DNA of 64,000 bases from Ascochyta rabiei (Eukaryota; Ascomycota; Dothideomycetes; Pleosporales; Didymellaceae), in contig NC_082414.1 in the NCBI RefSeq assembly GCF_004011695.2, positions 1,426,001-1,490,000 of the forward strand, written 5' to 3'. Position numbers and translations under genes: made by a program. This document shows, one piece after another, positions 1 through 64,000 of the stretch (the stretch's first letter is position 1; every line of letters starts with the position of its first letter). The notes beneath the pieces were generated by a model. That model was not told where the DNA came from. It saw only the letters and a list, made by a program, of their open reading frames with translations, and ran no database searches.

Positions 1-130
1 GAAGGAGAAAGTACAATCGACGTGGCTGGCTCCAAAGAACACAAAGAGTACCTTGCGAAATCAGATCGAGTAGGAATCTCAAATAGTTAATTGGCAACGC
101 TCCTGATGTGCATCTGATGGTTGCTAGCAT

Positions 131-1068
131 CTATTGTCCTTGCCGTGTGTCGTTGACATGAGGATTCTGGCCCATCAAACGAGCAATGGTCACCGCTTCT
201 CTCAGCGCCTTTCCGAGATGCCCTCGTACGCCTGCCTCCTCCATCACCATCAGACCGCCAATCGTGCATCCCTCTGGCGATGTTCCTTGATCTTTCAGGA
301 CCCCCGGGTGAATGCCGCTCTGCAGCATCGCAGCTGTGCCCTTCATGCTCTGGTAGATCATAGTTTGCGCAGTTGCTCTAGGCATACCAACGGCGACCGA
401 TGCATCAATCAATGCATCGCAAATGACGGCAAACATGGCTGGTGTTGAACCCCCTACGGCCGTGGAAGCGTTCATCAGCTTAGGATCAATGTGGGCAGTC
501 TTTCCAACTTGGTTGAAGACGGCATCGGTAATTTTCTTAAACTCATTCGGGATGTCCTTGTCTGGATCTTCAATTGCTGTGAGCGATTCAGAAACTTGTG
601 CAGCGATGTTGGGAAGGGTGCGGATAACCCAAACCCTGTCTTTGCTTGATGAAATGAGCTTCTCAATATCCGCTCGCGTCCACCCGGCCGCAAGACTAAT
701 GAGAAGCTTTCCGCTCAGCGAATCGGCGAGACCGTCTTGCTTCAGAGTTTCCTCAACATCGGATGGATCGACGCCGAGGAGGACGACGTCTGAATCCTTT
801 GCAGCTTTGACGTTGTTGCCTCGTGAGATGGAGAGCTTTCCAGACTTGACAGCTTCTGGGTACTTCTCGGCCAGCTTCTTCTCGGAAGCCTCGCTCCGTA
901 CACAGGCAATGTACTTTTCGAACTTCGCATCCTTGTCACTGCCCGACTCGCTGAGCAAGCTGCTCAGGATAGGCTGCCCAAGGTTTCCTATGTGAAATTT
1001 AGCCAAGTCTGCCTAGAGGATATTGTTAACATGCCACAACCCAAGATACAAAGAACTTTCCCGGACAT
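131..1068 (-). CDS. Pyrroline-5-carboxylate reductase
   Basis: NADPH-dependent reduction of 1-pyrroline-5-carboxylate to proline. The predicted protein has 296 residues. The start is the ATG at 1068. A 34-nt first exon encodes the Rossmann strand ending LGCG, then a 47-nt intron (988-1034) with a GC donor joins it to NLGQPILSS, restoring the glycine-rich motif LGCGNLG. No GT donor gives this join in frame. The C-terminal dimerisation domain carries the P5CR signature region (SPEGCTIGGL, then the helix with GVRGHLGKALREA). It lies 423 bp downstream of the proline dehydrogenase stop, on the same strand, and belongs to the imino-acid cluster. P5CR is normally biosynthetic. In this cluster it could recycle P5C, or return 3-hydroxy-P5C to hydroxyproline (inference from known P5CR side activity). 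Confidence 0.93.
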
Positions 1069-1491
1069 TGTTTTCGGCGATGCTTTCGTCCTCGCCGTCC
1101 CAGTTGAGTCTCGGGAAGATGATGCAATTGCGGATGTTCAGGAAGAAACCGTTCACGTCGCGTCTCATAGTCAATCAAAATACATACCGCGAAGTGCCCC
1201 GCTTCGGGTTGCCTCCCGAGTGCAAACTATGTCATGATCCCGTTTAGATAAGAAGAGTTTGACATGCAGAGAAATTGTTCGCGAGACCGACGCTGGCCGT
1301 GTCCCCACTTGAACCCCGCAATGCATCCACACAGCTCCACCGTGTGAATCGGATGATAGGCCCCATCATTCAGATAGATGTCACATTGCTGAAACTTGGA
1401 GATCGTGGGTGGTGTTAAACCTTCATACCTTCGTCTACTTCGTCCCAATGAGTTATCATGAGAAAGACCGTAACATCGCTCATTCGTGAAC
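1069..1491. other. Intergenic, P5CR / PRODH
   Basis: This is the shared 5' region of the P5CR gene and 3' region of the PRODH gene. I see no ORF with family features and no repeat. Confidence 0.5.
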
Positions 1492-2964
1492 TTATGCAGC
1501 GCCAAACATGGATCGCATCCTTCTCCCCGCCTCCCTGCGGAGCGCAACATATTCGTCATTCGTCCTCAAAACGGCGTCCCTGTTCTCAACTGCTCTTCTC
1601 ATTAGGTACCCAATACACTCGCCCATGCTTCCCCATGTAGAGCACTTGAAAACAGCTGGAGGTTGACCGTCGTTACCCTTCTCGGCCAGAAGTGTGAAGC
1701 TAACTTCGTCCGACATGCCGTGAAGTTGAGCAAAGCTGACTGGAACGGTAGGCAAGCCAGCAGCGATCCTTTGCTTGTGTAGTCTTTGCGCAGAGATGAC
1801 AGAGTCGCGGTTGTGAGATGCAAGAAACAACTTAAGTGAGGGGAAGGGGCGAGAAACACCGTATTCACCGAGCTGCTGACGGAGAGCACCCTGGGCAATA
1901 CCGTTGTAGTTGTCGTCTGTGTCTTGCTTTGTATCGTGGATCAAGGCGCGGTCTTCCGAAGCTATATATGCACCACGAACGAGTTTGAGTCCGAGAGTGA
2001 AGCCGTCTTTCTCAGCTTCAGCGAGGTGAGATGCGAGGAGTGCCTGGGTGCCCTTGAGGTAGGCCTGGTACGTGTTGTAGACGACGACACGGCCATCAGT
2101 GTTAAATTTGCGCATCATCTCGAGACTGACGCGATCAATGCCCCTCTGGTAGTGTTGAGACTCTGCGTCGACGATGATCTGGATGTTGCGTTCCTTGCAC
2201 TTGGTGCCGATCTCGTTCAAAGCGTCAAGCATCTGCTGTGGCGGCAAGTCTCCTTTGTTGAAAGCATTAACAACCGCAGGTCCGGCTCCGGAAGTCCTAT
2301 GATGATGTCAGATGGAACCTATTTCGATGTTGTAAGGGTATACTTACTTGATGGCCAAAATATCTCCCTCTTCGATCAAATCGATGGTTCCAACAGTGCC
2401 AGCTCTCCAGGACTCAATAATATTGTCGATCTTAATACCAGCCGCCTCTTCCGCCGCTTCCTCTGCAGCGGATCCGGGGCTGTACCCGTTACCGCTTTTG
2501 TGGTCGAAGACCATCTCTTGTGCATACGTGAGGATAACACCTCGAAACCCAAGGTCTTTCAGTGCCTTGACGCATTTTCTGGTCTCTGCTGGTGTGGTAC
2601 CAGCACAGAATTGATCGTAGAATGATTTCTTGATGATTGCTTTAAGGACTGGGTTCTTGTCGAGATTGAATAGCCAGGTCCTTTCTGGCTTTGCAAAGAA
2701 GTTGAGAATATGAATAGAAGGCACGAGTAGCCACTTCCTGGAGGAAACTGTGGCGACCAGAAGTGATCTCAGAAACATGGGCAGAGGCATAGCTGACAGT
2801 GGTGAAGCTTTTGCCAACAGTCCTGTCTCTGATGTGGGTGGGCTCATTGTCCCTCTCTCCTTTGCTGCATAGGTTGAGGACAGCCTAATGGCTGCGAATG
2901 TAATTCCATCCTTTTTTCCAACGCCCCTCAGCACCGCAGGGGCCCCATATCTAATGTGAAGCAT
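1492..2964 (-). CDS. Proline dehydrogenase (FAD), mitochondrial
   Basis: Oxidises L-proline (and probably hydroxyproline) to the pyrroline-carboxylate at the mitochondrial inner membrane, passing electrons through FAD to quinone. Two exons (2348-2964, 1492-2296) flank a 51-nt intron and give 473 residues. The Met at 2964 starts an Arg-rich, acid-poor N-terminus that fits a mitochondrial presequence. Motifs seen are LKLVRGAY near the middle of exon 2 and the C-terminal YLMRRAVENRDAV, matching the substrate and FAD-binding Arg-Arg-x-x-Glu-Asn signature of the family. The reading frame is intact. Its neighbours are P5CR downstream and a carrier-like gene upstream. Equivalent to prnD/PUT1 by family; orthology is not proven here. 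Confidence 0.95.
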
Positions 2965-3711
2965 ATTACCCTCGCTAAGCTGTAAGACGTAGAGTGTATA
3001 GTGGTAGTATAATGCGTGATTGAGCCCTGAACTTGAATAGAGACAATGCAGTTGTGAGTGAGGAAGCCTTCCTGTGTACACAACGAAAGGTATTATATTG
3101 CCTTATCGCCCACGCCCACACACTGTAATACGATATGTATGCCACGACCCCGCTTCATAGTACGTGATTCGATAACGTGGGTCTTACTCGGCCTCGTGAC
3201 TTCCGCGTCAGAGTACCGTAGGTCGGACGCACTGCCGGCTCGCACCTACTGCCCAGATCCGGTACCGACAATTGCGTAGCTTCTATGCCACAATGCTTAT
3301 CACGCTTTTGGATAATGTGGAAAGCATCATTGTAATCGATACGCACATCGAGCTGCGGCCCAACACATCTTCTGTGTCGAGGAGCGGCGTGCGGGGTGAG
3401 GTGCATCGGATCGGGTTAAGATCTCGGTTTAACATTGCAGGAGCTGATACGCTAAGCCATCCAATTGGTCACAACCACTTATTCGATGCTCGATTGGGTG
3501 GCTTGTTATCATCTCGGCTTATTCTCGTGTTGGATCAAGCGAAGTGAGGCTGCGGTAGAAGATGTATGGAAGAGGCGCAGAAGTTCCTCGATTCAAGCCA
3601 TTGCAGCCACTACAGTAGGCTGGTAAATGTTGAAAAGAACTCTATGGTGATTTCTCCCTTGAGAGTCCATGTCTCATGCTTTCGCGAAGATTGATTTCAG
3701 ACGTTGTGGTT
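2965..3711. other. Intergenic, PRODH promoter side
   Basis: Upstream region of PRODH and 3' side of the carrier-like gene. It holds short ORFs only and I see no recognisable gene. Confidence 0.5.
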
Positions 3712-4671
3712 TCATGCAGCCTTCTTTACGTGCCCGACCTTCTCATCGAAGTACTCCCGTAACCCAGTGTTCGCAACAAGTCCTATACCAAATGCCGGAA
3801 TGATCCTGGCACATCTCACAAGAGTTGTTGCTCCGAGGTTCTGTATAATCCTCGACATTCGCGCCGTGATGTCAGGGTGACTATACATATCTAGACCCAG
3901 GAGGTGGATTGGAGTGGCAAAAACCTGGGAGAAAACGGGCACCAAAAGTTGAATCGTCGCCATCTTCATCATAGGGTTGGTGAATGTGTCTGGCAGTGTT
4001 GATGCAATCATTGGAGGTAAGTTGACCGCCCCGAAGATGGTAATTGCGTCACGAACGAGGAAGGTTCTTGCCACTGTCCTGGGAAATCTCGGTCGCTGAA
4101 CCGGTGGAGACTTCACCCTCGCGGCTTCCGTCTGTGCAGCAACCGGTGTCGATGGTCTGCCAAACATCTGAACGAAATGTACATCTTCCCAGACTCCTAG
4201 TGGTACATTTATGGTAATTGTCAAAAGAAAGGTGATCGATTGCACCAGGAGCTCGTCAGCTCTCCGAGTTGAGTGGCGGGCTGTGGTTTCGACAATGTTT
4301 GCTGTCGTGTATGTCGCTGCATATAATATCCAGATGATGAAGAACGGTTTTGTGCCAAAGAAACGCCTAGGATGTCGGAATGAACAGAGAATGTTGGTTC
4401 TCGACGCCTGAGCAAGTGGGTTTTGGCCTGATCTAGCAGCATTTTCAACGACTGCGCTGAACATTGTCATTATATGCCTTCACATGACCTCACCTGACTC
4501 CGGTGGGATCACTTACCGGTCAATCGCTGTAAGAACAAGTGACAACAACGTCGCGCTCATAGTTGCAGCACGTAGATCTCCAACCAGCTGTCCTGGAAGC
4601 GTACTTCCTTTCCAACATCCCCATTCGAAATTTGGTCGTTCATGAGAAACTTGCTGAGTCATCGAAGACAT
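3712..4671 (-). CDS. Mitochondrial carrier-like (SLC25-like) membrane protein
   Basis: Predicted protein of 299 residues from two exons (4517-4671, 3712-4456) separated by a 60-nt GT-AG intron. The first exon (MSSMTQQVSHERPNFEWGCW...) ends in a helix DLRAATMSATLLSLVLTAID that joins in frame to RAVVENAARSGQNP. Hydrophobic segments follow at KPFFIIWILYAATYTTANIV, at LLVQSITFLLTITINVPLGV and in the second half (TLVRCARIIPAFGIGLVANTG). The pattern resembles a fungal family annotated as mitochondrial-carrier-like. I could not find clear PX[DE]XX[KR] signatures, so transport activity is unproven. It lies inside the proline/hydroxyproline cluster next to mitochondrial PRODH. A role moving proline or pathway intermediates across the inner membrane is inference from position. 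Confidence 0.72.
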
Positions 4672-5224
4672 GAAGCTGTAGCGGGAAACGTCGTGATGGT
4701 TGCTAATTCGGCCTTCATGAATCCACGACGTCTGGCTTGAACGTCAACGTGCACAATCTTGCTGAGTCTTTAGACCGAGTCGCGTCAACAATACCGAACG
4801 CCGGCCTCAACTGCGCTTTGCATCGCATTACTTTACCTTTCCGGACCCATGATCGCACCTTCTGGCCATCGTAACCCAGGCCTCGGTAATACATGGTCAA
4901 GATCTGTGGGGTACTGGTGTCGGTTTCGCGCCCGTGATGTTCACGGTATGCCTGCCGGTGGTGTGTAGCAGGTGTGTAGTGCTGCGGCTGCGGGGCAACG
5001 ACGCATCGCCCTTCACGCTAACGCATGCGGAGCTTATCGATAGCGAGTCTTCCGGTAGTCTCACGCAGTTCTATGCGAGTGGAAGGAAAGAGTCGCAGGG
5101 TTCGGAATTGGCTACCGTTGATTACGGGAGTGTTAAAATGTGAGAGTCCCTTGAGTAGAGGACGATCAGGTACCTCCTCGCTCTTAGTTGGTCGCCTTTG
5201 AATCTTACCAACAAAATTGTCACG
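4672..5224. promoter_or_regulatory. Divergent promoter region, carrier-like gene / FAD oxidase
   Basis: About 550 bp between two divergently transcribed cluster genes, so it should hold control elements for both. It contains several CCGG tetranucleotides (about 4797, 4839, 4953 and 5050). CCGG half-sites are the core of known proline-regulator (PrnA-type) binding sites, but I see no well-spaced pair, so this is only suggestive. Confidence 0.4.
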
Positions 5225-6582
5225 ATGAGCATCTCAAAGAACGAACACATTGCGATTGTCGGTGGCGGGGCTTTTGGGCTGTCGACTGCTTTCGAGCTGT
5301 CGCAGCAGGGCTATACAGACATTACGGTCTTTGAAAAGGATGGAGAGATTCCTTCAAGATGGTCGGCCGCAAACGATCTGAACAAGATCATGCGCGCTGA
5401 GTACGAAGACCCATGGTACACAGAACTCGGTGTCGTAAGTAGTCCGCTCTTCTGGGTCAGTTGATAGTACTGATTCGTCTTCAGGAAGCCGCAAAGAAAT
5501 GGCAAACAGCCCTTTACGCACCCTACTTCCATCGAGTCGGCTATCTCAACTGTGTGTCCGGCGCTGGCACACAAAAAGCCATCAACTCAATGAATTCATT
5601 CAAAGCTGCAGGCGAGGCACATCCAGATATCAAACCCTGGGTCTCTAGTGTATCGACCCGCCAGGAGCTTCAAGATATTTGCTGGCAATTTAACCAGGGC
5701 GAGATGCCAGGGTGGAAGGGCTACTTCAACCGTTACGACGGCTACGTCCACTCTGCTAACGCTCTCCGTGGTATTTACCGTGCTGCAAGATCGAACGGTG
5801 TACGATTCTTCCTCGGCGAGAAGAGGGGAGCCATCCAGGAGATCGTCTACCAGGGCAGTGGCGCGAACGGGAAGAGCGTCGGCGTCAAGACCAAAGATGG
5901 ACAGTTCCACGCTGCCTCGCTCGTCATCGTCGCCACTGGTGCGGCAGCCTCAAAGATCGTTCCAGAAATTGGCGCTCGCGTCTCTGCGAAGTCATGGTCC
6001 GTTGCACACATCCGTCTTACAGACGAAGAGACCGCAGCGCTGCGCGGTATTCCCGTCACATATGCGCGCGATCTTGGATTCTTCTTCGAGCCTGACCCGA
6101 AGACCAACCTCCTCAAGCTCTGCCCCATGGGCGGTGGTTTTATCAATACCAACCCCGCGACTGGTGTCTCTGAAGCACCCGAGGATGTCCAGCGCTTTGT
6201 ACCTCCCGAGGATGAGCGCAAGATGCGCGAACTCCTCCGCCAAACTCTGCCTTACCTTGCCGATCGGCCACTTGTCGAGAAAACATTATGTTGGTTTGCT
6301 GACACCAACGATTCTGAATTCATCATTGACTATCTACCCAAGACTGGCGGGTCAGTCATAGTCCTGTCTGGTGACTCTGGTCACGGTTTCAAGATGTTCC
6401 CAATTGTCGGTTCGTGGGTGAACAACCTTCTCAATGCTCCCGAGGGCAAGCAAAAAGAAAAGAGGTGGCAGTGGAGGACAAACCAGCCTAACGATGGTAC
6501 TGCGAGACAAGACGATGTGAGTTGGCGCGTTGGTGACGTCCAAGAGCTGAGGGACATTACACCGAATGTTTCAAAATTTTAA
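5225..6582 (+). CDS. FAD-dependent amine/imino-acid oxidase (sarcosine/pipecolate/fructosyl-amine oxidase type)
   Basis: Two exons (5225-5434, 5485-6582) with a 50-nt intron encode 435 residues. The N-terminus has the FAD Rossmann motif IAIVGGGAFGLSTAFELS followed by the acidic strand end ITVFEKD. The C-terminal half has KTLCWFADTNDSEFIID, where the Cys sits at the covalent-FAD position of the monomeric sarcosine oxidase family, then the flavin-binding loop SGDSGHGFKMFP. The substrate cannot be read from sequence; relatives oxidise sarcosine, pipecolate, fructosyl amines or similar secondary amines. The last three residues are Ser-Lys-Phe, close to a peroxisomal PTS1, as expected for an H2O2-producing oxidase. 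It is transcribed divergently from the carrier-like gene within the imino-acid cluster, which favours an imino-acid substrate (inference). Confidence 0.88.
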
Positions 6583-6907
6583 TCATTTAGCATGATTAAA
6601 GTATAGATCTGAGTAATGCATTTGGCTCATCTTTAACCTCAACCTCGATGTTGCCCTCATGTTGAAGCAACCACGCTCGACTTATGGACCAAAGGTATGC
6701 CGCCAAGCCTCCCGCGCGGATAGGTTCTGATAGCAAAACAACATGCGGTAGTCACGTTGGTAGTCGCAAAATAGACCACGATGAGAGCCGTCTGAATGCA
6801 GGATCGAGTACGTAGATATCAAAAGTTTCAGGCCTTGCGCCAAACCCCATATATATGTCTCTAGGTCGTTATACCGTCCGTGCATGTATCGTGCGCCTCG
6901 TTACTCC
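6583..6907. other. Convergent intergenic region
   Basis: 3' ends of the FAD oxidase and the Zn2Cys6 regulator face each other here. I see no gene. Confidence 0.5.
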
Positions 6908-9313
6908 TTACTGCATCTGTGGGTCCACCATCTCCAAAGGTTGGTAGTTGTCGAGAACGCCAAAAGAAAGCCAATCAGTCCCTTCAATATCCATAGACTC
7001 GGCAACAGCCAGAATCTGCTCGGCCGTGAGATCGTCACCAAAGCCACTGCCCTCGTCGCTGAACCCTGAGTACAGGGGACCCCCATCTGGTGAGGCAAAC
7101 ATTTGTTTTGCGCTAGAGGATTCATCACGTATTCCTGAACCGGTCTGGTTCATGTTTGTGTTGAGTTGAGCGAGCTGCTGCTGGTTGAACGCCTCCATCG
7201 TTGGTGGTCGCTCCTGCATTGCTGCATATTCTACTAGCATCTCCTCAAGCCTGCGCAGCTCGTGCATCCGGTAATCCGCGATGCGGTTGCCGCCAGCTAT
7301 CATGGTTTCCATCAGCGAAAACGCTGTGTCCAGCCAAAGGGTTCGGTCGTCGAGCAGGCTCGGGTCAACGAAACGAGTTACGATGAGGACCATGGTCGAT
7401 ACGAAAAGGGCGTCCAGGTCCCACGGAAGAAATGTTTCTGGACACGGTAAGTTTCGTTCAGACACACAGGAGGGGTGGCGCTTACCCAGTAGACCCTGAT
7501 CCTGAAGGCTTTCGAGTATCACCAGAATTTTCTGTGATGCTTCTAGGGCCACGTGCAGTACCTTTCGAATTTTGGGTGAAGAGATCAAAGGCACTACCTG
7601 CTGTGGTGATTCGAAGACCTTCTTCATGCAGCAGAACAACAACGGTCTAGTGACAACAACGATGGTCTGGAGCAGTTAGCTACCTTATACTTTATGAAGG
7701 AACGACAATACTAACCTGGTAATAGTATAAATGAGAATGCGCCGGTAGTCTAGAAATGCCGCCAAAACGTTCGTCAGCATGCAAGGGAAATGAAGTGCGG
7801 AGCTCTTCTGCTAGTCCAGCTAGGTTGTCAAGCACCGTCTTGATGCTTAGTACGAATTTTTTGCGAAGCCTGCCTTTGGAGCCATACACAGTATTGGCAA
7901 TATCAGTATGAATTTTGGCAAGCTTGATCTGCATATTCAGTGCAGCTGCTCGCTGAGGTGAGTTTTGGTAGTTAGGTAGTTGACAGGATACGTCTTCGTC
8001 ACGGATCGATTGCGGCAGCCCCATCAAAGAGGTCATGTGACGGTCTAGAATGAAGATGGTCCACCAGATCTTGCGACAGCGCTGGACAACAACGTCGCCC
8101 AGATTCATCACTGGCATGTCTGTGTGCATTCCTTGTATAAGAGCAATCCGCATAGCTTGGCCGATCGTGACGTGTGCAGCATTGCGGGAGTCAAGCGCTT
8201 GCAGGTACAGCGCAATGCAGCACAGCACCTCCGTCGCTACGATGGGGTCCCGGCAGAGCTTGTTCGTATCTGGAAGAAGCTGCAAGGCGTATGTGAACAA
8301 GTCCGCACCAGGCGGTCTTGGTGAACGGTTCTTCTGCTGAACGAACGTCTTACCAAAAGCTATAATGAGCAGGAAGTGGATGTACCAGAGGCTCTCATTC
8401 CAGATAGCTTTGTCACCTATGCTTGTGTAGAAAGCATGTAGGTTGGACATGAACTCGTCTTCTTCGAAGAGATGCATCATCTGCGCGCAGTGGAATTTGA
8501 CTGCGTTGATCAGGAAGATAGCGTGGTCTATGCTTGGGATTACGGGGGAAGCAGATTCGGGTAAGCTGCGAGTACCGTCCCAGAGGAGATTGTACGCGGA
8601 TCCGTCGAACAGTAGGTCTGCAGCTGGAAGAGGCGACTTGTGCATGTGTTCGTGCACCAGGCTCAGGACTTGTCCGTGAAAAGACCAGTTGGACGAGGTA
8701 CCCATGTAGACTGAAGGGTGCGTTAGTACTGTGGAGTAATCTGGAAGATATAGGAAGACCTACAAGTCTGTCCGTTAGAAGCTGCCATGTATCTAGAAGG
8801 TGTCTCAGTAAGAGGGTTTGTCAGATTTGCAGTCTCGCGTGGGCCATCTGTCCCTGGTGTGCTCTCTCGAGTGCCTCCGCCGCTGGGCTGAGCTGACCGC
8901 CTTGGTGTCTCACCAGGAGAAAGACTCCTCTCTGCCCGTGCCCGGGCATCTCGATCCTCTTCTAGCAACGGATTGATAGCAGAGGATGCATTGCTTGCGT
9001 TCTGAAGTTGTGCTACCTTGGCCTGGAGGTCGGAGAGGTAGCTACATTGTTGGTTAGAGAAGTCGCTTATGGCAAGGCTATGGATGACAAACCCTTGGGT
9101 TACCAAAACCTTGTTGTCTCGATCATCGAAAATACAGGTCAAATTTCGCTTGCCGCAGTTCGCACAAGGCTGCTGGCCGGAGCACTTGATCTTCTGCCTT
9201 CGACATCTGGAGCAGCTATAGCAAAATTAGCAAGGCCAAGACCACCATCAATCAGCAGCATACGCGTTCGACGATCTCTTTGTTACTCGTCTGTGCTCAT
9301 TCGAGGTAGCCAT
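6908..9313 (-). CDS. Zn2Cys6 transcription factor of the imino-acid cluster
   Basis: Six exons (9264-9313, 9093-9215, 8764-9041, 7716-8710, 7486-7666, 6908-7437) with five introns of 48-53 nt give 718 residues. Cys18, 21, 28, 34, 37 and 44 form a perfect C-x2-C-x6-C-x5-C-x2-C-x6-C binuclear zinc cluster, split after codon 16 by intron 1. A linker and short coiled coil follow (YLSDLQAKVAQLQN), then a Fungal_trans middle domain (RCRKIWWTIFILDRHMTSLMGLP). The C-terminus is acidic and Gln-rich, as in activators. It lies between the oxidase and the aminotransferase, so it is the likely pathway-specific activator, functionally comparable with PrnA of Aspergillus. Binding specificity is not shown by the sequence. 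All exons are intact. Confidence 0.92.
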
Positions 9314-9992
9314 TACAGCAGATGTCTGTCATTCTGCAGCATTCCTTAGAGAGAAACTCGGACATCGTCAGGCGGGGCGCCGATAACGCCGATAAGGCTC
9401 CGCCTACTCCGAAGCAAAATTGGTGTCAACAGCGCAATGAGACTCGAGTCGGAGTGGTTTTCTGGTCCCGTCTATGTGCGGGGAACGCTGGGGTTCAAGT
9501 GACGTCTTTGGTAACAAAGGCTTGGCGGTTTTTTATTCCCTTTAGGTACGCACCACCAAGCACCGACGTCTCCATTAAGAACAAGAGATCCCCAGGTCAG
9601 CGAAATCTCATCAGAACCTCAAATCCTTCCAGAAGCTTTCGAGTAAGATAGCCCTGCATCGCTATCGCTTTCGACTAAAGCCTAGCGCCAGACTATGGTA
9701 AATTCTGGCCTTTCACCTAGTATCAGCGACTTCGCACCCGTCGATGTTATACAACACACGCGCTTCGACTCGCATTGAGAGCCGCAGTAAATTTGCTAAA
9801 GCACTGGATCTTACTTTCTATTTAGATCACGAGATGCGCGCGACAGTATGCGACAGTATGCGGCATAAAAGGATACGGAAGCTGACCCGAGATCGACGGC
9901 TTCCCTTCCGATCCAGCTTACGCCCAGCCTGCACCACGGCATCACATGCACATTGATAAGACAATTCACTATCAACTCGGTCCTTCTGCAGC
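9314..9992. other. Intergenic, regulator promoter side
   Basis: Upstream region of the regulator and 3' side of the aminotransferase pseudogene. No gene recognised. Confidence 0.5.
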
Positions 9993-11265
9993 TTACAATC
10001 GCGATGGAGGTGCGCCGTGGACCACCTCATCGATGGCCTGTGCAATCCTCTCAATATTTGACTGGTTCATGGCCAAAACGTTGATACGTCCACTCAGGAG
10101 CATGTAGATATGGTGCTTGCTGCCAAGCGCCTCGCACTGTTGTGGGCTCAAAGGAAGGAAGTAGAAGAGACCGGTTGATTTGAGGATGGCGTTCCAGTTA
10201 CCGGGTGTCTGTACGTTGTCAGTGGTTGGACACGGATGAAGGCTGCGATGGGAAGCTCACCTTTTGCTTATTGGTCAGTAAGTTGTACAATGTCCTCCTG
10301 AGACCGACCAATCGCTCTCGCATCACTACCAGCTCGTTTTATCACTGTGATGTGAGATCGCCATCCTTGAGAACAGTGTTCACCAGCCTCGATCCGTACG
10401 CTGGACTGGACGAGAACTCTCACATGACCAAGCATCTCAGCTGGTCGTATACGTTGGCTGCAACAGTACTCTTCTCTGTGAGAATATGCATTACACCGCA
10501 CCTCTCGCCATACAGTCCGAAATCTTTCGAGAACGATTGGCAAGCGAGCAATTCAAAATATTGCTCTGTGAAGTGCCTCAGACCGAATGCATCTTCCGCC
10601 AGTGGCGCACCGAGCCCCTGATATGCCATGTCGAAGAAGGGGAAATGACCCTTGGGCTTCATAGCCCGCTCAAGTGTTCGCCATTGCTCCTTGCTCAAAT
10701 CTGCGCCCGAGGGATTGTGGCAGCACCCCTGGAGGACAAATATGCTGCCACTGGGAGCTCTCTCGACGGCACTGAGGTCGCCGAATGCGACAGTGCCTCG
10801 CCCCGCATCGTAATGTCGGTACTTAACGACTTCGAATCCAACAAGGTTGAACAGGGGCTCGTAGCTCCCCCACGCTGGGGTTCAAAAGTAGACCTTCTTT
10901 CCTTTGAACTCCCTGGCGCGGCTCAGAAACAGAGCAGCAAGATGAATGCTTCCAGTACCCGAGATATCTTGAGCAGACGCAATGCGGCCGGTCCTCACAG
11001 GCTCGGATTCTGCGCTGAACAGGACTTTGCATGCGTTGTTGACGAATTCGTCATCTCCCGTTGTGACTTCGTAGTCGTGACCTAGTTCCGCCTTTGTGAG
11101 AATCTCCTTCGCCTGCTTCATTACGCCGAGCTCGTTGTATTTACCCTCCTTATTCCGGTATACGCCAACGCCGAGATCGATTCTCGAGGGCGATTTGTCG
11201 GCTTTTACTTTGGAGCTGAGGATGAAGACTGGGTCCGCTGGGCCCATGGGAACGGAGCGGAACAT
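9993..11265 (-). pseudogene. Aspartate aminotransferase, cytosolic type, with four in-frame stops
   Basis: Class I PLP aminotransferase, 407 codons across two exons (10261-11265, 9993-10208; 52-nt intron). Homology is continuous in one frame: MFRSVPMGPADPV, the SGTGSIHLAA loop, GCCHNPSGAD (cofactor Asn), FFDMAYQG (Asp and Tyr), the Schiff-base Lys in SFSKDFGLYGER, and the substrate-binding Arg in LLSGRINVLAMN. The frame is interrupted by TGA at 10882-10884 (codon 128, a Ser position just before TPAWGSYEP), TGA at 10420-10422 (codon 282), and TGA-TAA at 10339-10344 (codons 308-309, about where a Trp is expected). No GT-AG intron can remove them. In the hydroxyproline pathway this enzyme would convert 4-hydroxyglutamate to 4-hydroxy-2-oxoglutarate. 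The rest of the gene is remarkably well preserved, so inactivation looks recent. Confidence 0.88.
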
Positions 11266-11767
11266 GGCTGCTGATTTCTGAGATGCGAGGTCTGACCGAA
11301 GTTGGATCAAAGGCTTTGCTTGCGTTCTGCAATACTTCCCTGCAGTCTATATCGTCGCACGTGCCGTCTTCGGTCGTCTGGTTTGACACGCGACCGTGCT
11401 GCACAGCGCGTCCACACGACCGGTACCGCTCCTGAGAGTGTTCCCGACAGTAGAGATCGCACCGAGTTACGCTAGCATTGACCGTGTATACCCGCACTTG
11501 GAGCCGGTGCACTTCTCGTTTCGTGGTTGATCAAGTTCTAGCACTGTCCAGGCGCGCTCGCGTCGTAGGCGGCCTGTGGGGAAGGGAGACCATCGCGACC
11601 ACAGTGGAACAAAATTGCGGGAAATCACTTCTCATTCTCTGTAAAACTATCTATACAAAGTTTTAGAGCGAATACTGGGCTTCCAGACGACCTCCCCCTC
11701 ACGACACAGTCCAAGCCAGGTACATCCGTCGACCTTGAAACCGGCGTTTCGCCATCGAATGCTTCGT
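11266..11767. other. Intergenic, aminotransferase / permease
   Basis: 5' region of the aminotransferase pseudogene and 3' region of the permease. No gene recognised. Confidence 0.5.
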
Positions 11768-13678
11768 CTAGGCGTATTCGCTGTCCTTCTTGCGACCTTT
11801 CATACCGCACATGAGCATCTCAAGAATCTCCTGCCAAAAGCCCTTGGCTTCCTCAGCGAACGAAGCCTCGTACGCATCGATGTATGCCTTCTCCCAGACC
11901 AAATCAGCCTCATGCGGCTCAACCATCTTTGTGCGCTTGAGGAGTTTCCAGCCGAAGAACAGCACGGGAGCGATGAAAACCATCATATAGTATGTGAAGA
12001 GGCCAACCACGGTGAAGTTGCCGGGAAGGAAAGTACCATATCCGTAGCAACCAAGAACGAGGATCAAGAAGATCATGCTGATCCATGTGCCGTAGGGCTG
12101 GAAGTATCCGTAGTAAGGCATAGCCTTGCGATCAACGCCCTGGGCTTTGACAGCACGGTAGAAGAAGAGGTATGTGATGCAGATAACGATGTAGTTGATG
12201 ATCTGAGCACCGGTGATGATGTTGGTGAACCAGGTAAGCACCTTTGCCGATCCAGCGTTGACGTTCAGGAAGCCGAGGAAGGGGAAGCAGATGGTGACAA
12301 GCAGGCAATAGAACGGGACACCCTTCTTTGTACACTTCTTCAGGAATTTCGGCGCCTGGCCTTCAAGGGCAAGACCGTACAGCGAACGGGTTCCGTAGTA
12401 AGTGTAAGCGTTTCCGGCGGAGAAGATGGACGTGCACAGAAGGGCGTTGGTCAAGTGGGGAAGACCGCTGACTCCCAGGTTTCTATTCGACAGTTAGTAG
12501 GAGCGGAGTGATGCTGGGGAATATATAAGTACTTCATAGCGATAACATAGGGTGAGGCAGCGGCAGTACCGGCACCACCGGCCGCGCCAGACATGATCTC
12601 CAGGAGAGTCGAATCGTTGTAGGGGATGACGATACCAACGCAAAGCGCACTACCGATGAAGAAGAAAGCAAAACGAGCGTATGTGACCTTATAGGCGTTC
12701 TTGAGGTACGTCCGGGGAAGCTTGACCTCTCCAGAAAGCATGGACAAATACTCAGGACCGACAACGGTGAAGGCAGCGCTCCACAGGCAGCCGAGAAAAC
12801 CCTCGAATCGACCAAGCTCACCGGTGGTATTATACTCGGCAAAAGTACCAGGGTTTTTCCAATAGCGAAAGCCGTAGGCGTCTTTCCTTGGGTTTCCGCC
12901 GACCATAGTGATGAAGGTGAAGGAGAAGACGATCAAGATGAGAAGCACCTTTCCAAGAGCAAGCCAGAACTCAGCCTCTCCGTACGCCTTTACAACGAAC
13001 GCGTTGATGGCACTGTAGGCACAGTAAGCTACTGCTTTGGCACACGCACTCCTATCAAGAAGAGCCAGGAGGCATTCAGGGGGTGGGGTGGGGTGACTTA
13101 CAAGTACAAGACGATACAGACGGCGACAACTGCGGCGACTGGAATGTCGTCGCTCCAGAATTTGAGTACCAGGTTCAACGCGCTGATTTCGAAGGGGATG
13201 AGAATTGCCTTGTAAGAAATGTTAGCGGCAAAGCAACATTGGTACCGTGTGGCACTACCTCGTAAAGGAAAAAGTTCCAGCCAGCCCAAAACCCCATAGC
13301 TGGGTCAACCCAATGGCCTGCCATGCGGATGAAGCCACCAGTGACGGGCATGAAAGACGACATCTCTGCCATGGCGTTGTTGACAAGACCAAGCATACAT
13401 GTGTAGATGGCGTAGGCGAGGAACAGACTTCCGGGTCCGCCTTTGACCAGTCCACTGGCAATTGAGACGAAGGTGGCAGTTCCAATCGAACCGCCAATGG
13501 CGATCAACTGGACCTGACGGTTACCCAAGTGTCTTTGCAGCTGGTCGGCATTGTCGACATGGCCCTGGACGACGCTGTGCTCGGTCTGGATACGGTAGAT
13601 GCCCCCGTCCTTGGCTCGGACATCTGATAAGGCCTTGGCAGACTTCTCGTTGACCTCGTAGGCCTTGCTGTCAGCCAT
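11768..13678 (-). CDS. YAT-family amino-acid permease, probable proline permease
   Basis: Plasma-membrane proton symporter of the APC superfamily, fungal YAT family. Four exons (13259-13678, 13102-13208, 12533-13012, 11768-12482) give 573 residues. The second intron is 89 nt; splicing at cctacag yields LYFAINAFVVKAYGEAEFW, the family's conserved segment. The cytosolic N-terminus leads into LGNRQVQLIAIGGSIGTA, the consensus first membrane helix that binds the amino-acid carboxylate and amino groups. Later hallmarks are VVGPEYLSMLSGE and NALLCTSIFSAGNAYTYYG. About 12 membrane segments are visible. It lies in the imino-acid cluster, where the Aspergillus prn cluster has PrnB, so proline or hydroxyproline is the likely substrate (inference). 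The reading frame is intact. Confidence 0.93.
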
Positions 13679-14379
13679 CCTGTCCGCACGTGACAGCTAT
13701 GTCAAGATACAATGAAGCGTGGCGGAGTGAAATGAAACGGTGAAGGCGATGGGTCCGGGAGGTGGCTCATGGGTGGATGGGCTGCCCTAATAAAAACCAG
13801 GGTGAAGGTCAAGATCACGGTCGCCCTGTAATCCTGCTGTGATGGGATAGTGTTGATATCGCTGGCACAACCAATCAAGGGAATTTGGGCTACGAAGCGT
13901 GGACCCTGCGAATCTCGCCCATACCACCGGCCTGGGTTAGGTGTCTCTGGGTGTCTGTCACGTCTAGAGGACTTTGGGGATAGCCGAGCGTGGCGAGTGG
14001 GCCAGACACAGGGATCTTTCTGGGGTAAGCACTCGATTCGCGTCTCCACATGCAGACCAACGTAGGAGTCAGCCAAGGGTCTGCCATGGACATGCCAAGG
14101 GTCAGCCAGCACTCTCGTGCCACGCCACGGAACCGTCACTGTCGCTCTCATACATCTTCGGTTCTCGTGCCGGATCCTATCTGAGTCTAGCCTCCCACGT
14201 GTAAATAAGCCACAGCATTTTGACTGCGCCCAGGCTTGAGGTTGCGATCACTCGGTATCCGCGCGGAAATGCAATAAGGTATCAAAGCTGCCAAGATGGT
14301 GGAAGCGCGAAGGTAAAGGAATGCAATTGCTGAACTGATGATTATCTATGACCCACCCAGACTCGACAACATCGTGCTA
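13679..14379. other. Permease promoter region
   Basis: Upstream region of the permease and 3' side of the aldolase pseudogene. It contains a short direct repeat of gccaagggtc (about 14076 and 14094) spaced roughly two helical turns apart, which could be a regulator site. No gene recognised. Confidence 0.4.
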
Positions 14380-15504
14380 TCATATCCTTGGAGAGATAGG
14401 CCTGTTGATCAGAGGCAGGCTCTGTTCAATCCTCCCAACCTCTGCTGTCTTCGACTTGACCATGTCTCGGACGGCAGTGGCTGGCGCAACGTAGGGCCTA
14501 TGCGGTGCCATCTTGGCGGGTGCGTCCTGAATACCGGCATAGGCAGCGCTGTGTATCGCCGCAGCGTACTTTGTAGGCGCAATGCCGCCCTTGATAGCGT
14601 GCTCGGCCAGTGCAGTCTTCTGGTGCAGGGCCAGAGCCTCTGCGTGCTTGCTCTGGTGATAGAGCTCGTTGATGCGAACGATGCATCGAGGAGCAACATT
14701 GGCAAAAGCAGCGATGCAGCCAGACGAGCCTGAGCTCAGACCACCGACGATGAAGTCTGCCTGGCCTCCAAAGACGGCGAACTTCTCTTTGGGCTGTGCA
14801 GCTGCGAGGCGCGTGGTTTTGGCTACGGAGCCGCACGTCAGCTTCACGCCCACGGCGTTGCTGTGGCGCTTGGCCATGGCTTCGATGAAGTCTGAAGAAA
14901 GATCGACGCCATTGCACACGCCGGGGAAGTTGTAGATGACGATAGGCAACTCGCTGCGAGCCGCAGCCTGGCCGTAGAAGCTGTCCAGAACCTGAGGTGT
15001 GGTAGCGCCACCTTTGAGACCAGGCTAGTCGCTGCTTCTTTGCAACTCAGATAATTGGTTGCTACATACCAAAGTAACAGCAAGCCAGAACGAGGACGGA
15101 GTCGGCTGCAGCCGTAGCGGCGTCAGATATGAACTCCAGCGTCTGTGCGGTGCTGTGCAACCCCACACCCGCCATGATGGGAAACGAAGGCCTACGGCTC
15201 GCCGCGCGGTCGCGGTCAACGCTTTGTGCTCCTCCCGCGTAAGCAGCATAGCCTCTGCACTTGTACCCAGAACCACAAGGCCTGCGAGCCCTGTGGTAGA
15301 GAGGTAGTGGAAGTAGCGTGCCTGGTTCTCAAAATCGACTTTGTCTGTCTTTGGGTCGAAGAGAGTAACGGCAGGGCACCAGACACCAGCCGGAAGAACT
15401 GGAGAATGAACCCAGAGGGATATGGACGGGTATAGCGATGCTACTTGCAGTCTACTTGAGCCTCTTCGCGCAGTATTTATTGTACTCTCATAAGCCTCTC
15501 GCAT
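14380..15504 (-). pseudogene. DapA-family aldolase (4-hydroxy-2-oxoglutarate aldolase type), frameshifted
   Basis: Schiff-base class I aldolase of the dihydrodipicolinate synthase family; in this setting a candidate for splitting 4-hydroxy-2-oxoglutarate into pyruvate and glyoxylate. Two exons (15070-15504, 14380-15011) with a 58-nt intron. N-terminal homology LPAGVWCPAVTLFDP through LTATARRAVG is in one frame. From FPIMAGVGLHSTAQTLEF onward it is in another, so one base is missing near 15190-15200. Exon lengths sum to 1067 nt; adding one base gives 356 whole codons. The catalytic residues still exist as sequence: Tyr in IVIYNFPGV and Lys in AVGVKLTCG. No intron explains the shift. The in-frame ATG at 15504 is the best start but the N-terminus is uncertain. 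A sequencing error cannot be excluded for a single base. Confidence 0.82.
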
Positions 15505-15788
15505 TGCTGGCCGTTGCTGCTTCGACTCAACCTTTGGTATACTCGGGCTGGCACCCGAATGAGACCTTTGACGATATCGGCAATCCAAACAACGCTTTCA
15601 GCAAACGTAACCTGTGTCTATCACGCGGCAATCAACGGCTAAGCCAGAGTTCGTGAACGGGATGCGAACCGGTCCTTTATGGAGCTTCTCCACCAGACCC
15701 CTCATTGTGCATACTCAAAAGGCAGAGGCCCAGCATTGAGAGACCGAGCAGCCTCAAACCTTCGAGTCCTCTCACAAAAGTCCTCAAT
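15505..15788. promoter_or_regulatory. Divergent promoter, aldolase / P5C dehydrogenase
   Basis: A 284-bp gap between two divergently transcribed cluster genes, so a shared control region. One CCGG lies at about 15671. Confidence 0.45.
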
Positions 15789-17615
15789 ATGTCGAGCATT
15801 CGCACCATCACATCTCTCCGTACCACACGGCGGCCCTTGATCAAGGCGCCTCGCCTTGCTTGCCTCCAGGCTCGCACCAACGTCACAGTACCCTTCAGGT
15901 TACCTGCTGCACGCAACGAGCCCAACCCTACTTACAAGGAAGGCTCAGAAGAGCGCACCGAGCTTGTCAAGGTGCTCAAGAGACTCAGATCTCAGCTTCC
16001 TCTCAAGTCTGAAATCTTCCTCAACGGCACATCTCAGCCCGCTGCTGAATCTTGGGATCAGCCCATCCCCGCAGAGAAGGACACCGTCTTCACAAACTAC
16101 CCTCTCATCTCCAAGGAGCAGGCCTCAGATGCCATCACATCAGCTCTGGAGGCCAAGAAGATATGGGAGAAAACTCTCTTTGTCGACCGTGCTTCCATTT
16201 TCCTAAAGGCTGCGGAGCTTGTTGCGGGGAAATACCGTTATGAGCTCATTGCTGCAACCATGCTCGGCCAGGGCAAGAACATCTGGCAGGGCGAAGTGGA
16301 CGCCGCTGCTGAGCTGGCTGACTTCTTCCGTCTCAACTGCAACTATGCTGCTGAGATTTTGTCTCGCCAGCCCGATCGTGGTTCGGACGGCATGTGGTCC
16401 CGCATGGACTACCGCCCGGTTGAGGGTTTCGTCTACGCTGTTTCTCCCTTCAACTTCACAGCCATCGGCGGTAACCTAATTGCTGGGCCTGCTCTGATGG
16501 GTAACGTCGTTCTCTGGAAGCCATCTCCATCCAACATCTACGCTTCCACCCTTGTCTACAAGATCTTACTGGAGGCTGGTCTCCCCAAGGACGTCATCCA
16601 GTTCATTCCTGGTGACCCAGAGGTCATCAACGATGTCGTTTTCGCCCACCGCGACTTTGCTGGTATCAACTTTGTTGGTTCCTCGGATGTTTTCCGCTCG
16701 CTCTGTGCTCGCATTGGTGAGGGAATTGGCAAAGGCACGTACCGCGAGTTCCCACGCATGGTCGGTGAGACCAGCGGTAAGAACTTTACTCTCATCCACC
16801 CAACTGGCGATATTCCTTCTGCCGTAAAGCACACGATCCGCGGCTCTTTCGAGTACCAGGGACAGAAGTGCTCTGCCACCTCCCGTCTCTACCTCCCCGA
16901 GTCCCGTTCCAAGGAATTCCTCGACGCTTTCGTCAAGGATGTCAACGAGATCACCATCGGTAACCCCGACAAGGATCTCTCTGCATTCATGGGCCCTGTC
17001 ATCCACGACCGCTCTTTCAACAAGATCAAGAAGATCATTGACGAATCCAATGCCGATCCCTCGCTCAAGTGCATTGCTGGTGGAACCTACGACGACTCCA
17101 AGGGCTACTTTGTCAAGCCTACAGTCTATCTTTCCGACTCCCCTGACCACAAGCTTTTCAACTACGAGATCTTTGGTCCTGTCCTTGCTATCCACGTCTA
17201 CAAGGACGCTGACTGGAAGGACATCCTCCAGAAGGTTGACCAGGCCGGTGGCGGCTTCGCCCTGACAGGCTCCGTTTTCGCCAACGACCGCTCTGCTATC
17301 CGCGAAGCCGAGGACACTCTCCGCTACTCCGCCGGCAATTTCTACATCAGTAAGCCTCTCCCATCCACTCTCACATGTAACAAATCGCTGACCAAAATCC
17401 CAGACTGCAAGACAACAGCCGCCCTTATCGGGCAGCAATCTTTCGGCGGCTCCCGCGCCTCAGGCACAAACGACAAAGCCGGCTCCTCCAATCCTGTCCT
17501 CCGCTTCACCTCCCCTCGCCTTATCAAGGAGGAGTTCTTCCCCCAGACCGAGTTCTTGTATCCCAGCAACAAGCCGGCCGAGAACCGCGAGGACGTCAAG
17601 GGCGCCCAGCACTAA
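15789..17615 (+). CDS. 1-Pyrroline-5-carboxylate dehydrogenase, mitochondrial (ALDH4 family)
   Basis: NAD-dependent oxidation of glutamate semialdehyde (from P5C) to glutamate, and of the 4-hydroxy analogue to 4-hydroxyglutamate. Two exons (15789-17349, 17404-17615) with a 54-nt intron give 590 residues. The chosen ATG begins MSSIRTITSLRTTRRPLIK, an Arg/Ser/Thr-rich mitochondrial presequence; an upstream in-frame ATG at 15705 is possible. Motifs are VSPFNFTAIGGNL (NAD-site strand), the general-base Glu in MVGETSGKNF, the catalytic Cys in EYQGQKCSATSR and EIFGPVLAIHVY. It ends SYKGAQH-like with no obvious sorting tail (observed ending VKGAQH). The frame is intact. It closes the cluster, corresponding by family to prnC/PUT2. 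Confidence 0.95.
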   Translation: MSSIRTITSLRTTRRPLIKAPRLACLQARTNVTVPFRLPAARNEPNPTYKEGSEERTELVKVLKRLRSQLPLKSEIFLNGTSQPAAESWDQPIPAEKDTVFTNYPLISKEQASDAITSALEAKKIWEKTLFVDRASIFLKAAELVAGKYRYELIAATMLGQGKNIWQGEVDAAAELADFFRLNCNYAAEILSRQPDRGSDGMWSRMDYRPVEGFVYAVSPFNFTAIGGNLIAGPALMGNVVLWKPSPSNIYASTLVYKILLEAGLPKDVIQFIPGDPEVINDVVFAHRDFAGINFVGSSDVFRSLCARIGEGIGKGTYREFPRMVGETSGKNFTLIHPTGDIPSAVKHTIRGSFEYQGQKCSATSRLYLPESRSKEFLDAFVKDVNEITIGNPDKDLSAFMGPVIHDRSFNKIKKIIDESNADPSLKCIAGGTYDDSKGYFVKPTVYLSDSPDHKLFNYEIFGPVLAIHVYKDADWKDILQKVDQAGGGFALTGSVFANDRSAIREAEDTLRYSAGNFYISKPLPSTLTCNKSLTKIPDCKTTAALIGQQSFGGSRASGTNDKAGSSNPVLRFTSPRLIKEEFFPQTEFLYPSNKPAENREDVKGAQH

Positions 17616-18489
17616 ATGTTTCATGTCCATCTGACGGACGATTTTCACGAGTTCGAGCTGGATTTGCGCCGCAGCACGTAACGCTCGATGGCCTTTGTGT
17701 TGCAGTGTTAGAAGCAAGAACGAAGCAATGAACGACACGGCATCGCGGGGAGCAAAAAGGAACTTCTTTGTTATGCAGCTTTTCTGCATGTGTTCAGGAG
17801 TTGGAACGAGTACGATTAGAGAAGGTCATGTTAGCATTTCTCCCGGTGGTTTGTAATCCAACCATAATGATTCTCCACTCAACCGCATCGTGCAAATCCA
17901 ATGTGTCTGGTCTGGTGAGACGTCTGGACTTGTTTCACATTGCTGCGCAATGCCTCCAATCGAACTGCATGGCACAGCTGTGTGACCTTGATGCTACCTC
18001 TACCTCTACCTCTACCTCTACCTCTACCTCTACCTCTACCTCTACATCTACTTCTCCCTGCCTGGCCACCTTATCAAGCGCTGGATGTATCTCTAGCTAA
18101 GCTGCATTACTCAAGGCTGTAGTGGAGGCGATGAGAGGGTAAGAGGGTCTACATCAAGCGCTGGAAGTAGAGGGGTATCGTCTAGGTAGCAGGAACAGCA
18201 GAGGTAAATCCAATGACCAGATAGAAGCATCCATGTCCAGCCTCGTTGTTTACCGAAGACGTCCAGTGTCCCAGGAACCGAAAAAGAACCTGTTCGGCGC
18301 CGTAGATGTCTACAGTGTGTCTAAAGAGGAAAGAGCAGACGTGTTGGCAGGAACTGGCTTTTGTTGCTTCAATGCAAACTCTGATGGCGATAGCAGCTAG
18401 GTAGATCTCCGCTTTGTCGTAACCTCAACCTACTTCTCTAGAGCTGTCGACATATTCAATTCTACCCGAAGATAGATGTACACGCATCC
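17616..18489. other. Intergenic between convergent genes
   Basis: 3' ends of P5CDH and the SMP-30-like gene. Apart from a CTACCT microsatellite I see no feature. Confidence 0.5.
17994..18044. repeat. (CTACCT)n microsatellite
   Basis: About 8.5 perfect head-to-tail copies of a 6-nt unit, followed by degenerate copies to about 18055. Confidence 0.95.
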
Positions 18490-19449
18490 TCACTCCAGCT
18501 TCAGCGCAAGGACCATTCCGCCGCTCTCGACACTGCCATCAGCGCTGAATCCACCCATGGAGCTCAAATAGGCAGTCGTCGTATCCCTGTGCGCACTCCC
18601 AATCGCCACAGCAGTGACGCCCGCGACTTTCGCGAGGACCTGTATGTTTCCATCTGTGCCCACCTTGACCAGTTCGTTGCCCATGGGCCGTGCCTGGATC
18701 ACGGTTCCATCGTTCAGAACGGCAAAGTCGTCAGGCACGGAGATTGCCTCGCCCTGTGCCAGGATCTCTACGTCCCCGATGGCTGTTCCATTGGACGATG
18801 TGCGGATCCTGTTCAGCGAGTTTCGCACTGTGTTGGTGTAGTACACGTGCCCGCTGTGGACTTTGATGCCGTTGACGCCAAAGGGAAGACCAGGTGCCGA
18901 GGCGTTACTCGCTGTGCTCTCGTCTCCGAGCCAGATAGCCGTCTCGCCCGTCCGAACATCGAGCGACGCAATGTTGCCTGCCAATGAGTCCGCGAGAAGC
19001 AGAGTGCGGTGGTCGAGTGCAGCGAGACCGTTGATCATGTTCAGGTTCGGTGTGTCGGCTAGCTTCTGCACTTTTGCTGCTTCGTGCTTGTGCTTCAGGT
19101 CGATCGACCACACGCCGAAGGAGCCGAGGACTGGGACGTTGGCTGGCGTGACGTTTCCGACAGCAACGGCGAATACGTTGTCTGAGAGCTCAGTGATGCC
19201 AAGGATAGCGTTTACGGCTGGGATGCTTGCAACGAGGGTGTCGGATGAGGGTGTGATCGATGGGTTGACCATGTGGACCTCTGGTTTACCGAGGATACTG
19301 ACGAGAACCGATCCGTTGTGCATAGCTGCAATGTTCTCGAGCCATGTTGGGTTGGGGAATTGGTGGATGGTACGAACATTGGAGGCGTGGGTCGAGACAA
19401 ATAATAAGGACGTCATCGTGGCGAGGAAAGTGGTGAGGAGAGCGTTCAT
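18490..19449 (-). CDS. Secreted SMP-30/gluconolactonase-like beta-propeller protein
   Basis: Single exon of 319 residues starting at the ATG at 19449. A signal peptide is visible (MNALLTTFLATMTSLLFVSTHA). The mature protein has repeated beta-blade segments such as NPTWLENIAAMHNGSVLVS, NMINGLAALDHRTLLLADS, FGVNGIKVHSGHVYYTNT, VPDDFAVLNDGTVI and VTAVAIGSAHRDTTTAYLSS. This is the pattern of fungal SMP-30/gluconolactonase/LRE-like six-bladed propellers. Potential N-glycosylation sites include NGS and NGT. Relatives hydrolyse lactones or have no known activity, so no substrate is claimed. It is convergent with P5CDH; nothing ties it to the imino-acid cluster except adjacency. Confidence 0.8.
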   Translation of the reverse strand: MNALLTTFLATMTSLLFVSTHASNVRTIHQFPNPTWLENIAAMHNGSVLVSILGKPEVHMVNPSITPSSDTLVASIPAVNAILGITELSDNVFAVAVGNVTPANVPVLGSFGVWSIDLKHKHEAAKVQKLADTPNLNMINGLAALDHRTLLLADSLAGNIASLDVRTGETAIWLGDESTASNASAPGLPFGVNGIKVHSGHVYYTNTVRNSLNRIRTSSNGTAIGDVEILAQGEAISVPDDFAVLNDGTVIQARPMGNELVKVGTDGNIQVLAKVAGVTAVAIGSAHRDTTTAYLSSMGGFSADGSVESGGMVLALKLE

Positions 19450-20098
19450 GTTCACGAATTGAGGGACTGGCTGCTGTGGTTGAGGATATCGTTGATGAGG
19501 GAGTTGTCGTAGGATAGGAAGTAGAGTTTCGATGATGCTATGTCGATACTGATAGCTTTAGAAGCGAGGGTCGGTATCCTCTTTGTACTCATCGTAGCAG
19601 CGGTATGTGCAAGCAAGTACATACCAAGGCCCGACGTCGCCTTCATCCGCTGAGCAATCCATTGCCATACACAGCTAAGCTTTTGCTTGTCAGCTTACAC
19701 GAAAGCTCGAAGAGTATTAGCTTACAGCCTGAACTGTCACCTCAAATCTGTTGTCACGGTAGAACAGAAAAACATATTAGTAAAGCTACGGAGATTAGCA
19801 CTCGATGCAGCTCGAAAGGACGTTTTACTCCCTCGATCGTCCGTCTCTCGTTGTCTCGTTGTCTCGGCGTCTCGCTTAGCGTGAAAAGACTTGGGCCAAC
19901 CGTTGTGCACGATGGTGAAATGCATGGAGCATGGCTGACTAGCGTAGGAGGCCTAAGTAGCCTATGCGTGCGATTTGGTACATTCTACTCCTACAACTGA
20001 TTTCTAACAATGCAAGAACGCCGGTTCCGCGACGCGATGTCGCATGCAGCAAATGGTAAGGTGCAGGACTTTGTACATGGAAACAGGAAAGATATTGC
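19450..20098. other. Intergenic
   Basis: Promoter side of the propeller gene and 3' side of the phosphate transporter. No gene recognised. Confidence 0.5.
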
Positions 20099-22869
20099 TT
20101 AAAAGCCTGCCGCGAGCATGAGCCCGTAGCCTACAGTGATGATAACAACAAAGGTAACAATTGAGGCAGGAACACCACGGGTGAGAAAGTGCTTGACCTC
20201 GAGGTAGCGTTGTCCAGTCCGCTGGTCCTCCATCATGATGGCAGCTACGACACGTTAGATCAAGTTTGATCATCGAAAATGGTGCGAGGACTTACTCATA
20301 TTCGGGAAGCCGCTCGTAGGTAGACCCATAGCCCCACTTGCCATGAGGACGGCGCCCATGACGAGAAGGTTGGGGTGCGGCTCCGACATGCTCTGGCCAA
20401 CCTGCTGCACAAGCGGGAGCACAATGAGCGCCGCGACAGTGTGACTGATGAAAGTCGCGATGACCAGGATCAGACCGCAGAAGACAACGAGTACTCCATA
20501 CAGGCTCATGCCTTCGACGCTGCTGGTGATGGACTCGGCAATAGTGTGCAACAGACCGGACGAGTTGACGGATTTGCCGAGCGCCAAACCACCGGCAGCG
20601 AGGATGATGATGGTCCACAAGAAGTTGTTGAAGTCCTCCTTTGTAAGTATGCCAGTGCCAAAGAACAGCACAAGTGGTATGATGGCCACAACGCCCATGT
20701 CGCCAAAAATTTCCTCCAGCTGATGGCTTACACACCAAAGAATGATGGTTACGACCGTGACGATGCTGATAAACCACTGAACGCCTGTAAATTTGTCCTT
20801 CATGGGTCGGATAGGTACGATTGTAGTGCCTTTGCCTGGCTGGAAGGTAAGAACGAGCAGACCCCAGATCAGAAGGATGGAAATGATGCACACAGGCAAC
20901 GCGACAAAGAACCAGAGGCCCCATGACGGTTCAGGGTTCATGTTCTGAAGCGCGATGAGGTTCTGCGGTGAGGCAATCGGGGATGCAGCGCCACCAATGT
21001 TGGATGCTAGGGCAATACCGAGGAGCAGTGCCTTTGTCATGTTGGAGTCGGCTGGAAGGTTGCGAAGAATAGGCTGACCTGTTAGTATGATTGCGATAGA
21101 CTTGGGGCTAGTAGCATACCTGGATAATGGAAAAGCACAGTACAGGTGCGGCGACATTGCTGATCCACATGCTAGCGAACATGGCGACGAACATGTTCGT
21201 GAGGAGAACCGTCCTTGGCTTTGTCCCGGCCTTACTCAGAACAAAGGTAGCCATCATCTTTGCAATGTTGTACTTTGAGAGGGCGGCTGCGATTGTGAAT
21301 CCTCCAAGAAGGAGCATGATGACTGGTGTCCACATGGCCGCAAACACGTAGCCAGCTGCCGCCTTGGAGCCCAGTCGTTTGTGCGGTTCAACATCGCTCC
21401 GTACAACGTCGAGGGTTACTGCCAGGAACGGTACGAGGAGTGATGTGACGAAGAGTGGAATAGCCTGTGAATGTTAGCATAGGGCAAGCATACAGGAGTT
21501 GTTGCGTACCTCAGTTGCCCACAACGCGCTGACGAAGATGACCATAGCTAAGCAGTTCTGCTGCTCTGGCTTCTCCATGATGGGAACCACCAACAATACG
21601 ACAAACACTGCTATACATGCCACCAGGGTCCAGAATGTCTTGCTGATGAGCCATTGGGGGCACCTGTATCTCCCTATAGGCGTGACCACCTCTTTGATCT
21701 CAGAGGCGTTCTCATCTCCCTGGCGTCGTACTCGCCCTGCATTGACGTCGCGGCCGAGCAGAGTCTGTGTGATGCCAATGTTCGCAGCTTGTGCTTTCCT
21801 CTCGATGCCGATCATCTCCCTCCAGACTGTGTTGCGCTCCCATACTACATGTTCTCGCAGGTGCAGCCTCAGCTCGCGTTTCGCCTCTGCAACATTGCCC
21901 TTGGTGCAGATCTGCGAGTAGGCGTGCTCAACGTGCTCCAACTTCTGCGTCAACTTGTCCATTGTGCTCTGCTGGAACGGGTATGCGGGGTAAACGTATT
22001 GGTTGAGGTACTGGCTCTTGAGCTTGCGGTCCAGAATCTTGTCGAACTTCTTCAAGACCTTCTCGAAACCGGTCTTGTTCAGTTGGATGAACGACCGCAG
22101 TTCGCAGAGAGAGACGTATACGCTGACGGTGCGCTTCTTCAAGGATACACCCTCGTCGTATAGTGCGGAAAATGCCATGTCATTGTAGTCATCAAAGGCC
22201 ACGCTTGTTCTGCGCTTCGAGGAGAGACCATCAGAATTGTTGTTCTCGTCTGTTGTGCGTCGTCGCCGACGCTGGCCGTCAGGGCTTTTCTGCCGCAGCC
22301 TTGACGTCTCGTTTGCGTCGACGTCTGAGTCGTCGTCGTCGTCATCGTCGTGTCCGTCGCCGGTTGATCGCCCGCTCACTGTGCTCGTTGCGCGCGGTCG
22401 GTTGAAGCCAATCTGCTTGAACACGCTAGTGCTGCGTGTCTGCTTCCCGGGCGGCGCATTCTGCTGCTCTTGGTCGAGTTCTTCTTGGCCACGCTCATAG
22501 CCTGCCTCATCGTTGATCAGAGCATCCAGCTCTCCGTAGATCTCGGCCTCCTTCAGCTGGTAGAAGGAAGTGACCTTCTCCAGCTCAGCATCGAGCAGAT
22601 TGGTGAAGGCCTTGTCTGGGTCATCTGCGGCGCCGTTCAGCAGCGGCGACGACTCGGCATCAGTGGCCGCAGTGTTTTTCTGGTTGATTTGTGTTTCAAG
22701 ACTGTAGATCCTACACAGCGCATTGCTCGTCAGCCTCCTCACCGCCAGGAAACACGCTCCCCAGCTCCGTCACCGGCAAGACGTACTGCTTCTTCAGGTT
22801 GCTGTAGGCGACGTAGTGGTTGCTCCAGTCCGGCACCGCGTTGAACTGCAGGCTGTGGGAGAACTTCAT
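20099..22869 (-). CDS. SPX-domain low-affinity phosphate transporter (PHO87/90/91 type)
   Basis: Five exons (22787-22869, 21510-22710, 21120-21464, 20296-21073, 20099-20244) give 850 residues. Exon 1 starts the SPX domain (MKFSHSLQFNAVPDWSNHYV, then YSNLKKQIYSLE after a 76-nt intron). The domain continues through ELRSFIQLNKTGFEKVLKKFDK, whose Lys residues form the inositol-pyrophosphate pocket in SPX proteins. A long acidic and basic low-complexity insert (about residues 140-220) interrupts it. The C-terminal half is a divalent-anion:sodium-symporter-type membrane domain with about 12 helices, including ASNIGGAASPIASPQN and ASGAMGLPTSGFPNM, the paired re-entrant motifs. Function: phosphate uptake, or vacuolar export if PHO91-like, gated by SPX. 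The frame is intact. Confidence 0.93.
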
Positions 22870-24055
22870 CTCGTCGGCCTCGTGAAGCTGCTCGAGCTTC
22901 TCCCGTCTTTTGCGCTCTCTGTTGCTCTCGCGCGCCCGAGTCTGGGTCCTTTCTCCCTCGCTGGGCAGGTTGTGGAGCTCAAAGGCTTGTTCGGGCAGGC
23001 TGTCGCGGTGGGCTGCAAAGCGGTCCAGGGTGGAGGCTGGGTGTTGAGCGGGACGAAAAGAGCGTCAATGCGGAGCGCAGGTGCGGGAAGACTAGGGCAT
23101 TCGTGCAGATGATGGTCTGGGTCTGGGTCAGGTGCGAGAGTGAGAGCGGCCTCGGAGTGCAGCCAGAGGGAATTCACGTCGGCGGGGATTGGTGGGTCGT
23201 TGGCGTTGCAAATGGCTTCTTCAGCTTTTGGTTGTGACGTGCATCAGAGGCCAAGCACCGTACCCCGTGCGTGGATGATTCGCCGTCCTGGTGCGCGCCC
23301 AGCGGCCACACCTCGACGCAGATGGATGCAGATACCTGAGCAAGGCGAGGCCAACCCTGCAGCCCTCACAACAGCCACGTTACCTCTGCTGCTATCGTTC
23401 ACGACATTTAAGTTGACAAGATTCGCCAACAAGCGGCACACCGCCCGGGCCCTTCCATGTGGAGCCGCGCTAGCTGACCAACTGGCCGACTGAGGTTAGC
23501 CAAGTCCACGCACAACCAACGTCATCCATCGCAGCCAGGCTCAAATTTGCGGCTCGACTGGGCTTCTGAAAATCAACGGTTGCGGACGACCGTGTGAGAG
23601 CACCAGTAGGCTCCACAGCGGGATGCGATTGGGATCTGATTCGAGTGAAGACACGTCAGACCTCCAATCGGCACGGTGAAGCGTTGCACGAGGCAGGTAC
23701 CCTCGAAAGCCAGGAAGTGATCTGGGAAGGGGCAGCAACACCAGACTTCTTGCCCAACCTCAAAGATGGATTTGATTCCAAGCAAAAGAACGCGCACTCA
23801 CGTCGTAGAAAAACAAGGCACGGGGTGGGTGGTGAAAAATCGCGTAGTTATCTGTCGTCAGATGCTGCAACCAAGGCGTCGCATGTGATTTGAAGCGTAA
23901 AAGGAGACGGCAGTCTTGTGTTCTTCCTCCCGCGACCCAAATGCCATTGGGTATAGAACGCCGTGCAATGCTGCAACCCAAAAACACTCATGCATAATCG
24001 TAGAAATCGGCCAAACAGGTCCTCGTAAATGATTTAGGTCAGGCCAAGTCTTCCT
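22870..24055. other. Intergenic, phosphate-transporter promoter side
   Basis: About 1.2 kb upstream of the SPX transporter. I found only short overlapping ORFs with no family pattern. The SPX transporter upstream leader probably lies here. Confidence 0.5.
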
Positions 24056-24499
24056 TCACCGCGGCATGTACATGCCGGTCGTCATCATCGCGGATCCGTA
24101 GCGGTCGTGGGCCTTCAGCATGTAGCGCAAGAAGGTAAGGGCCTTGAGGTAGACTTTGAGGGCCTTGCGACGGCGCACCTTGTCCGCTTCAAGCACTTTG
24201 CGGAGCACGCGCCGAACTGAAGTGGCTTTGGCTGTCGTCATGCGCGCAAATTGGATGACCGTGCCTTTGGCAGTCTTGGTCGTGAGCTCTGGCACACCAA
24301 TGGATATGTCAGGGATAAAGGCCTCGGGCACATCCTGAGAGGCAGAGTCGATCTTGGTGAGTGCTGGCCTGACTGGTTTAGCTTCGACCTCGACGTCTGA
24401 TGCATCTTCGAACTCGGCGGCCTCGGTGATGCTGCCCAAGATGGGTTCAAACGCAGGTGACCGTGGGCCGCACGGGTAGTAATCATAGTCGAACGACAT
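24056..24499 (-). CDS. Hypothetical basic protein (147 residues)
   Basis: Single exon, taking the ATG at 24499 (MSFDYDYYPCGPRSPAFEPILG). A longer in-frame extension upstream is low-complexity and Ser/Pro/Thr-rich and reads like 5' leader. The N-terminal half is acidic (EAAEFEDASDVEVEAKP). The C-terminal half is strongly basic and helical (SVRRVLRKVLEADKVRRRK, then KALTFLRYMLKAHDRYG). I do not recognise the family. Confidence 0.5.
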   Translation of the reverse strand: MSFDYDYYPCGPRSPAFEPILGSITEAAEFEDASDVEVEAKPVRPALTKIDSASQDVPEAFIPDISIGVPELTTKTAKGTVIQFARMTTAKATSVRRVLRKVLEADKVRRRKALKVYLKALTFLRYMLKAHDRYGSAMMTTGMYMPR

Positions 24500-25819
24500 G
24501 GGACAGGAGAGAGAGGTTCGTGGTTCTTTGTTGTCGCTTGGTGAGGATGGTTGCGGAGAGGAGTGTGGGTGAGAGCTGCGTACGGAGGAAGGCTGGTTCG
24601 CGGGTTCGCGGGTTCGAGGTGAGGGCGACGTGGATAGAGAGTCGACGAGCCAAGCAAGCACAGATGGGGTTTGAGTAGTGAAGGGGACGGCAACCGTTTG
24701 CCGTCCAGATGCGGAAGGTACGCGAAAGTCGCACCTTGGCGGTGAAAAGAGCATCATCATGCACAAGTGAAGTGCTACCAGCCAGCGATCCACAACCACA
24801 TGGGCGGTTGTCTGAGAACAAAGGGGAGGAAGGGGACGGCCAAATGAAAAACCGGACAAGGGAAGGTCGGTGGGTATATACGTAGATACTACGGGCCACC
24901 CCCGCATACAAAGGGCGCGTAGCGGGCCAAAGACCCTTCTTCTAGCATAGTCGTGACTGCGATCGTGTGGACAAGGGACATTTGCCTAGGGACAGCACAC
25001 AGCCGCACGCGACGTCCGCATTCCTCAGTCGTCCACGCGTCTCAGCCACGTTGGCTCGAGGTAACCGGTGGCGTGAGCTGAGTTGTATTGACAGCGAACG
25101 CGCCTCCAGATTGCGTGGAGCATGGGAGAAGACGCACTCGACGAGCGCTACGGTTGTGATGAAGCCCCACGATGTTGCCTTGTTGCGTGTGGGGAATCGA
25201 TCGAGATCCATGGCATTTTAGACAGGAGCCCGCGCTCTGTGCCAGACGCGCTATGCGGTCCTAATGGCTTCTCATTGGTAAACGCGTTGCAGCCCGACGC
25301 AACTGAACACCGTAATGGCAACGGCAAGGCAACGGCAACGGCCAAGGATTTCAGCCCATCACCCATCACAAGACTTCTCTCGCTTCTCAGCTTACAGTGG
25401 CAGGGGTGCTCACGCTGCTTCCTTCACTTGCCGCCTCGCCGCCAATTGTAGCAGCGTGCGACATGCTCGGCCTGCGCCTTCGCCCTGCACACGTCACGCG
25501 AGGTGCATAGCAAATACCCGTGGTAGCTGCCTCATTGTCATGCTGTGCGCTGCGCATCTAAGGTGAGGTACATGCACCCAGGTACCTGCTGAGCTACATC
25601 GCTCCATCGCTCCCCCGCTCGAGCGTCTCATCCGCCTTGCTGGAAAGCGGAGTCGTCGTACGAGACGGTTGATCAAGACACTCACTCCGACACTGACCTT
25701 GCTGCTCCTGTCATCTCCTCTCTCCCACCCGTCCCGTCCATCTCCTTGTCTTTTTCTACCAACGCTTCTGCTTCTTCACCAACGCGTACCCCGCCCTCTC
25801 AGGAAACACCTGCGCCAAC
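24500..25819. other. Intergenic between divergent genes
   Basis: Shared upstream region of the 147-residue protein and the tetraspanin. A short run of GGCAAC-type repeats lies at about 25316-25345. A T/C-rich leader precedes the tetraspanin start. No gene recognised. Confidence 0.45.
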
Positions 25820-26817
25820 ATGGCTCGCTACACCAGGAAACAGATCGTCACCTTCATCAGCATCGTATACCTCGTCTTTGCGACCGCCATGGCAGGGTAA
25901 GCTGCTCGTGATGCCGCGCCGTCGTCTGCTCACTTTGCCAGATACGCAAGCTCTCGCGCCAACCGCCTCTCTGTGCCCATCTCTGATACCCTCACCGGCT
26001 TCACGACCGCTCTTCCCGTCATTTCTGGCCTTCTCCTCGAGTGCGGTTACGATCTCACGCGTCGCAAAGAGCGCCGTGCCCACATGGAGCGGGGTGAAAT
26101 CCAGCGCCCGCCATTCGTCATCGTCGCCAACTTCTTCATCTTCATCTACTCAACCGTCGTTATTACGCTGCTGGGCACGCATGCAGCCCCACCCTCGGAG
26201 CTGGACTGTGGACTGCGACGGCAATGGCAAACCCTCTTCAGGCACAAAGATTCAAGTGCAATCCGGACAATCCAAGACCAGTACAACTGTTGCGGCTTCG
26301 CCAACTCAAAAGACATGGCCTGGCCGTTCCCAGACAAGAGCCACAAGCCTGACTCTTGCCAAGAGTCGTTCGGACGGACCAACGGCTGCATGGGATCGTG
26401 GAAGGCTGAAGAGCAGCATATTGCGGGCTTGTTGATGGGAGTCGTGGGTTTGGTGGCAGTATGGGCGGTGGGTGCTTTCGAAGCCAGCATTGCACTTCAA
26501 ATACTGATTTGTTTTAGTTCGCCATCATTGCCATTCCCACGCAACGCGAGACTTGGTTGCACAAGATCGCCCCAGAACGAGTATCGGAATTCATCGCCGC
26601 CGAAGAGCACGGCAGCACTGGCGAACGACGCCGCATCAATTACTTGCCGGACACCAATCGCTACTCAGACCGCTTTCAGGAGGACGATGACGAGACAACT
26701 CCACTAAGCCCTGAGAATCGACGCGCCCTTGAGACTGGCAATGCTCAAGTCGGGACAGGTTTGCCAGGCAATGTGGCCATGGACGCTCCAGCGACCGAGG
26801 AGTGGGCAAGGGCCTAA
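25820..26817 (+). CDS. Tetraspanin-like membrane protein
   Basis: Three exons (25820-25896, 25942-26467, 26518-26817) with 45- and 50-nt introns give 300 residues. Four hydrophobic segments: the N-terminal helix after MARYTRKQIVTFISIVYLVF, TLTGFTTALPVISGLLLECG, FVIVANFFIFIYSTVVITLL, and the last helix beginning AGLLMGVVGLVAVWA, split by intron 2. The large extracellular loop carries the diagnostic Cys-Cys-Gly (YNCCGFANS) plus two further Cys (DSCQ, NGCMG), as in fungal tetraspanins. The cytosolic tail is long and acidic. The spacing fits the ascomycete Tsp3-type group better than Pls1, but this is a judgement from memory of the families. Confidence 0.82.
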
Positions 26818-27068
26818 AAACAACACAGTTCGATCTAAAAGTCCACATCTGGACTCACTTCACGGTCTACAATTGCCGTGTCTGGCGTTTCACAAAACAT
26901 CAATTAGAAGGGCGTTTATAGGCGCTCCACTCGCTTGGTAGGCTACAGAGTAAGTAGCTCATAATTGACTTGATTTGACCAGACGCTCCGCCACGTATCC
27001 TTGCTCTACAATACGTCCGGTTTTCGTACATTCTCAGCGTTCCCATCGTCACTAAGCTGCTCACCACC

Positions 27069-27416
27069 TCAATCCTTCTTTCCCCCACCACCCGTGATCT
27101 TCCTCCCAAGCCAGTCCACAACCCCCAAGGCCCCCTTCTTCGCTTTCTCCTTGTACGTCTTCGTCATCCGCGCCTCCTCTTCCTTATCCAGATCAGCCAT
27201 GGTCTTCATCTTGCCAGCAGGCACAAACCGTTCTAGCGTCGAGTCAGTCACAGACGTTGTGGCAGCGTGGCCGTATTGCGTACGCTGCAGCTCGGCCGTC
27301 TTGAGAGACGATCCAGAGCGTGTGCAGGGGTCTGGGGAGCGGTAGGGTGCAGGCGTAGCGCCAAAGGAGACGCGGCGGGGCATGGTGGTGGGGTCGGAGC
27401 GCAGTGAAGAAGTCAT
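27069..27416 (-). CDS. Small hypothetical protein (115 residues)
   Basis: Single exon from the ATG at 27416. The N-terminal half is Ser/Thr/Pro-rich and unstructured. The C-terminal half is charged and helical (MADLDKEEEARMTKTYKEK, then KKGALGVVDWLGRKITGGG). I do not recognise the family. A similar-sized gene on the same strand lies about 490 bp upstream. Confidence 0.5.
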   Translation of the reverse strand: MTSSLRSDPTTMPRRVSFGATPAPYRSPDPCTRSGSSLKTAELQRTQYGHAATTSVTDSTLERFVPAGKMKTMADLDKEEEARMTKTYKEKAKKGALGVVDWLGRKITGGGGKKD

Positions 27417-27754
27417 TCTGTTCTCGAATACGCGTTGGAGAGAGTGTATGCGGTTGCCGTGGTCTTTGGAATCCGGTCTGCTTCAAGGTTCAAGCGGACC
27501 AGGGTTTGTTATATTTTATAGGGCCGCGAAGCATCGTGTATACACACCATTGACGTCTCCCCGTGGAGTGGTGAAAAAGGAGGCGTGGACCTTGTCCACT
27601 CACAGTGCCCGTGTGGGTGTCAATGGAGGCGAGGTGAATGACGTTACGCGATGTGGATGTTGGGTTGGGAAGGCACGTGTATGGTTGAGAAGCCCGACGA
27701 GCGAGCACTGAAGCATGCTTTGATGATGGAAAGAAACATAGCTGCAAGTGGTTA

Positions 27755-27802
27755 ACAGTCACAGTCACAGTCACAGTCACAGTCACAGTCACAGTCACAG
27801 TC
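27755..27802. repeat. (ACAGTC)n microsatellite
   Basis: Eight head-to-tail copies of a 6-nt unit in the gap between two small genes. A CA-rich stretch follows at 27862-27884. Confidence 0.95.
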
Positions 27803-27908
27803 AGCGAGTCTCCTGCCAATATGAATCGAAAGGGATTCCATTTATTTCCCGCGCTCTAAACCACACACAAACACACACACACACATCCTCCTCAACCATC
27901 CCACAACC

Positions 27909-28286
27909 CTACGTCTTCGAAACAGCCGCAGTGAGTTTCCGAGACAGGTTCTTCACCGCCTTGATCACCTTACTCTCCCTCTTCTGCTCCAACCGCGCAT
28001 CGTCTTCACCAGTCTGCGTCGTCATACTGTGGCAATCATCATCAAAAGGCTCCGTTTCCAGCGTCTGCACACGCTCAAACGGAAACGGGGGTAACGGCTT
28101 GAACGTCCACGACGGCGGCTGTCCGTAGATGCACTTACCAGCAGCGCCTGTGTCGCGGTAGGGTATGTGAGGCTTGTGCGACTCCATGGTAGTGGATTGC
28201 TGCGATCGAGGGGCAGAGGAGAGTGTAGTAGAGGGCATAGTTTTGGTCGGTTGGTATTCTGGGGGGATGTAGCTGTAGGTTGCCAT
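27909..28286 (-). CDS. Small hypothetical protein (125 residues)
   Basis: Single exon from the ATG at 28286 (MATYSYIPPEYQPTKTMPST). An upstream in-frame extension lacks an ATG. The chain is Pro/Ser/Thr-rich, then has an acidic patch (EPFDDDCHS) and a basic C-terminal helix (RESKVIKAVKNLSRKLTAA). Layout resembles the neighbouring 115-residue protein: disordered front and a charged helical tail. I do not recognise the family. Confidence 0.48.
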   Translation of the reverse strand: MATYSYIPPEYQPTKTMPSTTLSSAPRSQQSTTMESHKPHIPYRDTGAAGKCIYGQPPSWTFKPLPPFPFERVQTLETEPFDDDCHSMTTQTGEDDARLEQKRESKVIKAVKNLSRKLTAAVSKT

Positions 28287-28892
28287 TGGTAATCTCTGTT
28301 GTCTTGCTTCTGGTTTGTTTTGGTTCTTGGGGGGAGAGGAAGAGAGTGGAGATCGAGGCTTTGTATATTCTGGTGTCGCCCGGAGCTTGTGCACGATGTG
28401 GTTGATGAGACAATGGCTCTGTGTGACTCTAATTTAGAGTTGTTTCAGGCTTCTCCGTGTGTTGAGATCGAGCTTAGATAGTTCATTGTCTTGGAAAGTA
28501 AACGATGATTCGAGAGACATGTAAGCATTGATTCCGATCGTCTGAAGTCTAAAAGTGAAATTAGGAGAAAGGAGATAGAGAATACGTGCATTAATTCGAT
28601 CCAAAGTATGCATACAACAATGCCTAATAATACTACAGATGCTTGGCGGAGGGTATTTGTGTCATTGGCTTATGTTCCCACTGTGCATGCTCACCATGAT
28701 CAAAATGGAGTGTAATGCGGCTCTACTAATATAAAGACTTTTTAGTGCTCTTTCTGAGAATACAGTGGTCACTGTCGCACTGGCCGGTTAGTTTGCATTC
28801 TTTTGTTGGTTAAGATTACTCTCTTTGTTTAGGGGATTCTGTATCAGTGGAGGCTGAGGTGAATATACCACCAGAGCTTAGCGCTAATCGCA
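28287..28892. other. Intergenic, AT-rich
   Basis: Noticeably AT-richer than the flanks; no ORF of note. Confidence 0.45.
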
Positions 28893-30190
28893 TTAGGTAA
28901 GAGCTCTTGGCCAGAGACCGGTTTGAATCCGCGGTGGTGCGATCAGATAGAGTTTGTTCAACTCTCGTTGGTAGATAGAACAGCAGATTGAGGGATCTTC
29001 GCCTGAAGAAGAGCCTGCCCTGAAGAATCGCATCTCGCTCGTATCGATGAGATGCGTGAAATTACAGCCTTTGTCGTTGATTCTGAGAGGCGGACCATAA
29101 GTCACAGAAGCAGACATAGCGGTAGGTCAGGTCCTGTGCTAGTAAGAGCTCACGAAGATTAACACCTGTCCCATGTATAAATCGTGCACCACACTCTCTT
29201 TCTTTCTTCAATGCTAGCCTGAGTACCTCTTAATGGTTGCTGATGGAGATCTATGGCCTGTGCTGTTTGTATCGTTGCGCCCAGCAGTGCGAACGACAGA
29301 TTTGGGTTTCCGTGGTACACACAGTAAGAGCCTAGAAGAATGCACGCTTGTACAGAAGCAACTGAAGTTTGATCCATCAGTCCTGTAAGCTGTTTCTCTG
29401 TGACTTTTAATAGTGCGAGCGACCAGCTGTGCCAGCCCTCACCTGGAAATTGCATGTCAATCCTGCTCTTACGAGATTTGTACCATGCGCCCATACCGAG
29501 CACTACAAACAGCAAAAGAAGGAATGATTTTTGCGAAGGAAAGGCGAGACCACCCTGGATAGAATCGAATGCAGGCCGGAACCTAGGTTCGTAGATAACC
29601 TGTGAGAACCAATGTACAGAGTCAAAGCATTCCTCAAAGAGAGCTTGCATGACTTCCAACGTTGGTAGGGAATATCCAAGAATCGAAGCAATAGGTCGTC
29701 TCTGGGTACGGTCAGAACGAAGACCAGGGTTCTGGATGTAGAAATTTCCTCCTGGAAACGCGGACGTTGTTCGCTTCAATGGAGGTTGATTGCCCAGTTG
29801 GTAAATTCTCTGCGTGATACCCATAGCAGAGTCTGCTTCACCCTCTGCAATGCTGGGCCGACGGCTCTCTTCATAAGCAGAAGTCTCAGATCGGTGGGAT
29901 CAGTCGTTTAATCCAGATGCACACCTGCATCTTCCTGGGGTGCTTCGGGTTGGTCCCGAGGCGCTTCGGTATCGTCCCGAGATGATTCATGTGACGGAGG
30001 TTGTGTCCGTCGCCTTTTAGACGCGAGAACAGGCGTGTCTACGTTGCTGTTTGAGCAGTCGGTGTTAGTGCGGACACAGAGCGAGCATGTTCGGAAAGGG
30101 TCGCACTTATGGTTTTCCTAGCGAACTGCGCGTGTTGCGGTGGAGAAGGGGCTCTTATTGCGACGACATCGATCACACGCGTTACTTACC
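28893..30190 (-). pseudogene. Zn2Cys6 transcription factor relic
   Basis: Remains of a fungal binuclear zinc-cluster regulator. Near 30162-30179 the strand encodes NACDRCRRNK, and about 45 nt later HKCDPFRTCSLCVRTNTDC. Together these are a full zinc cluster, but the sequence between them has a stop and no usable GT-AG intron. Downstream, a GT-AG intron joins PQEDA to ESRRPSIAEGEADSAMGI, leading to a Fungal_trans region (29159-29824: LEVMQALFEECFDSVHWFS, KRVWCTIYTWDR). The next block (SASVTYGPPLRINDK) again cannot be reached by a normal splice, and the protein stops at 28893, far shorter than the family. I judge it decayed; an unusual splice structure is the alternative. Confidence 0.6.
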
Positions 30191-30553
30191 CTGGTCAGAA
30201 GCTGTCGAGCGACTGAAGTGTTGTGTATCGATGAATATTGTCATTGTTAAGAGCGAATGCGATGCGAAAGACGTCAAGACCTCGGCAGTGCCTGCTCACA
30301 AAGATATCAGTCATCACGCTAAGTGCAGGAGCAATTCACCTCAACCAGCAGCGACCTCACCGCGTTGAATAGTATGATTAGACTGCAAACGGTAATTCTG
30401 CAGCAATTATTACACGGAAGTTCTCGTATATGAGATAAACACGAGTGAAAATTGCTGCAAAAGAAATTACGTTCACCATACTGGGAAGCTCACTACCACA
30501 ATCTCCTGATATTTGCTACAATACCAATTATCGACACTTCTCTCTTCCAGATC
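30191..30553. other. Intergenic
   Basis: No gene recognised; holds the former 5' side of the regulator relic. Confidence 0.4.
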
Positions 30554-31903
30554 CTACACTCGCTGATTACTTGTTGTTTTATCATGAGAATGCTTTGCCA
30601 ATTCACTTCCTACGCCGTGTTGCAATATCGCAGCCGCAGTGGGCACAGCTCTCTCCAAGTTCTCTGTGATGAAGTGACCGATGATTGCTTCAAGGCTCGA
30701 TCGACGTTCCACCAGAGAGCCCACTATCGCTTCATATTTTCCTTTGTCAGTATCTAACGCAGTTACAGCTGGACTGTTAGCCTGAGTCTGAACATAATCA
30801 AGCGCACTCTTTTGAGGATACAGAGCTTCGTTGGCCACGCCTTCTTCGTGTTCGAACTTCCAGGCTCTTGTCGCTTGGTAGTAATCTGAGATCGTCGCGA
30901 CTGGTCGATGCGCTTGAATACTTCTATCGACTAGGTTTGTTGGTGCAGCTTCAGGTGTCGATTTTGTATGCAGAACTGAGGCAGGAATGGCTGAAGCAAG
31001 TGTTCGGAGATATTCTTCCTCTTCCTCGTCTACAGCAACGTCCCTAGAGGGTAAGTCTTTTGGGAGCTGTATCATCCCATACGATTCCATGTAGAACCTA
31101 TTATTCAGAACCCTTGAGTTGGCTTCAACCGCATCGAAGGGCGCAGATGTTGGATAGCTTTCCTCCGACGGGAACATATCCGGTTGCTCGTCACCGAAGT
31201 GGAGCTCGCGATGCTCTGGTCTTCCTGTGTAGTAGTCTATCGGGCAAAGAGGCAATGCATCTGGGGGCACAGGATCCGGATTCGTTACATACCAAGTTAT
31301 TTTTCCTGGAGGTTCTGTCTCATGCATTGGTAGCAGGTGCGCCAAGGGTTTGCTATGATGACTTCGTCGAGAATGCAAAGATGATGGAGGGCTGAGGCGA
31401 CGATGCTGGGAAAGCACAATCGGAGGCTGAGTTGTTGATTCACGAGAAGGTTGCAACCTTGATGGCGGCACGATTAAAGGCCATTGCTGGTGACCAGTAT
31501 GGCGCGGATCAGTTGAAGGATCGTCGCGTTGAAGATTTTGTGAGCTTGTTCCAGAATATTCGAATGCGACTGAGCCTTTGTACACCCCTCCATCGATGCA
31601 TTGGCTAGATCTGTTGTTCTCTCCAGTACTGACTCCCTGCGGGGCCGTCGACGGGAAAATTTGCGATTGTCCATTATCCGATAGTCCTGGAGCATACGCA
31701 CGATACTGACTCTGATCACTAACAGCCGCACGCTGTGTTTGCTCGAGGCCACCCTGTCGTCTTTGCCGAAAATGCTCTCGTTCTGGACGTTGACGTTTAT
31801 TTGGTCGACCACATGCCAACGGCGGCACATTCGCCGATGAATCTCGAGATAGCTGTTGATCGCGGGGTGCGAACATCCCAGGGCGCTCGTTCTCTAAAGG
31901 CAT
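30554..31903 (-). CDS. Hypothetical disordered protein (449 residues)
   Basis: One uninterrupted exon from the ATG at 31903. The first 200 residues are Gln/Ser/Arg/Pro-rich and look disordered. The C-terminal half has more order, with an acidic run (DVAVDEEEEEYLRTLASAI) and helical segments (KGKYEAIVGSLVERRSSLEA, IIGHFITENLERAVPTAAA). The basic stretch GRPNKRQRPERE could be a nuclear signal. I do not recognise the family. Confidence 0.62.
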   Translation of the reverse strand: MPLENERPGMFAPRDQQLSRDSSANVPPLACGRPNKRQRPEREHFRQRRQGGLEQTQRAAVSDQSQYRAYAPGLSDNGQSQIFPSTAPQGVSTGENNRSSQCIDGGVYKGSVAFEYSGTSSQNLQRDDPSTDPRHTGHQQWPLIVPPSRLQPSRESTTQPPIVLSQHRRLSPPSSLHSRRSHHSKPLAHLLPMHETEPPGKITWYVTNPDPVPPDALPLCPIDYYTGRPEHRELHFGDEQPDMFPSEESYPTSAPFDAVEANSRVLNNRFYMESYGMIQLPKDLPSRDVAVDEEEEEYLRTLASAIPASVLHTKSTPEAAPTNLVDRSIQAHRPVATISDYYQATRAWKFEHEEGVANEALYPQKSALDYVQTQANSPAVTALDTDKGKYEAIVGSLVERRSSLEAIIGHFITENLERAVPTAAAILQHGVGSELAKHSHDKTTSNQRV

Positions 31904-32382
31904 TTCTACGATGGGTCGTTGGTGATCTCAATCGGCCCAAAGGAGTGATAACGAATGCAGTGATATAGCGAGAGGGACTTCAAGCAAACCATGAGATCTT
32001 CTGGAAAAGACAAACGTAAAGGATCCATTGTTTCCCTACCGTATGATGACAGTAGAGAAGTGACGTGGTGAATGGTTTGTTACATTGCAGTCGGACATAA
32101 CGATAGGACTCTCACGTGGTCAGAATGCGAGCAGCTTCCTGATACTGTGTGAATGTTTCAGTGGGCAGTAACGCGTAATCTACTTGATGCTAGAATATCG
32201 TGTAAGCCTGTTAGCCTTGATTCCAAAAAGTTATTGACCCTTGCAATGTACGGGGATCCTTCGTTGCGGACCGTGTTCATTTTTACGCCGCTGCGCGGCG
32301 CAGCGAAGCCACCGGCGCTTAACATATCTTCATCAATACCTCACCTCCTACACCGCAGCAGTAACCCGCACACCCTTTCAGT
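31904..32382. other. Promoter region of IFI6-like gene 1
   Basis: Holds the duplicated promoter element described separately. No gene recognised. Confidence 0.5.
32291..32322 (+). promoter_or_regulatory. Duplicated promoter element, copy 1
   Basis: GC-rich block containing gcggcgcagc, aagccac and gcgcttaac in the same order and nearly the same spacing as at 33327-33359. It ends 60 nt before the ATG of IFI6-like gene 1. Confidence 0.7.
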
Positions 32383-32926
32383 ATGGCTGCCCGTCTAAGA
32401 GCTATTCTTGGTCAATTGACACCGTTCACTACAACTGCATCTACAGCACAGTCTGTCCTCATGAGCGAGTTGCTAGCGGGAGTTCACAGCAGCGCAATCC
32501 CAAAACTCGGCGCCACGAACAACCTGGTTGAATGGACACAGGACCTTGCGAAAGATACACTGCATCAGATGACTGCTGTTGTCCAAAATCCACACGACAC
32601 ATTTAGTCCTGTTTTCCGCGAAGCCTACAAGAAGGCTCTGGGAGGCACGCAGATGATCGAAGGATTCACCAAAGACCATCCCTTGTTCTCTCTCGTTGTT
32701 GCTCTTGGTGTGTTGTACATCATGGCTCCGTGGGTCCTCCAGCTATTAGGCTTTACGTCAAAGGGCCCTGCTCTTGGTGCGCTACCCTTCCCAAAGCTCT
32801 TTAAACCCCACAGCTGACCCAAAAGGTTCATTTGCTGCATCATGGGAATCTACTTACGGTGGTTTTGTGCCGGCAAATACCCTCTTCTCTTACTTGCAGC
32901 ACCTGAGGATGACAGTGTTAGTGTAG
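32383..32926 (+). CDS. IFI6/IFI27-like (6-16 family) small membrane protein, copy 1
   Basis: Two exons (32383-32776, 32826-32926) with a 49-nt intron give 164 residues. The start MAARLRAILGQL lies just after the duplicated promoter block. The core is FTKDHPLFSLVVALGVLYIM followed by APWVLQLLGF. After the intron it continues GSFAASWESTYGGFVPANTL, the conserved tail of fungal interferon-inducible 6-16/ISG12-like proteins. Without the intron the frame would end early in an unrelated sequence. Members are small hydrophobic proteins, mitochondrial and linked to cell death in animals. The fungal role is unknown. A paralogue follows 0.5 kb downstream on the same strand. Confidence 0.78.
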
Positions 32927-33426
32927 ATAGCTCCTTGCGACTGATAAAGGAGACATGAGTCATTTTGGAACACCCTAAGCTTTCAGAGCTGTTGGATGTT
33001 CAATTTGGATGGGCAGGCTGGCGTGTGTACTGGGCTGGTCAGAAACTCGGAAATACGCGAGGCACATCTCGTGGGTAATGCAGCTTGATTTGAACGTGTA
33101 GCATGGAAATGGATGGAAATAGCGTACAATGCCTTCAGTGCTCCTTACTCACTGCCTCAGAAAAGGATCTCCAAGAGTCTGACAATGAAATTGACGCAGA
33201 TCTCAGTCAAACGGTCATGATGGTACTACACGACACTGTACAATTTCTTTCCTATGAAGAAGGCAAGGGCGACGGCGTGCGGAATTTGATTCGCAGTGGT
33301 CGCTTGTTTGCTCACCTTCGCTTTTACTGTGCGGCGCAGCAAAAGCCACAGCGCTTAACCTACCACCTTATCAACCAGCCTTACCGACACAATACCTACC
33401 TCACAACGAGCACTGCATTACACAGA
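32927..33426. other. Intergenic between the IFI6-like paralogues
   Basis: Promoter of copy 2. An ORF runs through in frame with copy 2 but corresponds to the duplicated promoter of copy 1, so I treat it as non-coding. Confidence 0.55.
33327..33359 (+). promoter_or_regulatory. Duplicated promoter element, copy 2
   Basis: Matches the element at 32291-32322 (gcggcgcagc, aagccac, gcgcttaac) and ends 67 nt before the ATG of the second paralogue. Confidence 0.7.
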
Positions 33427-34060
33427 ATGGCAGCTCTCATCACCGCTATCATCGACTGCATCATGTGCACTTCGCCGGAAGACCCGATCTACCCAGACGA
33501 GAAACAGGCGCTCAACTGCAGCTCTGACGTCCGCCAACTTGACGAAGTCGCCAGAAATGTCGTCAGCACCATACTCCGTGCCAATAAGGCCGGTACGGAA
33601 CTGAGAGCGGAGCTTGACGTTATCGTCGGCCCGTACGGATGGAAGGAGTATCTAGCCGAGAAGGTACTGGAGAAGCTAGGTGCTGCCCTGCAAGGCGCGC
33701 ATGACAAACTCGGCCCTGCGATCCGCGATGCCTACCACAAAGCATGGAACGTTGCGAATGATATCGAAGGCTTCGTCATCCAGCATCCGGTCATGTGCAC
33801 CATTATCGCGCTCGGCGTGCTTGTCATCATCGCACCGTGGGTGGTTGAATCGTTGGGCTTTGCCGAGCTGGGGCCTATGGAAGGTACGTACCGTGTACCG
33901 AGCGTTGTAAGATTAAGCTCGGTGCGGAGCTAAAACTGTCACATTAGGCTCCTTCGCATCGTGGTGGCAGTCAACATACAGCGGTTTGGTGCCCAAGGGT
34001 TCGCTGTTTTCTTTTTTTCCAACGCTTGGGCATGGTATGGCTGCGGCATTGACCGACTGA
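33427..34060 (+). CDS. IFI6/IFI27-like (6-16 family) small membrane protein, copy 2
   Basis: Two exons (33427-33883, 33948-34060) with a 64-nt intron give 189 residues. The N-terminal region (MAALITAIIDCIMCTSPEDP) is longer than in copy 1. The shared core is IEGFVIQHPVMCTIIALGV followed by IIAPWVVESLGFAELGPMEG. After the intron comes SFASWWQSTYSGLVPKGSLF, the best-preserved form of the family tail in this window. Tandem duplication with copy 1 is supported by both the protein core and the promoter. The frame is intact. Confidence 0.8.
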
Positions 34061-34653
34061 TGGCATGTCCTTTAGGGGTGCTGTATCGTACGACGGTGCG
34101 CGCGGAGGCGGGAGATGGAACGAACGGACATCAATCAAGTTAAGGCTGAACATAAAGCCAATTTATTGTCCTTGGAAGGTTGATTGATTAATTGATATTA
34201 AATTACGTCGTGTAAAACAGTTTACTTCCGCCTCCCAGGGGGCACTTTTGACGCCTGTAAATGTGGGGGGTCTATAGTCCGGCCGCAAAACTTCGCTATA
34301 TGCCCAAACATCTACGTTATAGTCTTAGCTAGAAAAGGCTGTGAATGCTTAACAGGCTCTCTTTTGAGCTAGCTATTGCCTAAGAAACCTGTGCTGTACA
34401 GGGCTTAAGAGGTAGGTCAGCGTTTGGATACGATGAAATCGCACACAAACAAGATAACTAAAGGGCGCTAAGCCTGCAGTCTGCTAAGAACAAATGCCAA
34501 GACGATAGCAAGTGTATCAAATTAAGTAGGAAGTAGTGTGACAGATAAGAGGCAGAAAAAGAAACAAAAACGGAAACAAACCCCAGCAGGACTCAGGCCC
34601 GCTGTCCTCGGAAGATAAATGCTGGGCTATACGTCTCCTCATGGCATTGTCTA

Positions 34654-35060
34654 CTGTGGTATGTCCCATAAGTTTTGTTAGTACGACAGGGGTTGTTCCG
34701 AAGGTTGCCGAATAGCTCTATTATCTATATAACACCGAATCCCACCTAATTTTGTATATAATACTATGCTGATTAATTTTCCCACACACAACGTCTCCTT
34801 GTTAAATGTCATCTCAGCCATCTACCCCTCCCCACTACAGTAAGCACCTTACTCTCGCAAGGCGTGGGACTCAATTACTCCTGAGTTGCTTGCTAAGGTA
34901 GTAGGTACAATAAAGGATTGTTGCCAGGCAGTAATTTACGCTCAGGGTCACACAAAATACTAGAATGTGTATGTAAAGTATGACTATATCACACTTAATA
35001 AAACAGCCAAACATCCCTGTTCCGGCGCTCTACTAACAGAACTTATGGGACACACCACAG
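34654..35060. repeat. Imperfect inverted repeat pair A
   Basis: Left arm 34654-34684 and right arm 35030-35060, 28 of 31 positions pairing; the shared core is tgtcccataagtt. Two of the three differences are transitions. Spacer about 345 bp. Confidence 0.8.
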
Positions 35061-35098
35061 TGTACCAGCGAATCGGGCGCTTACCGAGCGGGCTATTG

Positions 35099-35330
35099 CT
35101 ATGGTCTCCGGCGAAAGCAGAGTCCCATGGCCAGTGCGGTGGGTCTTGTGCGGAAGCACCTATTAATATTTATAACAAGCGCGCACGGATGCTGTTACAA
35201 ATAACAAAGAGAGAAGATGTCCGCTAATTGGTGTAAAGCCAAGAAAACTTCAGAAGTCGGACTTGCTAAGCCTCTGCTTTTCCTCCACATTGCACTGGCC
35301 ATGGGACTCTACTTTTGCCAGAGACCATAG
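35099..35330. repeat. Imperfect inverted repeat pair B (MITE-like)
   Basis: Left arm 35099-35137 and right arm 35292-35330, 36 of 39 positions pairing, with the core gcactggccatgggactct. All three differences are G-to-A or C-to-T in the right arm read against the left. The whole unit is 232 bp. Confidence 0.85.
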
Positions 35331-35955
35331 TACGAACGGACGTTAGAGAATAGGGGGATTCATCGAATCAATAGGCATCTGCTAGGATTTTCTCATCCGC
35401 TGTGTTCCTTGTCAGCATCCTAGCGCCGATCACAGCAATTCAGGATCCGATGTGTTCAAAAATGCAAGATAGGAGACGAGATGAGATTGATGGGATCCCT
35501 GCCTCGTACAGCAACGATGACATCACTGCAATGCGGGCTAGAGATCGACATCACGACAGGCAGCTACGTTTCAAGAAGCGCCGTTCATGTTTCAGGGAAT
35601 GCGGGAAGATCCTTGCGTGTTGTGGGTGAAATGGAGAAATGAAGGCGATGTAGAAATGTGTAGAAGTGTTGATCTTTAACGGTGTGGACGTGTCGTGTGG
35701 AGCTGACAGAAACGCGTAGATCCCTGCTTAGCGCCGAGTCAGTGAGCGCGTCTCCGGATATCCACCGATGTTACGCACCGCCACAAATGACTGTGAGAGG
35801 TTGACGGTGTGGCTGCTATTCTGAAGAGGTGGACGTCCTTGTAGTCGCATGGATACTGACAACAGGTTCAAACGACTCCATCGAAATCGGCAGTACAAAG
35901 ACCTTGATTGAGATCGAAGCTTCGACAAGACTGCTTCAGCACAGAAATCAACACC

Positions 35956-37167
35956 ATGACGCAGACATTGTACGGATTTGGCGTTGACCCGTCCCATCCA
36001 GCAAACAAGACCACCACACCAACTGCAATCCACACCACTACGCAAATTTCCATCCTCTGGGTATCGTGGTGCGACCTGATATACACCACGTGCGATTCGA
36101 CCAACGCCCAAGCAACTATATATCGCGGGACAAGTTTGAATGCTTCTCAGCAAGAACGTCTGACGTCTCTTGGCTCCATCGATGCGTTCTCTGCAGACCC
36201 ACAATGTCGTCTGAGCTTCTTTGGCAGCACCATGCACGACGGCCTACGAGGCTATATTCTCGGCCACAAGATCTGCATCTTCGGCACACCCGCCGAGAAG
36301 GTGGAACTAGGGAGTCAGTACAGCGACATTACGAATCTAAGTATTCCTTCGCCATTCCACCACGACGTCAGGATATGCAGCGACGCCTCCCTCCTCCTCG
36401 CTACCAGGCCTGTTCCAGACAAACATGCAGAAGCAAACAACCACAAAAGAACAGCAGAGATAGGTAGTATCGAAGACATGCAAGGGCTCAAAGATCACTG
36501 CTACAGCATCACAGACACCGAGTGCCTCGCTTCGTTCACCCCAACTCAGCTCGTTGTGAATGCAACAACGGCAACAGCTCTAGATGCATACGGCAGAGTG
36601 CACACACGCACCGCAGACCCACGGTATCCAGCCTGCGCCGGCCGACCACACACAGGAACCTCGAAATTCGAACCTGTGGCCTACCTTTCCGAAACTCGCA
36701 TCACCAAGATAGCATCGGGAGGCTACATGACTGCCGCTATCAGCGAAGATGGTGAGTTGTTTCTGTGGGGACAGTCAACTCCGGGCACCGATGGAGAACT
36801 GGGTGTACTGCACAGACAGAACTATGACTCCAATGCTGCTTTGGAGGGAAAGGCAATCGTTTGGTGCGACGCTGAGCAGGATGAGTACGTCAAATGCCTC
36901 AACATAACTATTGGCGGGAACAATGCGACAGCATTCGATGTTGCGATAGGGTTTGGGCACGTACTAGTCGCAGCGAAGAACAGCGAGGGAGAGCATGTAG
37001 TGCTTGTCGCTGGCTGTGGCAGCGAAGGGCAGCTAGGTCTAGGCAGGACGGTTGACTTTCTGGAAGAGTTTGAGTTGGTAGTCGCGACAAAGGGTAAACT
37101 GGTTGTGCAAGTAGAGGCAGCAGGATGGTCCAGCTTTGTGGTCACAGAAGACGGTGGATTAAAATGA
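35956..37167 (+). CDS. RCC1-repeat protein
   Basis: Single exon of 403 residues from the ATG at 35956 (MTQTLYGFGVDPSHP). RCC1-type blades are clear in the C-terminal half: ITKIASGGYMTAAISEDGEL then FLWGQ, DVAIGFGHVLVAAKNS then VAGCGSEGQLGLG, and a final VQVEAAGWSSFVVTEDG. An earlier blade is implied by ATTATALDAYGRVHTRTADP. The N-terminal third is divergent. RCC1-like propellers act in protein or nucleotide-exchange interactions; with only a few clear blades I assign no specific partner. Confidence 0.75.
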   Translation: MTQTLYGFGVDPSHPANKTTTPTAIHTTTQISILWVSWCDLIYTTCDSTNAQATIYRGTSLNASQQERLTSLGSIDAFSADPQCRLSFFGSTMHDGLRGYILGHKICIFGTPAEKVELGSQYSDITNLSIPSPFHHDVRICSDASLLLATRPVPDKHAEANNHKRTAEIGSIEDMQGLKDHCYSITDTECLASFTPTQLVVNATTATALDAYGRVHTRTADPRYPACAGRPHTGTSKFEPVAYLSETRITKIASGGYMTAAISEDGELFLWGQSTPGTDGELGVLHRQNYDSNAALEGKAIVWCDAEQDEYVKCLNITIGGNNATAFDVAIGFGHVLVAAKNSEGEHVVLVAGCGSEGQLGLGRTVDFLEEFELVVATKGKLVVQVEAAGWSSFVVTEDGGLK

Positions 37168-37306
37168 GAATGTTTTGCAAATTGAAGGGGAACAGGGGGG
37201 CTAGGATCTCTAAGGTAACACGACTTCCCACCTGCCATACCAGAACACATCGGGGAACATCAAGATCGGAAGACCATCAAAAGCCAGCATGTGTTGACAC
37301 AAACGC

Positions 37307-38647
37307 TCAAGCTCTGAGGCAGCAGCACCCAACAGCCGGCGGTGGACCCTCATCATGAAGAGACGTATGCTGCCGCCAGGCGACTTCACTCTGTGCAACC
37401 TCGAATGTGAGACACCAGGGTTCTTGGCTGCTATTTTGGAACTGCACTGGGAGTTTTGGGGAAGACATAACATTACCAACATCGAGCCTCGTTGTAACAG
37501 TGATTGAATTTGGTCGGGTGGTTGGTGATCCGCCGGTACCGATGTGTGGGCTGCTCCGTATGTTGATTTGCGTAAGCCTTTTTGGTACCATCTTCTCGAA
37601 TATGGGCCGCAAGTTCGGCAAGCAGGCTACAATGATTCCCGTACTCATCTGGGCAAGGGCCCAGAGTAGGTTGGTGCCTACGTCGTAGGTCAAATGGTCA
37701 CTTAAGGAAGTTCTGGCGGTAGCAGTGATACGACAAGCTCCAATAACGATTGTCCTAGCTTGTTTCAGCGCAATTCTCGCCTCATTATGGTGTTTCATCG
37801 AACAGTATCCCACAAGCAAAGATAGCCGTAATAGCAAGCTTATGAGCTAGGCGCAAGTGCAGATGCCAAACAACATAGTGAGGCGTGCTCCAAATGACGA
37901 CGTCCAAGACAATTCCTACGGCGGCCATTGTGATTATGAAAGGCTTAAGGTCGAAGCAGGAACGACTGGCATGTATCGGCAACTCCTAGCTGTGATGCAG
38001 GGGCCGGCAGTGTAGGAGCATTCCGGCTACGGTAACGATGGACGAAGCCGTTGAGATAGTAATGCACAAGTACGCTGTGCAAGATGTCAACGAGAGGTTT
38101 CCCTTGATATAGGAGTCTGAGGCGGATTAGATAGGTACCAATGCGTCTCAGCCATGGAAACATCTTCGTGTAGACCGTGCGGAGGAAGAAGATCGAAATG
38201 GCGCAGCGAGTAAGGGACAGTTCGACAGCCATTGGACTTCGGATAAACCAGAGTATCCACTAACGTAAGCCAAGTCAGAACGTCGAGGTAGGTCTTCGTA
38301 CGAAAAGTGCCACTTGTGAGTCCTTCTTAGTTGCTGTAGGCTTGCGCCGACCAACGTGTCCAACTGCAATAGCTTGTCGGCGTCAGCACGTCGTTCATGG
38401 TGTAGGTCTGCGAATGACTTGCCGACAACAAACGCTGCGACAACGACATATAGGAAGAACTGGCTGGCGTCAGAGAAAGCGCGCATGTACGATACCACTG
38501 AAGCTTCACCAGAGCAAGGACCAGCAGTGTATCATCCAACGACCATGGTAAACTCTTGGCCCTTTTCGTTCCAAGCCGAGCGGTCAGGAACAAGGTGGGC
38601 AACACGGTAAGAATGGTGACGCCAGCAATACTTGCTGCGATGGACAT
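37307..38647 (-). pseudogene. PTH11-like / rhodopsin-domain receptor, degraded
   Basis: Fragments of a seven-helix fungal PTH11-type protein lie in order on the minus strand. Exon 1 (MSIAASIAGVTILTVLPTLF) joins through a 50-nt intron to FFLYVVVAAFVVGKSFADLH. Then come ILWFIRSPMAVELSLTRCAI, SCTAYLCITISTASSIVTVA, CRPLHHS, TMAAVGIVLDVVIWSTPHYV followed by WHLHLRLAHKLAI, and, after a 55-nt intron, ALAQMSTGIIVACLPNLRPI. Between helices 2 and 3 and again before helix 4 the frame shifts without a good splice site. A TAG at 37986-37988 sits where the family has Trp (CRPLHHS-stop-ELP). I call it a pseudogene; exact exon borders are uncertain. Confidence 0.65.
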
Positions 38648-40778
38648 TGACTTCCAAAGTGGTTATGCAGTGGCGGAGCTCGAGTGCTTGACGGCAGAGC
38701 AACCATTCGCATCGCGCGAGACGACGTCGAGAAAAGGCCAACAAGGTGAGTAGAATGAAATATCGACAGGGAGACGTTGGTGTGTGGAACAAGAGCGAGA
38801 TCGATCGATGGTACTGCGTTGGGCGACCAGCGGCGCCGCTGCCGGCGAAGCTGGTGAAACACGCGGAGATGATTGTAACGCAGGCAGGTGCTGTTGAGAA
38901 GAGTGCCTGGACGCCAGCTTAAGGTTCGGACAAATATGGCTGTCTGTTTTTGAGGAAAAGGACGCGACAAGGTCTGACAGCTGGCACTTGGTGCTCAAAC
39001 AATGTCAAAGTTGCGGTGGTGTTTCGCGGGGCCGTTTCGCTTTACCCGCAGGCTCCGGTGATGTCATGTATGGCAATATGCTTTTATCGATGATGGTTTG
39101 CACAAGCATGATCAGGAGGCAATAGAGTTGTCGTGCGGACCGAAGCGGCGCCAGCGGTATCGTTGCTGCTCTGCTCGTGGCGTGGTCAGTGAAACGATAG
39201 GTTAGCTGGACCGAATGAGCCCGCAGCAAGGCCGTTGCGTGCGTAAGTTGTAAGAGAGAATTGGATTTGGGCTCGCAACAAGGTTGCAGAAGGTTGCAAG
39301 CTGGTCTCAAGCCGACGTACAAGCAGATGCTGCGGCTGATGTGTCTCACGGGTCTCTGCTTTAGAGGTCTGTGTTGAGTTTGTCGGCCAGGCTAGCCCCA
39401 GCAGCTAGCGCTTCTTCCCATCACGCATCACGCAGTCAGCCTTTTAGAGTTCCCTATGTCGGTGTTTGGGTGCAGTCGAATTGCAACGGTTTTCTCTTGG
39501 AGTTTGGCGTTTCGGTGCCACAGCCTCGGTGCCACAGTCTCGGTGCCATGTCGTCGGACCGCAACTGGTTTGAAGCGTGCAGTCGGGCCAGTAACCGAAC
39601 ACCTCTGACAAACCTTGGATAAGCCTTTCAGCCCGCAGCGGGTGCCGGTGCTTTTCTGGCACGGCAAAGTCTGCATGTTGGCGGTCCGCACCACGGCTGC
39701 CGGTGTGCTATCGGAGCCTCTATTCTACACCGTAGGCGGCGACGAGTGGCCCTGCGCACACACGGCGCACACAGCGCAAGCGGCGTACGTGGACGCGCGC
39801 TGATCGATTCACTTCAATCTTAGCTGTGGCAGGCGACCGTCCAGTCAGAAAGACGGTTTTCAGGCGAGCAAGGCGGGCTTCAGGGTTGTGGCAGGGCTGA
39901 TCAGGCCGCGCAGCAACGCAGACACGCGAAGAAGGCGAAGAAGGGCAAGGATGGCGGCGATCGCGGTGATCACCCAGCATCAGCCTCGCTTGCTGCGACG
40001 GTGCGACGGACTCTGGCTGCCGCGCCGCAAGCAGCAGTGTCTAGGGTATCCTCGGCCTCGTGTTTTGGCGTCGAACGACATTTCACCATAGCGCAGCACC
40101 AGCAGGAAGCCGACCAAGAGTCGCCACGACGTTAACTGTGAGATGTGTGTGGCTTGTGCTGGTGATTGGCCTGCGGACGAAACGCTAGGTGCAGCCTAGC
40201 GGGATCCAGCAAGGTGGAGAGCATACTACTCAGGGGTCGATGAGTTCGTTCCTGCTTTCGCGCCTTTCCAAGGCCGCGCAAGACTCGCCCATGCTCCTCG
40301 CAAACGTCATGTGCACAGCCAAAGTGACTTTGTCGGCTTGGGGGTGCCGCTCTATTTTTCGCAAGCAACGACCGCGGACCCCACTCATACCAGAAGCCTG
40401 ACCCGTTTCCACCGACCGAGCTGGCGTCCATAAGCATCTTGCTTTCCGCCCTCTCCGCTCCGCAGCCTCTTCGACTTTGACTTCGACTTCGACTTCGACT
40501 TTGTCTCCGACTTTTGTCTTCGACTTTGTCTTCTTTCTCTCACACACACACACACACTCTCTCTCTCTCTCTTTCTCTCCGCCCTTTGGTCTGTCTTTCT
40601 GGAACACACCGACCTCTGTGACGGTCAATCCACTTCTCTTCCACCCAAACCAGACCCACCGTTCGACGCTGCAGCCACGGATTTTCTGAGGTGATGACGT
40701 TTGGCTTACAAGCCGGCCAACTCCGAGTTTTACCCAGCGCCAGCCCACATACGCACAAACACACACTCACACAACACA
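38648..40778. other. Intergenic, 2.1 kb, with CT-rich leader
   Basis: No gene recognised. At 39515-39550 a short phrase (ctcggtgccacag) repeats twice. From 40469 to 40580 there is a pyrimidine-rich tract with TTCGACT repeats, a CA run and a CT run. This is the type of CT-rich leader seen upstream of fungal start sites, here 200 nt before the next ATG. Confidence 0.5.
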
Positions 40779-42008
40779 ATGGAACAACGGCGCTCGTCCC
40801 CCTCTTTAAAGCCAAGAAGCCCGCGGCCCCCCACCAACAGAAAGAGAAGCAATTCATTGCCCTTCATGGAGGCTTTGGGCTGCTCGACCCCAGAAGCCAG
40901 GATGATGTTGGCCGAGGGCAGGGCTGCAGTTCGTAACCGGAGACGCGGCCGCCAAAACAGGCCTGTCAATGAAGAAGAAAACGCCACTACTTTCGACCCT
41001 CGGAACCATCTCAAATATCTCGATAGTTTGTACCAGAGACATGTTTCATCAACGCCACACACTGCCAAGCTCAACCACTCTCGACATACCTCCGATGCCA
41101 CAGACAAGAGTACATCGACAATAGTTGCACCAAGGAGGGATGGTGACTTGGCCGGTCGCGGCACCCCAAGCCCACTGGGAGACTACTCCGCCAATCTTGC
41201 ATCCTTCATCAAGGCACAACTGAGGTCCATACCCGCTTACACATCATCATCTGACCAGATCTCTCCTCGTTCGTGTCCGGAGTTGTCTTTCCAGCTGCGG
41301 ACTCCTCCGCAGTCGCCAAACAAGGCCACAAGGAGACCTTTGGAAGCACCCCAGGTCATCAACATCCCCCCTGTGCGGCCCCCGATGCAGAGTGCTTTCT
41401 CTGCGTGGAGCTCAACCGACGAGTCCGAAGACGACTATGTACCCGCACTACCCGAGGTTGAACAGTACGCTCAGAACGCAGTGTCCAAAGCAAGCAACCG
41501 GAGCACACCTTCAGTGCTGAGATACTACGCTCACTCCAACGAGTCGTTCCTGTTCTCGTCCACGCCTGAAGAAGAGGAGCCTTATACTGCCAACGGTTTC
41601 CAGTTTCCCAGCCCGCCAGCCCTCTTTTGCTCCTCAACCGAATCCCACTCACCACCCCACGATGACGATGCCGACTACTACCCATCGTCCCATTCATCGC
41701 GGCCGCAGCTTACCTCTTCTTCGAAGCCATCCATCTCTTCATCATTAGCCTCGACACCATCGTACTTTGAATGCAAACGTCCCGTCTCGAACCTGTTCCC
41801 GCCTCATATGAAAGAACGGATCGTTGCGGCAGTCACGCCCCCAAAAGGGAAGATGCTGAGTGCGGTCTCTCCGTTCGAGGGCGCTTCGCTATCGAATGTT
41901 CACGATTTGTTCATCGAGTCGCAGCACCGTGTTCATGTCGATGGTTTGTCATTCGATATGCTGCGCGACTTCATCGTACCTACAAGCAGAGTCTCAACAC
42001 CAGTTTGA
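40779..42008 (+). CDS. Hypothetical Ser/Pro-rich disordered protein (409 residues)
   Basis: Single exon from the ATG at 40779 (MEQRRSSPSLKPRSPRPP). The in-frame extension upstream covers the CT-rich leader and is not used. Basic N-terminus with GRAAVRNRRRGRQNRP, many SP/TP sites (TPSPLGD, RTPPQSPNK), acidic patches (SSTDESEDDYVPALPE) and an ordered-looking C-terminus (PPHMKERIVAAVTPPKGK, then SNVHDLFIESQHRVHVDGLS). Composition suggests a phosphoregulated scaffold or nuclear protein; the family is not recognised. Confidence 0.65.
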   Translation: MEQRRSSPSLKPRSPRPPTNRKRSNSLPFMEALGCSTPEARMMLAEGRAAVRNRRRGRQNRPVNEEENATTFDPRNHLKYLDSLYQRHVSSTPHTAKLNHSRHTSDATDKSTSTIVAPRRDGDLAGRGTPSPLGDYSANLASFIKAQLRSIPAYTSSSDQISPRSCPELSFQLRTPPQSPNKATRRPLEAPQVINIPPVRPPMQSAFSAWSSTDESEDDYVPALPEVEQYAQNAVSKASNRSTPSVLRYYAHSNESFLFSSTPEEEEPYTANGFQFPSPPALFCSSTESHSPPHDDDADYYPSSHSSRPQLTSSSKPSISSSLASTPSYFECKRPVSNLFPPHMKERIVAAVTPPKGKMLSAVSPFEGASLSNVHDLFIESQHRVHVDGLSFDMLRDFIVPTSRVSTPV

Positions 42009-43164
42009 CCCGTCGATTTCTAGCTTGCCCCCAATCGTAACACGGGGTGATGATGTTCGTTTCTTCAGCATATGAATGCTTTCGGTCTGACCGGGTCGAC
42101 ATCTTGTGGTACAGCTGGTCTTACCGCTTGTTGCGATCTTTCATCCTCCATATCCTCTGTCACTATGAGTTGATGCGAGGAAAAATACAGATTTTGTAAT
42201 TGCTTTTGCACATATAGGTTGCCGGTCCTGGGCTTCGACGCCTGTTTCTTTCTCCTTTGGCTACAGTATTCTTTCCTTGCCATTCAGATATCCATACACA
42301 ACGAGCGTACGACGCACACGATTTTTCTTCTTAGCCTAGGGGTACCTTGCGAATCTAGTTTGATTTCCGGCAGCAATGAGCGGAGGATGGAAGATTTCTG
42401 TCAAAAAGCAACAACAGCGATGGTAGGGCTGTAGGGCCATACGTGCACACACAATATATCCAAGACCATACAAAGAATTGTCTCCCAGACGTACGTCAAG
42501 TCCATCAACCTTGTGATGAAGGTACCATTGTACCCCTGACTCCAGCGTGTATGCCCACAGAACCACCGAAACCCAAATGCTAGCAATGTAACCATCATCC
42601 TCGTGTAAGGCGATACTAACTAGTCACCACTAGTTTCAACCAACTTTTGGTGTTGTGGCTGTAACAGCCGTCTTTTGCAGATCATCTCTGTCCCTGCAGC
42701 GCAGATCGGTAAACGATTCGGGAAGAAACCAAACGCGCACACGAGCGAAAAGTGGGGCTACGTCATTGTTTGCTTCGTTTGCAGCCCCACAGTCACCACT
42801 TTTTGTGGGCAACAGTCACATCTATGCCAAGGCATTATCGCGTTCCTCTTCTTCTCTGTTCTTCTCGATGAGCATAGAGTTTGTTGTCGTTCTATTTCGA
42901 CACACTTAAACGCGTCCAACCGCGGTAGGGGCCACGGTGTTGTTCCATAGCTTTGTGAGTGCTCAGAGCTCTTCGTGACCGCCACAGCTCCACTGTTTTG
43001 GATGGAGCTGGTTTTGCTCACCAAGGCGCTGTGCTGTCGCTGACGGTCTTTCACCTGTCGTACGCCTCTCCTGACTTGTTCAAGTCTGGCCAATCACGAC
43101 AAGCATCAACGTCGTCCACGGACACATCTCTATACCGTTCGCTACAACACACCTCGCTGCCACC
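42009..43164. other. Intergenic, 1.2 kb
   Basis: 3' side of the Ser/Pro-rich gene and promoter of signal peptide peptidase. No gene recognised. Confidence 0.5.
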
Positions 43165-45055
43165 ATGGCAAACGCCGAGCCCGCCTTGGTCGCTCAGATC
43201 TTCGATCGTCTCGTCCACGGATTTGCAGAGGCACGGCCTATGCTGCCAACATACCTACACCTCGTCGCCTCCGCCCTCTTTCCCATCTACACCGGCGCAC
43301 ACGCCTCGCTCTCTCGTCCCTCCACAGCTGCAAATCCTACGAAGAAGAAGAAGAAGAAGCAGAAGGCTCACCACCGCAAGGATTCAGATACCGAGGACGA
43401 CGATGAGTCAAGCGACGAGGACGATGAGGAGGAGCAGCATAGAATGGAAGGTCTTTCGCCCAAGGATGCCATCCTGATGCCATTGTTTGCAGGCATAGCA
43501 CTTTCGGGGCTGTATTTTCTACTGAAGTGGATGAACGACCCAACGCTACTGAACAAGATTCTCAACGCCTACTTTGCCATCTTTGGCGTCTTCTCTGTTT
43601 CGAATCTCGTCACAGACGTACTTGACATTGGACACTCCATCATCTTCCCGCGTCGACACGTCATAAACGGTACACTCTACCACATCAATAGCAAGGAGGA
43701 GAAAGCTGTACCAGTTTCAGGCAACATCAAGGGTAGGCAGTTGCTCAACACACCTCTACCAGGCTTCTTGGCGAGCACACCGCTGAACAAGAGTCTGCGG
43801 AAGATGGTGTGGAGCGATCGAGCCATGCCAGGAAACAAGTGGTCTCTGAAGCTATACCTACACCGCGCACTCGCTGCCAAATTTAAGATCGGAGTTCACG
43901 GAATCGTAGGTGCGCTGACTGGACTGATTGTCGTGGCGTACTTCAACTTTGTCGACAAGCCATGGTACCTTACAAATCTTCTTGGATTTGGCTTCTCGTA
44001 TGGTGCGTTACAACTTATGAGCCCAACGACATTTGCTACTGGAAGTCTGATCCTGGGAGCGCTGTTTTTCTACGACATCTACTTCGTCTTCTACACGTAA
44101 GTCTGCCCTGTGGCGTCCTCTGTATTACTAACATGGCCACAGACCCATGATGGTAACCGTAGCCAAGTCACTCGATGTCCCTATCAAGCTTATGTTCCCT
44201 CGCCCTGCCGATCCCAAAGATCCCACCTCACTTCCTTCTCACGCTATGCTCGGACTCGGCGACGTAGTTCTCCCTGGTATTGTGATCGGGCTCGCATTAC
44301 GCTTTGACCTGTATCTGTTCTACCTTCGCCACCAAAAACTCATCCGCGCTGCATCAGCAGATGGAGCTGAGACCATTGAGAAGGCAGATTACGTCCCACT
44401 TGCGGGACGCTGGAGCGACCACTTCTGGACACACTCGCTGACTGGACGGCCGCTATGGGCAAAGGACAGCGATAAGCCAGAAGCACCGTTTACATTTCCC
44501 AAGACATACTTCAGGGCCAGTTTGGTCGGCTACGTGCTAGGCCTGCTGGCTACACTGGGCGTCATGATGATATGGGACCATGCACAGCCGGCGCTTTTGT
44601 ACCTTGTGCCTGGTGTGCTAGGTAGTGTCTGGTTGACTGCAGTGGTCAGAGGCGAGCTAAGCTTGATCTGGAATTACACCGAAGCCATCGAGGAAGAGGA
44701 AGATGAGCAGAAGAAGAGCAAAGACGGAAATCCTGCTAACAAAATAGGGGCCGACGAGACTGAGCGCGTCGCTCGATCACAGAGCAAGGTTGCCGAGAAC
44801 CTGACAGCGGACAGCGAGAGTGACAGCGAGTCCAGCCGTCCACGCCGAAGCAAACACAGCAGACCAGAGCGCGAGGTCTTCTCATTCACCATCGAGGCGC
44901 CATCTAGCCTGAAGAAGAGCAAGGCAAAGAAGAAGCACACCAGGTCTTCTACTACCGATGAACCTAGCACGGTAGTAAGGAAGAGTAGAACCGGTCGGGA
45001 GTCGAAGGTTCAGCCAGATGTGGAGCCGGCCGGCAAGAGGCAGAGATTGAGGTAA
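43165..45055 (+). CDS. Signal peptide peptidase (intramembrane aspartyl protease)
   Basis: Endoplasmic-reticulum GxGD protease that cleaves leftover signal peptides and tail-anchored proteins within the membrane. Two exons (43165-44096, 44143-45055) with a 46-nt intron give 614 residues. Catalytic Asp304 is in FFYDIYFVF and catalytic Asp351 in LGLGDVVLPG. The conserved Pro-Ala-Leu motif is at 460-462 (QPALLYLVPG). Oddities are a Lys-rich then acidic insert in the first cytosolic loop (about residues 57-95) and a tail of about 130 charged residues with Ser-Glu-rich and Lys-rich stretches (DSESDSESSRPRRSK). The tail ends GKRQRLR rather than a canonical ER-retrieval signal. The frame is intact. 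Confidence 0.96.
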
Positions 45056-45871
45056 ATGGCTAATGCATCAGCATGTCATGATAGGATGCTAGAAGTAGTA
45101 ATAGAATTTCCAGCATTCAACGATTCAGCAGCCTCTACGTACTCCACTCTCTGAAAGACCTTGGTAATGGACAATCGCGCCTCTTTCAATACCCCGCGCA
45201 TCTAACACGCTCGACCCATCTCTCGCGCTACTCGACACCCACTACAAAAGCAACGCCATGTGTGAGGCGATGTGAATTCATGCACGGACAAAGCTTCAAG
45301 AACCGAAAGAACAATCTACTTGTGACCGTCCCCGATCCCTCCCAACTTCATTGCTACACAGCGTCCCGCGCTCCCTTTCCATCCTCGAAGCCACGAGCCA
45401 TTGCGCGCACCAATGTACCACCACATCCCTGTTCCTAGAGATTAGGATGTCCATCAGAAAACCCATGGCTGTGCTAGGTAGGTAGGCCGTCACTAGTCAC
45501 ACAGAGACGATTTCCAGGCTGAGGGACGTCTGTAGTGAGGTGGGCAACGAGCAGTGGGGGCATCGTCGTGCGGCATATTGTGGACGATGCTGATTGCGAG
45601 GAAGGCAGGCTGAAGGCCTCCGTGAACGTCGAAGATTCACCTTGACCGGTAAGATCTCAAGGATATGCACTGGTGGTTGTGGAGGCGTTGAGGTCGATGG
45701 GGGCTGGAGGGCTGCTCTTCTCTTTGCCTTGGTCATGTTTACAGTGTTTTTGACTGGCCCGAGGCTTTAGAAGAATTCCGGTGCCTACTAATACACCTTG
45801 ATAAGAGTCATGTTGGGTATTTGGCTAGACTTATGGTACATACGAAGACAAATGTGATAACTATGCAATGC
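45056..45871. other. Intergenic between convergent genes
   Basis: A short ORF on the minus strand (45497-45736, 79 codons, Pro/Arg-rich) has an ATG but no support. No gene called. Confidence 0.45.
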
Positions 45872-48800
45872 TCAAAGCATGCTCTTACGCTTCGATAGTT
45901 TGGCATACTGCCGCTGTGTCCTTGTCTCGCCGTCTTCCATCTCGTATTCGGAAAGCGATACTCCAGACCGCCTACTCTCCGTTGTGCCCAGAGGTCGAAG
46001 TCGCTCAGTACCAGCGGGTTGGCTGACCTTGGCTGGAGTTCTCTTCTTGGACCCGAAAGGTAGCTGCATTCCGCTGATTGCCGTTTTGAGACTTGAAAAG
46101 AAACCACTTTCTTTTGCTTGTACCTGTGGTGGGGCACTGTGGTCGTGGTCATGGACGTGCGGATGCGCATGTGAGTGCTCGTGCCCAGCTAGAAGAGCGC
46201 TCTTCTCGCCGGGCTCCATGTACAGATGTTCGCCTTCATGGTTGACGAACCAGTTGACCATGTACTGCTTGCCCTCTGGACCCCCGCCGCAACTTCCTGC
46301 GAGAGCTTGACTGGGTGGAGAGTTCACAGCCAGTGCGAATAGATTCGGTGGCTCGGAGAAGTCCGTGACAAGACCGCGGTGCAGGAGGAAGTAGACAAGG
46401 ACGAAAATGTTCATCAGGAACACTAGGAAGAGAATTACCATCCAGGCTTTGGAAGGATTGTCGACTCCACCAGAAGCATACTGCTGTGCTACGATTGTTG
46501 CGTTGAAATACTGAGTTTGCGGGGTCTCGAGTATCGCTTTAGTGTAATTCTAGCCATGTTAGCATGGCTTCAGAGCGCTGCTGGAACCAACTGAGATCAG
46601 CCACTTACCCAGAATGGTACAAAAGGCGCGTCGAGGAAGCTTTTAAGCAGCGTACATCCAGACATAACAGCCAGAGCTTCACTCATACTAGGAAGCAATG
46701 GACTCAAATCAACGTCCATGTTATCTGGATCGGCTTCATTCGCGCCAGTTGGCGTCAACTGTAACTGCATCAGAAGTCTGGAGTTACTAGCATCCGCATC
46801 CATGATTCCATTGTTCAGCGAGAGAGCGTTTGACCAGTCGGTACCGACGTCTCGCCAGTTCTTAAGACCTTGCTGTGTCGTCGCGTTTGTCTGGCTCTTG
46901 ATGTACGCCATGTCGCCAGCACTTTCTTCACAGAGTGCTTCCATTTTGCCACCAGAGCCACCAGCTACGTATCGTGTGCTACAGTACGGCGTAATGTCGA
47001 CATCGATTTTGCAGACCGAGTAAATACCAGTCATGTTGGGACCGGGAGCGCCGGCTCCGCCTTGCCCCATCAGATAAATGGCAGACCTCCCCCAAGAAAG
47101 ACTGGTATGGTTCAGGATCGTGTTGAAGGGTTTAGGAAACCTGGCGAACACGGGTGGATAATCAAGCATAGCCTTCTTGTCTTGTTTCGTCCAACCAAAG
47201 ATCTCGTCTACTACCGTGCTATTTGTGGTGGTCGCGTTACCCTGTAGCTTGGGCCAGGTCGTGATGTTCACTGTCTCACGATCGTTCCACGTGTCGTAGA
47301 CGATGGGCGCAAGCTCACTCTCGTTCATGTTGACGCACAAGACTTTCATGACTGGCGAAGGTACAGATGCATGGAGCGAGTAGGTCCCTTCTGAGTCCAG
47401 TTCTTCTGGCTGGAGAATGCCATTCCTCTGGTCGCGTGCCGCTGCAAACACACCCGCGTGGGGCATAGCAAGAGAGACGTTGTTAATGGCGCGTTTGTAC
47501 TTCTGGGAGACTGCTTTTGTATCGACAATGTCAACCCACTGGGCTTCGACCGTTGTGTTCTCATATAAGAGTCCGAAACCTAACGGACGTTTCTTCTGTT
47601 CTGATGAGCTATTGCCAGTATCGGCTTCGATTTCCCAGTCGGCCAGGTATTTGTGGTAGTTGTAAAAACCTTGGCCAGCATGCTCGATCTGTGTGCAAGT
47701 CGTACCTCCGTACTCTTTGTCACTGGTAATCGGAGTCTGACACATCTGTTTGATGTAGTTGATGTTTGCGAAGTCGGTCTTGACGCTCGCTGCCAGAACC
47801 CTTGTTTCCAGAAAGCCATTCTTCAGCATTGGCTGGACCAGAGCGGTTGCTGCAGGCGCGTAGAGTGTTGCCAGGATTGCGCTCAGCAGACTCAGCATGC
47901 CTAAAAAGGACAGGCCAGCGTACTTGGCAGTCTCCCAATGGGTGATGAGAGTACCAGGCTGGACGACCCAACGCCACATACTCAACTCGGACAGTGTCAC
48001 ACCTCGACCTCCACTAGCCCGCGAAAAGGCTCTTCGAGAGAGCACTTGTCCTAAGAACGCGACGAATCCAGTGACGAAGGACAGTTCGATGATCTTGGCC
48101 AAGATAGAAGTCCAGAGAATAGCAGTGGCAGGGCGCATTTTCGCGCCCGGGCTGGTACTGATATACCGGCCATAACGAGGCGCTCTCAACGCTAGTCCAA
48201 GGAAAATGCCCGACAAGATTGTAGAGAACAAACATATGAAGATGATTGTGCCATTGAGCCATGTGAAGCGAGAATGGTAGAAGTCTCTTCTTGTCTGGCA
48301 CTCTTGGCCGGGGTGGAACGTGTTGTTCTCGAATGCCGATTTGATGGAGGGCGCACCGCGCAGCCGCTGTGTGTCTGATGAATGCATGTACTGCTGGAAG
48401 TCGGTGGTGCTGGCATGGGTCCGCGCGTGCTCCAGCATGCCACGCTGGAAATGCTCATAGCTTCCAGTGTACGGGCTCGAGCGTTCGCGGCGCAAGTCGG
48501 GTGTTCCCTCGGCCGAGTCGTAGGGGAAGCTGGCGAGGAAAGGTTCGGTCGTGCCGGGGGGCGACAGTGTGATGTCTGGACTCCAGGCTGGGGCGCTTCC
48601 CACGTTGCGAACGTGGGATGGTATGGCCGCACCGCCCAGGGTGGGAGAGTCTCCAGCTGCTATGCCCAGCCCAGCGCTGCCTGGTCGCCTAAAGCTGTGT
48701 GCAATGTCTCCTTCATCTTCCTCCGCAATTGTGGGCGGGGCCGGTCGGTCGGTCGCATCGTTGCCCACTCGCGTGTAGCCCGTGTGTGAGGTTGGTGGAG

Positions 48801-48927
48801 TGGACGACGGCTGACCAAAGCTTAGGCCGAAGGAGGGAGGGCTGTTTGCGAAGCCCAGGGCTGGCAGTGCAGGTGTTGAGTCGGCGCTGTTGGGTTTGCT
48901 CGATGCTTCGCGACGGCGGTCGGCCAT
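45872..48927 (-). CDS. Large fungal integral membrane protein (998 residues)
   Basis: Two exons (46609-48927, 45872-46549) with a 59-nt intron join VPFVPFW-type sequence (FLDAPFVPFW) to NYTKAILETPQTQYF. The N-terminal 220 residues are disordered and cytosolic. Four membrane segments follow in the middle: WLNGTIIFICLFSTILSGIF, AILWTSILAKIIELSFVTGF, the KYAGLSFLGMLSLLSAILAT region, and the last in exon 2 (MVILFLVFLMNIFVLVYFLL). Between the third and fourth lies an extracellular domain of about 450 residues with more than ten N-glycosylation sites and several Cys. The C-terminal tail has a His-rich patch (HEHSHAHPHVHDHDHS). It resembles widespread ascomycete membrane proteins of unknown function; no role is claimed. 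Confidence 0.82.
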
Positions 48928-49184
48928 GGCTGGCGCGGGGATAGCGGATAGCGGTCAAGTGCAGGGCTGTCTAGGGTCCGCTGAGTCCGCTGCTGCTGCC
49001 GCTCTTTGCAGCGCTGCCTGAGCGAGTTTCAGCCGTCGTTGGTTATCGCCGAATTGCAGCTGGTAGTTCGAGAAGGCTGTGTTCGTATCAGGCCGGGGTA
49101 CCCTGTGCTGTGCGACGACGGCCTGTAACAGTGCTCCAGTGTTGCAACGTCATTGAGCGAGAAGTCGGCAATAGAGCAGACGCA

Positions 49185-49239
<55 letters not shown>

Positions 49240-50863
49240 AAGTTCGAGTGAGAGACATTGCCAGCGATACGCCTGACATGTCCAGCCTTGTGCAGCGGGC
49301 TGCCTCAGGCCCTGCGGCTCCACGGCTGCATCGTCTCAGCGCTGTCAGCGTGCACGTTCAGCTGGCGCTGCTGTAGCGCCTTTGAGCCAAGTCGTGGCTG
49401 CTTCCAGCCCCCAACGACGTGCCAGCGCCTGCTCAACGCGCCGAATTGCCCACCAAGGCCCAGGCCGTACTGTGCGAGTTGTCGAGACAGGCTCTGGAGG
49501 CTTTGCTCTCGTCGGGGACACTTTGCGCTGCTTGTAGCGAGCTGGGTAGGTGGCATCCTGACAAACAAGGGCAGCATGGAACCGCCCGTGCCATGGTTTG
49601 CGGCGCGAGCGACCCTGCACTGTCAAACATTCTGCGGCAGTCCAGGATGGTGTGTTTGTGAACATGATTCGCCAAAGAGCCAGAGGGACGCGTCAGTAGG
49701 TGTCAAGTGGTGCAGCTGGCTTGGAACAGCAGATGCTAAAAGGGTGTAAGACGGGCGACCAGCTCCAAGGCTCAGCTCATGCACGTATGGAGAAGCGTGG
49801 GGAGACGGGAACAACAAGAGGAACGACCTCTAGAGGGCGCTGGGAGTTGCGAGTGCTATGTATAGGCAGCTACGCCGCAGTTGCTGAGAGAGAGAGATTG
49901 GTGGCTGCCTTGCCAGAATGGAAAGAGCTCCCTCCCTTCTTCCTGATAAGCTCTCTAGAATGCAATCCACTGCGTATAGGTCCGCATCAATGCATGCAGA
50001 CGGCAGCCTAGCGATGCTTTACATAATCATATTTGCCGTGTAGAGATTCTCGCGACTGTCATGATGACATATTTGGGAGAGTTCCGTATTGGACGTGCAC
50101 TCTGCTACGTTGCCTCCTTTGCTTCCCTCAACCATCTAATTTCCGCGTCCAACCGCCAGGCTTAATTCGCCCCACTTGTCAAGAGTCTCCATGGCAAGAC
50201 AAAGGGCTTCGGAGTTTCATCCGTTATTCTCGTGCCCACAACGACAGACCAGCGGCATGGATCGTATGCTGCAACCACGCAAAGCTTGCTGGAGCATCGC
50301 GCACACCTGTCACCTACATGATCGACAAAGGGCAAATACGCGTACGAGCGAAACGGAGAGTGATATCCACTTTGTCTTGTTACAGGCTCGCACGTCAAGC
50401 AATTACCTACTAACCCACTGCACCCCCGGATTTTGGCGTCTCGCTAATCGAAGACCCTGGACGTTTGACACACGTTTAGTCTACAGGGAGCCTCATGACT
50501 TGACTACTTTTCATCTTCCCATCGTCATATGGTCCTTTTCGGCCCGGATTGCTGGGCTCCGTGAAGTTCCTCCGCTCGTGTGAGGAACGATTCCAACAAA
50601 GCTGCGCACCCCACTATAAGGCCATACGAAAATGCTTGTTGGAATGGCACAAGTCTGTGATCGACAGCACAAGGGCATACATACAACCCACGGCTAGAGT
50701 CCTTTCATATGCCGGCAACAAAATGACACGTTTCGAAACGGAAAGGTAATCTCCGTCAAGCTCACGTCTGGTCCTGGGCACATTGCTTGGACATGCTTCA
50801 TAAAGAGCTGTCGTTTCTCGTTGTTTGTCCGTCATTGCTTCGACATCTTAACTTGAAGCAACC
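48928..50863. other. Intergenic, 1.9 kb
   Basis: Promoter of the large membrane protein, a microsatellite at 49185-49238, and the promoter of the mannanase pseudogene. No gene recognised. Confidence 0.5.
49185..49238. repeat. (GAGAGT)n microsatellite
   Basis: About nine copies of a 6-nt unit (gagagt, equivalently gtgaga). Confidence 0.95.
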
Positions 50864-52084
50864 ATGAAGCTTGCCACGATCCTCTCGTTCGCCGGTGCAG
50901 TGGCTGCACTTCCGGCCGCTAGGAACGATGTATCCGCCCGAGCTTCCTACTCGAAGGTGGATGGTCTCAAGTTCAACATCGACGGTGTTACGAAATGTAA
51001 GTCGGTTGCAGCAGTCATCGATTCCTAGATTGACGTTCCTCAGATTATGCCGGCACCAACAGCTACTGGATTCCTTTCCTAACCAACGACAATGATGTGA
51101 ACGTAATCATGGGTCATTTGGCTACTTCCAAGCAGAATATACTGAGAGTATGGGGGTAGGCGTGTGTCTTCGCATCGTACGAACTAATACTGATACCTCG
51201 AACAGGTTAACGATGTCACATCCATTCCCAGCTCTGGCACCGTGTATTTCCAGTCTTTCTCCGGCTCAACAGCAACCATTAACACTGGCGCCAACGGTCT
51301 CCAGCGCCTGGACGCAGTCGTAAAGGCTGCCGAGAAGAACGGCATCAAGCTCATCATCAACTTCGTAAACAACTGGACTGACTACGGTGGCATGGCAGCT
51401 TACTTCTCCGCCTGCGGCGTCAGCAGCAACGCTCAATGGTACCAGTCCACTAAATGCCAGGCCATGTACCAAGCATACGTCGAGGCCGTGGTCTCTCGCT
51501 ATCGCACCTCGACTGCTGTCTTTGCGTGGGAGCTCGCCAATGAGCCGCGCTGCAACGGCTGCGCTACCTCTGTTTTGACCAACTGAATCCGCAGCTCGTC
51601 CAACTACGTCCGCTCCCTCGACTCAGACCATATGATTGCTATCGGCGACGAGGGTTTCGGTCTCACTGGCGATGGCTCGTACCCTTACCAGTTCGGCGAG
51701 GGTCTTGATTTCGCCGCTAACCTCGCACTGCCCAACGTCTCCTTCGGCACCTTCCATCTCTATCCCGAAAGCTGGGGTACAACGAACGACTGGGGTAGTG
51801 CGTGGATCACTGCGCATGGCGCCGCATGCGAGAAAGCTAACAAACCCTGTTTGCTGGAAGAGTATGGAGTGGAAGTTGCCGCTGACCATTGCCCAGTCGA
51901 GAGCGAGTGGCAGGCGACCAGCTTGGGTCTCAAAGATGCAGGTATGGCTGCAGATTTGTTTTGGCAGCTCGGTGATACAATTCCCAGTACGGGAGCGCTG
52001 ACAAGCAATGATGGGAATACCATCTACTACAACAGCTCGGATTGGACGTGTCTTGTCACAGACCATATCAAGAAGATTGGTTGA
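50864..52084 (+). pseudogene. GH5 endo-beta-1,4-mannanase, secreted, with nonsense and frameshift
   Basis: Three exons (50864-50996, 51044-51155, 51206-52084). A signal peptide is visible (MKLATILSFAGAVAALPAAR), followed by YYAGTNSYWIPFLTNDND, ILRVWG, the acid/base Glu in ELANEPRC, and the nucleophile Glu in LLEEYGVEV, all typical of fungal GH5 mannanases. Two lesions are seen. TGA at 51584-51586 replaces a Trp (VLTN-stop-IRSSSNYVRSLD). At the start of exon 3 one base is missing, since VWGFNDV would need TTCAAC where TTAAC is found; exon lengths sum to 1124 nt and one extra base gives 375 codons. No splice fixes either. The active enzyme would cut plant mannans outside the cell. Both catalytic regions are still readable, so decay is young or partly sequencing error. 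Confidence 0.85.
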
Positions 52085-54057
52085 CATTAACCAAACCAAT
52101 GTAGTGTTAAATAGATGAACGTTCACTTTAATTCGAACAAAGCGCACACCAACACCAACCAGAGATGACTGCTAAGCTCTTCAGCAAATGACTCAAATTG
52201 AGATGAGGAAATAAACGAATCCGAGCATTTCCCCACCTCCGACATCTGTCCAAAGATTTTTTGTCTTCAAAGAGTACTTGTTGCAGCTGAAAAGGTTATA
52301 TTTGTACGCACAACTACTTGCCCTCCTAGCCACGTTATATTGGCCTATTCTCTACTGCGACAGTACTTTAACACACAACGAAGTATCCAAATTTCTTGCA
52401 TTAGTTCAAAACTCGTCCGAGTCGTCTCGACACATCATCTCCAACTACTCAAAAAGCGTCTCGGGTCTCCTTGATTATTTTTTACTAGCGAAGAAGTAAC
52501 ACCCGTCAAGTCTAAGTGGGATTCATTGTCTGGGTATCCACGCCAGGCTGGCATGTTCTCGGGGCAAAACAGTCACAACAATGCACTGCTGCTGCAGGAG
52601 AGCTTTCAGGAGTGCATGCTGGTCGTTATTGGACTTGTGTCTGTCAGCAAAATAAAGGCGAGGCACGCATCAGATCACGGCTGTATGACCAGAAGGCGAG
52701 TAACCCTGAAGATGCTGATGTCGAGGTCTGGTTTCACGCTAGGCTGATAGACATCCTGGAACTGCGTCGTGCTGCGGTAATCAGCAGGTTGCAGCTTGTC
52801 CGTCTGTTTAGCGGTACCTTGTGTGGGAGGGAAGACGATGAGGTGCATCAGTGTGGGCCTGGCCCTGACTTGTATACTATGGCCTGACGTGAGTGTGTCT
52901 CTTCACATATTATAAGCGAGTCTGTTCAAATAACATGAAAATCTGAGACCACGATCTAAATAGCAAGCTTAATACGGACGCTGGGTATATTAATGGATGG
53001 TAGCAATGAAGCAACTATTCAGTCTTGGCTTGGTCGCATCGTTGTGCAAAAACATGTGCATAGTGCGGAAGGGTTGTCCATAGCACTACAACACGGGAGT
53101 CAAGTTTGTGTGCACACTTGTCGCAAGTAAGTTTGAAGTTTGTCAAAATCGCGAGGGCAGGGGCCATGGGCTTGGCAATTTCGGCGCTCGTTTATGCTCT
53201 TGCATTCCTCGACACTCCTCAGACAGCATCGAATCGTCCAAATTCTTCCTCTTCAGTGCATAACTTCACAATAACCACCACTAATCGCCCACTCATAATG
53301 CCTGCACCCCGTCGATCCCAAACTTAAGCTCGGCGAGCAGCGGTGAAGATCCTTTGAGAGCGATGGAGAATTAGGAGCGACGCATTGTATAAGAGTCCCG
53401 CTATCTCGCCAAGCGTTTCATCATGATAGGGCGCCCTGCCCGTTGTGGAAGGCCACGCTTCTACAAAAGATGAACTCAGCAGATTCGTGCAGCTCTTCAG
53501 AGCACGCGACCATGAGCCTGAACAGATCGACTTGAACATGCTTCGGACCGAAAGAAGAGTTTTCGAAGAACCGCAATCGTCCCGTCCCCTTATCAGAATA
53601 CACATGCATGACTCGAGTCCTTGACCGTGCAGAATTCGCGGGTCTGGCGTCTCGAAAGTTGTGTCGGGAGATCCAGCCCATAATCCCGGGCCCCACATGC
53701 TGGTCTTAGGTTCTGGAGAACTATGGCCAACCTTCCTCACATACCCTGGAGTGCCCAGCTGGTGCAATGCGCTCTACTTCCATCTATTGTGACAGTGTGC
53801 CTCAGGTACTTTCACGACATCCAAAGTTTCTGCGGACTTGCTCTTCCGTCGCGCGAGTTCTTTGATTATCGTGACACCGCGGCGACCATTGAACACCGAA
53901 AACGATCGATTGCGCCATAGCCTCTGCTGCGAAAGACAGAACCTACTTTCTCCTCTGGTTAGGAACGGGAACCTTGCAGAGGCAACGCGTCTCATAGACG
54001 AGACCGTCCTCTCATCGTTCGTCACGTTAGGCTTACGAGTCGCTTATTAGGGTGGCC
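52085..54057. other. Intergenic, 2.0 kb
   Basis: Several ORFs of 60-150 codons on both strands lack family features. No gene recognised. Confidence 0.45.
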
Positions 54058-55224
54058 ATGCTCACTCTTCGTACTCTTCTGTCGCTACCGACATTTTTTT
54101 CGATCGCTTTAGTCGCCCATGCAATTGCTGTTCCGGACGACAACGGAGTAATCGCCGAAGGAAAGGGCAAAGAAAAGCCTGAACTTGCCGCAACCCTGAC
54201 TGGTGGCGAAGGATGTTCGTCATCTGATATTGAGGACATTCGAGATGGCTTCGTGGAGATGACCGAACTGTTGCAAGCTGCTCTACCGTACGATCCAAAC
54301 GGACAGCCGGCCATTGAATTATTCGGTCAGCCCTTGCAGATCGTAAACTACTCCTCGATGATTCAGTCGAATCTCGAACGCGCAGCACAGTACGCCAACT
54401 TGAAGGGGAATGAGATAGTCAACCCAGACGTCCATGTGCGATGCGACGACCCGAATAAGACTTGCAAAATGGGGAACAAGAGGGACGGAAACCACGTCGC
54501 ATACAACGTGGGCAATCTCCCAATGATCAACTTCTGCAAGGACTACTTCATGCTTGACGGTCTCGAGGAGAGGGTGGACAGGAAGTCAGGCAACCAGATG
54601 GAGAAAGAAAGGCTGCACGAATACTACAACAGGGCAACACTGTGGGCAAGGATGGTAATGCACATCGAAGGGGTTGGCAGTGCAGTGGTCGAAAAGCCTA
54701 TTCCAGCGGGCCCGAACTCAACATCTGGCCGGGAGTGGGATACGATCGTCACTGAAGGACCGATGAACACAACGGTGCTTGCTGGAGTACTGAACGACCG
54801 CCCGGATGGCAACGGACCAGACGACATCCAGACCCTAAAGTACGCTTACGGCGTGACGCGGTCGAAGCTACTGGCAGTTCTCTCGACCCAACTCCCGTAC
54901 GACGCCGCCAACAACGCCGAGAACTACGCATTGTACGCCCAGGCGCGCTATGTCATCGTAAAAAAGGGCTTCTACCCCAACGTGCCAGTCATGGACTTCC
55001 CCAACGAGCTGTCTGTTCTCACCAACGAACAGCTTCAAGACGGGGAAAGGAACAAGTTCGCCTACTTTGACTCGTCAGATGTCGTGGCCCGTCCGCCCAA
55101 TATGGAACTCAAGGCGAGCCCGCTGCCTGGTGCTGCTTCGATGATGCATGGACAGCAGCCTACGTTGATGGCTCTGGCAATACTAACTGTTGGATGCTCC
55201 CTTGCCATGTCATCGTTCGGATGA
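54058..55224 (+). CDS. Secreted, probably GPI-anchored protein, weakly Asp f 2/zincin-like
   Basis: Single exon of 388 residues. The ATG at 54058 starts a signal peptide (MLTLRTLLSLPTFFSIALVA, then HAIA-VP). The C-terminus is hydrophobic after a small-residue stretch (PLPGAASMMHG, then LMALAILTVGCSLAMS), as in GPI-anchored proteins. The mature part has Cys in EGCSSS, VRCDDPNKTCKMG and INFCKDYF, and several N-glycosylation sites. The order CDDPxxxCKxG, then a Cys, then a helix RATLWARMVMHIEGVG loosely recalls secreted Asp f 2/Pra1-type zincins. However, the paired-histidine metal motif (HRxxH) is not present, so protease activity is doubtful. It could be a cell-wall protein. Confidence 0.65.
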   Translation: MLTLRTLLSLPTFFSIALVAHAIAVPDDNGVIAEGKGKEKPELAATLTGGEGCSSSDIEDIRDGFVEMTELLQAALPYDPNGQPAIELFGQPLQIVNYSSMIQSNLERAAQYANLKGNEIVNPDVHVRCDDPNKTCKMGNKRDGNHVAYNVGNLPMINFCKDYFMLDGLEERVDRKSGNQMEKERLHEYYNRATLWARMVMHIEGVGSAVVEKPIPAGPNSTSGREWDTIVTEGPMNTTVLAGVLNDRPDGNGPDDIQTLKYAYGVTRSKLLAVLSTQLPYDAANNAENYALYAQARYVIVKKGFYPNVPVMDFPNELSVLTNEQLQDGERNKFAYFDSSDVVARPPNMELKASPLPGAASMMHGQQPTLMALAILTVGCSLAMSSFG

Positions 55225-55712
55225 AGAGCGACATGTAAAGCCACTCGGGTTACGAAACGCACGAACAAAACTTAACACCTGAAACTACCCGCTTAGCAAG
55301 CTCCTAAGCTCTTGACTATAATCTGCATGCACCGCTACTCAGAGGTCATTGCAGTGCCAGCCCAACACAAGAACCGCACGGCTTCTCGAAGGAAGATGAC
55401 AGAAGGTTATATGCAAGTGGGTAAATGTAGAAAGTCATAACAGTCGAGTACAATAGATTGGCTGAAGGGCGTAACACTGCAAAAGCAAAGACACCAGCCG
55501 CAGCATATCTAAACGCAGAAGTCTAGCACCATCGGTCCCGCCGACGAGCTTGCGACAAGACAGGGATGAGAAGCGCAAGGAAGGAAATGAAGCACAGATG
55601 CAACCAACGACGATAGAAACGAAACCCAATGAAATCGTAACAACTCATACACCATGCCGCACGCAATGTCTCCTATAAGGGGCGACCTGAAGCCCTTCAC
55701 GTCCACCGCACC
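55225..55712. other. Intergenic between convergent genes
   Basis: No gene recognised. Confidence 0.5.
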
Positions 55713-56437
55713 TCACCGCGTCGGTGGCGTCTCCCAATGCCGCAACATCTGATCCAGCGCCCATTTCCACTCAACCCCAATCGCATCCGCAAGCCGACCC
55801 ACCTGCTCGCTCGACGGCCCCAGTCCGCCCCAGGTCGCCGGTTGACTCGCTTGGTGACGGGCATAGTATGCGATGAGTTGACTGTACGATGATCAGCGGC
55901 GAGTCTTCCTCGTTACCAAAAAAAAAAAAAAGAAAGACAAAAAACTCACTCATCCTCAATCTTCCGCAACACCAACCACGCCAGGTTCCAACTACAATTA
56001 CTCTGCGGATCCGCAAACACGCGCCGCTTCGCCTCGGCGACGCAGTGCGAGCTGAAGGGGTAGTTCTTCGTGAACCCGCGCAGCTCGGTGAGCAGGCTGT
56101 GCGAGGCGACGTAGTACGTCCATGCGGCTGTCATGGGCGCGCTGACGTCGGGCGTGTTGAGCTGGGCTAGGGCGCGCTCTGTGCGGCGTAGGTCTGGGAG
56201 CGTGTTGATGCGGTGTTGGTGCAGCGCGAGGAGGGTTTCGTGTTTTTCGACCTGGGGGATTAGAGGGGTGAGCTGGGATGGTATAGGATGGGATGAAATG
56301 AGTGGGTGAAGGCGTACGAGGGACATTGGGTGGGTTGGAGACATGGTTGGGAGGCGGTATTCTCGGGCTGGTGGGGTGTTGAAGGAGTTGTGTTTCGTGG
56401 CAGAGGACGAGGATGAGGACGAAGAGTATCCTGACAT
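55713..56437 (-). CDS. Hypothetical protein (about 196-218 residues)
   Basis: Exon 1 56437-55950 and exon 2 55881-55713 flank a 68-nt intron that contains a 14-15-nt homopolymer T run (coding strand). The join gives RKIEDDQLIAYYARHQASQP. A further in-frame 66-nt intron (56252-56317, gtacgc to cccccag) is likely, because it removes a Pro/His-rich stretch and joins HPMSL to VEKHETLLALHQHRI. Helical, charged sequence follows with conserved-looking Trp/Cys (NCSWNLAWLVLRKIED) and a C-terminal WGGLGPSSEQVGRLADAIGV, then WKWALDQMLRHWETPP. I do not recognise the family. Confidence 0.6.
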
Positions 56438-58303
56438 TGAGCGAGAAAATATTGGAGGGCTTGTGAGCTTGCTTGGGATGAGGAAGTGTCTCGAGGTGTC
56501 ATTGTGGGGGTTATATAGAAATACACGCGCCGCTGATGTCTATACCTTCACGTCAACACCAGTGAAACCGCCGAGCTAAGGATGGAAGCTCAGCAGCGAA
56601 TACTGTGCAGCATCGAGAGCCAATTGAAGATGGTGTCTTCGAGACCTGACTGTGAAGTCTGATACTGGCAAGTTGCCCGTGGGCACATGGGCATATGCAT
56701 GCACTCATCGACATGGATGTGTGCAAGGACTGCACGCGAACAGCTGGAAGTAATCCGATGGAGGTTCGAAGGTAAGCTGTATGCTCGATGATGAAATTGC
56801 ACCCAGCTCCGGTACCTCAAGGTCATAGCACCCAGTGTCAGTGGACAGGATGCTCTGTTCGTCGGGATGCCTGTCTGTCAAGATCGAAAGCTGATGTGAG
56901 TGTGAGCGCCAGATCTCGTTAGTAACACTTGTCCTTGATCTTCACGGCCCGGGAGATCAGGACCAGGGTGGCATAGTTGATGACGTTGTCTTGACATTGA
57001 TGCTGAGCATGTGGTTCTAACACTTCATTGGTTCAGAGGACGAAGTAAGCGAGTCTTCATTGGCCTTTGTGGATGTTTACGGGCTTTGGAAAGGCTTGAA
57101 ACGATGCTACCGATGACGCTTGTCTTGCACATGCATCGAACAGCTGTCCGGGCGTGAACATTCATCAGCATGTCCAGCTAAGGATGCCAACGTGGAGCTT
57201 TTCATAGAACACAGCGCACAAAATCGTTCGGAGAGGGCGATTCGAAACCGGGTAGGTGAATCCCCGTAGGATTTCGTAAGTCAGGAGTGTTGAAGTCGAG
57301 GAGTTGCTGACGCGAAGACCGTTTTGTGGTGGCTAAAGCGTGCATTAGCGCGGCTCACAGCCACCGCCAAGTCCCCTCGAAGTGCAGTTCACCGCTGCGT
57401 CGCCAGCCTTATGCGGAGACTTGAGAAGCTTGGAAACAACAGCAAGGGGTACTCGCAGAGCTCGTCGATAGGGTCTGCACAGAACCCTTTGTGGCCTTCT
57501 GCGCACGAGTTAGAAGAACGCATCGCCCATTCTTAGCTGTACCTGAGGGTTACTGTTCATACCTACCCAGATCCTCAAAGCCACACATGCCACTCAGCCT
57601 CATCCTGATCGTCGGATCTCCTGCTATCCGTAGGAGGCTTGCTCGATATCATTTCACTGGTCTGTCAATTCGACATTTCGTCGAAGCTGAACGACTGTTG
57701 TCAGCAGCCTTGCGCTCGGAGCGTGCATCACATCAGACAGACATGCGATTGTGGCCATGCGCAGGCCCGCACGTGGCACTGGCTTGGAGCTACTGGACCC
57801 ATCTGACGCCAGCTGGTTATACCTTTCAATCGAACAATGTCGACAGCGGATTGGGTGCAGGTCGCTCAAGCTTCTTACGATCGCCCAAGCTAGGAATATG
57901 CTTATACTGTCTTTTGTCAGGCGTAAGGTGGTCAGCGCGTTCGCTGACGCTTTACTTTGATTCGAATGCAAGATACCCTAGCAATGAGCTTCTTCTCGTC
58001 GCCCAATGTCGAGCTTTGGTCAGCTCCTGAATTCCGGCATAACACGGTTCAGCTGAAGGTTGGTATCGCGGAGTGGATACTTTGTGTTGTCATCTCACGG
58101 TAATTCCTGTGCCGTTGCCTCTTGATTGCAGGATTTTGATGTATTCACTGACATTTCTTCGGTCAGATGTAGGCTTCGCGAGGTAAGTGATAGTAGAGGA
58201 ACACAGGATATCAGATCTATGATTGCATTCCCCGGCCACTATTCACAATACGTAGGTATACAACCCCAGGTCGGGTAAAACTTGGCTATCGAGAAAGAGA
58301 CGT
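56438..58303. other. Intergenic, 1.9 kb
   Basis: Contains a 179-codon ORF (57491-58030, +) without family features; no gene called. Confidence 0.45.
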
Positions 58304-59015
58304 CTACAATACGGAAAGGTCTCCAAACTTCTCCTGTGAGGTTGTTAGTATACGTGGAAATGCGCGCGCACGTGAAATCGCTGTGACTTGCCTTGTAACC
58401 GGGAACGGCCCAGCGGCCCTTAGAGACGAGCTGCTCGGTGCGCTGGTCGATCTCGGGCTGGGCAGCGGCGACCTCGTCGACGGTGAGGTCAGCAAACGGC
58501 CGGGCGTCCTCGATGTTCTTCAGAGTCTTCTGAAGGTCGCCGAGCTCCTTGTCGACGACAGCCTTGGTCTCCTCGGCGCTCTTGAGAGCCTGGGCCTCGA
58601 AGGCCTCGATGGCCTTGATCTGCCTGTTGACGTCGTAGGTCTGGGGCTTGAAGGCGGAGAACTGCTTCTCGATGTCGTCGACGATGGCCTGGTTCTTGAG
58701 GATGGAGCGGTAGTGGGAGAAGTCGACTGTCTGGGGCTGCTCGGACAGGACGGTGACCTTGCGGCGGGCGTCGTCGTTGCGCTTCTTGAACGACTGCAGG
58801 GCGACGGCGGTGTTGCCTCTGAGGCCGAGCTGCTGGCCGAGCTTGGTCCAGTCGAGCTTGAGGGCTGCGCTGCGCTGTTACGGGAGAAGGGTTAGTTTTC
58901 AGCGTTGCTGCACGGGCGGCCATTGCGCGCGCAGGAGCTCGCGGGAAGCGGCAATTGAGCTTTCGCGAGCTCCCAGCGGCGGTCCGGCGGGGGGTCAACG
59001 TACTCCGACGGCCAT
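58304..59015 (-). CDS. ATP7: ATP synthase subunit d, mitochondrial
   Basis: Peripheral-stalk subunit of the mitochondrial F1Fo ATP synthase, on the matrix side. Three exons (59004-59015, 58392-58874, 58304-58333) give 174 residues, the same length as the yeast protein. Exon 1 encodes only MAVG. A 129-nt intron leads to [18 protein letters not shown]. The main exon includes [20 protein letters not shown] and [20 protein letters not shown], helical as expected. Intron 2 (58 nt) starts with GC rather than GT (AAG|GCAAGT) and has a good ctaac branch site. It joins WAVPGYK to EKFGDLSVL. It sits next to NAC alpha and eL14 in a housekeeping block. Confidence 0.95.
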
Positions 59016-59713
59016 TGTGATGGATAGGGACGGGTGGTGGGATGGGGTCGTGGGGTCGTAGGGTGCGTTTGGAAGTGAACTTCTCGCGGCCGGGAAGCCA
59101 AGCCATTCCAATCGGCTTAGCGCGCCCGAGCCATATCCGTCCACGACAGACACCACCACGACAGACGACAGGACACCTGACGAGAGTCACTCTGCAGTGC
59201 AGTGTTGGACCAGTTGCTAGTAGTTTCCCCCCCAATCATGGGATTCTGGGGGTGTCAAGGATGTTGTCATTCAAATGTTGTGTACTAGACTTGTATACTG
59301 AACATCGACTACCACTGTCGTTTATCCACAAGAACATGGTAGAACAAAAACATGTCCAGACCTCTCGATGCTGGACATGAAAGCTAGCGGGCGTCGTGGT
59401 GTCTGCATGGATCGTCGATTGACATCACTTGCAGACACGCAGGACAATAAGCTTTTGGTACATCACATGATCCTGGAAAGTCACGGTTGCAGGCCAAGTC
59501 AGGTCAACCATATCAAGTCAGGTCAACCAGGTCAAGTCAGGTAAAATCAGGTCAACCAGGTCAAGTCAGGTCAAGTCAGGTCGAGGAAGGTCAAGGCAGA
59601 TCAATGACTTGTACAGGATTCATATTCATGCCTCCTGCTCTTCAGCAATTGCCTCCTTCTCAGGCGGCAGTGCATAGTCGTCTTGTTTGCTCACACTACT
59701 AGACTCCCATAGT
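59016..59713. other. Intergenic with minisatellite
   Basis: ATP7 promoter side and NAC alpha 3' side; holds the AGGTCA-type repeat listed next. No gene recognised. Confidence 0.5.
59496..59590. repeat. AGGTCAA(C/G)-type short tandem array
   Basis: About nine degenerate copies of a 10-nt unit alternating caggtcaacc and caggtcaagt. Confidence 0.85.
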
Positions 59714-60505
59714 CTATATGCTCAGCGCCATGATCGAGTTGACAATGTCGTTGTCGTTCTCCTTCAGGGCCTTGACGGCCTTCTTGCGGGAGACGGACGC
59801 CTGCTGCATGACAAGCTCAATGTCCTTGGCCTCGAGACCAGAGTCATCGACCTCCTCGCCGTCGTCCTCCTCGTCGGCCTTCTCCTCAACAGCCTTAGCG
59901 TTGCCCTTGGCGTCGCCGTGGTCATGGTCGTGGTCGTGGTCGTGACCGGCGTGGTCGTGACCCTGCTGCTCGGCCTGGGCGAGCTGCTGAGCGGCCGAGG
60001 CCTGGGCCTGCGAGTTCAGGTCCTCGATCTTGGCCTCACCGAAGACGCTGGTGCGGGGTCAGTATGCGCGCGCCAAGTGTCATTGAGCAGGCGTCGATGC
60101 TTACATGTAGGTGTTGCTGGAGGGGGACTTGTAGACCTCGGGCTGGTTGATGACGAAGAGGATCTGGGGAGCATGTTAGCCATTATTCCACATGCCCCGC
60201 ACACACAGCTCTGCCGTGTCGTGCACAGCTTCTGCCAGCTCCCACTGCCCCTCAGAAGCACTCACGTTCTTCGGTCGGCGGAGGGTGACGCGTGTGATGC
60301 CCTCAATGTGCTTCAGGCCGAGCTTGGCGATGGCCTTGCGAGCCTTCTTCTCGTTACGCGAGTGGACGGTGACGGAGGAGCCCTGGGGGATCACGGCATC
60401 ACCACCCTCCTCGCCCTCGGACTCGTCGCTGGACTCATCCTCCTCAATCTGGACGTTCTTCTTCTCGGGCTCGTCGGGGAGCTCTTCAATGCGGGGGTTG
60501 GCCAT
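59714..60505 (-). CDS. EGD2: Nascent polypeptide-associated complex subunit alpha
   Basis: Ribosome-bound chaperone subunit that pairs with the beta subunit at the tunnel exit. Three exons (60266-60505, 60105-60163, 59714-60047) with 102- and 57-nt introns give 210 residues. An acidic N-terminus ([20 protein letters not shown]) precedes the NAC domain ([61 protein letters not shown]). The C-terminal UBA domain is present ([20 protein letters not shown] then [18 protein letters not shown]). Between them is a linker with a striking His-Asp run ([15 protein letters not shown] region), unusual enough to note. The frame is intact. Confidence 0.96.
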
Positions 60506-61034
60506 TTTTGCGGTGTTGTCGAGGTCTCTAAAAGCGCGCTCTTCGTGATGTCGGTCCGCTCAGTTGTGCGGCCGGCGCGAAATTCCGCTAGTGCCGGTAA
60601 GCGAGTGCGCAGCTCTGGGGCTCTACCCTCACTCGATGACTTCACAGCAAATGCCGTGTCGAACATCCACTATGCACTCTCTGGGCTCATGTTTACTGGC
60701 TTGCAATGGCATATTCAAGTTACACATTCGAACAGTCATACAGACATGCAGTCATTTCAATGGGTATCATTTGCAATTCTAGTTGCGGTTTGTGGTTCAT
60801 GAACTTGTGGATTGGACTCGTTTGCTACATGTTGATGCATGCAAGAGCCGTGTTGACCTTCCCATCCGAATTGCACCTTGCCAATCATTGAAATAATGCA
60901 CCCGATCCAGGTCTTGAATTTTAGAATGCCCTTGGTCGCCTTCGGAATGCTTAAGAAGTGCACATCATGCCTCCTCCAGCATCTGCATGCAGCGACCACC
61001 ACTACACAGCGTCTCCCGACATCGTCGTAACCGG
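60506..61034. other. Intergenic, NAC alpha promoter / eL14 3' side
   Basis: No gene recognised. Confidence 0.5.
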
Positions 61035-61623
61035 TTACGCCTTCGCGCTGGCGCGGATCTTGGCAAAGGTCTTCTGGACCTCGTAGCGGGCCTACACAAT
61101 GCATGTCAGTGAAATGTTCCCAACCGAGGCGCACACTGAGTGGCGGTGCAACACCGCGCACCAGCATCGCCGGAGTACTGGAGAACCCACCTGCTTCCTC
61201 AGCTTCATGACCTTGAACCTCTCGAAGTCGTTCAACTGCCTCCTCTTCGTGATCGCAGCGCGCTTCTTGGCCCAGGCGCTCTCGTCGAACTTCTGCTGAA
61301 CCTTGTGCTCCTCCCACTTCTTTGCGACGTGACCGACACCGGCGGCGCGGGGCAGCTTGGGGATGACAATCGGGGTGAGGGAGAGCTTGGCAAGGGCGAC
61401 TTCCTGACGGGCGACGGGGGCCTTCTGGGAGGGGCCATCAACAAGGACCTGTGGCTGTAAGCAGCTGCATTTTTTCCCACATCGCAGGGCTCCGTACGCG
61501 CTTGTGGTCGATGATCTCGACAATGGTGGCAAGGCGGCCCTCGAAGACACCCTCGTTGAAGAGGACAACGCGGCCGACCTCGACCAGCCTCCAGGCACTC
61601 GTTGTGATGTTGGCGTCACCCAT
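61035..61623 (-). CDS. RPL14: 60S ribosomal protein L14 (eL14)
   Basis: Large-subunit ribosomal protein. Three exons (61498-61623, 61191-61448, 61035-61091) with introns of 49 and 99 nt give 146 residues. The KOW-type N-terminal domain is clear ([19 protein letters not shown], then [12 protein letters not shown]), followed by [19 protein letters not shown] and the basic C-terminal helices ([43 protein letters not shown]). The start at 61623 (MGDANITTS) fits fungal L14 proteins. Multiple introns near the ends of the coding region are normal for ribosomal-protein genes in this group. Confidence 0.97.
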
Positions 61624-63872
61624 TTCGTCGGTTGTGCTGTAGTATCTATTAGGTCGTGTAAAAGAGCGTGTGAGGTATCGCAGGCGTACCGGAAAGGTGT
61701 GCTGTGGTTAGTTGGAGAAACGACGCTGCAGACTTGCAATCGAACAATCGATCCTCGAAATTCGTTGTGGGCATCCACCTTGGCAATGGCGCTAGTCGCG
61801 ATTCGCTTGGCTTCGAATGGGAAACGCCGCCACCGTCTTGCAACACCACAACACACTTACTATTGCGCGTTAGCGAGAACTTCGTTTCTTCCTCTCTCTC
61901 GCCCACGTTGCTCGTTCTTGCTTGCGCGCTAGTCGATGAACGGTGTCAGATATGATTAAAGAGGTTGGAAGTCATACTTTGCAGTTGCGATCATTTTTCC
62001 AATCTCTGCCACCATCTCATCTCTAAGACCTGCATCGCCAGACGTGTCTCCGCTCTCTTCTTGTTGCTGCCTCTCGGCCTACTGCTGCCATCGCTCTACT
62101 TCATCGTACATGCGTTTCGCCATAGGCTTCCTGTACAACGTTGCAAGCTGGTTAATAGCAGTTTAGGTCCAGCTGATGCTAGTGAACGTTAAGAGTTCAA
62201 TCACAACTACTGTGATGCATGTTTTATGATGACACTGAAGAAAAAGCTTTCAAAGACGATGTCTCGCCAGGAAAAGAGTGGACACATACTCATCTGGAGG
62301 GGAAGCCGGTCGCTGAGAGCACCTAGCTGTTCGACCGCCTCTAACCCGCCATTCTTGTCGAAGACCCAGGTCCGCCTTGCGTGGATGGTGTGTATGTTCA
62401 TTTTTGCTGCACAATTCTCCTACATGCTACTAGAACGCAACCACATGGGCCTTGACGTTCACACCAGGCTTTGTGGAAACGATCAAAATATTTACTACTG
62501 TCCACGTGGTCGTACGAGATCCCATCGAGGCTCTAAGCACAAGACTTGAGCTTTTTGGATACGAGAAAGGTGAGGTCACCAGCCAGCTTGAGCGGTTCGA
62601 CTGGGAACTTGGCAGATACAGGACGATACCAGATTCCAGATTCCAGATTACAGATTACAGATGCAGTCAATGCAAAGAGCGATTGTATGTGAATGTCAGA
62701 GAACTGGAAAGACGCAGCCCACCATTGTAGCATGTAGCAGCTGCCAAAGCTTTGGTAGATCTGCAAAACCCAGCGAAGAAGTCGACGGCAGTGCTCGGAA
62801 GCTGTCTGTCTTGAGGAGGACGACTGGGATGACAAAATCATGTATGAGATTCTGATCAGTGAGTCAGTGGAGGCTTGTTCTGTCTCTGGTCTCGAATTTT
62901 CGACTCTGTTTCGCAGCCCTACAATTCACCCGCACAAACGATATCTGCACAAACGATATCTGCCCAGCAAAGCAGTACTAGTGAGCAGACACCATCAAAA
63001 GCAGTCCTGGAACCAAATCTATGGGCACTCAGTTCACGTGGAGTGGATCTCTGTCGGCCACAGACTTTGTGGACAGTACTTTGGGAAGTGATACACAGGC
63101 TAAAGGACGTCTTCAGCCACAGGCAACGACGACGAAGTGTACAAGCAAGATTGATGACGGCTTTGCCAGGCCTTCTTCAGATAAATAGAGAGCCACAAGC
63201 GGATTGTTTTATTGTGGTTGCAGCGTCCGTGAATACAGAAGTGAAACATTCGTGCTCGGTGTCGAGCGCGACAGGATTTAATGACGATACCGATATGGAC
63301 GAGAACATCAAGTAGTTGGAACATAATTGTGCTACTTCAGACAATCAAGACCATGAATGTTCACAATGTTTCTGTGACTTGATGAAGCTATGCAGACTCG
63401 TGCCCACAACACCCAACCGTGAGTCGGAGATCGGATTGACCGACGCTAAATCACATGGCCCGTGCATGGGCCGTTAAAAAGTCGTCGCGCTCCATCGTTG
63501 CAACACCAGCAATAACCTCGACTAGAACAATAATCAATGCACCGCACGCGCACTTGTATGCCTGCGCCTGCTGCGCTTACAGTATATCCGACGACCCTCT
63601 CGATCTCGCTGCATGGACTGCACGCTCACACAGCTCCGCCGCTTGGTGATGCTAATTTCTCCGCAACGGCCAGCAGGGCCTGCACATCTCCACTGGTACG
63701 TTCTCTCCTCTTCCTAGACTGCACCGCCTCATCCTATGATGACGTAATTTGCGATTGAGTCTGGCGTCGGAGTCCCTCGCCGGGGACTCATAACGGCGCC
63801 GGCCCAGTGATATTCAATTTCTTACATATTCTGAGCTTTTCGAGCCACTTTTCCTTGTTTGCAATCATCTAC
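61624..63872. other. Intergenic, 2.2 kb
   Basis: eL14 promoter and a long stretch without a convincing gene. It holds small direct repeats: agattcc/agattac tandem units at 62632-62660 and two copies of the phrase gcacaaacgatatct at 62931-62962. Confidence 0.5.
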
Positions 63873-63992
63873 ATGGAAGCGAGCCTGGCTGACCGTCAAA
63901 GACTACAGTTGATACGCAAGCATCATGCCCATGCTGCTCGCCGCCATACCACGGGCGCTCTCAAGCTTATCTTCTCTACAGCAGACCCTTCG
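63873..63992 (+). CDS. First exon of a gene cut by the window edge
   Basis: An ATG at 63873 opens 40 codons (MEASLADRQRLQLIRKHHAH, then ARRHTTGALKLIFSTADPS) ending at a good donor (TCG|gtaagt). The basic, helical N-terminus gives no family. Partial; the rest lies beyond 64000. Confidence 0.4.
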
Positions 63993-64000
63993 GTAAGTCA

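Follow-up and report, generated by a model that had tools for sequence, protein, structure and literature searches.

A proline-type catabolic gene cluster in Ascochyta rabiei with a putative hydroxyproline branch that is probably decaying

Animals degrade trans-4-hydroxyproline by PRODH2, ALDH4A1, GOT2 and HOGA1, and the deaminase of the bacterial D-hydroxyproline route is DapA-like. The aldolase step of the animal pathway is described in the available part of PMC3188589, bacteria convert trans-4-hydroxyproline to 2-oxoglutarate by four enzymes (available part of PMC5144071), and the accessible text of PMC5983819 gives the prn set of Aspergillus nidulans as PRODH, P5CDH, a permease and a Zn2Cys6 regulator. 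Proline reaches mitochondria "via an unknown transporter", as worded in the accessible portion of the 2020 paper on yeast Put6/Put7 (PMC7519068). In the part of the matching literature that was covered, we found no description of a dedicated hydroxyproline cluster in fungi.

Our window, a 64 kb stretch of NC_082414.1 from the chickpea-blight fungus Ascochyta rabiei, carries nine neighbouring genes at 131..17615. Their predicted identities, at approximately the coordinates given below, were confirmed by Pfam matches (P5CR_dimer, Pro_dh, DAO, Zn_clus/Fungal_trans, Aminotran_1_2, AA_permease, DHDPS and Aldedh), by NCBIfam and, for the carrier-like protein, by the fold of a relative's model. The original prediction of a prn-like set to which AspAT and a DapA-family aldolase have been added is supported; the nine-gene cluster held up in its identities and non-chance linkage but not in its completeness, since AspAT and aldolase are broken, and for this reason the "full animal-type pathway" once ascribed to it is not supported for the A. 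rabiei genome. We read the cluster, with a probability of roughly 60%, as a fungal set for the catabolism of proline-type amino acids, trans-4-hydroxyproline being the most likely of them, controlled by one Zn2Cys6 activator and with a decaying hydroxyproline branch in A. rabiei. The hydroxyproline may come from plant cell walls or from collagen.

The P5CR gene (131..1068, minus strand; PF14748 and TIGR00112 above cut-off) is intact provided that exon 1 (ATG at 1068), read by eye like its intron, joins via a GC-AG intron. The PRODH family protein (1492..2964, minus strand; PF01619) is intact in the spliced model, has a basic N-terminus that resembles a mitochondrial targeting sequence, and found no match among solved structures. 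Ten of 12 examined PutA positions are identical in it, positions 291 and 540 being different; PutA Tyr540 corresponds to Phe422 (MAFFT) or Cys424 (ungapped count) in an ambiguous alignment, not to Tyr either way. P5CDH (15789..17615, plus strand; TIGR01236, 665 bits, above cut-off) is intact, also with a basic N-terminus, and its best solved match is 4oe4, which we take to be yeast Put2 (486 bits over 441 chain residues with the query cut at the last intron, versus 627 bits over 511 for a dispersed P5CDH). The YAT-type amino acid permease (11768..13678, minus strand; PF00324) is intact and matched TIGR00913 over positions 1-477 of 480, below cut-off. The intact FAD oxidase (5225..6582, plus strand; DAO) is of the fructosyl-amine oxidase/monomeric sarcosine oxidase type, with the fructosyl amine:oxygen oxidoreductase 3djd, presumably Amadoriase II, as best solved structure (202 bits, residues 1-399 of 435) and sarcosine oxidase next. 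P5CR and the FAD oxidase would play secondary parts in the cluster.

The AspAT gene (9993..11265, minus strand; Pfam Aminotran_1_2), of a distinct fungal type, is broken by four in-frame stops at 10882-10884, 10420-10422, 10342-10344 and 10339-10341 (three TGA and one TAA in an independent count). Aligned with 25 chosen relatives, stops 1-3 fall in columns kept in 25/25, 24/25 and 24/24 non-gap rows, and the fourth in a column variable among these relatives; the gene is intact in relatives such as P0202. A GT-AG intron placed over the first stop by the automatic gene model was rejected because it would excise a stretch conserved in relatives. The three-exon DapA-family gene (14380..15504, minus strand), HOG-aldolase-like with PF00701 on both pieces, is broken by a one-base frame shift within 15179-15198, a region through which its relatives P0082 and P0083 read without a break. 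A second break suspected at the exon 2/3 junction was dropped, since the frames are connected there by a 58-base intron (15012-15069), just as in P0082. Among the listed relatives whose motif can be read, 98 of 99 have TNAE; the A. rabiei copy has TSAE at this place. No near-identical A. rabiei sequence stood among the best 120 matches listed for AspAT, or for the aldolase save the window's own fragment P0084; the A. rabiei carrier protein was listed in its own search.

Equivalents of human HOGA Lys196, Tyr168 and Asn78 are retained in the aldolase relatives, and Ser77 and Ser198 are replaced by Thr in the aligned relative; the Asn and Thr features also occur in other A. rabiei DapA paralogues and are therefore not diagnostic. 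The putative DHDPS-family protein 3qfe, which we take to be from Coccidioides immitis, matched P0083 with 438 bits and belongs to the same subfamily as the cluster aldolase, and its entry names no function.

The gene at 3712..4671 (minus strand) encodes a divergent membrane protein of approximately 299 aa with an intact frame and an intron at 4457-4516, assigned by its homologues and fold. Exon 1, missing from the first model, was read by eye; the full form was used in the paralogue search, and the shorter form without exon 1 retrieved 81 homologues, the family occurring here in Ascomycota and Mucoromycota. By the model of a relative, which has a six-helix, three-repeat fold like that of mitochondrial carriers, the protein is of the mitochondrial-carrier fold. 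It has no Pfam match, PF00153 was not among the families listed for the 39 sequences that we aligned, and the family profile found no match among solved structures; Px[DE]xx[KR], presumably the carrier signature, fits the alignment by eye only partly, in repeat 2. A conserved KD pair is present in 74 of the 81 homologues, unmatched in 6 and changed to ED in one, A. rabiei's own P0001, where Glu replaces the Lys. Leave-one-out counts hint at most weakly at relaxed constraint. Of 79 columns without variation in 16 relatives, the A. rabiei carrier differs at 4, and two of these relatives exceed it (5/83 and 8/87); in a closer set of 16 it differs most (7/122; relatives at most 5/128). The broken AspAT departs at 5/84 invariant columns, with relatives reaching 6/92. 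With the last two dedicated steps broken and the conserved lysine of the carrier lost, the frames suggest that the special hydroxyproline branch is probably being lost in A. rabiei; the frames of the proline-type front end are still open.

The synteny search proposed for other Pezizomycotina was run for carrier, AspAT and aldolase, and it showed AspAT and aldolase occurring together, often with the carrier-like gene. Among the matches listed, 25 contigs, apparently common by their equal lengths, carry at least two of the three genes and 7 carry all three, same-contig placement on megabase contigs being weak evidence alone; AspAT and aldolase share 18, including two of Diaporthe, outside Pleosporales. 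In Kalmusia, tags 001802 (aldolase), 001804 (AspAT) and 001808 (carrier) fit the order in the window with one extra tag, and in Diaporthe the AspAT and aldolase tags are six apart. The linkage of the three genes exceeds chance. In one Fusarium record the same AspAT and an unrelated aldolase of the HpcH/HpaI type are predicted as a single fusion protein, a pairing that would suit an AspAT yielding a 4-hydroxy-2-oxo acid. Elsewhere in A. rabiei, dispersed copies of P5CR (contig C22), PRODH (C4), P5CDH (C2, 53%) and the carrier (C21, 40%) make the cluster carrier a paralogue alongside those of the three enzymes. The functions of the two broken genes may still be covered by an intact dispersed aldolase on C17 (58-62% to P0083) and by other AspATs. 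A proline-racemase-family gene on C11, whose frame seems, as we take it, to hold both catalytic-type cysteines, makes a D-hydroxyproline route possible.

The Zn2Cys6 regulator (6908..9313, minus strand; PF00172, PF04082) is intact on a hand-joined model, with PUT3 (1ajy, E 1.7e-4) as nearest solved structure. The palindrome CGG-N8-CCG is enriched in the cluster, upstream of P5CR (1205..1218), PRODH (3224..3237) and the permease (14159..14172), twice upstream of the regulator gene (9876..9910, starting at 9876 and 9897), and twice each between the divergent carrier and FAD-oxidase genes (4921..4957; 4921 and 4944) and the divergent aldolase and P5CDH genes (15544..15671; 15544 and 15658). Two palindromes persist ahead of the broken aldolase, which counts against our reading, although intact P5CDH shares this stretch. 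The Put3-type CGG-N10-CCG was not enriched (one in the cluster, inside a gene), and the three published types of PrnA site, CCGG-N-CCGG and CCGG-N6/7-CCGG, each occurred 0 times in the 64 kb window. Judging from these sites, the activator probably binds the CGG-N8-CCG palindromes.

In the working that we propose, the permease would bring in the amino acid, and PRODH and P5CDH, with their mitochondrial-type N-termini, would carry out its oxidation in the matrix, giving 4-hydroxyglutamate (or, from proline, glutamate). The specialised AspAT and the DapA-family aldolase, both without mitochondrial-type N-termini, would act in the cytosol, converting 4-hydroxyglutamate to 4-hydroxy-2-oxoglutarate and then to pyruvate and glyoxylate. 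With its steps divided between two compartments, such a pathway would need a carrier across the inner membrane, and the carrier-fold protein may bring substrate in or 4-hydroxyglutamate out. That the orphan family serves in general as the mitochondrial transporter of proline, hydroxyproline or 4-hydroxyglutamate is an unlikely, speculative extension.

An ordinary prn-type proline cluster, with AspAT moving glutamate's amino group and the aldolase an unrelated passenger, would fit the presence of the A. nidulans prn set, as given in the accessible text of PMC5983819, the nearness of the regulator to PUT3 and the dispensability of the broken AspAT and aldolase. However, the 18 apparently common contigs of AspAT and aldolase among the matches listed, two of them from Diaporthe, the second, dispersed genes for P5CR, PRODH and P5CDH, and the closer match of dispersed P5CDH to 4oe4 (627 versus 486 bits, the cluster query being cut at the last intron) make this somewhat unlikely. 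That assembly errors account for the breaks, and that this strain has a complete, functioning cluster, is quite improbable: a single assembly was read directly and the frame change in the aldolase is one event of one base, but the AspAT frame, open elsewhere, is interrupted by four separate stops, of which three lie at strongly conserved positions, and both the unusual TSAE and the want of near-identical A. rabiei copies among the best 120 matches listed for each gene, save P0084, speak against error.

In a bacterial-type D-hydroxyproline route, the C11 racemase-family protein would epimerise, the FAD oxidase would oxidise the resulting D isomer, and the part of a deaminase yielding 2-oxoglutarate semialdehyde would fall to the DapA-family protein. 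This draws on the racemase-family gene in the genome and the known four-enzyme bacterial pathway (available part of PMC5144071), but it leaves AspAT, PRODH and P5CDH without a role, the closest matches of the FAD protein are fructosyl-amine oxidases, followed by sarcosine oxidase, and the racemase gene lies on another contig with no CGG-N8-CCG within 5 kb upstream. The bacterial Lhp gene set of hydroxyproline epimerase, D-Hyp dehydrogenase, deaminase and semialdehyde dehydrogenase was not seen together, racemase-family matches occurring only on other contigs, and we consider this route highly improbable.

If the trans-4-hydroxyproline reading is true, the locus would be a dedicated fungal hydroxyproline cluster, a proline-type uptake and breakdown kit partly common to many related fungi, with its dedicated branch caught decaying in one plant pathogen. 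The carrier-fold gene beside proline-pathway genes is a concrete, testable candidate for the proline transporter. It resembles SLC25 in its six-helix, three-repeat fold and differs in the absence of PF00153, a mostly absent signature and approximately 10% identity; the FAD oxidase differs from 3djd in sitting in a proline-type cluster. As in the prn cluster (prnA, prnX, prnD, prnB, prnC), PRODH, P5CDH, a YAT permease and a Zn2Cys6 activator lie side by side in a tight cluster, to which A. rabiei adds P5CR, AspAT, aldolase, FAD oxidase and the carrier-fold protein; prnD and prnB are divergent neighbours with a common promoter in A. nidulans, whereas the A. rabiei PRODH and permease genes are both on the minus strand with four genes between them. 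With the animal trans-4-hydroxyproline pathway the locus shares the same four enzyme families and, in the aldolase relative, the HOGA active-site equivalents (Lys196, Tyr168 and Asn78), whereas the fungal genes are clustered and probably jointly regulated, and their AspAT and aldolase lack mitochondrial-type N-termini and are broken in A. rabiei.

Every identity in the nine-gene list was backed by Pfam/NCBIfam matches except that of the carrier-like protein (3712..4671, − strand), which lacked any family match; queried without exon 1, it aligned to A. rabiei ST47_g10052 along 98% of its length, with 100% identity. Ascochyta rabiei is a chickpea pathogen, placed in the Didymellaceae by taxonomy look-up, and the window, at G000:C10:1426001-1490000, belongs to a genome of 40.9 Mb in 23 contigs. 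A zinc alcohol dehydrogenase gene lies upstream of the cluster, along with additional open frames, and an SGL-domain protein downstream. Elsewhere in the window, an SPX-domain frame adjoins a CitMHS/Na_sulph_symp frame (20273-22769, −), probably forming a single phosphate transporter gene; a signal peptide peptidase (PF04258) extends over two open frames (43075-45052, +) that are probably exons; and a C/D-box snoRNA, Afu_514 (RF01515, 64.8 bits), occupies 63732-63836 (+). PRODH, followed by P5CDH, AspAT and a pyruvate-releasing aldolase, represents the steps of animal hydroxyproline breakdown. Collectively, our data indicated that the cluster is a real, partly conserved and probably hydroxyproline-directed extension of a prn-like cluster, and that this extension is caught decaying in A. 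rabiei. Among the best matches in the open-access literature, no description of a fungal hydroxyproline cluster was found.

The full animal-type pathway of the original prediction was not supported for this genome on inspection of the reading frames, as both AspAT and aldolase are broken in A. rabiei. The AspAT frame (9993..11265, −) continues across four in-frame stops (three TGA and one TAA, the same count as in an independent genome search). When judged against 25 relatives picked from the 120 matches listed, the columns of the first three stops hold one residue in 25/25 relatives, 24/25 relatives and 24/24 non-gap rows, respectively, and the fourth falls in a variable column. The DapA-family aldolase (14380..15504, −) contains a one-base frame change inside 15179-15198, too short for an intron, at a place where the frame of its relatives is uninterrupted. 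Its motif reads TSAE; among the 120 matches listed, the relatives carry TNAE (98) or SNAE (1), with 21 unmatched by the pattern, 20 of them short (≤270 residues). The matches listed included no nearly identical AspAT or aldolase from A. rabiei other than the window's own aldolase fragment (P0084), an absence that is weakly consistent with broken genes. The carrier frame is open, with Glu replacing Lys in its KD pair (ED). This pair is KD in 74 of 81 matches and ED only in A. rabiei's own protein (P0001); six were unmatched by the pattern, one of which is likewise KD.

In other Pezizomycotina, aldolase and AspAT remain linked, in many cases along with the carrier-like gene. Linkage was assessed by exact contig-size agreement across the matches for carrier (81), aldolase (best 120 of 1653) and AspAT (best 120 of 6304). 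Among these matches, carrier and aldolase shared 7 contig sizes, carrier and AspAT 14, and aldolase and AspAT 18, with 7 common to all three genes and 25 in total. Control sizes differing by 1-50 bases gave 18, 6 and 7 pairs, respectively, 28 of the 31 below 10 kb, whereas the exact-size matches all exceeded 15 kb. For megabase contigs, agreement means the same contig only, not proximity; in seven cases (15.3, 17.5, 20.5, 30.3, 51.3, 62.5 and 67.3 kb) the linked genes lie close together, since the shared contigs are below 100 kb. Locus tags are tighter evidence of linkage: Kalmusia sp. (aldolase 001802, AspAT 001804, carrier 001808) has tags that fit the window's order given one extra tag, and AspAT and aldolase are 005418 and 005424 in Diaporthe australafricana and 013182 and 013176 in D. 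amygdali. The carrier family is the part of the cluster with the most to gain.

The cluster is a parallel set beside dispersed copies, and is therefore odd for plain proline use. Second copies of P5CR, PRODH and P5CDH (53% identical) are located on contigs C22, C4 and C2, respectively; by eye, no cluster-like set was present within the 10 kb surroundings of the C4 PRODH. Against 4oe4, which we take to be yeast Put2, the dispersed P5CDH scored 627 bits and the cluster P5CDH 486 bits, the latter with a query ending at the last intron. A second carrier-fold homologue (40%) lies at G000:C21:1090670-1091777 (L037, L038), with simple repeats between its two matched parts. Other AspATs on C21 and C10 share 41% and 32% with a relative's AspAT (P0202), with introns read through. 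A same-subfamily aldolase with an open frame (G000:C17:1334134 onward, L052:5135; 58-62% to a relative's aldolase, P0083) could serve as a backup for the broken cluster aldolase.

The closest solved structure to the regulator (6908..9313, −) is PUT3 (1ajy; E 1.7e-4). The 64-kb window contains no match to any of the three types of PrnA site given in PMC5983819. A CGG half-site scan of 63 spacer/orientation combinations over seven cluster intergenic regions (3886 bases) revealed CGG-N8-CCG as the standout pattern, with nine sites versus an expectation of 1.02 based on the remainder of the window. No such site is present in two intervals outside the scanned set, namely the gap between the convergent FAD-oxidase and regulator genes and the sequence following P5CDH. 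Simulated promoters contained a mean of 0.97 sites, with 0/2000 reaching nine; the best of the 63 patterns reached nine in 3/500 simulations, corresponding to approximately 0.006 after correction for 63 patterns. Six of the seven regions carry the site, the exception being that upstream of the broken AspAT; two sites precede the broken aldolase, in the region shared with P5CDH. A further three fall within cluster genes, the remaining 45.5 kb of the window contains 12, and the genome-wide count is 7175. The 900 bases preceding each of the dispersed PRODH, P5CDH and P5CR genes lack the site, and the aldolase copy on C17 has one 226 bases upstream.

Within the first 35 residues, PRODH (1492..2964, −) has six basic residues and one acidic, and P5CDH (15789..17615, +) seven and none, unlike AspAT (5/3) and an intact relative's aldolase (2/4). 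This charge pattern offers a crude hint that the pathway may cross the inner membrane, in which case a carrier would be needed at that crossing.

An intact proline-racemase-family gene (PF05544; G000:C11:423648-424625, L025:1378-2499) lies off the cluster, so hydroxyproline/proline isomer chemistry may take place outside it. In Fusarium oxysporum f. sp. vasinfectum, a cluster-type AspAT and an HpcH/HpaI aldolase are predicted as a single protein (P0285), either a genuine fusion or merged neighbouring gene models; even if merged, an aldolase of another kind adjoins AspAT there. Tyr540 of PutA enforces proline (PMC3718742, citing Ostrander 2009), and the cluster PRODH has Phe or Cys at this position, according to the alignment. 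Lys196 and Tyr168 are indispensable to human HOGA, with a modulating role for Ser77, Asn78 and Ser198 (PMC3188589). In the alignment, the relative's aldolase P0083 matches the Lys, Tyr and Asn of the human enzyme and has Thr at both serine positions; because Asn and Thr are also present in other A. rabiei DapA paralogues, these residues are compatible with, rather than diagnostic of, a HOGA-type enzyme.
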